From Blastocatellia bacterium (GTDB lineage Bacteria; Acidobacteriota; Blastocatellia; HR10), in assembly GCA_035573895.1 (NCBI GenBank), contig DATLZR010000006.1, forward strand, positions 1 to 40,213: a stretch of 40,213 nt of DNA, read 5' to 3'. Under the pieces are notes generated by a model. It was not told the DNA's origin. It worked only from the letters and a program-made list of their open reading frames with translations, and searched no databases. Shown one piece after another: positions 1 through 40,213 of the stretch; position 1 is the first letter of the stretch; each line of letters begins with the position of its first letter. Both the position numbers and the translations under genes were made by a program.

Positions 1-29
1 ATCCCCGCCTCTTCCAGACCGGGATTCTT

Positions 30-917
30 TTAGCGGGGGACAGGCACCCACAGCAAGGCGCGGCGGACGATCCGGATCTGTGACGGCTGTAGACCGATCG
101 TATAGGGCTGACAATCCGCTGCTTGTTCGAGCGTCTCTGTAATCAGGGCATTGAGACGCGCTTCGACATCCGCAGAAATTCTCGCCAGCTCTTCAAAAAG
201 GGGCTGGATTTCTTCCGGGGGGTCGTCGAGGCCGTGCGTCGTCTCAACTTCCCCGAGCAAGAAGCTCCTGGGGTCATCGAGCACGATACGAGTCAACCGC
301 GTTTCCAGACGGGAGACTGCCATCCGACGAATTCCATCCAGCTCCTGCAGCCGTTCGCTAGTAACGGTTTCCGGCAGGGGAGCCTGGCGCACCTGCTCGA
401 GTTGCATCTTGAAATGTCGGGCCAGCTCTTTCAACTCGGGCTCTAATCGTTCCCATACGCTGTCGGAAATTCGATGGAGGAACTCCTCACGGCTCTCGCC
501 CAACTTGCTATAGAGCTTCAATCCAGCGCTGTAGTACAGCGTCAACTTCTCCGTCCGGACGAGGAAGTCAAGCAGATCGGTTTCCATTTCATCCCATTGG
601 GCGGGCGACACAGAGACGGTTTCACCATAGGGAAGAATGTCCGGACGAGGCTCCGAAGCCAGCCACTCCGGCTGAAGGTCTTTCACCGCCGGCGCACTCC
701 AGTCAGAAGCGGCGCCCGGCTGAGGGAGCCAGGTCGTGTAAAAACGGTCCTCGGTATGAATCACCTCGGCACGAGGATCACGAAACTCCACCACGCATTC
801 AAACAAGACGGCGGGACGATAGGATAACTGGCAGCCCGAATGCGAGTCAGACCCTTCCGGGGGATTCAGCCATAGCTCGGCGCGAGCTTCCGATTGGGTC
901 TCCCTGGACATCACCAC
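30..917 (-). CDS. Stand-alone C-terminal domain of a HerA/DUF87-type ATPase-like protein
   Basis: The 295-residue protein resembles the C-terminal third of large DUF87/HerA-family ATP-binding proteins. It has a YRPAVL segment near residue 33, an ALTLYY/LKLYSKLGES-type segment around residues 120-140, a charged helical stretch (about 140-265) and a closing IRIVRRALLWVPV motif. No Walker A or B motif is present, so the ATPase part is absent. Start codons are stacked as GTG 917, GTG 914 and ATG 911 behind a GGGAGGGAG ribosome binding site, and the gene begins 15 bases after the rqcH stop, so it looks like the second gene of that operon. An inverted repeat (bases 3-8 with 33-38) spans the stop codon. 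It may be a genuine separate subunit or a 5'-truncated gene. The family match is from memory of these proteins, so function is unassigned. Confidence 0.55.
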   Translation of the reverse strand: MVMSRETQSEARAELWLNPPEGSDSHSGCQLSYRPAVLFECVVEFRDPRAEVIHTEDRFYTTWLPQPGAASDWSAPAVKDLQPEWLASEPRPDILPYGETVSVSPAQWDEMETDLLDFLVRTEKLTLYYSAGLKLYSKLGESREEFLHRISDSVWERLEPELKELARHFKMQLEQVRQAPLPETVTSERLQELDGIRRMAVSRLETRLTRIVLDDPRSFLLGEVETTHGLDDPPEEIQPLFEELARISADVEARLNALITETLEQAADCQPYTIGLQPSQIRIVRRALLWVPVPR

Positions 918-932
918 GACATCTCCCTCCCC

Positions 933-2675
933 TCATTCATCCATACGGCGAACATTTTCAATTTTCGGTTCGACGACGAGCGATTTATGGTCGGCGAGCC
1001 GGACCAGTCCCGGAGTAGCGCGAGGAATTTTACTGACAAACTTCCGCTCTGTATAGTGAACGACGACCTTGCCCGAATCGCGTGCCTGACTGAAATAGGC
1101 AGCCAGTTGAGCAGCTTCGAGGAGCGTTTGTGGCGGCACCGTTTCTCCCTTCCGTTTGCGCACGATGACGTGAGAACCGGCGTAATCAGCAGCATGAAGC
1201 CACAGATCATGGGGGCCGGCGATCTTGAACGTCATCCGTTCGTTATCCTCCGCGCTTTTGCCCACCAGAATCTCGTATCCATCGGATGAGAGGAAGCGGC
1301 GGACTCCGGGAATCCTGCGGGTGCGTTTCTCTGAGCGATCTCGACGAGTGAGGGACGGTCGCCCATCCGCCCGACCGACGACGTTCAGGAGATCGTCCAC
1401 TGTCCTGGCCGATGAAACGGCCTGACGTCGTTGTTCGAGCTGCTCGATTTCCGCCAGAGCCCGGGCCTGTTGGTCAGAGATCATCTGTCGGCCCCGCTTC
1501 GCCTTCCGATAGCGAGCGAAATAGGCCGTGGCTGCTTGCTGCGGCGTTTGCCCTACGTCGGCGGGTATCTCGATCTCTACGCCATCGGGATCGTAATAGT
1601 TGACCACGCGGAATCCATGATTAGTTCTAACCGCTGTCGCAGCATTGGCCAGCAGAAGATCGCCCCACATTTTCCACTGCTGTTCATCACCCAGTGCCTG
1701 AAGGTCGGCCTCCAGGCGGTGGATGAGCTTCTGTTTCTTCTCGATTTGCTCTTTGATTTCGGCGAGAGCCCTCGCTTTCTGCCGGTGGAACTGCTCGATC
1801 TCTGCGACAAGACGATAATAGACTGCGGCGGCCTCCACCAGCGAGTCATACCGTGTCTCGATCATTCCCGCGCACTGCCGCAGGGGAATGGGCGAAAGCT
1901 TCAAATCTGAGGGCTGAAGGTCGCCGGGTCTCATGGCTTCCAGCGGGAAAGGAGAATAGATCAGACCAGCCGTCGGCTTGTTGAAAAGGTCGTCCACAAC
2001 GCTATGAAAGGCGCGGTATGCAAGGACCGGATCGGGAGTCTCCCCATTCTGGATCTCACGGAGGCGGGCTTCCACTTCGGCGGCAAAGAGTGAGCCGAAA
2101 CCATCAATCTCGCGGGCCAGGACCTCGGCAAGCGACTCACCTTCCGCGACGAGCGCAACGAACTCTTGCTGGCTGAGTGATCGAGGATCTTTCTTTCCTC
2201 GCGACGGCGGAGCATGGAAAAGTTCGCCGGCGCGATTGCTTGCATTCCCGCGGTCAGCGAGGCGCTCGATGATGCATCCCCTTTCATCCAGAAGATAGAG
2301 ATTGGCCAGTCGCCCAATGAGGACTGCGGCGAGAGTTCTTTCGATTGGCTCCGTGTGAGTGGATTCCTCCAGCCAAACAGTAAAACGCAGAAACGCTACA
2401 CGATCGTATCCGGGAGATTCGATCGTGCGGAGACGGGCGCTCTGCAGATGTTTTTGAAGGAGAAGCCCGAACCGATCGGAGACGACCTCTTCAGCCTCGG
2501 GCTTCCGGCCAAGTGAAAGGTAGGGGCGTTGTGGTTCGCACGAAAGAATGAGCCAGTCGCGATTGATCTTGAGGGCGACGACATTATCGGCCACCCGCCG
2601 AACCTTCTCGACCCGCCGCCCGCAGAGCCGGTCAGCAAGCTCGCTCACCAGTTTAACGAATATCACACCGTCCAT
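933..2675 (-). CDS. rqcH: RqcH / NFACT-family ribosome quality control protein
   Basis: A 580-residue NFACT protein (also annotated as fibronectin-binding protein A or Tae2). In characterised homologues it binds split 50S subunits with peptidyl-tRNA and recruits tRNA-Ala to add C-terminal alanine tails that mark stalled nascent chains for proteolysis. The N-terminal NFACT-N domain starts MDGVIFVKLVSELADRL, and the conserved Asp-Arg pair of the family is seen at D91-R92 in SPGYDRVAF. A coiled-coil stretch lies around residues 290-340. The C-terminal NFACT-R domain (about 455-570) shows GYEILVGKSAEDNE, DLWLHAADYAGSHVIVR and the ending VVHYTERKFVSKIP. Length is normal for the family. ATG 2675 follows a GGAGAAAG ribosome binding site. 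A downstream HerA-like gene is probably co-transcribed. Confidence 0.93.
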   Translation of the reverse strand: MDGVIFVKLVSELADRLCGRRVEKVRRVADNVVALKINRDWLILSCEPQRPYLSLGRKPEAEEVVSDRFGLLLQKHLQSARLRTIESPGYDRVAFLRFTVWLEESTHTEPIERTLAAVLIGRLANLYLLDERGCIIERLADRGNASNRAGELFHAPPSRGKKDPRSLSQQEFVALVAEGESLAEVLAREIDGFGSLFAAEVEARLREIQNGETPDPVLAYRAFHSVVDDLFNKPTAGLIYSPFPLEAMRPGDLQPSDLKLSPIPLRQCAGMIETRYDSLVEAAAVYYRLVAEIEQFHRQKARALAEIKEQIEKKQKLIHRLEADLQALGDEQQWKMWGDLLLANAATAVRTNHGFRVVNYYDPDGVEIEIPADVGQTPQQAATAYFARYRKAKRGRQMISDQQARALAEIEQLEQRRQAVSSARTVDDLLNVVGRADGRPSLTRRDRSEKRTRRIPGVRRFLSSDGYEILVGKSAEDNERMTFKIAGPHDLWLHAADYAGSHVIVRKRKGETVPPQTLLEAAQLAAYFSQARDSGKVVVHYTERKFVSKIPRATPGLVRLADHKSLVVEPKIENVRRMDE

Positions 2676-2817
2676 GAGACTTTCTCCGATTGTCGGTGCG
2701 CGGGGTGGGATTCATCTTGTCATCGTGCTCCACATAACTCATCTGTTCCGGAGTGAAGGCGCCAACCACCGCTCTCTTTTCGAGAATGATTTTGGGCTCC
2801 CCGGACTGAGCTGTCAA
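2653..2817 (-). CDS. Possible 54-residue small protein overlapping the rqcH start
   Basis: A short reading frame on the rqcH strand opens at TTG 2817 and ends at TAA 2653, inside the first codons of rqcH in another frame. It encodes about 54 residues beginning MTAQSGEPKIILEKRAVVG, with a basic tail. The composition is protein-like, but there is no convincing ribosome binding site and the same DNA contains the best rqcH promoter candidate, so the two readings compete. I do not recognise it. Confidence 0.18.
   Translation of the reverse strand: MTAQSGEPKIILEKRAVVGAFTPEQMSYVEHDDKMNPTPRTDNRRKSHGRCDIR
2789..2817 (-). promoter_or_regulatory. Candidate sigma-70 promoter for rqcH
   Basis: On the minus strand there is a perfect TTGACA (-35, 2817-2812), a 17-base spacer and CAAAAT (-10, 2794-2789, 4 of 6 consensus). 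Transcription would begin near 2781, leaving about 105 bases of leader before the rqcH ATG. Confidence 0.4.
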
Positions 2818-2848
2818 GCAAGCCCGCAGTTATCGTTTTCCGGAAAAA

Positions 2849-2986
2849 TCAAAGCATGCGCCTACGAACCGATTCATCGGTCAGGAAATCACCGGCAGTC
2901 ACATCAGTGATCTCGGTGGGGATAGTCCCGGCTTCCGGGCGGAGGCGAGAGTAGATCGGTAACTCCTGCCGCGACTCAATTTTCAT
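2849..2986 (-). CDS. Weak small ORF in the rqcH-cbs intergenic gap
   Basis: A 45-residue frame starting MKIESRQELPIYSRLRPE lies between the divergent rqcH and cbs genes. The frame is open further upstream to 3115, but that part looks less protein-like. There is no clear ribosome binding site and I recognise no family. Apart from the promoter candidates, I see nothing else in the gap from 2818 to 3168. Confidence 0.18.
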   Translation of the reverse strand: MKIESRQELPIYSRLRPEAGTIPTEITDVTAGDFLTDESVRRRML

Positions 2987-3168
2987 GGTCTCGGCTTTTT
3001 CCCGAGGGTGACAACATCGCGAATGAAAGAGCACTGTCGCCTCAGGCGCTCCTTGAGACCTCGTCGTCTCTGCCGTGAAGGGTGTGGGATCCAGGCCGGC
3101 ATGGATTGCTGTCACAGGATGGGAGGCACTCCTTTCGCCACCCCGATTTCATGCCCGCGCTCTTTTCG

Positions 3169-3198
3169 TTTACCAGGCGCTGGAGTTATTGCTAGACT
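3169..3198 (+). promoter_or_regulatory. Candidate promoter for the cystathionine beta-synthase gene
   Basis: TTTACC (3169-3174), an 18-base spacer and TAGACT (3193-3198) form a moderate sigma-70-like promoter. The predicted start is near 3205, about 36 bases before the chosen ATG. Confidence 0.3.
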
Positions 3199-3240
3199 TA
3201 GGGGCCGAAGTGAAAAACAGAGTGACACGTGAGTGACACT

Positions 3241-4602
3241 ATGGACTTCAAAAACTCAATTCTTGATCTCATCGGGCAAACGCCGCTTGTCAGGCTCACC
3301 AAAGTGACCAGGGGAATTGACGCGCTCGTGCTGGCCAAGCTGGAATCCATGAATCCCGGCGGAAGCGTCAAGGACCGGATCGGCATTAGCATGATTGAAA
3401 GGGCCGAGCGCGAAGGGATCCTCAAACCGGGCGGGGTCATCGTTGAACCAACGAGCGGTAATACAGGCATCGGCCTTGCGCTGGCGGCAGCCATCAAAGG
3501 CTACAAGGCGATCTTCGTCATGACCGATAAGGCCAGTCAGGAAAAAGTTCGCTACTTGAAGGCACTCGGCGCCGACGTGGTCATTGTGCCCGTGTCGGCC
3601 AAACCGGATTCGCCCGATCATTACGTGAATACGGCGCGGCGCATCGCCCGGGAAACGCCCGGGGCTGTCATGCTCAATCAGTATGCCAATCCCGCCAATC
3701 CGGAGGCACACTACCGCACAACAGGACCGGAAATCTGGCAGCAGACCGAAGGACGCATCACGCATTTCGTCGCGGGCATCGGCACGGGAGGAACCATCAG
3801 CGGCGTCGGACGCTACCTGAAGGAGAAAAATCCCGCCATCCGAGTCATCGGTGCCGACCCCTACGGCTCCGTGTTCAAAGTCTATAAGGAGACGGGCAAG
3901 CTCATGGAAGCCACCCCCTATCTGGTCGAAGGGATCGGTCAGGAAGTCATCCCCGAAAATGCCCAGCTCAAGTACGTGGATGAGATCATCAACGTCACCG
4001 ACAGAGATTCGTTCAATATGGCCCGGCGGCTGGCTCGGGAAGAAGGAATTTTCGCGGGAGGCAGCACCGGGACGATTGCCTATGCCGCCCTCAAGGTCGC
4101 ACAGAACCTGACGAAGGACCATGTCGTGGTCTTCATCGTTTGTGATACAGGCGAACGGTACCTGTCCAAGTTTTATTCCGATGAGTGGATGAAGGAGAAA
4201 CGGCTTCTCGGCTTCGAGCGCATGACGCTGGGGGTACTCCTGCAGATGAAGGATACGAGCATGGTTCCTGCGCTCGTCTACGTCACCCCATCGGATCGCG
4301 TCAGTGAAGCCCTGCACAAAATGAATCATTACGGCCTGTCGCAGGTGCCGGTGCTCGAGGACGGACGCTCGGTCGGCAGCGTGCGCGAAGCCCGGCTGAT
4401 GGCCCGGCTGTTGAAAAACCGCGACCTGCTCAATGCTCCGGTGCACGATGTGATGGAGGCTCCCTTCCCCGTCGTCAATGAAAATGTCGAAGTGGAAACC
4501 GCGGTGAAATACCTCAAAAACTCTCCGGCCATCCTCGTGGAAGAGTACGGCCGCATTATCGGCATCATCACCCGCTACGACGTGCTCGATATGCCCTCGT
4601 GA
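3241..4602 (+). CDS. cbs: Cystathionine beta-synthase / cysteine synthase-type PLP enzyme with CBS domain pair
   Basis: A fold-type II PLP enzyme, 453 residues from ATG 3241 (GTG 3229 is in frame and would add four residues). It should condense serine or O-acetylserine with homocysteine or sulfide. The PLP lysine lies in [11 protein letters not shown], the substrate loop is [12 protein letters not shown], and the phosphate-binding glycine loop is [15 protein letters not shown]. Residues from about 325 to the end form two CBS domains ([20 protein letters not shown] and [14 protein letters not shown]), giving the domain order of cystathionine beta-synthase rather than CysK/CysM. No cystathionine gamma-lyase gene is adjacent, so the choice between the two activities stays open. 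The gene appears monocistronic. Confidence 0.87.
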
Positions 4603-4972
4603 AAGATCAGCGGTTTCCGCTCAATCGCGTGTCGTGCCCCGAAAGGGAGCACCGACGTTGCCCCTCGGTCCTCCTCCCTAGACGGGGGACCTCCTGTTCT
4701 CGTTGAGGGATCATTGCGCGGTTCTTCCCTGGTCTGGGGGAAATCACCCGACCGTTGAGTAAGGAATCTCACGCAGCTTCCCGCGTCAACCGATGTGCAA
4801 TGGTCAATCCCCCTCATTTTCCGTCACATAGACGATGATGCTTCCGCCCCAGAAGCTCGGCACGAAAGTTGCCCCTAACATAATGGATGATCTTAGGGCA
4901 CAAAACCAGGGCGGAGTGAAACCTCGTGGCTTTGCTCCTGCCCGGTCTTGGTGCCCGGGGGAGGATAATGCG
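4603..4972 (+). other. Intergenic stretch after cbs
   Basis: I find no supported gene in these 370 bases. Several short GC-rich inverted repeats occur (for example TTCCC and GGGAA flanking TGGTCTG near 4730), but none is followed by a T-tract, so I do not call a terminator. A reading frame continuous with the next gene reaches back to 4835 but lacks a ribosome binding site there. Confidence 0.4.
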
Positions 4973-5530
4973 ATGGCCGTCCTGACCTGGATCATTGGCC
5001 TCGGCTTAGCAGTCGTCATTGGGCTCTTGCTGCTCGTCAGGTATCGGCGCCTTCATGGTGTGCGCGTCATCACCTGTCCGGAGACGGAACAACCGGCGGC
5101 AGTGTGGATCCGCGCCTGGCGGGCCGTTATAACGAGCATCTTTGGCCGACCTGACTTTCGCTTGCAGGATTGTTCGCGGTGGCCCGAGAGGCGAGACTGC
5201 GGTCAAGCATGTTTGAGTCAAATTGCAGCAGCGCCTGAAGAGTGCTTAATCCGAACGATTCTCACCCGCTGGTACGCCGGGCGCCGTTGCGCTCTGTGCG
5301 GCAAAGACCTGACCGAAACTGATTGGCTTCATCACCGTCCCGCCGCGATGACAGCGGAGCGCGTGACTTTCGAGTGGAGCGAAATTGCCCCGGAGAAAAT
5401 CCTTCAAGCACTAGGGAGCTGCTTCCCCGTATGCTGGAACTGCCACATTGCCGAACAATTTCGCCGTCAGTTTCCCGATCTCATCACTGATCGCCCGTGG
5501 CCGCCGGGGACATCGCACCGTGCGATGTAG
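4973..5530 (+). CDS. Cys-rich hypothetical protein with one N-terminal membrane helix
   Basis: A protein of 185 residues from ATG 4973, chosen because a strong GGGGGAGGAT ribosome binding site precedes it by six bases. Residues 5-23 (WIIGLGLAVVIGLLLLV) form one transmembrane helix followed by RYRR, so the N terminus is probably outside and the body cytoplasmic. The body has many cysteines: one in VITCPETEQPAAVW, several in the middle, a CALCG motif, and a late CFPVCWNCH motif that could bind zinc or a cluster. I do not recognise a named family, and no function can be assigned. It precedes the NXR-like cluster but has its own start region. Confidence 0.65.
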   Translation: MAVLTWIIGLGLAVVIGLLLLVRYRRLHGVRVITCPETEQPAAVWIRAWRAVITSIFGRPDFRLQDCSRWPERRDCGQACLSQIAAAPEECLIRTILTRWYAGRRCALCGKDLTETDWLHHRPAAMTAERVTFEWSEIAPEKILQALGSCFPVCWNCHIAEQFRRQFPDLITDRPWPPGTSHRAM

Positions 5531-5816
5531 GTAAGCAGGTGCCCAAGGGTAACATCTGACCAGTGAAAGGCCGAACGACGTAGTTGAAACCGGAAAGGAA
5601 GTCTTGTGGGAGAATTTTCCCATAACCCGGTGGTGTGTGATTGAAGACCCGCTATCCCTATGCGCTGCCGTGTCCTGAAGTTTTTCGATTCCTGAAACTT
5701 ATCCTCACGGGCGGAAAGACCTGCGGATTTCGGCACGCCTCTTGCTTTCCTTCGGGCGATTGTACACATGCCCAGGAAAGCGTACAGAATGCGTCCTTTC
5801 TCTCGCCACCAGGGGG
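5531..5816 (+). other. DNA upstream of the truncated nxrA-like gene
   Basis: None of the three forward frames shows the missing N-terminal parts of the alpha subunit (Tat signal, first Fe-S ligand region, molybdopterin-binding loops). The frame of the fragment is open back to TTG 5742, and the segment read from about 5790 (VLSLATRGMEF) may still be homologous. A near-palindrome GGGAGAATTTTCCC lies around 5618-5631. No convincing promoter was seen. Confidence 0.4.
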
Positions 5817-7169
5817 ATGGAATTTCAATGTCTGGAGATAATGGCGTCATGTTCCAATCCCTTCCTGCAGATTTGGGGCAAGGGAGAGGGCATCAGGCCG
5901 CTCTATGACACCCGGGATGATCTCCGCATTATGACCGGTGTGGCCGAGAAGCTCGCCGATCTTACAGGGGATCAGCGTTTCCGCGACTACTGGAAATTCG
6001 CTCTCGAAGGCCGGGAGGAGGTATACATTGATTGGCTGCTGGACGGCTCGACGACGACCAGAGGATATACGACGCGCGACATCCTTGACGGGAAGTACGG
6101 GGAACCCGGAGCGGCCCTCATGCTCTTCCGAACCTATCCGCGCGTGCCTTTTTACGAACAGGACCACGATAGCATTCCCTTCTTCACTGATACTGGTCGG
6201 CTCAATGCCTACTGCGACATACCTGAAGCGATCGAATACGGTGAAAACTTCATCGTGCACCGCGAAGGACCCGAGGCGACGCCTTATCTGCCCAACGTCA
6301 TCGTCTCGAGCAATCCCTACATTCGTCCCGGTGACTACGGGATTCCCTCGACGGAGATGGACCCGGAAAAGCGGGCTGTTCGCAATATCAAGCTGCCGTG
6401 GTCGAAGGTGAAGCTGACCAAGAATCCCCTCTGGGAACAGGGCTTTCGCTTTTATTGCCTGACGCCCAAGACGCGCCATCGCGTCCATTCGCAGTGGAGC
6501 GTCTGCGACTGGAACCTGATCTGGGACTCCAATTTCGGCGATCCCTACCGGATGGACAAACGCACTCCGGGTGTGGGCGAGCATCAGATGCACATCAATC
6601 CTCAGGCCGCGAAGGACCTCGGCATCAACGATGGGGACTACGTGTGGGTGGATGCCAATCCCGTTGATCGTCCCTATGTGGGGTGGAAGCCGGATGATCC
6701 CTTCTACAAAGTGGCCCGGTGCATGGTTCGCGTCAAATACAATCCCGCTTACCCCTATCACGTCGTCATGATGAAACATGCGCCGTTCATTGCGACGGAG
6801 AAAAGCGTCAAAGCGCACGAGACCCGGCCCGACGGTCGAGCCCTGAGCGAAGACACCGGCTACCAGGCGAATTTCCGCTACGGCAGCCAGCAGTCAGTCA
6901 CGCGCGATTGGTTCATGCCTATGCACCAGACCGATAACCTCTTCCACAAGAAGAAAGTCGAAATGGGCTTCCTCTTCGGCGGCGAGGCCGATAATCACGG
7001 ACTCAACACCGTTCCCAAGGAGACTCTCGTGCGCATCGTCAAGGCGGAGCCCGGAGGCCCCGACGGGAAAGGCGTCTGGCCAGCGGCGACGACCGGCTTC
7101 ACGCCCGCTCAGGAGAACCCCGACATGCAACGGTATATTAACGGTGAGTTCGTGAGCGTCAAAACCTAA
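5817..7169 (+). pseudogene. nxrA: Nitrite oxidoreductase-like molybdopterin subunit (NxrA/NarG type), C-terminal part only
   Basis: About 450 residues matching the C-terminal part of type II DMSO-reductase-family alpha subunits of the Nitrospira/anammox NXR type, which normally exceed 1,100 residues. Recognisable segments include SCSNPFLQIWGKGEG, GRLNAYCDIPEAIEYGENF, EGPEATPYLPNVIVSSNPY, CLTPKTRHRVHSQWSVCDW, the HINPQAAKDLGINDGDYVWV molybdopterin-dinucleotide domain and ETRPDGRALSEDTGYQANFR. The Tat signal, the N-terminal Fe-S cluster and most of the Mo-bis-MGD site are missing. Possible starts are ATG 5817 or ATG 5841 (the latter after TGGAGAT). The remaining frame is clean, without stops or shifts, which suggests recent truncation, continued use as a fragment, or an assembly join. 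The beta subunit and chaperone genes downstream are intact. Confidence 0.75.
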
Positions 7170-7180
7170 CGGTGAAGAAA

Positions 7181-7561
7181 ATGAGCACACAGATCAACGA
7201 ACAAAAACCGACGAAGCAGCCCGAACCGGATGATCCGATGGAACTGGTGATGGTTCCCGTCCCCGGAGGAAATCCTGAACTGATGGCCACCTGCATCGTC
7301 GAGGAATACGCACTTCTGGGGATGGGAGAAGAGGAGATCTTTCGATTGTTCCGATCACCTTTATACCGGACTCACGCATTTTATCTGAGCTATGGTGAAG
7401 CGTGGGTGCGGACACTCATTCGCCGCGTGCTCCAGAGAACCGGACGATTCAGAGTCCGGATTGTGGAGTCACAACAGCCTGACGACCGCGAGGATAACTT
7501 GCGCATTCTGAAACCTGGGATTCCCAGTCGGCGATCTCACGAGGGAGGGAACCATGGCTAA
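7181..7561 (+). CDS. Small conserved-looking protein between the NXR-like alpha and beta genes
   Basis: A protein of 126 residues from ATG 7181 (GTG 7172 also in frame), 11 bases after the alpha-subunit stop, whose end overlaps the beta-subunit start by 8 bases. The tight packing says it is translated with the complex genes. The first 25 residues are polar and probably disordered. The core contains CIVEEYALLGMGEEEIFRLF followed by RSPLYRTHAFYLSYGEAWV and an Arg-rich helix. No signal peptide, membrane helix or cofactor motif is visible. I recall similar short proteins beside molybdo-enzyme genes but cannot name a family; an assembly factor or small subunit is possible. Confidence 0.7.
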   Translation: MSTQINEQKPTKQPEPDDPMELVMVPVPGGNPELMATCIVEEYALLGMGEEEIFRLFRSPLYRTHAFYLSYGEAWVRTLIRRVLQRTGRFRVRIVESQQPDDREDNLRILKPGIPSRRSHEGGNHG

Positions 7562-8864
7562 GGTCTACAACTGGCAAATTGGCCGAGAGATGCTCTATCC
7601 CTACGAGGAGAGCCACCCCCGGTGGCAGTTTGCCTTCGTCTTCAACACGAACCGATGCATTGCATGCCAAACCTGCAGTATGGCCTGTAAGGCGACGTGG
7701 ACCTTCTCGCGGGGCCAGGAGTACATGTGGTGGAACAACGTGGAGACCAAACCCTACGGAAGCTATCCTCACTTCTGGGATCAAAAGATTCTGGCGCTGC
7801 TTGAACGGGCGAACCCGGGGGGACAGGTATGGAACGTTCGTCGCAAACAGGACGGGCGTGCCCCCTACGGCGTCTTCGAGGGCAAGACAATTTTTGAAGC
7901 CATCTCTGAGGAACAGAACGAAGAGGGGGAGACGTTCCAGCAGACCTCCGGGCGGGTGCTCGGTTACCTGCCGAGCGATGAGGAATGGACGGCGCCTAAT
8001 CTCTACGAGGACACGGCCTGGCGTCCAGCCGACCAGCAGGCCCGCTGGGGTGGCACGGGTGTTTCCCTGCCGACGCACCGAACCTGGTTCTTCTATCTTC
8101 AGCGGCTCTGCAACCATTGCACGTACCCGGCTTGTCTGGCAGCCTGCCCGCGCCAGGCGATTTACAAGCGCCGCGAAGACGGCGTCGTTCTGATTGATCA
8201 AGAGCGCTGTCGCGGCTATCGCAAATGCGTGGAAGCCTGCCCGTACAAAAAGCCGATGTACCGTGCGACCACCCGCACATCGGAAAAGTGCATCGCCTGC
8301 TATCCGCGCCTGGAAGGCAGAGACACGGCAATTACTCCCGACGGTCAGCCCATCGAAACCCGGTGCATGTCCGTGTGCGTGGGAAAAATCCGAATGCAGG
8401 GACTCGTGAAGATCGGTAAAGATGGAACCTGGGAGAGAGACCCGGACAATCCCATCTACTACATGGTGCAGGAAGAGAAGATCGCCCTGCCGCTCTATCC
8501 TCAATTTGGCACTGAACCCAACGGCTTTTACATCCCTCCCCGTTGGGTGCCGATGAGCTATCTCGTCCAGATGTTCGGCCCCGGAGCCGCTCATGCCGTC
8601 GAAGCTTACGTCTGCCCATCCCGGCGCATGCTTGCGCTTCTGCAACTGTTCCGGGCGACGCGGGCCATCATTTTCCGATTCAAAGTTGAAGAGGGCAAAA
8701 AGATCGGCGAAAGCGAAGTTACTCTGCCCGACGGGCGAACGAGGACGCTGGAAATCTTCAACGATACAATCATCGGCTACGACCGGAAAGGGCGAGAAGT
8801 CGTCCGCCTGACGGTCGAGGAACCCTTCTATGAGCGACCCAGGGACTACTACAACAGCATCTAG
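7554..8864 (+). CDS. nxrB: Nitrite oxidoreductase-like iron-sulfur beta subunit (NxrB/NarH type)
   Basis: A 436-residue four-cluster ferredoxin-type subunit that would pass electrons between the Mo subunit and a membrane or soluble cytochrome. It starts MAKVYNWQIGREMLYPYEE, almost the same start as Nitrospira NxrB. Cluster ligands are seen at C35-C38-C41-C45 (CIACQTCSMAC), CNHCTYPACLAACP, CRGYRKCVEACP and CIACYP with CMSVC. The CRGYRKC motif has Tyr where NarH-type subunits carry a non-Cys residue, consistent with a 3Fe-4S site. There is no signal peptide, as expected if it is co-exported with a Tat-bearing alpha subunit. ATG 7554 follows GGAGGGAACC. Length is close to Nitrospira NxrB. Related chlorate, perchlorate, selenate and ethylbenzene enzymes share the fold, so the substrate is inferred. 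Confidence 0.88.
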   Translation: MAKVYNWQIGREMLYPYEESHPRWQFAFVFNTNRCIACQTCSMACKATWTFSRGQEYMWWNNVETKPYGSYPHFWDQKILALLERANPGGQVWNVRRKQDGRAPYGVFEGKTIFEAISEEQNEEGETFQQTSGRVLGYLPSDEEWTAPNLYEDTAWRPADQQARWGGTGVSLPTHRTWFFYLQRLCNHCTYPACLAACPRQAIYKRREDGVVLIDQERCRGYRKCVEACPYKKPMYRATTRTSEKCIACYPRLEGRDTAITPDGQPIETRCMSVCVGKIRMQGLVKIGKDGTWERDPDNPIYYMVQEEKIALPLYPQFGTEPNGFYIPPRWVPMSYLVQMFGPGAAHAVEAYVCPSRRMLALLQLFRATRAIIFRFKVEEGKKIGESEVTLPDGRTRTLEIFNDTIIGYDRKGREVVRLTVEEPFYERPRDYYNSI

Positions 8865-9687
8865 CGCCAGCACCGATCCATCCGGCGCCTGGGGTCTCGC
8901 CGGACCGGCCACGGCCGAAGAGGCACAGTTTGCAGGCGAAGCGACGTCGTTGCTCGCGCATCGGGATCTGTGGCTTCTGGTGAGCGTGGGTTTCGTGGAT
9001 CCTTACCATCGAGATCGCTTCGCTATGCTGACGGACGCAGCATTTCGACAACGGGTGATCGAAGCCGCAGCAGTCGTGGCCGATGAACATCCGAATGTCG
9101 AAATAGGCCCCGGCGAGAGATCGCCTCACGAGCTGTCGCCGGGTGCGCTATTTGCGCTCCTCGACAACGAGGCTCATCGTATCCAAGCCACCTATCGCCA
9201 GGTTTTCGGACTGACGGCAATTTCTCCAACTTGTCCTCCCTGCGAAACCGAATGGGAACCTAACACGGACATTTTCTACCGCTGTCAGCGACTGGCCGAC
9301 ATTGCGGGATTTTATCACGCCTTCGGACTGGAATTATCCCCCTCGTGCGGAGAGCGGCTCGATCACATCAGTGTGGAGGCCGAGTTCCTGTACGTTTTGC
9401 TGGCCAAGGAAGCGGCTGCTCTGGCCGATGGAGATCACGAAGCCGTGGACATCTGTCGGGATGCTCGACGAAAGTTCTTCCAGGAACACGTGGGATGGTG
9501 GGTGCCCGCTTTCGCTCGGAGCGTTGAACGTGTAGCGCCACCGGGCTACTATCGCCAGTTGGCGCAGTTCACAGCAGCCCTTTCGGCCGCCGAACGACTG
9601 AGCCTGACCTTGCCTCCCTTCACCGTACCGATGATTCCCCGGCCATCTTTGAATGAAGCACCGGTGGCCTGCGAGGAATGCGGATAG
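8830..9687 (+). CDS. TorD/NarJ-like molybdoenzyme assembly chaperone
   Basis: A protein of 285 residues overlapping the end of the beta-subunit gene by 35 bases. ATG 8830 has a GAGG ribosome binding site inside that gene. It is mostly helical. The segment RCQRLADIAGFYHAFGLEL followed by ERLDHISVEAEFLYVLLAKE matches the core of the TorD/DmsD/NarJ chaperone superfamily, which binds the alpha-subunit leader and helps insert the Mo cofactor before Tat export. A CPPCETEW stretch precedes the core, and the C terminus ends in CEECG, an unusual possible metal site. Its intact state next to a truncated alpha subunit is notable. Confidence 0.8.
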   Translation: MSDPGTTTTASSASTDPSGAWGLAGPATAEEAQFAGEATSLLAHRDLWLLVSVGFVDPYHRDRFAMLTDAAFRQRVIEAAAVVADEHPNVEIGPGERSPHELSPGALFALLDNEAHRIQATYRQVFGLTAISPTCPPCETEWEPNTDIFYRCQRLADIAGFYHAFGLELSPSCGERLDHISVEAEFLYVLLAKEAAALADGDHEAVDICRDARRKFFQEHVGWWVPAFARSVERVAPPGYYRQLAQFTAALSAAERLSLTLPPFTVPMIPRPSLNEAPVACEECG

Positions 9688-9761
9688 AACGGGTGTGAAA
9701 ATTTAAGAGGTCTCACCTGCCGAGTTAGCTCCGCAACGACTGGCCAGGCCGTCTCGATCGG

Positions 9762-10223
9762 TCACACACCCGGAGATTCGAGTGCATTGGACCGCGCCTT
9801 CTCCTCGGCCAGCTCCTGTTCTAATTCTTCTTTGAGCTGCCGGAGCGTCCGACGCAACCAGTCGGCCACCGCTTTTTCCAACCGCTGTTGATCACCGGCC
9901 AACTCGAGCGATGCGACAGTTTCGCCGGCCTCGTTCAGCGGAATATAGTGACAGGGCACGTCAGCGTTCTTGTATTCGTCGGGCACAAAATTGAGCAGGA
10001 TGCATCCCTCACAGGTATCCGGGGGATGATCGGGATCAACCCAGTGGTTGATACAGGCAACCGAATACTGGAACATAGATTTCGGCTTCCAGGGATCAGC
10101 TTCGGTCAGGCGCGACCGCGGCGATCGTCCATAGCCGCCGGCTTCAATGATGCCCAGTTCGGTCTCCAGCAGGGCGATCATGTCTTCTTTAGTTTCGGCA
10201 TAAGATCGCGGATGAGCTACCAT
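9762..10223 (-). CDS. Hypothetical protein with Cys/His cluster, antisense to the surrounding redox genes
   Basis: A protein of 153 residues from ATG 10223, preceded by GGGAGGA seven bases upstream. After an N-terminal helix (SYAETKEDMIALLETELGII) there is a compact region with CINHWVDPDHPPDTCEGC and PCHYIPLNEAG that looks like a metal-binding knuckle, then a charged coiled-coil-like C terminus (LRQLKEELEQELAEEKAR). No signal or membrane segment is visible. It is transcribed against both the NXR-like genes and the cytochrome operon, so it is an independent unit. I do not recognise the family. Confidence 0.65.
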   Translation of the reverse strand: MVAHPRSYAETKEDMIALLETELGIIEAGGYGRSPRSRLTEADPWKPKSMFQYSVACINHWVDPDHPPDTCEGCILLNFVPDEYKNADVPCHYIPLNEAGETVASLELAGDQQRLEKAVADWLRRTLRQLKEELEQELAEEKARSNALESPGV

Positions 10224-11013
10224 GATGGCATCCTCCCTCTGTCATAGCGGCCCCGGGCAATGACGTACTCAGCGACGCCATTGCCATCGGTCCGAGCGAT
10301 GAGCGACATCACGCACTTGGCTGGTTTGTGTCTCACCCATCACCGTCACTATTGAGTGCAATTTATGTGCCGAACATCGGAGCCCTCACGCGGCGACGAA
10401 TAAGTCGAACAAGATCAGATGAGTACACTCACAGGACCGTGGAATGATCGTCTTCCTCGAGGGGATTTGGCCAACCCGGTGAGTCTTATCCCCCAGCCTT
10501 TTTGTGAGGATTTCACCGAAGGCGCTCAGAACGACCCGCTTTTGCCAGACCGTGAGCCTTAGCACGCCGGGCCATCGCGTTCTCTTCCTCAGAATCCCGG
10601 ACATCACCGAGAGTGATGCCCGCCGGGCACGATACTCCGCTGTGTGCCTTGCTCTCCCTCCCCAGTGGGCTGCCCTTTAGCGACACTCCGTATTCTGATT
10701 TTAGTCGCAGATTGGAAAGTCTCCGCCACTCGGTGAGGTTGGAGAGAGGTGCTTCAGGCAAACGCTGTAATCGTCCGGCTATGCCCCCTGCATGCCGAGG
10801 ATTCTCCCAGGTGGTCTTTCACGGGCCCTTTCTGTTGTGATAATCAACGGGCCGATTTCCGCTCAGGGTGTGTGAAATCACCCAGAGGGGACATTGGGTC
10901 CCTGGTGGTTTTTCTGGCGCAAACTGAAGTGAGACGGTAATATTGTGTGCAGAAAGAGTTAGAGACGGATCGCAGGAGGTGCTCGCCTGCGCTGGCTGGC
11001 ACGAAATTTGCAA
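10224..11013 (+). other. Long intergenic region before the cytochrome operon
   Basis: No gene can be supported in nearly 800 bases. Overlapping frames of 60-80 codons occur on both strands between 10386 and 10840 without ribosome binding sites or recognisable families. An AGGAGGT ribosome-binding-like sequence at 10974-10980 sits about 33 bases before the first usable ATG of the next gene, too far to serve it. The AT-rich GGTAATATTG near 10936 could be part of a promoter, but no -35 element fits well. Confidence 0.4.
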
Positions 11014-13098
11014 ATGCTTTCGGCTCGGATGTCAGCGACGATGACGAGGCTTCGCAGGTATGGAATTGTAGCGGTGCTTCTAATAAGCACGTACCCCGTG
11101 TCGGCTGGGCGCCCGCTTGCTTCTTCGCCGCAAAAGAAGATGGAGAGCGCCGACTGCATGGCCTGTCATGGGAACCGAGAACTCACCAAAGAGGTCCAGG
11201 GGCGCCAGGTAAGCGTCTACGTCAACGAAGAAGCACTTAAAGCATCGGTTCATGGCTTCCTCAACTGTGGCGACTGTCACTCAGACGTGAAGGATTATCC
11301 TCACGAACCCACTCCGCAAAAGGTATCTTGCGGCGAATGCCATTCGGAAGCCGTCGCTGCCTACCAGCAAAGCGTTCATGCCAAAGCTCAAGCTGAGGGG
11401 CGACAGCAGGCGGCAACCTGCCTTCAGTGTCACGGACCGGCCCATGAAATCCGATCCTCAAGCGACCCGGCCTCGAAAGTGTACCGCACGCACATTCCTC
11501 AAACGTGCGGCAGTTGTCACGGGGTGAAATTCGTCATGGAAGCCAGCGGTATCAGTGCCCGTCCGTTCTTCTCCTATCAGGAGAGTGTTCACGGGCGGGC
11601 GGTGGCCGCAGGATCGTTGAAAGCGGCTGTCTGCACGGATTGCCATCGAAGTCATGATATCCTCACAGCGGCAGATCCTCGATCTCCGATCTTCAAATTT
11701 AATGTGCCTGCGACCTGCGGTCAGTGCCACGAATCCATTGCGCGGGAATTCACCGAGAGCATTCATGGACAAGCGATACGTCGGGGCAACTGGCAGGCGC
11801 CGGTCTGTTCCGACTGTCATGGTATTCATCTGATCAAGCCGCACATTGATCCGACGGCTCCGGTGGCGGCGCAGGCGCTGGCGCGAACGACCTGTGGTCA
11901 ATGCCACGAAGGGGTGCGATTGTCTCAGGAATTCGGCGTCGCCTCCGGGCGCGTCTCCACATATCTGGATAGTTATCATGGGCTGGCGACCACGCTCGGC
12001 TCGAAAGTAGCCGCCAATTGCGCCAGTTGTCACGGCGTTCATAACATTCTTCCCTCCTCCGATCCGCGGTCAATGATCCATAAGGCGAACCTCGTCACGA
12101 CGTGCGGCAAGTGTCACCCCGGGGCGAGTGAAAACTTTGCCCGAGGCAATGTTCACGTCGGCGTGCCGGTCACTCAGGACATGGCCACGATTGTGAATCG
12201 GTGGGTTCGTCAGCTCTATCTCTGGCTGATCGTTGTGCTCATCGGTGGCATGATCATGCACAATGCCCTATTGTGGCGGCGAAAGGCACTTTTGATCCGT
12301 CAGCGGCAGGTTCGACCAATCGTGCGGATGAACACAGCTCAGCGTATTCAGCATCTCGTGTTGCTGACGAGCTTCTTCCTGCTCGTGCTCACGGGATTCG
12401 CCCTGAAGTATCCGGATTCGTGGCTGGCCTGGTTGCTTGGATCGAGCGAATCCTTCCGCCGCATCGGGCACCGCGTCGCTGGTGTCGTCTTGCTCGGGGT
12501 CGGGATCTATCACCTCATCTATATCGTGCGAACCCCTGACGGACGTCAGTTATTCCGGGACATGCGCCCGGTCGCCAGAGATATCTACGATCTCCTGGCC
12601 CAGATTCGGTTTGGACTCGGACGCACTTCGGCGCATCCGTCGTTCGGGCGCTTCGGCTACGCCGAGAAGGTTGAGTACTGGGCTGTGGTGTGGGGCATCC
12701 TGATTATGGGTGTGACCGGCTTGATGGTCTGGTTCAAAGTTCAAACCACAAGTATTCTCCCCCGATGGACGATTGATGTCGCCCTGACGATTCACTTCTA
12801 CGAAGCCGTACTGGCCACGCTGGCGATCTTCGTCTGGCATTTCTATCACGTCATCTTCGATCCCGATGTATACCCCATGAACTGGGCCTGGTGGGACGGT
12901 CGGGTATCGGCGGAATGGTATCAGAGGGAACACCGTGAGCATTATGAGACAATGATGGGGGCCCAGCAACAATCTCCTGAAGAGGAAGAACGCGAGGAAC
13001 CCGCTGCTGAGGCCGTTGGTACACCGAGTTCGATCACCGAGTCCCCCACCGACGGAGGGAGCCCCCATCCCCCTCCGTCTTGCGGGGGAGGTCCATAA
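11014..13098 (+). CDS. Eleven-heme cytochrome c fused to a b-type cytochrome membrane domain (CbcL-like)
   Basis: About 694 residues with two parts. After a signal peptide (core RRYGIVAVLLISTYPVSA) the periplasmic part, to about residue 390, has eleven CXXCH motifs, from CMACH to CGKCH. The rest contains about four transmembrane helices typical of formate dehydrogenase gamma/cytochrome b561-like domains, with His residues in RIQHLVLLT, RIGHRVAGVVLLGVGIYH and VWHFYHVIFDPDVYPMNWAWW that could hold two b hemes. The tail is Glu/Pro-rich. The design matches inner-membrane quinone-cytochrome enzymes such as Geobacter CbcL, so it should move electrons between quinol and periplasmic hemes. Starts at TTG 11008, ATG 11014, 11029 and 11041 are in frame; the last best fits the signal peptide. 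First gene of the electron-transfer operon. Confidence 0.85.
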   Translation: MLSARMSATMTRLRRYGIVAVLLISTYPVSAGRPLASSPQKKMESADCMACHGNRELTKEVQGRQVSVYVNEEALKASVHGFLNCGDCHSDVKDYPHEPTPQKVSCGECHSEAVAAYQQSVHAKAQAEGRQQAATCLQCHGPAHEIRSSSDPASKVYRTHIPQTCGSCHGVKFVMEASGISARPFFSYQESVHGRAVAAGSLKAAVCTDCHRSHDILTAADPRSPIFKFNVPATCGQCHESIAREFTESIHGQAIRRGNWQAPVCSDCHGIHLIKPHIDPTAPVAAQALARTTCGQCHEGVRLSQEFGVASGRVSTYLDSYHGLATTLGSKVAANCASCHGVHNILPSSDPRSMIHKANLVTTCGKCHPGASENFARGNVHVGVPVTQDMATIVNRWVRQLYLWLIVVLIGGMIMHNALLWRRKALLIRQRQVRPIVRMNTAQRIQHLVLLTSFFLLVLTGFALKYPDSWLAWLLGSSESFRRIGHRVAGVVLLGVGIYHLIYIVRTPDGRQLFRDMRPVARDIYDLLAQIRFGLGRTSAHPSFGRFGYAEKVEYWAVVWGILIMGVTGLMVWFKVQTTSILPRWTIDVALTIHFYEAVLATLAIFVWHFYHVIFDPDVYPMNWAWWDGRVSAEWYQREHREHYETMMGAQQQSPEEEEREEPAAEAVGTPSSITESPTDGGSPHPPPSCGGGP

Positions 13099-13114
13099 CG
13101 GGAGCACTCTCCCG
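13099..13114 (+). promoter_or_regulatory. Short perfect hairpin directly after the 11-heme gene
   Basis: CGGGAG and CTCCCG are separated by a CACT loop, starting at the base after the stop codon. No T-tract follows, so it is more likely to protect or segment the mRNA inside the operon than to end transcription. Confidence 0.35.
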
Positions 13115-13153
13115 GCATAAGGACGAGACGACGTTGAATCTGGGAGCACCGGT

Positions 13154-13258
13154 ATGAGAATGAGAGGCAACGTTGCTCTTGCTCAGCGGGCGGCGCCTCC
13201 TCCGCGGGTGATGGATGAGCATGATGGGGATGGTGATGGAGTTGCGCTGCCGGTATAG
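13154..13258 (+). CDS. Possible 34-residue small ORF inside the cytochrome operon
   Basis: ATG 13154 follows GGGAGCACCGGT and opens 34 codons, with an Asp/Gly-rich stretch near the end, filling most of the 184-base gap between the 11-heme and NapC-like genes. No family is recognised and the composition is low-complexity, so it may be chance. Confidence 0.18.
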   Translation: MRMRGNVALAQRAAPPPRVMDEHDGDGDGVALPV

Positions 13259-13282
13259 CTCATGAGGAAGGGGAGGAGCTAG

Positions 13283-14731
13283 ATGGTGAAGCAGATCAAA
13301 ATTTGGTTTTGGGACATGATCCGGCTCTTTGGCCGGAACTGGATCACGGCTCTGGGGGCGGCATTGGCAACGGTGAGCGCCCTTCTCATTATCGCCTTTC
13401 TCATCCTTGGACTTCTGGGAAACGAGGAGACTCCTTACGTCGGAATCATGGCATTTTTGATCCTGCCCGCCGTGTTCGTCCTGGGACTCCTCGTTATCCC
13501 GGTTGGCGTGTACTGGGAACGAAAGCGCGCCGCTGGAAATCCGACGCCAAGGGATCCAGCGCAGATTTACCCGAAAATTGATTTCAGCCTCCCGCATGTT
13601 CGGCGGGCCGCCGGGTTGGTGACGTTCCTCACAGTGGTCAACCTGCTTCTGCTATCGCTGGTAACTTACGAAGGCGTTCAGTACATGGACTCGGTTCCCT
13701 TCTGCGGGCAGGTCTGTCACTCAGTGATGGAGCCGGAGTATACGGCCTACATTCGCTCACCTCACTCACGGGTCAAGTGCGTTGAGTGTCACATCGGACC
13801 CGGGGCCCCTTGGTTCGTGCGCTCGAAGCTGTCAGGTGTCGGGCAAGTTCTAGCCGTCGCCTTCAACACATACAACCGCCCGATTCCAACGCCGGTGGAG
13901 AACTTGCGGCCCTCACGCGATACGTGTGAGCAATGCCACTGGCCGGAAAAATTCACCGGAGATCGCATCAAGGTGATCACCAAGTTCGCCGATGATGAAG
14001 CCAATACGCCTCTGAAGACCGTTCTCCTCATGCACATCGGCGGGGGCGCCCAGGGCAGCGGGGGTATTCATAGCTGGCACATTGATCCTCGAAGGGAAAC
14101 CCGCTACATCGCCGCCGATCCCCAACGGCAGACTATCGCCTGGGTTCAAGTTCGGGAATCTGACGGGACGACCACCGAGTATACGGCCAGGGAGAATCCT
14201 CTCACTCCCGAGCAAATGGCACGAGCGGAAGTTCGCGTGATGGATTGCATTGATTGTCACAACCGACCCACCCACATCTTTCAGCATCCCGATCAGGGAA
14301 TGGATGATGCCCTGGCCAGCGGACGAATTGATCGTTCTCTCCCCTATATCAAGAAGGTGGGGACGGCTGCTCTCACCGAGGCGCGAGGGGAGAAATCAGC
14401 CGCCCTTCAAATGATCGCCCAGCGCATCCGCACCTTCTATCGAGAGAATTATCCATCTCTGGCAGAGAGTCGGCGGGACGCCATCGAAGCCGCCATCGGG
14501 GAGATACAGGCGATCTACAGCCGCAACGTTTTCCCACAGATGAACCTCACCTGGGGGACGTACCCGAATAATCTCGGTCACGAGCGATTCCCCGGATGTT
14601 TCCGCTGCCATGACGATGCTCACGTGAGCCGCGACGGAAAAGCCATCCGTCAGGATTGCAACATCTGTCATACGCTACTGGCAATCGAGGAGAAGGAACC
14701 CGAAGTGCTCAAACAGTTGGAGATTCGATGA
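13283..14731 (+). CDS. NapC/NirT-like membrane multiheme cytochrome c
   Basis: A protein of 482 residues from ATG 13283, well placed behind GGGGAGGAG. Three N-terminal hydrophobic segments (about 20-45, 53-75 and 110-130) precede the heme region, more than the single anchor of NapC. Heme sites are an unusual CGQVCH (two residues replaced by three) followed by SVMEPEYTAY, then CVECH, CEQCH, CIDCH, CFRCH and CNICH, so up to six hemes. The sequence after the first two sites (GPGAPWFVRSK) is typical of the NapC/NirT N-terminal domain. A role between the quinol-oxidising membrane cytochrome and the decaheme protein is likely. Its stop overlaps an ATG of the next gene (ATGA at 14728). Confidence 0.82.
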   Translation: MVKQIKIWFWDMIRLFGRNWITALGAALATVSALLIIAFLILGLLGNEETPYVGIMAFLILPAVFVLGLLVIPVGVYWERKRAAGNPTPRDPAQIYPKIDFSLPHVRRAAGLVTFLTVVNLLLLSLVTYEGVQYMDSVPFCGQVCHSVMEPEYTAYIRSPHSRVKCVECHIGPGAPWFVRSKLSGVGQVLAVAFNTYNRPIPTPVENLRPSRDTCEQCHWPEKFTGDRIKVITKFADDEANTPLKTVLLMHIGGGAQGSGGIHSWHIDPRRETRYIAADPQRQTIAWVQVRESDGTTTEYTARENPLTPEQMARAEVRVMDCIDCHNRPTHIFQHPDQGMDDALASGRIDRSLPYIKKVGTAALTEARGEKSAALQMIAQRIRTFYRENYPSLAESRRDAIEAAIGEIQAIYSRNVFPQMNLTWGTYPNNLGHERFPGCFRCHDDAHVSRDGKAIRQDCNICHTLLAIEEKEPEVLKQLEIR

Positions 14732-14790
14732 TCTCACCCGGACAAGTGAAGGGTTGCGCCGGGTGCAGTTGTTCTTACAGGGAGACAGGT

Positions 14791-15759
14791 ATGGAAAGAC
14801 GAACGACACTGTCCCAGATCATGGCCGGAGCTATCATCGCTGCCGTGGTTGCAGTGGCCCTGTTCCTGCTCACCGGGGTGGCCGTCAGTCAGAGCGAACG
14901 CGATGGAAGCAGAGGAGAGACCCACCAGGAACCACAGAAGGAAAGCGCCTATGTCGGAACGGAAGCGTGTAAGCTTTGCCATGAGGAGATTTCCAACCAC
15001 TTCGCGCAGACGGCGCACGCGATCACGCTCACCTCGGCGAAATATCCGGAAAGCGAACGTGGATGCGAGGCCTGCCATGGACCGGGGAAAGAGCACGTGG
15101 ACGGGGGCGGCGATGTCACCAAAATCTACGGCTTTCGCCATCGGCCCGTGAGCGAGATGAACAGCCGCTGCCTCAATTGTCACGAGCGACAGGAGGAACG
15201 TCACAACTATCGGCAGTCCGAGCACGGGCTCAACCAGGTAGCTTGCATTGATTGTCACTCGTCGCATGCCCCCCAGCGGATCGAGAATCTCCTGGTACGC
15301 CGTCCGCCCGACCTCTGTTACACCTGTCACGGTGAGATCCGCCAGGAGTTCTCCAAAACTTTCCATCATCGGGTTCCCGAAGGAGGACTTCAGTGTACCA
15401 CGTGTCACAATCAGCATGGCGGATTCAACGTCACACAAACGAGAGAAACAGCGGGGGGCACCGATCCTATCTGCTTGAAGTGCCATACGGATAAACAGGG
15501 ACCGTTTGTCTTCGAGCACGCACCCGTCAAGCTGGAAGGGTGCACGATCTGCCATACACCTCACGGTTCGACGAATCCCCGGCTTCTGAAGCGGCCGACG
15601 GTTCATCTGCTCTGCCTCGAATGCCACGCCGATACGCCGGGAATTTTGGGGCCTGAACCGCCGGCGTTTCATGATCTTCGCACGGCACGCTTTCAAAACT
15701 GCACGACCTGTCATGTGAAGATTCACGGGTCGAACGTCAACAGACTCTTTTTGCAATGA
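14791..15759 (+). CDS. DmsE/MtrA-family decaheme cytochrome c
   Basis: A protein of 322 residues from ATG 14791 behind GGGAGACAGGT. An in-frame ATG at 14728 overlaps the upstream stop but would bury the signal peptide. Residues 8-32 form the signal peptide or anchor (IMAGAIIAAVVAVALFLLTG). Ten CXXCH motifs follow: CKLCH, CEACH, CLNCH, CIDCH, CYTCH, CTTCH, CLKCH, CTICH, CLECH and CTTCH. The spacing and the CEACHGPGKEH and CTICHTPHGS context match the DmsE/MtrA group, which forms the heme wire inside an outer-membrane barrel. The gene directly downstream encodes such a barrel, which supports the assignment. Confidence 0.88.
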   Translation: MERRTTLSQIMAGAIIAAVVAVALFLLTGVAVSQSERDGSRGETHQEPQKESAYVGTEACKLCHEEISNHFAQTAHAITLTSAKYPESERGCEACHGPGKEHVDGGGDVTKIYGFRHRPVSEMNSRCLNCHERQEERHNYRQSEHGLNQVACIDCHSSHAPQRIENLLVRRPPDLCYTCHGEIRQEFSKTFHHRVPEGGLQCTTCHNQHGGFNVTQTRETAGGTDPICLKCHTDKQGPFVFEHAPVKLEGCTICHTPHGSTNPRLLKRPTVHLLCLECHADTPGILGPEPPAFHDLRTARFQNCTTCHVKIHGSNVNRLFLQ

Positions 15760-15826
15760 GTCGAAGAGAGAGGTGGGGATGAAGGCACACCTGTTAGTTC
15801 GCCAGTGGTTTTCGCGGGAGGATCCT

Positions 15827-17968
15827 ATGACGACGCACAAAATAACGCAGGCGAGCTTCACGGATCATCTGGAAGATATCCGAAGCGATGTCTCAAAGGC
15901 ATCAGATTTCGGCGACTGTGCCGGTGGGCGACGGCCCGGGCGAGCGTTCCGGCCCGTAAGCGTCCTGATCCTTCTGACCTGCGCACTGATGGCCGGCAGG
16001 CCGACGCTGGCTCAAGAACCAGCGTCTGCCAGCTCATCCCAGGGTCAAGCCCCCGCTGCCGAAGGAATTCGCTGGGGAGGAGTGGTTACGACCGGCAGCT
16101 TCACGATTGGCGGCCGTCACCTCTTCGCCGGGGGGAATCGCGATGTCTATCGGAGCCAGATTAATTTGGGCAACGGGTTTCGCCTGCTCGGCGTATCGGT
16201 TGAATCACGAGCCCCGGAAAATACCGGCCCGCTCTTTGACTTTCTAACCTACGAGATGGGGAACTGGGGCGATCCCTACAATGTCGCTCGGCTGCGGGTG
16301 GAAAAGCGCGGCATCTACCGGTTTGACGCAGGCTATAGTCGCATCGAGTACGTCCACTTCTTGCCGACATTCGCCAACCCTCTTCTCGGTCGGGGTGTGC
16401 TCTTTGGCCAGCATAGCTTCAATGCGTCCCGGCGACAATCGGGCTATTCGCTCACGCTCTTTCCTCAGCGCGATTTCAGCCTCCACTTCGGCTATGATCG
16501 CAACAGCCAGTTCGGCACGGCCTTTACGACGTTTTCCATCGGGCTCGATGAATTTCTTCTGCTCGATCCCGTGAGGACGACGACCGACGAATATCGCGTC
16601 GGCGCCGACCTCCGATTGAAGCGCGTTTTCCTCACGATTGAGCAAGGGTTTCGGGCGTTCAAGAACGACATCCACACGAATCAACCACCCGGGGCTCCGA
16701 ATCCGGGCAATAATCTCAGCCCGGCCAATCCAACGTCGCAAAATCCTCAACAGATTCTGCTCACGGGGCTCCTCCGGGGAAGCGCCATACGGGGATTCGT
16801 CCCGACGACACGACTGGCGTTGCACTCTCATCTCTTCCAGCCACTCTACGTCACCGGACGATTCGTCTACAGCGATGCCTCCATTGACTTCAATCGCAAT
16901 GAAGCGCTCGCCGGAGTGCTCTTTGATCGCACGGTGTTGCGCTATTTCACGGGGCAAACGTCGAGGAGCATCGCCGATGCTTCCCGACCCAATGCCGTCG
17001 CCGATGCCAGCGTGAACTATCGGCCGCATCGGCGGTGGACCTTCACCAATACGAGCCGATTTAACCACTTCGATATCGCCGGTGGCGTCTTCACGCAAAC
17101 GACGCAAACCCTGGGCTCCGACCTGCGAGGGAATCCGCCTCCTCCCAATCAACCACCGCGAGTCACGAGCGAGAGGCTCAGCGCCCGAACGTTCGTCAAT
17201 TCCTTTTTCAACCAGTTTGAGGGAATCGTGGAGATCGGCTCCCGGTTGACGCTTCGCGCCGGACATCGTTTCACGCACCGGCGTGTGGAACTGGTTCGTC
17301 CGGACGACCCCGCACCGGAAGAGTCCACACTCAATACCAATGCGTTTGTCGGGGGGCTGAGTTTGCGAGCGACCAACACGCTCCGCTTTTTTTCTCAGAT
17401 CGAGCGGGGGACGAGCGACAATGTCTTCACCCGCGTGGCAGCCTATCGCTTCACCCGATTGCGCATCCGCAGCGAATACCGACCGACCTCGACTGTGACC
17501 ATCAGCGGTCAGGCCCTGTTGACCGATTCCCGCAACCCGAATCCCTTCGTGGACAACCTCCGTCGTCACCGCGGGATGAACCTGACGGCAGCCTGGTTTC
17601 CCAGCGATCGCCTGAGTGTGACGTTGAGCTACTCGCGCACTGACGTGTCCTCACTGATCAATATCGTCAATCCCCGGTTCTTCACCGTCGAACGATCCGT
17701 TTACATCGCCAACGATAACTACCTGGACGGCGATATTGATCTCACGCCGGTGAAAAACCTCCGGCTAGCCGTCGGCTACAGCATCGTCAATGCGCAGGGC
17801 ACCTTCCCTCTGAATTTTCACCAGCCCCGGGCGCTCATCTCGTACAACTTCCCCCGACGCATTGTGTGGGCGCTCGGCTGGCGGTGGTACGGCTATAACG
17901 AAAAGGGGCTGGCACTGCAGGATTATCGTGCCCACACGCTCACGGCCAGCATGAAACTGAGCTTTTAG
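15827..17968 (+). CDS. MtrB/DmsF/PioB-like outer-membrane beta-barrel
   Basis: A protein of 713 residues from ATG 15827, chosen because GGGAGGATCCT precedes it; ATG 15779 is in frame but adds 16 residues ahead. A signal peptide core (PVSVLILLTCALMAG, cut near TLAQ) lies unusually deep, around residues 43-64. The mature part alternates polar and aromatic residues throughout (for example FDAGYSRIEYVHF and SLHFGYDRNSQFGTAF), with many Arg/Tyr pairs as in long-strand barrels, and ends in MKLSF with the terminal Phe required by the BAM machinery. It would sheath the decaheme cytochrome encoded 67 bases upstream to form a porin-cytochrome complex. No surface cytochrome or lipoprotein gene follows in this window. 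Confidence 0.8.
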   Translation: MTTHKITQASFTDHLEDIRSDVSKASDFGDCAGGRRPGRAFRPVSVLILLTCALMAGRPTLAQEPASASSSQGQAPAAEGIRWGGVVTTGSFTIGGRHLFAGGNRDVYRSQINLGNGFRLLGVSVESRAPENTGPLFDFLTYEMGNWGDPYNVARLRVEKRGIYRFDAGYSRIEYVHFLPTFANPLLGRGVLFGQHSFNASRRQSGYSLTLFPQRDFSLHFGYDRNSQFGTAFTTFSIGLDEFLLLDPVRTTTDEYRVGADLRLKRVFLTIEQGFRAFKNDIHTNQPPGAPNPGNNLSPANPTSQNPQQILLTGLLRGSAIRGFVPTTRLALHSHLFQPLYVTGRFVYSDASIDFNRNEALAGVLFDRTVLRYFTGQTSRSIADASRPNAVADASVNYRPHRRWTFTNTSRFNHFDIAGGVFTQTTQTLGSDLRGNPPPPNQPPRVTSERLSARTFVNSFFNQFEGIVEIGSRLTLRAGHRFTHRRVELVRPDDPAPEESTLNTNAFVGGLSLRATNTLRFFSQIERGTSDNVFTRVAAYRFTRLRIRSEYRPTSTVTISGQALLTDSRNPNPFVDNLRRHRGMNLTAAWFPSDRLSVTLSYSRTDVSSLINIVNPRFFTVERSVYIANDNYLDGDIDLTPVKNLRLAVGYSIVNAQGTFPLNFHQPRALISYNFPRRIVWALGWRWYGYNEKGLALQDYRAHTLTASMKLSF

Positions 17969-18026
17969 CGCAAACTGAGTTTACCCTGGAAGCTACCGCG
18001 CCCGTGCCTGCAAGGTGCGGGGTCTC

Positions 18027-18355
18027 TCAGGGTTTGGGAAGTTGAAAATCACTGTAAGGCGAGGGGACTAACCCACGATGAGAATCAACTGCCTCTCCAA
18101 TGAAGCCTGCATCAGCAAGCAACCGGTCTAGCCTGGGGCGAATCACAAGGTGAGCCAGAGGGCACGGTCCTTCAATTTGCCCAAGCCCAGGACGGGGCGT
18201 CCCATCCCGTCGCCGGTCGCATGTTCAGGCACATCCGTTTGGCTCGACGGCATGAGCCGTCTGCTGAATCAGGCTTGAAACGCCAAAGAGGATTCAATTT
18301 CAACGGCTGTTTGCTGAGCCAGTAGAGCTGGCTGGGGCGGTTTCACGGGCTTGCA
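18027..18355 (-). mobile_element. Decayed DDE transposase fragment (IS4/IS1182-like)
   Basis: Between the barrel gene and the CYTH gene the minus strand holds the remains of a transposase split over two frames. One frame gives LLAQQTAVEIESSLAF, then a stop, in place of the AVDATGLE-type first catalytic region. The shifted frame gives RPRPGLGQIEG and then IRPRLDRLLADAGF, the region of the second catalytic Asp (usually RLLADAGYDSE), and ends at TGA 18027. No terminal inverted repeats or target duplication were found. Several short hairpins occur in the same DNA. The rest of the 17969-18452 gap holds no gene. Confidence 0.45.
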
Positions 18356-18452
18356 GAGAGAACAGTCTGAATCACAGGCCACAACTCGCCCACGTCGTTT
18401 CGGCGACTCTTGCTTTTGGCCATCGTCTCATGGATATTTTCAGCGAATCACG

Positions 18453-19034
18453 ATGAGCGACGTGAGGCGAGAAGTCGAGGTGAAGATTCCGTGCCAGGAG
18501 AACCCTCTCGACCGGTTTCCGGAGCTGGTTCGAGAGATCGTGGCAGCCCGTCACTTCGAGGACAACTGGTTGCTCGATTTTGACGACCGTCGCCTGGCTC
18601 GCAAGGATTCTGTCCTGAGGGTGCGGCTCGTTGGCGACCGGGGATGGATCACCTTCAAACGGGCGGTGAAGGATGACACGCCATACAAAGTCCGGGAGGA
18701 GATCGAAGCTGAGACCGACAACCCGCAGGCGGTGCTGGCTCTGTTGCGCCATCTCGATCTTAAACCGGTTTTCCGGTATCAGAAATTTCGCACATCCTAT
18801 CGGGTGAGCCTTCCGTCGGGAGCATCGCTCAGCGCCATGTATGATGAGACCCCGATCGGGAACTTCCTGGAGGTCGAAGGGACCGAAGCGGCTATTGACG
18901 AGTTCCTCGGTCATCTTGGGATCGCCCAACACGCCGTGATCACGTTAAGCTATCCTGCACTCTACAAAGCCCGCTGCCGCGAGAGCGGTGGATCCGATAC
19001 CGAGATGGTCTTCGGCGACACGACGATGGCCTGA
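18453..19034 (+). CDS. CYTH-domain protein (class IV adenylate cyclase/triphosphatase family)
   Basis: A protein of 193 residues from ATG 18453, chosen because the hallmark EVEVK (ExExK) motif lies at residues 7-11; the frame is open upstream but reads into the transposase remnant. Further family marks are LRVRLVGDRGWITFKRA, the EEIEAE acidic strand, KFRTSYRV and the late FLEVEG. These residues line the tunnel that binds triphosphate and Mg2+. Members hydrolyse thiamine triphosphate or inorganic triphosphate or make cAMP; the fusion-free bacterial form most often acts as a phosphatase. It is followed 67 bases later by a nucleotidyltransferase gene on the same strand. Confidence 0.8.
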   Translation: MSDVRREVEVKIPCQENPLDRFPELVREIVAARHFEDNWLLDFDDRRLARKDSVLRVRLVGDRGWITFKRAVKDDTPYKVREEIEAETDNPQAVLALLRHLDLKPVFRYQKFRTSYRVSLPSGASLSAMYDETPIGNFLEVEGTEAAIDEFLGHLGIAQHAVITLSYPALYKARCRESGGSDTEMVFGDTTMA

Positions 19035-19101
19035 GAATCGCTCTCCGAAAGCGGAGACTTGCGATGGGGATTGTCGGTTGAGAACACGAACGAGGTAACC
19101 G

Positions 19102-20097
19102 ATGCGCGCGATGATTCTCGCCGCCGGATTGGGGACGCGGCTCTGGCCGCTCACGGCAGACCGCGCCAAACCGGCTGTGCCTTTTCTCAATCGGCCGATC
19201 ATAACCTACACGGTCGAGTACCTGAAGAAGTTCGGCATCTACGACATCATCGTGAACCTTCATCACCAGGGCGAGTCCATTCGCCGCGTCCTGGGTGACG
19301 GGTCGGCTTTTGGGGTCACGATCACCTATTCCGAAGAAGCAGAAATCCTCGGCACAGGGGGAGCCCTCGATAAGGTCCGTCATCTTCTGGCGGATGACAC
19401 CTTCGTCGTCGTCAACGGCAAAATCATCACGGAGATTGATCTCGCTGCCGCCCTCTCGACGCATCGTGAGCGGCGGGCCCTGGCTACACTTGTTTTGCGT
19501 CGCAACCGCGAGTGGGACCGCTTCAGCATTGTTGAGGTGGATGGCGACGGACGAATTCGCCGCTTCGGCGGGTTCCCTGCCCCTCTGACGGAAGAGGGAG
19601 CCCCTTCGATGCCAGCGGGCGCGGTTCTGGACGACCATGCGCCCCTCATGTTCACCGGCATTCAAATTCTCGAGCCGGAGATTTTCGAGTTCATTCCTCG
19701 AGGTCGGTTTTCACACACGACGCTTGAGGCTTATCCTCGCGCCATCGAAGCGGGGCGATTGATCGCCGCTCACGTGGCTGAAGGGCGCTGGTATGATTTG
19801 AGCACGCTGGAACGGTATCTCCGGGCGAGTCTTGAGCTCCTTCAAGAGCGAGGCATGACCGCTCTCCTGGGAACGGGATCGAATGTCGAAGATGGAGCCG
19901 CCGTGACCGGTTCGATTCTCTGGGAACGTGTCTTTGTGAATCGCTCGGCGACACTTCGTCACTGCATCGTTGGAGACGATGTCGTTATCCCGCCCGACAG
20001 TCACTTTGAGCGCGTAGCTATCGTACGCGCTGCGCTGTGTTCGGCTCCTCCCGAACGAGGGAGTATTATCGGGGATAATCTCGTTGTCCCGTTTTGA
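19102..20097 (+). CDS. Sugar-1-phosphate nucleotidyltransferase with altered metal-site motif
   Basis: A protein of 331 residues with a GT-A-like nucleotidyltransferase domain starting MRAMILAAGLGTRLWPLT, the LGTGGAL base-binding loop (about 83-89) and WYDLSTLERYL near residue 256, followed by a short left-handed helix-like C terminus. It would form NDP-sugars such as GDP-mannose or dTDP/UDP-glucose for surface polysaccharide. The usual NGD motif holding the Mg2+-binding Asp reads NGK here (K107, codon 19420-19422), so activity or metal binding may be changed. SatD-like inactive paralogues exist in this superfamily. It follows the CYTH gene and is convergent with the cox operon. Confidence 0.82.
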   Translation: MRAMILAAGLGTRLWPLTADRAKPAVPFLNRPIITYTVEYLKKFGIYDIIVNLHHQGESIRRVLGDGSAFGVTITYSEEAEILGTGGALDKVRHLLADDTFVVVNGKIITEIDLAAALSTHRERRALATLVLRRNREWDRFSIVEVDGDGRIRRFGGFPAPLTEEGAPSMPAGAVLDDHAPLMFTGIQILEPEIFEFIPRGRFSHTTLEAYPRAIEAGRLIAAHVAEGRWYDLSTLERYLRASLELLQERGMTALLGTGSNVEDGAAVTGSILWERVFVNRSATLRHCIVGDDVVIPPDSHFERVAIVRAALCSAPPERGSIIGDNLVVPF

Positions 20098-20216
20098 AGG
20101 ACAGGATAATCCTCTTCCTCAGGGTGTCGAAAAACCATAGAGCCGGAAGCACAGTCCGGACAGGAATGACGATCTCCAGGCCTGAAAACCGCCCACCAGA
20201 ACGCGGCGATGTTCTT

Positions 20217-21080
20217 TCAGATGCGTGAGAGTGCCAGTTCCAGGGCGCGCCGGCAGCAGACCCGCGCCAGGTGTGCGCGATACTCCGCCGAAGCGTGAAT
20301 ATCCTCCAGTGGATCAACGCCCTCGGCCGCTTTGGCGGCGGCATCGGCGAGAGTCTGGCCCTCCATCTTCTGGCCCCTAAGTGAGGCCTCGACGCCTTTC
20401 GCCCGATATGCCTTCGCGGCCACTCCCGTGATCCCGATGGCAGCATCCTGGCAGATATTGTTTTGATCTACCGTAACCAGAGCTGCAACGCCGCACAAGG
20501 CAAAACCCGAGGCCTTTTGCGGGATCTTGATATAAGCCGTTCCCGTTCGAGGCTTAATTGCGGGAATGCGGACGGACACCAGAAGCTCATCCGGTTGGAG
20601 GGCCGTCGTCAGGAGATCAACAAAAAAATCCTCCGCCATCACCGACCGTTCCCCACGGGGACCAACCAGGTGCATCTGCGCCCCTAGAGCCAGGATGGCT
20701 GCCGGATAATCGGCTGCCGGGTCGGCGTGCGCGAGGCTCCCTCCGATCGTCCCCATGTTCCGAACTTGAACATCACCGATCTTGCCTGCCGCTTCAGCCA
20801 GCACCGGGCATTTTTGCCTGATGATGTCGGATGTCTCGACGGCATGATGTCGGGCAAGTGCCCCCACCACAATGGCATCTCCTTCGTCCCGAATCGAGGT
20901 CAGCTCTGCGATCCGGCTCAGGTCAATCACATACTTCGGCTGCGCCAGACGAAGTTTCATCAACGGGATCAAACTGTGTCCTCCCGCCAGAAGCTTGGCT
21001 TGGTCACGGTACGTGCTCAGAAGCGAAACGGCTTCGCTCACGCTCGATGGCGCGAAGTATTCAAAGGCACTCGGAATCAT
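20217..21080 (-). CDS. coxM: FAD-binding medium subunit of a CO dehydrogenase-like molybdenum hydroxylase
   Basis: A protein of 287 residues starting MIPSAFEYFAPSSVSEAV. FAD-contact motifs are LLAGGHSLIPLMKLRLAQP and NMGTIGGSLAHADPAADYP, as in CoxM and related xanthine dehydrogenase FAD subunits. ATG 21080 follows CGAGGAGGGGACG. It is the last gene of the S-L-M operon, 87 bases after coxL. Its role is to take electrons from the Fe-S subunit. The physiological acceptor is not evident from the neighbours. Confidence 0.9.
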   Translation of the reverse strand: MIPSAFEYFAPSSVSEAVSLLSTYRDQAKLLAGGHSLIPLMKLRLAQPKYVIDLSRIAELTSIRDEGDAIVVGALARHHAVETSDIIRQKCPVLAEAAGKIGDVQVRNMGTIGGSLAHADPAADYPAAILALGAQMHLVGPRGERSVMAEDFFVDLLTTALQPDELLVSVRIPAIKPRTGTAYIKIPQKASGFALCGVAALVTVDQNNICQDAAIGITGVAAKAYRAKGVEASLRGQKMEGQTLADAAAKAAEGVDPLEDIHASAEYRAHLARVCCRRALELALSRI

Positions 21081-21167
21081 CGTCCCCTCCTCGTGAAAGC
21101 CGCTGATTTCTCAAACCCGTCGTGATTCTTCTCCGGCGAAAGGTCATGATGGTTCCTGAATGTCGCC

Positions 21168-23486
21168 TCAAACGCGATGAACCAGTCGCCAAATCTTTTC
21201 CGGTTTGAGTGGCATATCAATATGCCGAACGCCAAGCGGGGAGAGAGCGTCAACAACGGCGTTGACAATAGCCGGGGTCGCCGCGATCGTTCCCGCCTCT
21301 CCGACGCCTTTGACGCCTAGAGGATTGACCGGCGACGGCGTTTCCGTGCGATCGGTTTCAAACCACGGGACATCGGACGCACGGGGGATCGCATAATCGG
21401 TCAATTCCCCCGTGACCAACTGCCCGGATTCATCATAAACAGCCTCCTCGAAGAGCGCCTGTCCGATGGACTGCACGATTCCCCCGTGAACCTGCCCGTC
21501 CACAAGCAGCGGATTGATCACTCGTCCACAGTCATCCACGGCGACGTAGCGTTTCAGTTCAACGGCGCCCGTCTCGGGATCAACTTCGACGACGGCAATA
21601 TGCGTACCGAAAGGAAAGGTGAAATTCGTCGGTTCAAAGAAGAATGTCGCGACGAGCCCCGGTTCCATCCCCGGCGGCAGGTTCTTGGCTGCGTAAGAAG
21701 CCGCTGCGACATCCCGAAAGGACACGGCTCTCTGGGGGTTATCCTTGACGAAAAACTTTCCGTCTTCAAAGCCGACATTGGCGACATTCTCCTCGCCGAG
21801 GAGATGGGCGGCGAGCCGTTGGGCCTTTTCTTTCACCTTCTGGGCAGCTCCGAAAAGAGCCGCGCCGCCCACGGCAGTGGCCCGGCTTCCGAACGTTCCG
21901 ATCCCATACTGGACAATACCGGTGTCACCATGAATGACGCGAACATCTTCGATATCCAGACCGAATTCGTCGGCCACGATCTGGGCGAACGACGTCTCCT
22001 GACCTTGACCGTGTGGGGAAGCGCCCGTAAGCACCGTCACCCGTCCCGTCGGCTCGACACGAATGGTGGCGCTCTCCCATCCTCCGGTGGCAAGAGCAGG
22101 GGATGGCCCCAGAGCACAGATTTCGACATAGCTTGAGATGCCAATGCCCATATACCTCCCCTGATCGCGGAGCTGTCGCTGTTCCCGGCGCAGTTCGTCG
22201 TAGCCGATGAGCGAGACCGCGCGCTCCAGAGCGGCGGCGTAATTGCCGCTGTCGTACAGGAGCCCACTGGCCGTCGGGAAAGGAAACTCGTCCGCCCGAG
22301 GGAAATTTTTCTTGCGAACCTCGATGGGATCCATGCCAAGCTCTGCGGCCACCAGATCCATCGTTCTTTCGAGCAGATAAGTCGCTTCCGGTCGGCCTGC
22401 TCCGCGATAGGCATCAGTGGCCATTTTGTTCGTGAACGCTCCGATGATTTCTACCGAAAGATGGGGAATCCTGTAGGGCCCGGTGGCCATCAGTCCGGTG
22501 AGCGTCGGAATCGCCGGGGTCAAAAGCTGATGATAGGCTCCGATGTCTTGAATGATCTTGAGCCGGAGGCCGAGCACGGTTCCGTCTTTTTTCGCGGCGG
22601 CCTCGACATAATCAATCTGGCCGCGACCGTGAATTGTCGTCAAAAAGTTCTCGCGCCGCGTCTCGGTCCATTTGACCGGACGGCCGAGCTTCATCGCGGC
22701 ATAGCCGACCAGAGCTTCTTCAGCATAGACGTTGAGTTTGCTGCCGAAGCCTCCACCGACTTCCGGAGCGATGACGCGAACCATGTGTTCGGGTAATCCC
22801 AGCATACGCGCAATTTGGGTGCGCGCGAGGTGGGGAATCTGAGTTGAGGTCCAGAGGGTCAGTTCTCCCCCCGTTAAGTACTCGGCCACGACCGCTCGCG
22901 GCTCCATCGCTACAGGAATGAGCCGCTGGTTGACCATTCGCTGCCTGACAACCACATCGGCTTCACGAAATGCACGGTCAATATCGCCGCCGCTCAACCG
23001 CCAGACGAACACGACATTGTTGGGAAACTCTTCGTGGATGATGGGCGCTCCCTCTTCGATAGCCTTCTCCGGGTCCACCACGGCCTCCAGCGGCTCGTAA
23101 TCCACTGTGATGAGGTCAACGGCGTCCCGGGCCAGATACCTGTCTGTCGCGACCACCGCCGCGATCGGTTCGCCAACATAGTGGACTTTGCCCGTAGCCA
23201 GTGGCCGGTGTCGGGGGATTTTCATCTCGGCCAATCGCCCCACGACGGGAACGTCGCCGATGCGATCATCAATATCTGCCCCCGTCAAAACCAGCACCAC
23301 ACCGGGAGCGGTTCGCGCCGCCTCAACGTCGAGCGCTTTTATGCGGGCGTGAGCGTGAATGCTACGTACAAATGCCATATAGAGCATCCCCGGCAACCGG
23401 ATATCATCCACATACCGGGATTGCCCAGTGATGAGTCGAGGGTCTTCCACACGCTTGATGGGTTGACCAACGTACTTTTTGGCCAT
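21168..23486 (-). CDS. coxL: Molybdopterin large subunit of a form II CO dehydrogenase-like hydroxylase
   Basis: A protein of 772 residues starting MAKKYVGQPIKRVEDPRLI. The active-site loop reads DAYRGAGRPEATY, the form II signature; true CO dehydrogenases of form I carry AYRCSFR. Other family marks are VGGGFGSK, SPHGQGQETSFAQ and the catalytic glutamate in GVKGVGEAGTIAATP. Oxidation of an aldehyde, purine or another small organic substrate is therefore at least as likely as CO oxidation. ATG 23486 follows GAGGAGTCAATT. Length is normal. Confidence 0.92.
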   Translation of the reverse strand: MAKKYVGQPIKRVEDPRLITGQSRYVDDIRLPGMLYMAFVRSIHAHARIKALDVEAARTAPGVVLVLTGADIDDRIGDVPVVGRLAEMKIPRHRPLATGKVHYVGEPIAAVVATDRYLARDAVDLITVDYEPLEAVVDPEKAIEEGAPIIHEEFPNNVVFVWRLSGGDIDRAFREADVVVRQRMVNQRLIPVAMEPRAVVAEYLTGGELTLWTSTQIPHLARTQIARMLGLPEHMVRVIAPEVGGGFGSKLNVYAEEALVGYAAMKLGRPVKWTETRRENFLTTIHGRGQIDYVEAAAKKDGTVLGLRLKIIQDIGAYHQLLTPAIPTLTGLMATGPYRIPHLSVEIIGAFTNKMATDAYRGAGRPEATYLLERTMDLVAAELGMDPIEVRKKNFPRADEFPFPTASGLLYDSGNYAAALERAVSLIGYDELRREQRQLRDQGRYMGIGISSYVEICALGPSPALATGGWESATIRVEPTGRVTVLTGASPHGQGQETSFAQIVADEFGLDIEDVRVIHGDTGIVQYGIGTFGSRATAVGGAALFGAAQKVKEKAQRLAAHLLGEENVANVGFEDGKFFVKDNPQRAVSFRDVAAASYAAKNLPPGMEPGLVATFFFEPTNFTFPFGTHIAVVEVDPETGAVELKRYVAVDDCGRVINPLLVDGQVHGGIVQSIGQALFEEAVYDESGQLVTGELTDYAIPRASDVPWFETDRTETPSPVNPLGVKGVGEAGTIAATPAIVNAVVDALSPLGVRHIDMPLKPEKIWRLVHRV

Positions 23487-23593
23487 AATTGACTCCTCGC
23501 TAATGTCGTCCAGGTGAGGGTTTCGTCAGTTGCGAGCTGAAATCGGCCCCTGACGAGGCTACCCATTCGCCCCCCACAACCGAATGAGAGCCC

Positions 23594-24073
23594 CTAAGGG
23601 GCCGATCCCTTCATTTTGTCGGCAGCATACCGCACGGCTTCGATGATATGCTGATACCCCGTGCACCTGCACAGGTTCCCTTCAAGCCCATGACGAATTT
23701 CCTCGACTGTGGGCTGAGGATTCCTCAAAAGAAGTTGATAGGCGGCGAGGATCATGCCCGGCGTGCAATACCCGCACTGAAGGCCATGCTTGACCCAGAA
23801 TCCTTCCTGAACGGGATGAAGTGTGCCCTCGCGAGCCAGGCCCTCAATGGTCGTAATCTCACCGCCATCGGCCTGCACTGCCAGGACCATGCAGGATTTC
23901 ACGGCCACTCCGTTGAAGAGAACCGTGCAAGCCCCACAGAGCCCCGTCTCGCATCCGATATGCGTCCCTGTCAAGCCAAGGACATCCCGCAGGTAATGAA
24001 CAAGCAGGAGTCGAGGTTCAACCTCATGCCGATAGACAGTGCCATTGATTGTTGTCTGGATTAGTCTACCCAC
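23594..24073 (-). CDS. coxS: 2Fe-2S small subunit of a CO dehydrogenase-like hydroxylase
   Basis: A protein of 159 residues beginning at GTG 24073 behind a strong AGGGAGGTGA ribosome binding site. The plant-type 2Fe-2S domain shows GCETGLCGACTVLFNG, and the helical domain shows CGYCTPGM and GNLCRCTGY, giving both clusters. It is the first gene of the minus-strand operon coxS-coxL-coxM, the order usual for form II enzymes, about 107 bases ahead of coxL. No maturation genes (coxD, coxE, coxF) are nearby. Confidence 0.92.
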   Translation of the reverse strand: MGRLIQTTINGTVYRHEVEPRLLLVHYLRDVLGLTGTHIGCETGLCGACTVLFNGVAVKSCMVLAVQADGGEITTIEGLAREGTLHPVQEGFWVKHGLQCGYCTPGMILAAYQLLLRNPQPTVEEIRHGLEGNLCRCTGYQHIIEAVRYAADKMKGSAP

Positions 24074-24238
24074 CAGTCACCTCCCTGACCGAAAGAGATA
24101 CGCCTGAATCTCTGACAAAAGAGATCCCCGCCGTCTGTCAGGGCGGAGAGACCTGCTCGGTCGGGTTTTTCACTCCCTCACCGCCTTGTGGTGATGCATC
24201 TCACCACCGGACGATGATCGCACCGAACGTCGGCGGCG

Positions 24239-24472
24239 TCAGTCCTCAAGAATCTCCAGGCTGACGCGCTTTTTTTGCTTCATTCCGGCGGCGCTCAGGA
24301 TCGTGCGAATCGCTTTGGCATTGGCTCCTTGCTTTCCGATGACCTTCCCCAGATCAGACTTGGCGACCCGCAGTTCATAGACAATTGTTCCGGCCCCTGC
24401 GATCTCTCGGACCTTGACCTCATCAGGATTATCCACAAGCACCTTCACGATTTGTTCGACCAGTTCTTTCAT
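24239..24472 (-). CDS. khpA: KhpA-type KH-domain RNA-binding protein
   Basis: A protein of 77 residues forming a single type II KH domain: [19 protein letters not shown], a strand pair, then the GKQG loop (GxxG) in [20 protein letters not shown] that contacts RNA, and a final strand. Size and sequence match KhpA/YlqC, which pairs with KhpB in Gram-positive bacteria and regulates translation. In other bacteria it often lies beside rpsP and rimM, but here it stands alone and divergent from uvrA. Confidence 0.9.
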
Positions 24473-24517
24473 ACGACTTGGACCGCCCCCTTTAATAGCT
24501 CCTCCTCAACCGCCGTT

Positions 24518-24546
24518 ATATTACACCCTCTTTGCAATAGATTCAA
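24518..24546 (-). promoter_or_regulatory. Candidate khpA promoter
   Basis: On the minus strand TTGAAT (24546-24541), a 17-base spacer and TAATAT (24523-24518) precede khpA by about 46 bases. The overlapping TATAAC is an alternative -10 element. Confidence 0.45.
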
Positions 24547-24768
24547 CACAAATTTGACCCGCTTGGACGATGGCCCGTCACGGAAACGCCCCCTTGGATT
24601 CTCCAGCAGTCGGGGCTTGCCTCATCGAGGCGAGGGCTCCGGAGGAACTCGTCAGCTGGGTGCAACCCTCAGCTCCGGAGTGCTTTCCTTAGGCTCTCCA
24701 GCCGAATGCCATGCTATTCTGGAGAGAGGCCCTTGGGGCTATATCTCGCACCCGGATTGAGGGCTCGC

Positions 24769-24798
24769 TTGACAGGTTCTTCTCCCCCTGCCTAAGAT
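24769..24798 (+). promoter_or_regulatory. Sigma-70 promoter for uvrA
   Basis: A perfect TTGACA (24769-24774), an 18-base spacer and TAAGAT (24793-24798) place transcription start near 24805, 37 bases before the uvrA ATG. I see no classical LexA-type box overlapping it. The DNA from 24547 to 24768 holds no gene, only GC-rich inverted repeats around CTCCGGAG. Confidence 0.6.
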
Positions 24799-24841
24799 TC
24801 CCATTTTGGACCGGCGCCAGCACTTCTCACCGTAGACGGTC

Positions 24842-27685
24842 ATGACGATGGATAGAATTACGATCCGGGGGGCCCGGGAGCACAATCTTAAAAATCTCGA
24901 CTTGGAGATCCCGCACCATTCCCTGACGGTGATTACGGGGCTGAGCGGCTCAGGGAAGTCAAGCCTCGCTTTCGATACCCTTTACGCAGAGGGGCAGCGG
25001 CGCTATATAGACTCGCTCTCGGCCTACGCCCGCCAGTTCCTCGATCAGTTCGAAAAACCCGATGTTGACTCCATCGAAGGACTCTCACCCGCCCTGTCCA
25101 TCGAGCAGAAAACTATCAGTCGAAGTCCTCGCTCAACAGTGGGAACGGTGACCGAGATTTACGATTACCTGAGAGTCCTTTTCTCCTCGATTGGTCGCCC
25201 TCACTGTCCCCAATGTCGTCAACCCATTACTCGCCAATCAGTCGATCAGATCGTCAAGACGATTCTGGAGATTCCTTCGGGTGAACGGGTGATGATCCTG
25301 GCTCCCATTGTGCGCGGGAGAAAGGGGGAATTTCGCAAGGAGCTGGAGAAGCTGGCGCGTCAGGGGTTTCTCCGCGCCCGCATTGATGGTGAGCTTCGGT
25401 CTCTGGAGGAACCGATCTCGCTCAGCCGCCGAAAGAACCACACGATTGAGATCGTGGTGGATCGGCTCTTGATCAAGCCGGGGATCCGCGAGCGGCTGGA
25501 ATCGGCGGTCAAAACGGCATTGAAGCTGACCGGAGGCACTGTGTTGGTTTCAGTGGTGGATGGGAGCGAGCACCTGTACTCGGAAAAGATGGCCTGCGTC
25601 GAATGCGGGTTCTCTGTTCCCGCCCTGGAACCGCGCTTTTTCTCCTTCAACAGTCCATACGGAGCATGCCCGGAATGCCAGGGGTTGGGGGTGAAGCCGA
25701 CCATCATTCCCGAACGTATTATCGTGGATCCTCAGAAGCCCCTTAAGGACCTCGACCTGGTCTCGCCGGATCGAGCGACGGAACTTTATCTGAAGAATGC
25801 GCTGCTCGCTCTGGCACAACACTTCAAGCTAGATGTCCGAACACCGTTTGCGGAGTTGCCGGAAAATGTCAAGAATGCCTTTTTCTACGGGACGAAAGAA
25901 AAGCTCACCGCTGGCCGCTTTGGATCGAGGCAGAACCCTCCCTGGATAGGTGCAGTTCGCCTTCTTGAGCGATCCCTCGCTCGACGAAATGGCTACGAGA
26001 GCGATGACGAAAACGGGGACATGACCGCCTCCTCGCTGGTTCGCCTGATGCCCTGTCCCGCCTGCAGGGGGAAGCGGTTGCAGCCTGCGAGTCTGGCTGT
26101 CACAGTGGGCGGTCGGTCAATAGCCGACTATACGGCCATGCCTATTGGCGAGGCCTTGGAAGTGTTTCGCCTCCTCCCTCAACATCTGACGGCGCGGGAG
26201 CTAGAGATCGCCGGCCTCCTCCTCAAAGAGATTTGCTCCCGTTTGGAATTTCTCGAACGAGTCGGTGTCGGATACTTGACGCTCGACCGTCCGGCCACGA
26301 CCCTTTCCGGAGGAGAAGCCCAGCGGATCCGCCTGGCCACTCAGATCGGGTCCCAGCTGCGCGGCGTGCTCTATGTCCTCGATGAGCCGTCCATCGGCCT
26401 TCATCCCCGGGATAACCGTCGTTTGCTGGAGACCCTTGAACGATTACGCGACCTCGGAAATACCGTCGTCGTCGTGGAACATGATGAAGAAACGATCCGA
26501 CGGGCTGACTATGTGATTGACCTCGGTCCGGGGGCGGGAAGTCAGGGTGGATTTCTCGTCGCCAGTGGTCCCCCTGAGGCTATCGCACAAAATCCACACT
26601 CTCTCACCGGACAGTACCTGTCCGGTCAACGAACTATTCCCATTCCCGAGGTGCGGCGTCGCCCCCAGGGGAAGTTTCTCACGGTTCATGGGGCGGCGGC
26701 TAATAACCTCAAACATATAACGGTGCGATTTCCTCTGGGCCTGCTGATTTGCGTCACGGGGGTATCGGGTTCCGGGAAGTCCTCGCTCGTAGACGAGATT
26801 CTCTATCGGGCCTTGGCCCAAAAACTCTATGGGAGTACAGCGGAGCCAGGACCGCATGAAAAGATCACGGGAACGGAGTCCATTGATAAAGTGATCGAAA
26901 TAGACCAATCGCCGATTGGACGCACACCGAGATCGAATCCAGCGACCTACGTGGGCGTCTTCACTTTTATCCGCCAACTGTTCGCCCAGTTACCGGAAGC
27001 CCGGGCGCGCGGCTACAAACAAGGGCGATTCAGTTTCAATGTGAAAGGTGGCCGGTGTGACGCCTGTCAGGGTGACGGCCTTAAACGAATCGAGATGAAT
27101 TTCCTCCCCGATGTTTATGTTCCTTGCGAGGTTTGTCGGGGCTCCCGCTACAATCAAGAGACCTTGAGCGTCCGCTATAAGGGTTACTCCATTGCTGATG
27201 TCCTGCAGATGACCGTTGAAGACGCCTATGAGCTTCTGGAAAACATTCCGCCGATTAGGCAAAAACTGCAAACCCTGCGCGATGTGGGACTCGGATACAT
27301 CCAGCTCGGCCAGCCGGCCACGACACTGTCGGGAGGCGAAGCCCAACGGATAAAGCTCGCCAAGGAACTCAGTAAACGACCCACTGGTCGTACCCTCTAC
27401 ATCCTGGACGAACCAACGACGGGTCTGCACTTTGAAGATGTGAGGAAGCTGCTGGAGGTGCTTCAACGGCTCGTTGACATGGGCAATACGGTGATCGTGA
27501 TCGAACACAACCTTGAAGTCATTAAGTGTGCCGACTGGATCATTGACCTTGGGCCCGAAGGGGGAGACGCCGGAGGATACATCGTCGCAGAAGGCCCTCC
27601 CGAGGTGGTGGCTCAAACACCGAGTTCTTATACCGGCCAGGCCCTGGCTCCGATCCTTCGGGGACAAGCCCCACCCTCAGTGTGA
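24842..27685 (+). CDS. uvrA: Excinuclease ABC subunit A
   Basis: A UvrA of 947 residues, full length for the family, which scans DNA for lesions and loads UvrB. It has two ABC ATPase modules: Walker [10 protein letters not shown] with signature [14 protein letters not shown] and Walker B LYVLDEPS in the first, and [23 protein letters not shown] and [12 protein letters not shown] in the second. Zinc-binding cysteines are in CPQC, CVEC with CPEC, and in CDACQGDG with CEVC of the second module. An in-frame ATG at 24848 is a possible alternative start. Confidence 0.97.
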
Positions 27686-27699
27686 AGGGGCAATGGATC

Positions 27700-28290
27700 A
27701 TGAGCAACGTGGCTGAGATTCAACGCCTCGCGCGAGAATCTGTGATGGTGAAGGAACGCTTTTTCTCTGCGCACGCGGATCGCGTCGCTCAAGCTGCTGA
27801 CCTCATGATTCAGGCGCTCGCGCGCGGAAAGAAAATTCTCCTTTTCGGGAATGGCGGGAGCGCAGCGGATGCTCAGCACATCGCCGCCGAACTGGTCAAC
27901 CGTTACAATCGGGAGCGCCCGGCGCTGGCGGCCATAGCACTGACAACAGATACCTCGATTTTGACCTCAATTGCCAACGATTCATCCTACGAGGACATCT
28001 TCAGCCGCCAGATCGAAGCGCTGGGGCAGCCGGGGGATGTCGCGATCGCAATCAGTACGAGCGGTCGGTCGGAAAATGTCATAAAAGGCGTGCAGACAGC
28101 GCGTGCCCGGGGACTCTATACCATCGGGCTTCTCGGGCGAGATGGCGGTGAAGTGGGACAACTGGTTGACCTCGCGCTTATTGTGGAAAGCGACCAAACG
28201 GCTCGAATTCAGGAGGTGCACATCACGATCGGGCACATCCTCTGTGATCTTGTTGAACGGGCGATGGCCTCGCCACCATCAGCAAGGTAG
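27700..28290 (+). CDS. gmhA: SIS-domain phosphoheptose isomerase (GmhA-like)
   Basis: A protein of 196 residues from ATG 27700 with GAAGGGG nine bases upstream; the frame also opens at GTG 27682, overlapping the uvrA stop. The SIS domain shows GNGGSAADAQHIAAELVNRY, ALTTDTSILTSIANDSSYED, ISTSGRSENV and the His-Ile pair in EVHITIGHILCDLVE. These match D-sedoheptulose 7-phosphate isomerase, the first step of heptose synthesis for lipopolysaccharide. It may be co-transcribed with uvrA. DiaA-like SIS proteins are similar, so the substrate is a good but not certain guess. Confidence 0.87.
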   Translation: MSNVAEIQRLARESVMVKERFFSAHADRVAQAADLMIQALARGKKILLFGNGGSAADAQHIAAELVNRYNRERPALAAIALTTDTSILTSIANDSSYEDIFSRQIEALGQPGDVAIAISTSGRSENVIKGVQTARARGLYTIGLLGRDGGEVGQLVDLALIVESDQTARIQEVHITIGHILCDLVERAMASPPSAR

Positions 28291-28356
28291 ACTGGTCTGA
28301 CGAGATACATAGCCCGGCTACCGAAGGTAGTTTGAACCCAGCAATCCGGTGAGACC

Positions 28357-29301
28357 ATGAGCACAAAGCCCTACGATCAGGCGTTCAAGTATCTGGCCGA
28401 GCAAGATGCCGAGGCGCTGATGTTGCTTTTGGGTGAACTGGCACCAGGCCAGCAGGCGAAGATTGCGTTACTGCCGCGCGAAATTAGCGTTGCCGCCCAG
28501 TTGCCCGATCAGCCCTATGAAGTGGCCACAGCCGAAGGCCGTCGGCTGGTGCACGTAGAGGCGCAGACTGTCTATGACAGCTCGCTACCCGATCGGATGC
28601 TGGACTATGGATTGCGTCTCTGGTTGAAGTACCGACTGCCTCTCAGCAGCTATGTGCTGGTGCTGACTCCGCGTGGAATGCCCCGCAAGCTAAGGCTCGG
28701 ACGTCGGGTGGAGGCAGGAGATCTGCAGATTAATTTGCGCTGTCGGCTGGTATGCCTGTGGCGAGTGTCGGGCCAGAAAGTTCTGGCGTGGAATCGCCCG
28801 AGCCTTCTGCCGTTCTTGCCACTCATGCGGGGTGGGTGGAAGGTGGTTCGCTCCGGGGCCCAGCACCTGAGAGAGATACCCGACGAGCGGCAGCGGTGTG
28901 AGCTAGGCTTGCACTTTCTGCTGCTGGGGGGACTCCGCTATGATAAAACTGAACTTATCGAACTGATCGGGAGGGAGAGCATGATACCGTTAGAACAACT
29001 GAAAGAGTCGAGCATGTATCAGTTCATCGTGGAAGAAGGGCTCCAGCAAGGGCTTCAGCAGGGGCTTCAGCAGGGGCTCCAGCAGGGGCTTCAGCAGGGG
29101 CTCCAGCAAGGGCTTCAGCAGGGGCTTCAGCAGGGACTTCGCCAGGAGGCGATGACGCTACTCCGGCGACTACTGGAACGTCGGTTCGGGTCGTTGCCGG
29201 AATGGGTTCAGCAGAAGATTGAAGTCGCCGATCAGACGACGCTCGAAGAGTGGGTCCTGCGAGTACCAGAAGCTCGATCCCTCGAAGAAGTTTTCCAGTA
29301 G
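28357..29301 (+). CDS. Rpn/PD-(D/E)XK transposase-like protein with GLQQ repeat and DUF4351 tail
   Basis: A protein of 314 residues. The N-terminal part (MSTKPYDQAFKYLAEQD, then RRLVHVEAQTVYDSSLPDRML and YGLRLWLKYRLP) looks like the Rpn/PDDEXK_2 nuclease-transposase family, with ExQ in the usual catalytic ExK/ExQ place. Residues 228-263 are nine GLQQ-type tetrapeptides likely to form a helix. The C terminus (ALTLLRRLLERRFG-like, residues about 266-310) resembles DUF4351. Rpn relatives nick DNA and promote recA-independent recombination. Such genes are often horizontally moved and vary in repeat number between strains. It stands alone between gmhA and efp. Confidence 0.75.
   Translation: MSTKPYDQAFKYLAEQDAEALMLLLGELAPGQQAKIALLPREISVAAQLPDQPYEVATAEGRRLVHVEAQTVYDSSLPDRMLDYGLRLWLKYRLPLSSYVLVLTPRGMPRKLRLGRRVEAGDLQINLRCRLVCLWRVSGQKVLAWNRPSLLPFLPLMRGGWKVVRSGAQHLREIPDERQRCELGLHFLLLGGLRYDKTELIELIGRESMIPLEQLKESSMYQFIVEEGLQQGLQQGLQQGLQQGLQQGLQQGLQQGLQQGLRQEAMTLLRRLLERRFGSLPEWVQQKIEVADQTTLEEWVLRVPEARSLEEVFQ
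29038..29145 (+). repeat. 12-bp in-frame tandem repeat (GLQQ x 8 plus GLRQ)
   Basis: Nine consecutive 12-base units of the form GG(G/A)-CT(C/T)-C(A/G)(G/C)-CA(A/G) fill 108 bases. Only third-position changes separate the first eight; the ninth codes for Arg. The near identity favours slippage, and unit gain or loss would keep the frame. Confidence 0.95.
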
Positions 29302-29593
29302 GTCTTAGGGGTCTGTCGGGGAGAGTCCCAACGCGCTCAGTCCTGGCGTGGGTTGGCATGCGGTCTTCTTACAAGCTACAATTCACCGACCACCTGAAAG
29401 CAGCGTTTGAATCCCGCACCGGTTCGATCCCATTTATAACAGCGGTAACTGTCGAGGGAAAGTCGTGGCTCCACTTCCCCAACCGAGTACGAGCCTCGTA
29501 TGCAATGACAGCAACTGGCGACGAAACGAGTGGGTGGCAGTAAGATTCATCCCTTTTTTCTTCGCCGGTGGCCGAGCAGCATCAGTTACATCC
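29302..29593 (+). other. Intergenic stretch between the Rpn-like gene and efp
   Basis: No gene is seen in 292 bases separating two convergent genes. A GGTTCGATCC string near 29421 resembles a tRNA T-loop, but the flanks do not pair. No clear terminator hairpin with a T-tract was found. Confidence 0.4.
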
Positions 29594-30172
29594 CTAGACC
29601 TTTCTCCCTTCCTGTTTCACCCGCTCGACGTACTTGCCAGTCTCGACTTCGATGCGAACGATTTCTCCTTCCTTGATGAACTGTGGGACGAGAACCTCCA
29701 TCCCGTTTTCCAACACAGCAGTCTTATAGGTTGACACGTCATGTTCGCGCAATCCCGGAGGGGCTGAAATGACTTTGAGGTCCACGAATTCGGGAAAGAC
29801 AACATTCACGGGATTACCGTTATAAATCTCCACAGGAATGCGCATATTCGCCTGAAGGAACTTCTCCCTGTGACCAATGACCTCTCGGGGCAGACTGATC
29901 TGTTCGAACGTCTCCGGATTCATGAAATAAAAATCCTCGCCATCGCTATAGAGGAATTCCATTTCCTGTCGTTCCAGCTCGACATCCTCGACTTTTTGAT
30001 CAGGATGAAATCGCCATTCCTTGATATGCCGCGTCTGGAGATTCTCGGCCTTGGCGAACATTGTCCCACCGAACTGTCCACCTCCAGCATGGTATTCGGC
30101 CTGGATGATCCGGTAAAGCTCGCCGTCAAGTTTGACCACCATTCCGGCGCGAATCTCCGATGCCGCAATCAT
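29594..30172 (-). CDS. efp: Elongation factor P family protein without the usual modified lysine
   Basis: A protein of 192 residues with all three EF-P domains: KOW-like (MIAASEIRAGMVVKLDGELY), the central OB domain and the C-terminal OB domain with GLREHDVSTYKTAVLENG and VPQFIKEGEIVRIEVETGKYVER. EF-P rescues ribosomes at polyproline. The domain I tip reads AEYHAGGGQFGG where EF-P usually has a PGKG-type loop with a modified Lys or Arg. No Lys or Arg is present at the tip, and the loop seems about two residues longer. ATG 30172 follows AGGAGGG. It may be a specialised paralogue; no epmA, epmB or earP-type modification gene is nearby. Confidence 0.88.
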   Translation of the reverse strand: MIAASEIRAGMVVKLDGELYRIIQAEYHAGGGQFGGTMFAKAENLQTRHIKEWRFHPDQKVEDVELERQEMEFLYSDGEDFYFMNPETFEQISLPREVIGHREKFLQANMRIPVEIYNGNPVNVVFPEFVDLKVISAPPGLREHDVSTYKTAVLENGMEVLVPQFIKEGEIVRIEVETGKYVERVKQEGRKV

Positions 30173-30431
30173 AGACAGCCCTCCTGACGTTTTTTCGCTG
30201 GTAAAGGTAATCTACGCACAATGTCCCCCAAAGGCAAGTGTGGCAACCGCATCAACCTCTGGGAGACCGACGGGGAAGGGGGATGCTCTCCGCACGCGAT
30301 GCCTCTTCAAAAAGGAGCTGGGGCATCCCCGGATAACTCCCACTGAGGAGATGCCCGGAGTGGAAAGAACCCCACCCTCCCCACTCGAGATGACTCATCA
30401 CGATGTGAGCCTGTGGCGGAGTGGAGCTGGC

Positions 30432-31388
30432 TTACACACGGGCCTCGTCTACATCATAGAGGAATCGAATCACTCCCTCCATGTACACTCGTTGATCATC
30501 ATACATCGCCATGTGGCTCCCGTTAGGGCAGAACAGGTAACGCCCTCGCGGAAGCAGGCGCGCCATGTTCTCCATATGAGCGGGGTCCATCGTATCGTAG
30601 CGAGCCCCGATGACCAGAGTGGGCACGGTGATCTTGGCCAGATCCGCCGTGCGGTCCCATGTGGCGAGTTTTCCGCTCGCACCCAGTTCACTCGGCCCCT
30701 GCATCGGGACGTAAATTTTCGGATTGAGGTGCCGAAAAGCTCGATTGACCGGGTCCGGCCACTGATCGAGCGGCATGCGGAGAACATGGTGGACGTAGTG
30801 ATGGTTCAGGAGAAGTTCCATATAGCGCGGGTTTTCGTACTCTCCCGCTGCTTCGAGTTGCTTGATCTCCTTAAGCACAGACTGATCCATGGCGGGCATG
30901 AGTACCTTCTCCGCGTACTCATTGTATGCTGGGATGCTCGCCATCATGTTAGAGATGATGAGTCCCTTCAAATGGCACTGGTGGACGAGCGCGTATTCGA
31001 TGGCCAGGAGACCACCCCAGGAGTGACCGAGCAAAAAGAAATTCGTCTCGTTCAGGCCGAGCGTCCGACGAACCTGCTCGACCTCGTCCACAAAACGCGG
31101 AAGCTCCCACAGGTCGGGATCATCCGGTTGGTCACTATAGGCCGACCCCAGTTGATCGTAGTAGTAATACTCGATACCCGCCGCCGGGAAGTAAGAATCA
31201 AAGGCCTCGAAATATTCATGCGTCGCTCCGGGACCACCATGAAGCAACAGCACTTTGATTCGAGGATTGTTTCCCACTCGTTTGGTCCATACGCGGAAGG
31301 ATCCTTTCGGCGTGGTAATAGGGATCAGCTTGACGCCGCCGCTCAACACATCGTCACGACCCGTTGAGTCAAAGTAGCCCTCAATCAT
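30432..31388 (-). CDS. Proline iminopeptidase-like alpha/beta hydrolase (peptidase S33)
   Basis: A protein of 318 residues from ATG 31388, fixed by a perfect GAAGGAGG ribosome binding site; an in-frame ATG at 31439 lacks one. Family marks are HGGPGATHEYF (oxyanion region), the nucleophile serine in GHSWGG, the acid in ARYDTMDP and the histidine in NGSHMAMY. Family members release N-terminal proline or act as amino-acid amidases. There is no signal peptide, so it is probably cytoplasmic. It is transcribed alone. The 243 bases downstream, to efp, contain a 7-bp inverted repeat (GGGCATC/GATGCCC near 30325-30360) that may help terminate it. Confidence 0.88.
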   Translation of the reverse strand: MIEGYFDSTGRDDVLSGGVKLIPITTPKGSFRVWTKRVGNNPRIKVLLLHGGPGATHEYFEAFDSYFPAAGIEYYYYDQLGSAYSDQPDDPDLWELPRFVDEVEQVRRTLGLNETNFFLLGHSWGGLLAIEYALVHQCHLKGLIISNMMASIPAYNEYAEKVLMPAMDQSVLKEIKQLEAAGEYENPRYMELLLNHHYVHHVLRMPLDQWPDPVNRAFRHLNPKIYVPMQGPSELGASGKLATWDRTADLAKITVPTLVIGARYDTMDPAHMENMARLLPRGRYLFCPNGSHMAMYDDQRVYMEGVIRFLYDVDEARV

Positions 31389-31526
31389 GGAACCTCCTTC
31401 TGATGACTCTCCAATCCCAGGCAACTGCTGTGCTGTCATCTATCGCTTGTGCGCCTCGCACTTCCCCTTTTGCTGGCGCCCGGTGATTGTACTGGCTGCT
31501 GCTAAACCTTAACAAGTGATTCTGCA

Positions 31527-31549
31527 TTCCGGCAGCATTCTTGCCGGAA
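31527..31549. promoter_or_regulatory. Perfect 8-bp inverted repeat upstream of the exporter operon
   Basis: TTCCGGCA and TGCCGGAA flank a 7-base spacer, just upstream of the best promoter of the exporter operon. With a 23-base span it fits a dimeric repressor site or an RNA hairpin. No T-tract follows on either strand. Confidence 0.4.
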
Positions 31550-31552
31550 GAC

Positions 31553-31582
31553 TTTGCAGCGGCATGACTGAGCGTTTATACT
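31553..31582 (+). promoter_or_regulatory. Candidate promoter of the exporter operon
   Basis: TTTGCA (31553-31558), an 18-base spacer and TATACT (31577-31582) give a start near 31589 and a leader of about 78 bases before the GTG start of the permease. Confidence 0.4.
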
Positions 31583-31666
31583 GACTGCCCGAAATGCGCC
31601 TGTCGAATGCAGGCCGCATCATCGTCATCATGATGAGCAACAGATCGGCGCGCCCGGAGGGGGACA

Positions 31667-32791
31667 GTGGTTTCGATTGCTCGAAAGAACCTCTTCCATG
31701 ACAAGGTGCGATTTCTGGTGGCCCTCGTCGGCGTGCAATTCGCCGTCGTCTTGATGACCCTCCAGGTGGGATTCCTCCTGAAGTTCATGTACAATGCCTC
31801 GGTCCTCATAGATCATAACGAGGCCGACATCTGGATCACCTCGAAGAATCTGAAAAATTTTGACTTCGCTCTTCCCTTCTCCGAGAGCAAACTCTACGAG
31901 GCGAGGAAAGTTCCTGGTGTCCTCTGGGCCGAGAAGCTCATCATGGGTTTCAGCTACTGGAAGATGCCCGACGGAGGCCAGGAAACCATCCAGGTGATCG
32001 GATTCAACCCGGAGACGATGATCGGCGCTCCCTGGGACATCATCACCGGAGATCTTCGCGAGGTCAAATACTTCAATCAGATCTTCATTGATGAAGCCGA
32101 CCGGGGCCGCCTGGGTAATCCCTGGGTTGGCGACGAAGTTGAGATCATCGGTCAGAAAGCCCGAATCGCCGGTATCACTCGAGGCGCCAAATCATTCGTC
32201 GGCAGTCCCTTCGCTTTCACTTCCTATAAGAATGCCCTCCGGTTAACCTTTGTTCAGCCGGGACAAACGGTCTATATTCTGATCAAGGTGGCGCCGGGCT
32301 ACTCTATCGCCGAGGTCAAAAACCGTCTCCAAGAGACCATTACCGGCGTGGACGTTTACACGAAGCGGGAATTCAGTTGGAAATCACGGCGATACTGGCT
32401 CCTCGTTACAGGAGCCGGTATTCTTCTGCTCAGCACGGCTCTCATGGGCCTCATCATTGGCGTCATCATTGTCGGGCAAACAATTTATGCTTCGACAATG
32501 GAGCACATCAAAGAGTTCGGGACGCTCAAAGCCATCGGTGCTTCCAACCGGGACATCTACGCCGTCATCATCAAACAGGCCTTGATCATCACCGCCATCG
32601 GCTACGGACTGGGCATGGTACTCAGCCGGTTCGCCCTGCAAGGGACGAGAAAGCTCGGCGTGGATGCCTATTTGCCGCCGAGCGTCCTCGCCATCATCTT
32701 CGCTGTGACGCTGGTGATGGGAGTCGCCTCGTCGCTTGTTTCCATTTACAAGGTGACAAAGATTGATCCGGCCCTTGTGTTCAAAAGCTGA
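31667..32791 (+). CDS. FtsX/DevC-like ABC exporter permease
   Basis: A protein of 374 residues beginning at GTG 31667 behind GGAGGGGG. One N-terminal helix (about 12-34) is followed by a large periplasmic domain (35-240), then three helices (about 246-270, 297-320 and 340-362). This is the four-helix MacB/FtsX/DevC plan. The segment MEHIKEFGTLKAIGASNRDIY is the conserved coupling region of these permeases. It is the first gene of a three-gene operon whose order matches DevC-DevA-DevB type systems, which export lipids or glycolipids through TolC in cyanobacteria. The substrate here is unknown, and no TolC gene is present. Confidence 0.85.
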   Translation: MVSIARKNLFHDKVRFLVALVGVQFAVVLMTLQVGFLLKFMYNASVLIDHNEADIWITSKNLKNFDFALPFSESKLYEARKVPGVLWAEKLIMGFSYWKMPDGGQETIQVIGFNPETMIGAPWDIITGDLREVKYFNQIFIDEADRGRLGNPWVGDEVEIIGQKARIAGITRGAKSFVGSPFAFTSYKNALRLTFVQPGQTVYILIKVAPGYSIAEVKNRLQETITGVDVYTKREFSWKSRRYWLLVTGAGILLLSTALMGLIIGVIIVGQTIYASTMEHIKEFGTLKAIGASNRDIYAVIIKQALIITAIGYGLGMVLSRFALQGTRKLGVDAYLPPSVLAIIFAVTLVMGVASSLVSIYKVTKIDPALVFKS

Positions 32792-32798
32792 CGGAAGT

Positions 32799-33491
32799 AT
32801 GGACCAACCACTCATTCGCCTGGAGCATGTGACGAAAGTCTACGGTCGCGGAGATTCGGCTGTGGTCGCCGTAGACGATGTGAACCTCAGCCTGTCGGGA
32901 GGGCGATTCATCATTCTCATGGGCCCGTCGGGCAGCGGCAAGACGACGCTTTTGACGATGATGGGGTGCTTGCTCAAGCCCACCCGGGGTCGAATCTTCA
33001 TCTTTGACAAAGAGGTGACGGCCCTGGATGAGCGACGGCTTCCGTTCATCCGACGTCAATATATCGGGTTTATTTTCCAGAGCTTCAATCTCTTCCCTGC
33101 GTTGACGGCGCTGGAGAATGTGGAATTGACCCTTCAGTTGAAGCGGATCAATGGCCGGGCGGCCCGAGAAACGGCCATTGAACTGTTGAAAAAGGTTGGA
33201 CTGGAGAAACGACTTCACCATCTTCCCGAGGACCTGAGCGGAGGAGAGAAGCAACGTGTGGCCGTGGCCCGCGCCCTCGCCGGTGATCCCCCGATTATCC
33301 TCGCCGATGAGCCAACGGGAATGCTGGACTCGAAGACCGGTCGCCTGATCGTCACATTGCTCAAAGAGATCTCAGCCAGGGATAATCGTCTCGTGTTCAT
33401 GGTCAGCCATGATAACCGCATCCTCGATCTGGCTGACGAAATCCTCTTTATGGAAGACGGCACGATCCGGCGGGAAAGAGATGCTGCGTGA
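32799..33491 (+). CDS. ABC exporter ATP-binding protein (DevA/LolD/MacB-like)
   Basis: A protein of 230 residues from ATG 32799, eight bases after the permease stop. Motifs are Walker [12 protein letters not shown], the Q-loop in [20 protein letters not shown], the signature [15 protein letters not shown], Walker [13 protein letters not shown] and the H-loop in VSHDNRI. These are typical of the MacB/LolD/DevA subfamily that works mechanically with FtsX-like permeases. The end overlaps the next gene by 11 bases, so translation is coupled. Confidence 0.92.
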
Positions 33492-34719
33492 GCTTATGAG
33501 CAAACGAATGACTGCGACTTTGTGGATCGTCATGGGAGCAGCCACGATTTTCCTCGGCATGTTCCTGGCGAATAATCACCGCCTTTCCAGCGAAGAAGGG
33601 CTGGTCCGACGTGGGGAGATCATCCTGCGGATTGCAGCCAACGGTCGGGTGGAGGGGGCGACGGAAGAAATCCGTGTCAGCTCGAAAATTCCCGGTCGTA
33701 TCCAGACCATAACCGTGGATGAGGGAGATCGTGTTACGAAAGGACAAATCCTAGTCATTCTGGACAACGAAGATTATCGCGCTCGAGTGGAGACCGAGCG
33801 CGCACTTCTGGAAAAGGCCGAAGCACATCTGAAGCTCCTTCGTTCAGGAGCACGCCGCGAGGAGATTGAGCAAGCGCGGGCCGCGGTGGACGAAGCGAGA
33901 GCCATTGCTGAAACCGCACGGCGAGATTATGAACGCCTCTCGCAACTCTTCCATCGGGGCGTCATCGCGCGGGATGAACTGGATCGCGCCGAGCGTGAAC
34001 TGCGAACGGCTATAGCGCGGCAGCAGATTGCTGAGCAACGGTACCAGCAGGTGCTCAGCTGGTTCCGGCCAGAAGAGATCGCTGCGGCCGAGGCCGATGT
34101 TCGCTTGGCCCGTGCCCGACTCGCTGAAGCGGAAGCCAATTACCAGAACACCTTTCTCCGCTCTCCGATCAGTGGGATCGTGACGAAACGGTTCATGAAA
34201 CCCGGTGAAAGCATCCGCTTTGAAACGGTGGGACTCCCCATTCTTTCTCTGGTAGACACATCGGCCCTGCGCGTGCGAGCAGAAATTGATGAAACGGATG
34301 TCGCTAAGGTCGCCGTCGGGCAGAGGGCATATATCAGAGCTGATGCCTACCGGGAGGAGGTTTTCACCGGACGAGTCGTTCATATCGCACCATCGCTGGG
34401 GCGAAAGACACTCTTCAGCGACGAACCGGCCGAGAAGCGGGACACGGAAATCCTCGAAGTGCTCATTGATCTCGATCCCTCGGCGCGTCCCTTGAAGATC
34501 GGATTGCGCGTCGAGGTGACCATCGAGGTTTTGCGCAAGGAGAATGTCCTTGTCGTTCCAGCCCGCGCCGTGATTCACAAGGACGGACGGGCATTCGTCC
34601 TGAAGCGCACGCCGAAGGGATGGCGCGAACATCCCGTCCGGGTTGGCGCAACCGATGGAGTCAACACGGAAGTTCTTGACGGTCTGACCGAAGGAGACAT
34701 TGTTCGCCGCCTCCCATAA
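33481..34719 (+). CDS. HlyD/DevB-like periplasmic adaptor (membrane fusion protein)
   Basis: A protein of 412 residues from ATG 33481 (ATG 33496 possible). A signal anchor lies at about 12-30 ([17 protein letters not shown]). The lipoyl half-motif [20 protein letters not shown] is followed by a long helical hairpin (about 95-220, Ala/Glu/Arg-rich), the second lipoyl half [19 protein letters not shown] and beta-barrel and proximal domains to the end. It links the inner-membrane ABC pair to an outer-membrane channel. With the two genes before it, it makes a DevBCA/MacAB-type tripartite exporter lacking only the outer-membrane factor. Confidence 0.9.
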
Positions 34720-34842
34720 TGGATAATCAGTCGCCGGGCAGTGTGTCGCCGAAGCGTTCGGTTGCAGCGCATCCTGCGTCGTGTCCCTCGCTACGGCTCT
34801 CATTTTTGCCGACCGGGAGCGAAAAATTCCACCCCCGCCTGC

Positions 34843-34871
34843 TTGACGCGACACGCAAAACGTATTCTAAT
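34843..34871 (+). promoter_or_regulatory. Strong candidate promoter of the HEAT-dcd unit
   Basis: TTGACG (34843-34848), a 17-base spacer and TCTAAT (34866-34871) match five of six consensus bases at each element. The start near 34878 leaves a leader of about 337 bases before the HEAT-like gene. The DNA from 34720 to 34842 holds no gene. Confidence 0.55.
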
Positions 34872-34884
34872 AGCAGGGCGCAAA

Positions 34885-35010
34885 ATGGGCTCAAAATCGA
34901 AGGAAATTACGCACATCACTGAAACCGGCGCGGGCCTTTGGTTGGCGGGGATTTTCCCGGCTCAGGCGAAGCGTCTCCCGCCAATGGGGGCCAGCAAGAA
35001 ATGGTCATGA
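34885..35010 (+). CDS. Possible 41-residue leader or small protein
   Basis: ATG 34885, just after the promoter above and preceded by GCAGGG, opens 41 codons (MGSKSKEITHITETGAGLWL at the start, a basic end). It lies in the long leader of the HEAT-dcd unit. It has no recognised family and could be chance, a leader peptide or a small protein. From 35011 to 35214 I see no other gene. Confidence 0.25.
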   Translation: MGSKSKEITHITETGAGLWLAGIFPAQAKRLPPMGASKKWS

Positions 35011-35214
35011 GGGGGAACAGGGGAGAAGTAAGGATTGGCCCTCTGAATGTCTCGCCGGGTCTCATGTCATGGCGAGGTGGCAAGAGAAAGCGCAGGCAAA
35101 GAGCGCCGGCATTGGTTGCCTCGTCCCTCTCTCGCTTCCGCCCGAGGATGCTTCTCACCGTGTTGGCCCACGACAGTCAGTGTTCATTCAGGCGCGAGAT
35201 TTCAGGAGCTGCTT

Positions 35215-36753
35215 ATGGACCGCTATTTCCAGATCTCTCACTACCTTGACGAGCTTGCCGAGCGGAATCTCCCAGCGAACGAGCTGGAAGGAAAAATTCG
35301 AGAACTCCTCGAACAAATTCGACCCGACCAACCGACGCTCGTCCCCATCCTGCTGAACAAACTGAAACGGACGGAAAACCCCGCTGTTGCTTCTATCGTT
35401 GGATTCGCCCTTCGACAACTGAATGATCCCTCCATTTATGACGCAGTTGTCGCTTTGCTTCACGACCCAACCGTGCGCGATGAGGTGAAGATGAACCTCA
35501 TCTCGGTATTCGTTCACTATGGCGGGGATGTCAACACTCTCGATGTGAACCGAGTGTTCAAGCGCCCGCCATCTTCCTATCGCATGGCGGTCGGCCAGTT
35601 GCTGGATGCCATAGCCGAGGATGAGAATGTCATTGGTCTTTTCCTGGATAGCTTCGCCCAACTTCCCAAAGCGATGCAGATCGGGTCGGTGCAGGGATTC
35701 GGATCTCTCAACGATGAACGGGCGCTGAAGTTGCTGGCGACGCTGGCCGAATACTGGGATCGTGAAGTGGCCCGGGCTGCCATTGAGGCCATTGGTTCGA
35801 TCAAATCAGGGAAGTCCCTGACGGTTCTGGAGAACCTCTTCAACCATCGAGAATCTGCCTGGGGACTCATCGAGAAGTCCATCCGGAAGTTGAGGAGGGA
35901 GGGATTGAGTCCCGAGTCTCTTGATCCTCCGCCCGCCCCTGTACGAGAGTGTCTGGTGACACCATCCGATGGACGCGGAAGCTCGATTCTCATCATTAGC
36001 CGAAAGGATGGTCCACGACGGTATGACACCCATCTTTTCATGCTCAACGAGCGGGTGGGGATCAAGGATTGTTATGGCATGCGGCGAACTTCCCCGAAGC
36101 AGTATCGTGAGATGATCGGCGCCCTCGATTGCGAAATCGGCCTGTACTCCATCCCTTACGAGTATGCGGTAACACTCATTCGCGATGCGTTATTTGTGGC
36201 GCGATCACATCGTGCGCTCATCTCGCCGGAATTCGCCTTCCACCGGCGTGTGTTCGGAACCGACGAGTTGACGCCGCTCCAGCATGTCCCCGCCTTCCCG
36301 GAGATTCTCGTGGCCCGTGCCCGCCGGAATCTCGACCGCCTTCTGGCGTCTTCGGATTATCTCGTTGATGAATCCCCCTTCGATAATTGGTGGCTGGATA
36401 TACCTCAAGCCTATGCCTTCTTCACCCGATTCAAGGCTCGCCGAAAAAATCGCTCGCCGGACCAGGCGGTGCTCACCGCATTTATCAACGATGTGATTGA
36501 GCCGGAGCGGACTCTCCTGATTCGCCGCCTGGGATTGACCGTTGAACTGCTGGCGAAATTCGACTCCACTTATCCTCCGGCCATCCTCCAAACAGCCCTG
36601 GCATTATGGATCGCCCTTCAGGATGAGAGTCGGCCGCTGGCGTCAATTCCTTTCTTTCAGGCACTTGCCGAACTCACCAGCGAGATGGTTCTCAACAATA
36701 TTGCCCTGGGTTATCGTGAGCCGGACGGATTTCTCCCCGAACACTATCAGTGA
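35215..36753 (+). CDS. HEAT-repeat-like hypothetical protein
   Basis: A protein of 512 residues from ATG 35215, chosen for AGGAG seven bases upstream; the frame stays open to 35047 but reads as non-protein there. Residues about 1-235 are paired helices resembling HEAT/armadillo units, for example [40 protein letters not shown] and [20 protein letters not shown]. The remaining 270 residues look globular ([20 protein letters not shown], then long helices) and match no family I know. There is no signal peptide or membrane helix. It ends eight bases before the dcd start, so the two are probably one operon. A protein-binding scaffold role is the most that can be inferred. Confidence 0.7.
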
Positions 36754-36760
36754 ATGGCCT

Positions 36761-38431
36761 ATGACCGTGAAATCTGACAAGTGGATCATTCGCATGGCCC
36801 GCGAGCAAGCCATGATTGTCCCTTTTGAAGAACGCCTCGTCCGAGAAGTAGAAGGTCGTCGCATCATCAGCGCGGGCCTGTCGAGCTATGGTTACGACAT
36901 TCGCCTGGCCAAAGACGGATTTTACATCTTCTCGCCGATCAAGGGACGCGAGATTGACCCGAAAAACTTCGACAGCGATAGCCTCATCGAGGCTCCTCTG
37001 CGAACGGCCGAAGACGGTTCCCAGTACTGGCTCTTGCCGCCACTGTCCTATGCTCTGGGTGTGACCGTCGAAACCTTCAACATTCCTCGAAAGGTCATCG
37101 GCTTGTGTTTCGGTAAATGTTTGAGTGGCGACACCCGCGTCCTGGACGTCCAGACGGGACGATGGATCCCCCTCCGCAGCTTCGTGGAGGAAAAGACGGG
37201 AACGACGGCGACCCTGAGCCCACAGGGAGTAACGCCCGGACGCGTGACACGTCATTTGTGCACCGGTATTAAACCCGTTTTCGAGCTCACGACACAAAGC
37301 GGGCGAAAGATCCGAGCCACAGCACGGCATCCTTTCCTAACTCCTTGGGGATGGATGGAACTTCGCTCCCTGCTGCCGCGCGATCCGATCGCCGTTCCGG
37401 CATGCCTCCCCTTTTTCGGCCAGAGAACCCTTTCCGAATCGGAGATCCATTTTCTGGCCCTCACCTGTGGACGCAGCCTCCTCGGTGAAAAGCCATTGCA
37501 GGCCCGATCCGTCATTGACCGCCCTGGCCAACATCCACTCCACCAGGATATGCGGGCGATTTATAGTGCTATCCCCCACGCCTCTCTCATGAACGCTGTT
37601 CACCGAGATTGTCTCTCCGGATGGGAGGTCTTCCCGCCGTTTGATCTCTCAGCGTTCGACGGAAGCCTGTGGCATGGCCAAGACTCTTTGGTGGGGGAGC
37701 ATATCCCGGATTGTATTTTCATGGCGACAAAGGAATGCCTCGCCCGTTTCTTGCGAACCCTTTTTTCCGTAGCTGGCAAAGTTTGCTTGTCAGATGATGG
37801 ATCACCGACGATCGAGCTGTCTTCCTCTTCGGAGTCCCTGCTTCGGGATATTCAACATTTGCTTTTGCGCTTTGGCGTGCTGGCCCGGCTCGCTCAGGAC
37901 AGGTATCGAAGCAATGAGCGGTCTCTCACTCTCTCGGTTTTTGACGAAGATGCCGTCGCCGCCTTTGGGCAGAACATCGGGTTTATGGCGGGCACGAAGA
38001 AGGCTCAATTCCTCACACGGTGGACGACGTCTCGGAAAAATCGTTTAAGCTCTGACCACTTGATCCATGCGGTCAGATTCCCTCCCCTGGTATGGGATAC
38101 GGTGGAGTCCATCACGCCGCGGGGGAGCGAGCCTGTATATGACCTGACGGTCCTGGGAACTCATAACTTCATCGCCAACGACCTCGTGGTCCATAATTCC
38201 ACCTACGCTCGCTCCGGGGTCATCGTGAATGCTACTCCGCTGGAACCTACCTGGCGCGGAAGGCTCGTGCTGGAGATCTCCAACTCGGCTGACCTGCCCG
38301 TCCGCATCTATGCTGAAGAGGGAATCGCTCAGGTCGTTTTCTTTGAAAGCGATGAAGAGTGCCTGACAGCTTATGAGGATCGTCAGGGGAAATATCAAGA
38401 TCAAAAGGGACTCGTCACGCCGAAGGTTTAG
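36761..38431 (+). CDS. dcd: dCTP deaminase precursor containing an intein
   Basis: The precursor of 556 residues would splice to a 196-residue dCTP deaminase, the normal length, which converts dCTP to dUTP for dTMP synthesis. The N-extein (119 residues, from ATG 36761) has [28 protein letters not shown] and [12 protein letters not shown]. The C-extein (77 residues) has [19 protein letters not shown], the catalytic Glu in [26 protein letters not shown] and a final GKYQDQKG. Joining them restores GKSTYARSG, the family's substrate-binding loop. By comparison with E. coli Dcd the Lys matches R110 and the Ser catalytic S111, so the intein splits the active site. No ribosome binding site is obvious, and the start lies seven bases after the upstream stop, suggesting translational coupling. 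Confidence 0.95.
37118..38197 (+). other. Class 1 intein (360 residues) in dcd with degenerate LAGLIDADG endonuclease
   Basis: All splicing blocks are visible: block [11 protein letters not shown] with Cys1, block B with the T68-x-x-H71 motif in [12 protein letters not shown], block [18 protein letters not shown], and block G ending VVHN (His359, Asn360), followed by Ser+1 of the extein. Between B and F lies an endonuclease-like region (about 100-325). Its two LAGLIDADG-type helices read [12 protein letters not shown] (111-122) and [13 protein letters not shown] (210-222), where the metal-binding Asp is replaced by Arg and Ala. The segment [20 protein letters not shown] is typical of this endonuclease fold. 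Splicing should work, but homing cleavage is predicted lost. Confidence 0.95.
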
Positions 38432-38478
38432 ACTCCCTGGTTCCCGGATGCGGAGTATTTTCAGCCTCGAATTCCTGG

Positions 38479-38493
38479 CCGCCCACCGGGCGG
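38479..38493 (+). promoter_or_regulatory. GC-rich hairpin downstream of dcd
   Basis: A perfect CCGCCC-ACC-GGGCGG stem-loop starts 48 bases after the dcd stop. No T-tract follows, so it may aid Rho-dependent ending or mRNA stability. The surrounding stretch 38432-38750 has no gene. Confidence 0.35.
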
Positions 38494-38514
38494 ACGACCA
38501 AACGGCTTGCCTTT

Positions 38515-38540
38515 AAAAAATCTCCGAGTCTGGCTCGGAG
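38515..38540 (-). terminator. Intrinsic terminator oriented on the minus strand
   Basis: Read on the minus strand, CTCCGAG-CCAGA-CTCGGAG (38540-38522) is followed by A and then six T residues. This is a textbook hairpin plus T-tract. No minus-strand gene is evident just upstream, so it may shield the dcd unit from antisense transcription. Confidence 0.5.
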
Positions 38541-38716
38541 CGCCCTAACGAGAATCACCTCTGATGAGGCGGAGGATGCAGCATCCACCCGCCGACGCCG
38601 TCTATAACGATGAACTTTGGTATTGCCGAGGCGCTGACCGGCTCGGGTGGTAGGCCAGATATAGCACAGATGTCCCCGTCTGCCACAGGCCCGGAGGCTC
38701 TCGTTACAAAGGAGTA

Positions 38717-38744
38717 TTGATCGCGCTCGATCTGCTCATATAAT
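38717..38744 (+). promoter_or_regulatory. Promoter of the IPT/TIG protein, possibly leaderless
   Basis: TTGATC (38717-38722), a 16-base spacer and a perfect TATAAT (38739-38744) predict transcription start at about 38751. That is the first base of the GTG start codon and three bases before the in-frame ATG, so the mRNA may lack a leader. Confidence 0.55.
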
Positions 38745-38750
38745 GTCGGG

Positions 38751-40213
38751 GTGATGGTAGTAGTAGGACAACGAGCACGTCGAGGACTCACAGCCGGGCT
38801 CGCTTTTGTGATTGTACTCTGGGCGCAGTCTTCCCGCCCCCTGCTCGGCGCGACACCGACCATACTCGCACTCTCTCCAGCCGCTGCCTCGCCGCTGGCC
38901 CTCGTTCGCATCAAGGGGGCCAATTTCAGTCCGGCGTCGGCAGAGAATACCGTGATGGTTGGCGGGGTCGTCGCTCCGTCACGAACAGTCGCGGAAAATC
39001 TCATTGAATTTCTTGTGCCTGAAGGTCTCACACCGGGCCCGCAGCCGGTTATTGTCATCACACGGGGTGCCGCCAGCTCACCCGCCATCTTGACGATCAC
39101 CGATCCATCCCGGACGGCTGTGCTCGCCGGCCTCACTCCCGTGATTGATTTCTCGCGCACGGTGTGGCAGGGAATCTCTTTGCCTCGATCAGCGCTCCAG
39201 TTCCGAATCTCCGTCGGGGCAGATGTGATCTTTCCTGGCACGGTGAGCCCGTTTCGAGGGTTGATCCCGCCTCTGTTTGGAGGGATGTTCACACTTCCCG
39301 GGCTCGGAATCGGATCAGGGAACACCCCGTCGAGCCTTTATGCAGGACCTCTTCCGGGTCGAATACCAGTACCCCTGGGGGGACCGATCCCTGATCTTTC
39401 TTCAAGGTCGCCAGGGACATTTCTGGCTGTCACCACGCGAGGCGTAGTTCGCATTGAGAATGGGACTCTGACTGTTTTCCCGTTCCCCGGCGAACCAGGC
39501 GAGCCCCTTTTGCCGCCGACTTTCATTCCCAACCCTTCCTTTGATTCTCGCCTTCCAATCAGTTCAACGAACCCGCTGGTAACGGATTCGATTCTTGTTC
39601 TCACCGAAGACGGTCTCGTGCAAGGGCCACCGACGGCGATGAATTTTATTCCACTACCGCGGGAGGCGGGCTTCCCTCTCACTCCACCAGTTCCCGAACG
39701 AAACCCTCAGTTCAGTATTGCACCGCAGATTGCAGGATCAGCCCAGCCATTCCTTCCTGCTACACTGGTTGCCACGACCGGTGGTCTCGTTCGCCTTGCG
39801 GGATCAAAGCTCACTTTCATTCCGCTGGCGAAAGAGGCAGGCCGACCGATCGGCCCACCTGTCTTCGAGTGCAATCCCGAGTTCAATCCCCGATTCGGCG
39901 AATCAAACACCAATACGTTGGGCCAGCCCTTCCCCTTCACCTCGAGGATCCTACTGCCAACGACAAGGGGAGTCGTCGTGGTGTCTTCGGAGGGAGTCAG
40001 CCTCATTTCACTACCGCCGGACGCCGGGAAAGTTCTCAGCCCGCCGACGTGCCTCATCAATCCATCGTTCAGCGTCTCATCTGCGATGCCGACAGCGGAG
40101 ACCGTTCGATTCTTCCAGCCTGGCTTCGCCCTCTCGACGGAGAACGGCCTCGTTTTCGTCCAGGGAACCGAAGTCAGCTTGCTCCCCCTGCCGAAAGAGG
40201 CGGGTCGCGTCCT
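38751..40213 (+). CDS. Secreted IPT/TIG-domain repeat protein (partial, runs off the window)
   Basis: The frame from GTG 38751 (or ATG 38754) stays open to the window end, at least 487 residues. A signal peptide is seen (positively charged GQRARRG, hydrophobic LTAGLAFVIVLW, cut near LLGA). Residues about 40-125 form an IPT/TIG immunoglobulin-like domain: LALSPAAASPLALVRIKGAN, FSPASAENTVMVGGV, then VIVITRGAASSPAILTI. From about residue 230 five repeats of 57-62 residues follow, each with a GLV or GVV strand, then LPxEAGxP-PP and NPxF elements. It is probably exported to the periplasm or surface, where such domains bind protein or sugar. Function is unknown. Confidence 0.75.
   Translation, partial: MMVVVGQRARRGLTAGLAFVIVLWAQSSRPLLGATPTILALSPAAASPLALVRIKGANFSPASAENTVMVGGVVAPSRTVAENLIEFLVPEGLTPGPQPVIVITRGAASSPAILTITDPSRTAVLAGLTPVIDFSRTVWQGISLPRSALQFRISVGADVIFPGTVSPFRGLIPPLFGGMFTLPGLGIGSGNTPSSLYAGPLPGRIPVPLGGPIPDLSSRSPGTFLAVTTRGVVRIENGTLTVFPFPGEPGEPLLPPTFIPNPSFDSRLPISSTNPLVTDSILVLTEDGLVQGPPTAMNFIPLPREAGFPLTPPVPERNPQFSIAPQIAGSAQPFLPATLVATTGGLVRLAGSKLTFIPLAKEAGRPIGPPVFECNPEFNPRFGESNTNTLGQPFPFTSRILLPTTRGVVVVSSEGVSLISLPPDAGKVLSPPTCLINPSFSVSSAMPTAETVRFFQPGFALSTENGLVFVQGTEVSLLPLPKEAGRV
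39441..40213 (+). repeat. Diverged tandem protein repeats (57-62 residues) in the IPT/TIG protein
   Basis: Equivalent GLV/GVV codons start at 39441, 39612, 39783, 39969 and 40146, so unit lengths are 57, 57, 62 and 59 codons and the fifth unit is cut by the window end. Each unit has a beta strand, a FIPLP or LPLPKEAG segment, a Pro-Pro pair and NPxF. The pattern suggests blades of a propeller or a stack of small beta units. Confidence 0.7.

Follow-up and report, generated by a model that had tools for sequence, protein, structure and literature searches.

A cbcL-type multiheme cytochrome gene followed by imcH-like, mtrA-type and mtrB-type genes in a Blastocatellia bacterium

CbcL of Geobacter sulfurreducens (GSU0274) is described as an inner-membrane quinol oxidase in which an N-terminal multiheme c-type domain, with nine c hemes (PMC9129911), is placed on a b-type domain resembling HydC and FdnI. 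Which of CbcL and ImcH is used in Geobacter depends on the potential of the extracellular acceptor: ImcH serves at potentials higher than about -0.1 V, CbcL at lower ones (PMC12307469). A 2018 survey of the CbcL/MtoC/MtrH family counted 138 homologues in 15 phyla, with 3-23 motifs (PMC6295460). As it describes them, the members have an N-terminal cluster of CX2CH motifs, a HydC/FdnI-like C-terminal domain, lengths of 416-1034 aa, six helices in most cases and five or four in some, and three conserved histidines. MtrH of Rhodoferax ferrireducens and MtoC of Dechloromonas and Gallionella belong to the same family, and their genes are clustered with mtrAB or mtoAB. Two cymA genes stand beside mtrH in R. 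ferrireducens, and CymA is also described as the usual quinol dehydrogenase in Shewanella, whereas the locus described here encodes CbcL and ImcH types with the conduit, the ImcH-like protein being the putative second quinol oxidase. Homologues of CbcL and ImcH have consecutive accessions in Desulfuromonas acetexigens (TRO80642.1 and TRO80643.1) and nearby locus tags in Desulfuromonas soudanensis (DSOUD_0207 and DSOUD_0214), which suggests clustered genes in both. The accounts of these homologues that we consulted mention no neighbouring mtrAB, unlike the locus in the window, by which we mean the whole 40,213-nucleotide stretch of an uncultured bacterium analysed here.

A cbcL/mtoC/mtrH-type gene (11014..13098, + strand) encodes an 11-heme c-type domain fused to a b-type membrane domain. 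Its frame (11014-13095) runs without interruption for 694 aa and 11 CXXCH motifs to a stop codon at 13096-13098, while the reverse strand contains stops in the same register. An earlier reading of this DNA from the sequence only had put the eleven motifs and the membrane domain in one chain, and the single open frame agrees. No frameshift was found between the two domains, and an origin of the protein as a frameshift artifact or chimera is ruled out by the recurrence of the intact fusion, with 95 full-length homologous frames spread over 91 of 94 loci in a sample biased to close relatives (best 80 of 116 relatives from the genome_contigs scan). The best 80 of the 116 loci come mostly from Acidobacteriota, with a few from Verrucomicrobia, Gemmatimonadota, Ignavibacteria and Zixibacteria. 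Matches to the cbcL-type protein at E <= 0.001 occur in 26 of 39 genomes, its own included, many of them spanning the c-type domain alone.

The c-type domain (residues 48-381; 11155..12156, + strand) contains the eleven CXXCH motifs and eleven candidate distal histidines (H80, H97, H122, H144, H193, H214, H251, H272, H322, H343 and H381). Motifs 6-11 are each kept in all 95 homologous frames, and motifs 1-5 in 88, 94, 89, 90 and 91 of them. Conservation of the candidate distal histidines is 85% for H97 and 93-100% for the other ten, so that bis-histidine ligation is possible for each of the eleven c hemes. Against solved structures, the modelled domain resembles hydroxylamine oxidoreductases and MtrA with Z near 8-9, which supports a predicted multiheme c-type domain but is too weak for anything finer. 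The sequence-only reading gave Geobacter CbcL nine hemes, fewer than in the protein encoded here, and the published nine c hemes (PMC9129911) against eleven motifs here confirm this as a comparison of published family features. The number itself does not set the protein apart. Eleven is the commonest count in the sample biased to close relatives (69 of 95 fusions), followed by 13 in 11, nine in 9 and 19 in 2, with 7, 10, 16 and 21 in one each, and since the published range is 3-23 we regard eleven motifs as ordinary.

The b-type membrane domain (12181..13008, + strand) consists of an extra helix with H416 and a four-helix, FdnI-like core with H447, H486, H500, H594 and H609. This C-terminal part matches PF01292 (47.6 bits, cut-off 30.1) and, by sequence, E. 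coli FdnI (1kqf_C, 6.1e-9). The protein has five hydrophobic segments, and in its AlphaFold model (58 sequences, pLDDT 86.5) the C-terminal part contains five long helices. FdnI is the best solved match of the model (Z 16.9, 208 aligned, rmsd 2.9) and the sole Foldseek match under 0.001. All six membrane-domain histidines are present in 95 of 95 homologous frames, so the alignment on which the absence of ligands would have appeared bears out the proposed heme-binding domain. Four of them (H447, H486, H594 and H609) align with His 18, 57, 155 and 169 of 1kqf_C in helices I, II, IV and IV, which we take to be the b-heme ligands of FdnI. The proposal of a four-helix b domain with paired histidines therefore stands for the core and for the modelled fold, and has to be amended to five helices in total, one of them before the core.

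Six invariant membrane histidines, where two b hemes need four, would allow a third b heme on sequence grounds. If H416 of the extra helix paired with H500 of helix II in the cytoplasmic half, the protein would be a fourteen-heme quinol oxidase sharing one row and conduit with ImcH, and a single transcript would act as a two-potential switch for extracellular respiration; we consider this improbable. On such a pairing H500 should disappear where the extra helix is absent. This co-occurrence was counted over complete domains, incomplete fragments and one domain in which the helix aligns without H416 and H447 (L141) being set aside. The expected loss was not seen, H500 being kept in 20 of 22 complete domains lacking the helix, and the H416-H500 pairing is therefore unsupported. 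A tie between H500 and the extra helix, hinted at by two loci (L139 and L140), thus did not hold across the 22 helix-less domains. Nor is an exchange of H500 for a histidine at position 614 exclusive: H416 and H500 occur in 46 of 46 complete helix-bearing domains, and 16 of these also have H614. Among the unfused four-helix relatives of the b-type domain in genomes of the same phylum (L175-L193), an extra histidine at the position of residue 614 of the protein described here is found in 18 of 22 complete helix-less domains.

The 11 motifs and 694 aa fall inside the ranges of the CbcL/MtoC/MtrH family (3-23 motifs, 416-1034 aa). A HydC/FdnI-like domain with conserved histidines is likewise present (PF01292, FdnI at Z 16.9, six invariant histidines), and the five helices lie inside the published spread, against six stated for Geobacter CbcL. 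Its predicted sequence features place the gene product, encoded in an Acidobacteriota genome, among the CbcL/MtoC/MtrH-type quinol oxidoreductases, and as far as published family features go (PMC6295460, PMC9129911) the likeness to CbcL proposed from the letters holds. Taken alone, the protein is ordinary for the family. A quick tree of 96 rows groups it with four proteins from the same taxonomic family (SH-aLRT 93, not starred).

The three genes that follow set the locus apart. Starting 184 bases after the cbcL stop codon, an imcH-like gene (13283..14731, + strand) encodes three N-terminal helices (residues 27-45, 54-72 and 106-124), a CX3CH motif (CGQVCH at 141) and five CX2CH motifs. Three N-terminal helices, an adjoining atypical CX3CH and 5-9 CX2CH are the published hallmark of ImcH, and the protein has each of these features; the helices and the CX3CH plus CX2CH arrangement are those of ImcH from Geobacter and Acidobacteria. 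The CX3CH is kept in 46 of 46 frames related to the imcH-like gene that score over 200 bits. The NrfH model TIGR03153 gives 53.8 bits on 13283-14731, below its cut-off of 134.2. A cytochrome gene does adjoin cbcL, as had been noted, but "NapC-like" is better replaced by ImcH-like. Next is an MtrA/DmsE-type periplasmic decaheme (14728..15759, + strand) with ten CXXCH motifs, which scores 253.5 bits on TIGR03508 (cut-off 192.2) and matches chain A of the Mtr complex (6r2q_A) at 4.5e-36; its first ATG overlaps the imcH stop codon, and the open frame begins earlier.

The last gene (15773..17968, + strand) encodes a predicted MtrB-type outer-membrane barrel, and its frame can start 13-19 bases 3' of mtrA. 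The Pfam family MtrB_PioB stays below its gathering cut-off of 23 (18.4 and 18.9 bits), and a sequence-profile search of solved structures gave nothing relevant for the barrel, so a fold search was used. The model (six sequences, pLDDT 65) has 26 long strands, and the first match is 6r2q_B (Z 25.3, 542 aligned, rmsd 4.2, TM 0.69; next match 15.9). MtrB of Shewanella presumably has 26 strands as well. The modelled arrangement resembles the MtrCAB/DmsEF conduit of Shewanella, in which a decaheme sits inside a 26-strand barrel. The row itself is without MtrC. An OmcA/MtrC decaheme is encoded elsewhere in the genome (G000:C24:19891-21912; TIGR03507, 511.9 bits, cut-off 209.3), and the 31 kb read around it contain no further part of the cbcL row. 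With the ImcH-like, MtrA/DmsE and MtrB-type genes following cbcL, sequence and models support a row that pairs both predicted Geobacter quinol-oxidase types with one putative outer-membrane conduit.

The four-gene order cbcL-imcH-mtrA-mtrB is also found in three related genomes (G001, G002 and G003), and cbcL-imcH-mtrA runs up to the contig end in a fourth (G004); in these genomes cbcL and imcH either overlap or lie almost end to end. An imcH-like gene is directly adjacent on the same strand in 32 of 81 named fusions and in 7 of 14 fusions of relatives. An mtrAB pair lies within the locus of 6 of the 81 (all six with an adjacent imcH) and of 9 of the 14. An imcH-like gene is not adjacent in 49 of the 81 (in 7 of these the downstream sequence is short); the neighbour profiles were seeded from the window, so that distant versions could escape detection, and some neighbourhoods are truncated where a locus ends. 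On the tree, six changes account for the imcH-adjacency label, where shuffled labels average near 29.5; this count excludes 7 rows whose downstream sequence is short. In one locus mtrC is inside the row (L108, cbcL-mtrC-imcH-mtrA-mtrB), and in a named MAG cbcL, imcH, mtrC, mtrA and mtrB are all in one locus (L059). Terriglobia loci lacking imcH (L038, L036, L041 and others) contain a separate protein of ~410-530 aa with eleven CXXCH motifs, weakly decaheme-like and often encoded just upstream of cbcL.

A sigma-54 (-24/-12) promoter element with 0 mismatches, TGGCACGAAATTTGC (10997..11011, + strand), precedes the cbcL-type gene. The window holds 4 sigma-54 sites with <=1 mismatch, against a chance mean of 0.79. 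All 4 of the loci from the same family carry an element with one mismatch at the corresponding place, with a likely signal-peptide start ~25 bases on. Since the element ends at 11011 and the signal peptides of relatives begin at that distance, the true start of cbcL is likely ATG 11041. Beyond the family, a site with <=1 mismatch was found in 1 of 87 other upstream stretches; the reverse strand, with the family loci included, gave 0 of 91, and four of the 95 fusions were dropped from this comparison for short upstream sequence. The genome encodes RpoN, and a count over six genomes of the family gives 45 occurrences of the pattern and 11 of the same pattern reversed. With the element 5' of the gene, conserved in the family, and RpoN in the genome, the cbcL-type gene has a predicted sigma-54 promoter. 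Neither a sigma-70-like nor a sigma-54-like site was found in the gap between cbcL and imcH. Two more one-mismatch sigma-54-like elements (+ strand) lie at 4858-4872, before the frame at 4970, and at 5731-5745, before a truncated alpha-subunit gene.

From the gene content and order, the motifs, the predicted folds and their conservation, we infer with good confidence that cbcL-imcH-mtrA-mtrB forms a sigma-54-driven, presumably co-transcribed row for two parallel quinol oxidases loading one MtrA-in-MtrB conduit, with OmcA/MtrC passing electrons outward. The FdnI-like domain of the CbcL-type protein would oxidise quinol at the inner membrane; electrons would cross via the b hemes to the periplasmic side, exit via eleven bis-histidine c hemes and reach MtrA inside MtrB directly or by a carrier. 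The ImcH-like protein would be a second, parallel quinol oxidase using c hemes alone and the same conduit, and the OmcA/MtrC decaheme may hand electrons to an extracellular acceptor, e.g. Fe(III)/Mn(IV) oxide or humics. Because the neighbour is ImcH-like, the "two routes, different potentials" of the sequence-only reading corresponds to the CbcL/ImcH pair of Geobacter. The two oxidase types hold by gene identity, and a division between them by acceptor potential in this genome is transferred by homology, and would be expected if they differ as in Geobacter.

Electrons might instead flow inward, from a donor outside the cell, for instance Fe(II), through MtrCAB to quinone, as proposed for MtoC. 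Family members are found in Fe(II) oxidisers, and since the survey reports no feature by which quinol oxidases and quinone reductases can be told apart (PMC6295460), the direction is unreadable from sequence. ImcH homologues, however, are implicated in the published accounts in quinol oxidation only, and RuBisCO has 0 matches in the genome, RuBisCO being one carbon-fixation route among others. By gene content, the ImcH partner and the RuBisCO absence lean towards outward flow, and we regard the reverse as unlikely. Slightly less likely still is a single complex of the CbcL-like and ImcH-like proteins in place of two alternative routes: against the direct adjacency and near-overlap of their genes in many genomes stand the separate membrane domain of each protein and the finding that Geobacter CbcL and ImcH are separate quinol oxidases with different potential ranges (PMC12307469).

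Least likely of all, and in our view very doubtful, is a single respiratory module in which the cytochromes serve the nitrate-reductase/nitrite-oxidoreductase-like genes upstream (5742-9687). Those genes are on the same strand as cbcL and under 2 kb away, their beta and chaperone products match type II DMSO reductase family models, and sigma-54-like sites precede both units. Yet a gene on the opposite strand and a separate sigma-54 site intervene, the alpha gene is the C-terminal part alone where relatives' proteins mostly have 1150-1170 aa, and no second alpha copy was found in the genome. The wider neighbourhoods argue the same way: no narG_C hit lies near cbcL in any of the 14 loci from relatives, narH and narJ match weakly in one of them only (L110), and 5 of 6 alpha-plus-beta loci have no ORF with at least 3 CXXCH in the fetched stretch, the sixth having a five-motif ORF.

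Parallel quinol oxidases feeding one conduit thus remain our preferred reading, and what appears new is the arrangement only, imcH between cbcL and mtrAB; the protein family was already surveyed, and closeness of cbcL and imcH was already indicated in Desulfuromonas. This assessment rests on the survey, which reports no adjacent mtrAB or mtoAB for imcH (PMC6295460) where mtrA and mtrB here lie directly 3' of it, and on a literature search that found no open-access paper on a cbcL-imcH-mtrAB cluster in Acidobacteriota, with subscription journals and preprints outside its scope. The parts are of known kinds, but both feeders and the wire in one row are unusual, and their division of labour is testable. 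Both oxidase types beside one MtrAB conduit would let competition for one wire be asked, and the recurrence of the CbcL/ImcH pair in Acidobacteriota suggests dual-potential extracellular respiration in the phylum.

Several other genes in the window were noted. The alpha-subunit gene upstream (5742-7169, + strand) is nitrate reductase/nitrite oxidoreductase-like; its relatives have 63-74% identity, are mostly 1150-1250-aa frames and all occur in other families of the phylum. Its truncation reflects deletion, decay or an assembly fault. It is followed (7172-9687, + strand) by a 129-aa frame, a NarH/NxrB-like four-cluster iron-sulfur subunit and a NarJ/TorD-like chaperone, an order from alpha onwards that is also seen in six intact loci. 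A conserved 153-aa protein matching no family (9762-10223, - strand) has homologues in 18 of 94 cbcL loci and directly before mtrC in L104-L107. A cysteine-rich protein with an N-terminal hydrophobic stretch and no Pfam match (4970-5529, + strand) has homologues near cbcL in two loci (L108 and L111), and a sigma-54-like site precedes the L108 copy. Further downstream, a frame at 28357-29301 (+ strand) has a QQGLQQGL repeat run and then a DUF4351-like end (24.7 bits, cut-off 25), and a dCTP deaminase gene (36542-38431, + strand) is split by an intein with a LAGLIDADG domain, with PF14890 and PF14528 both above their cut-offs.
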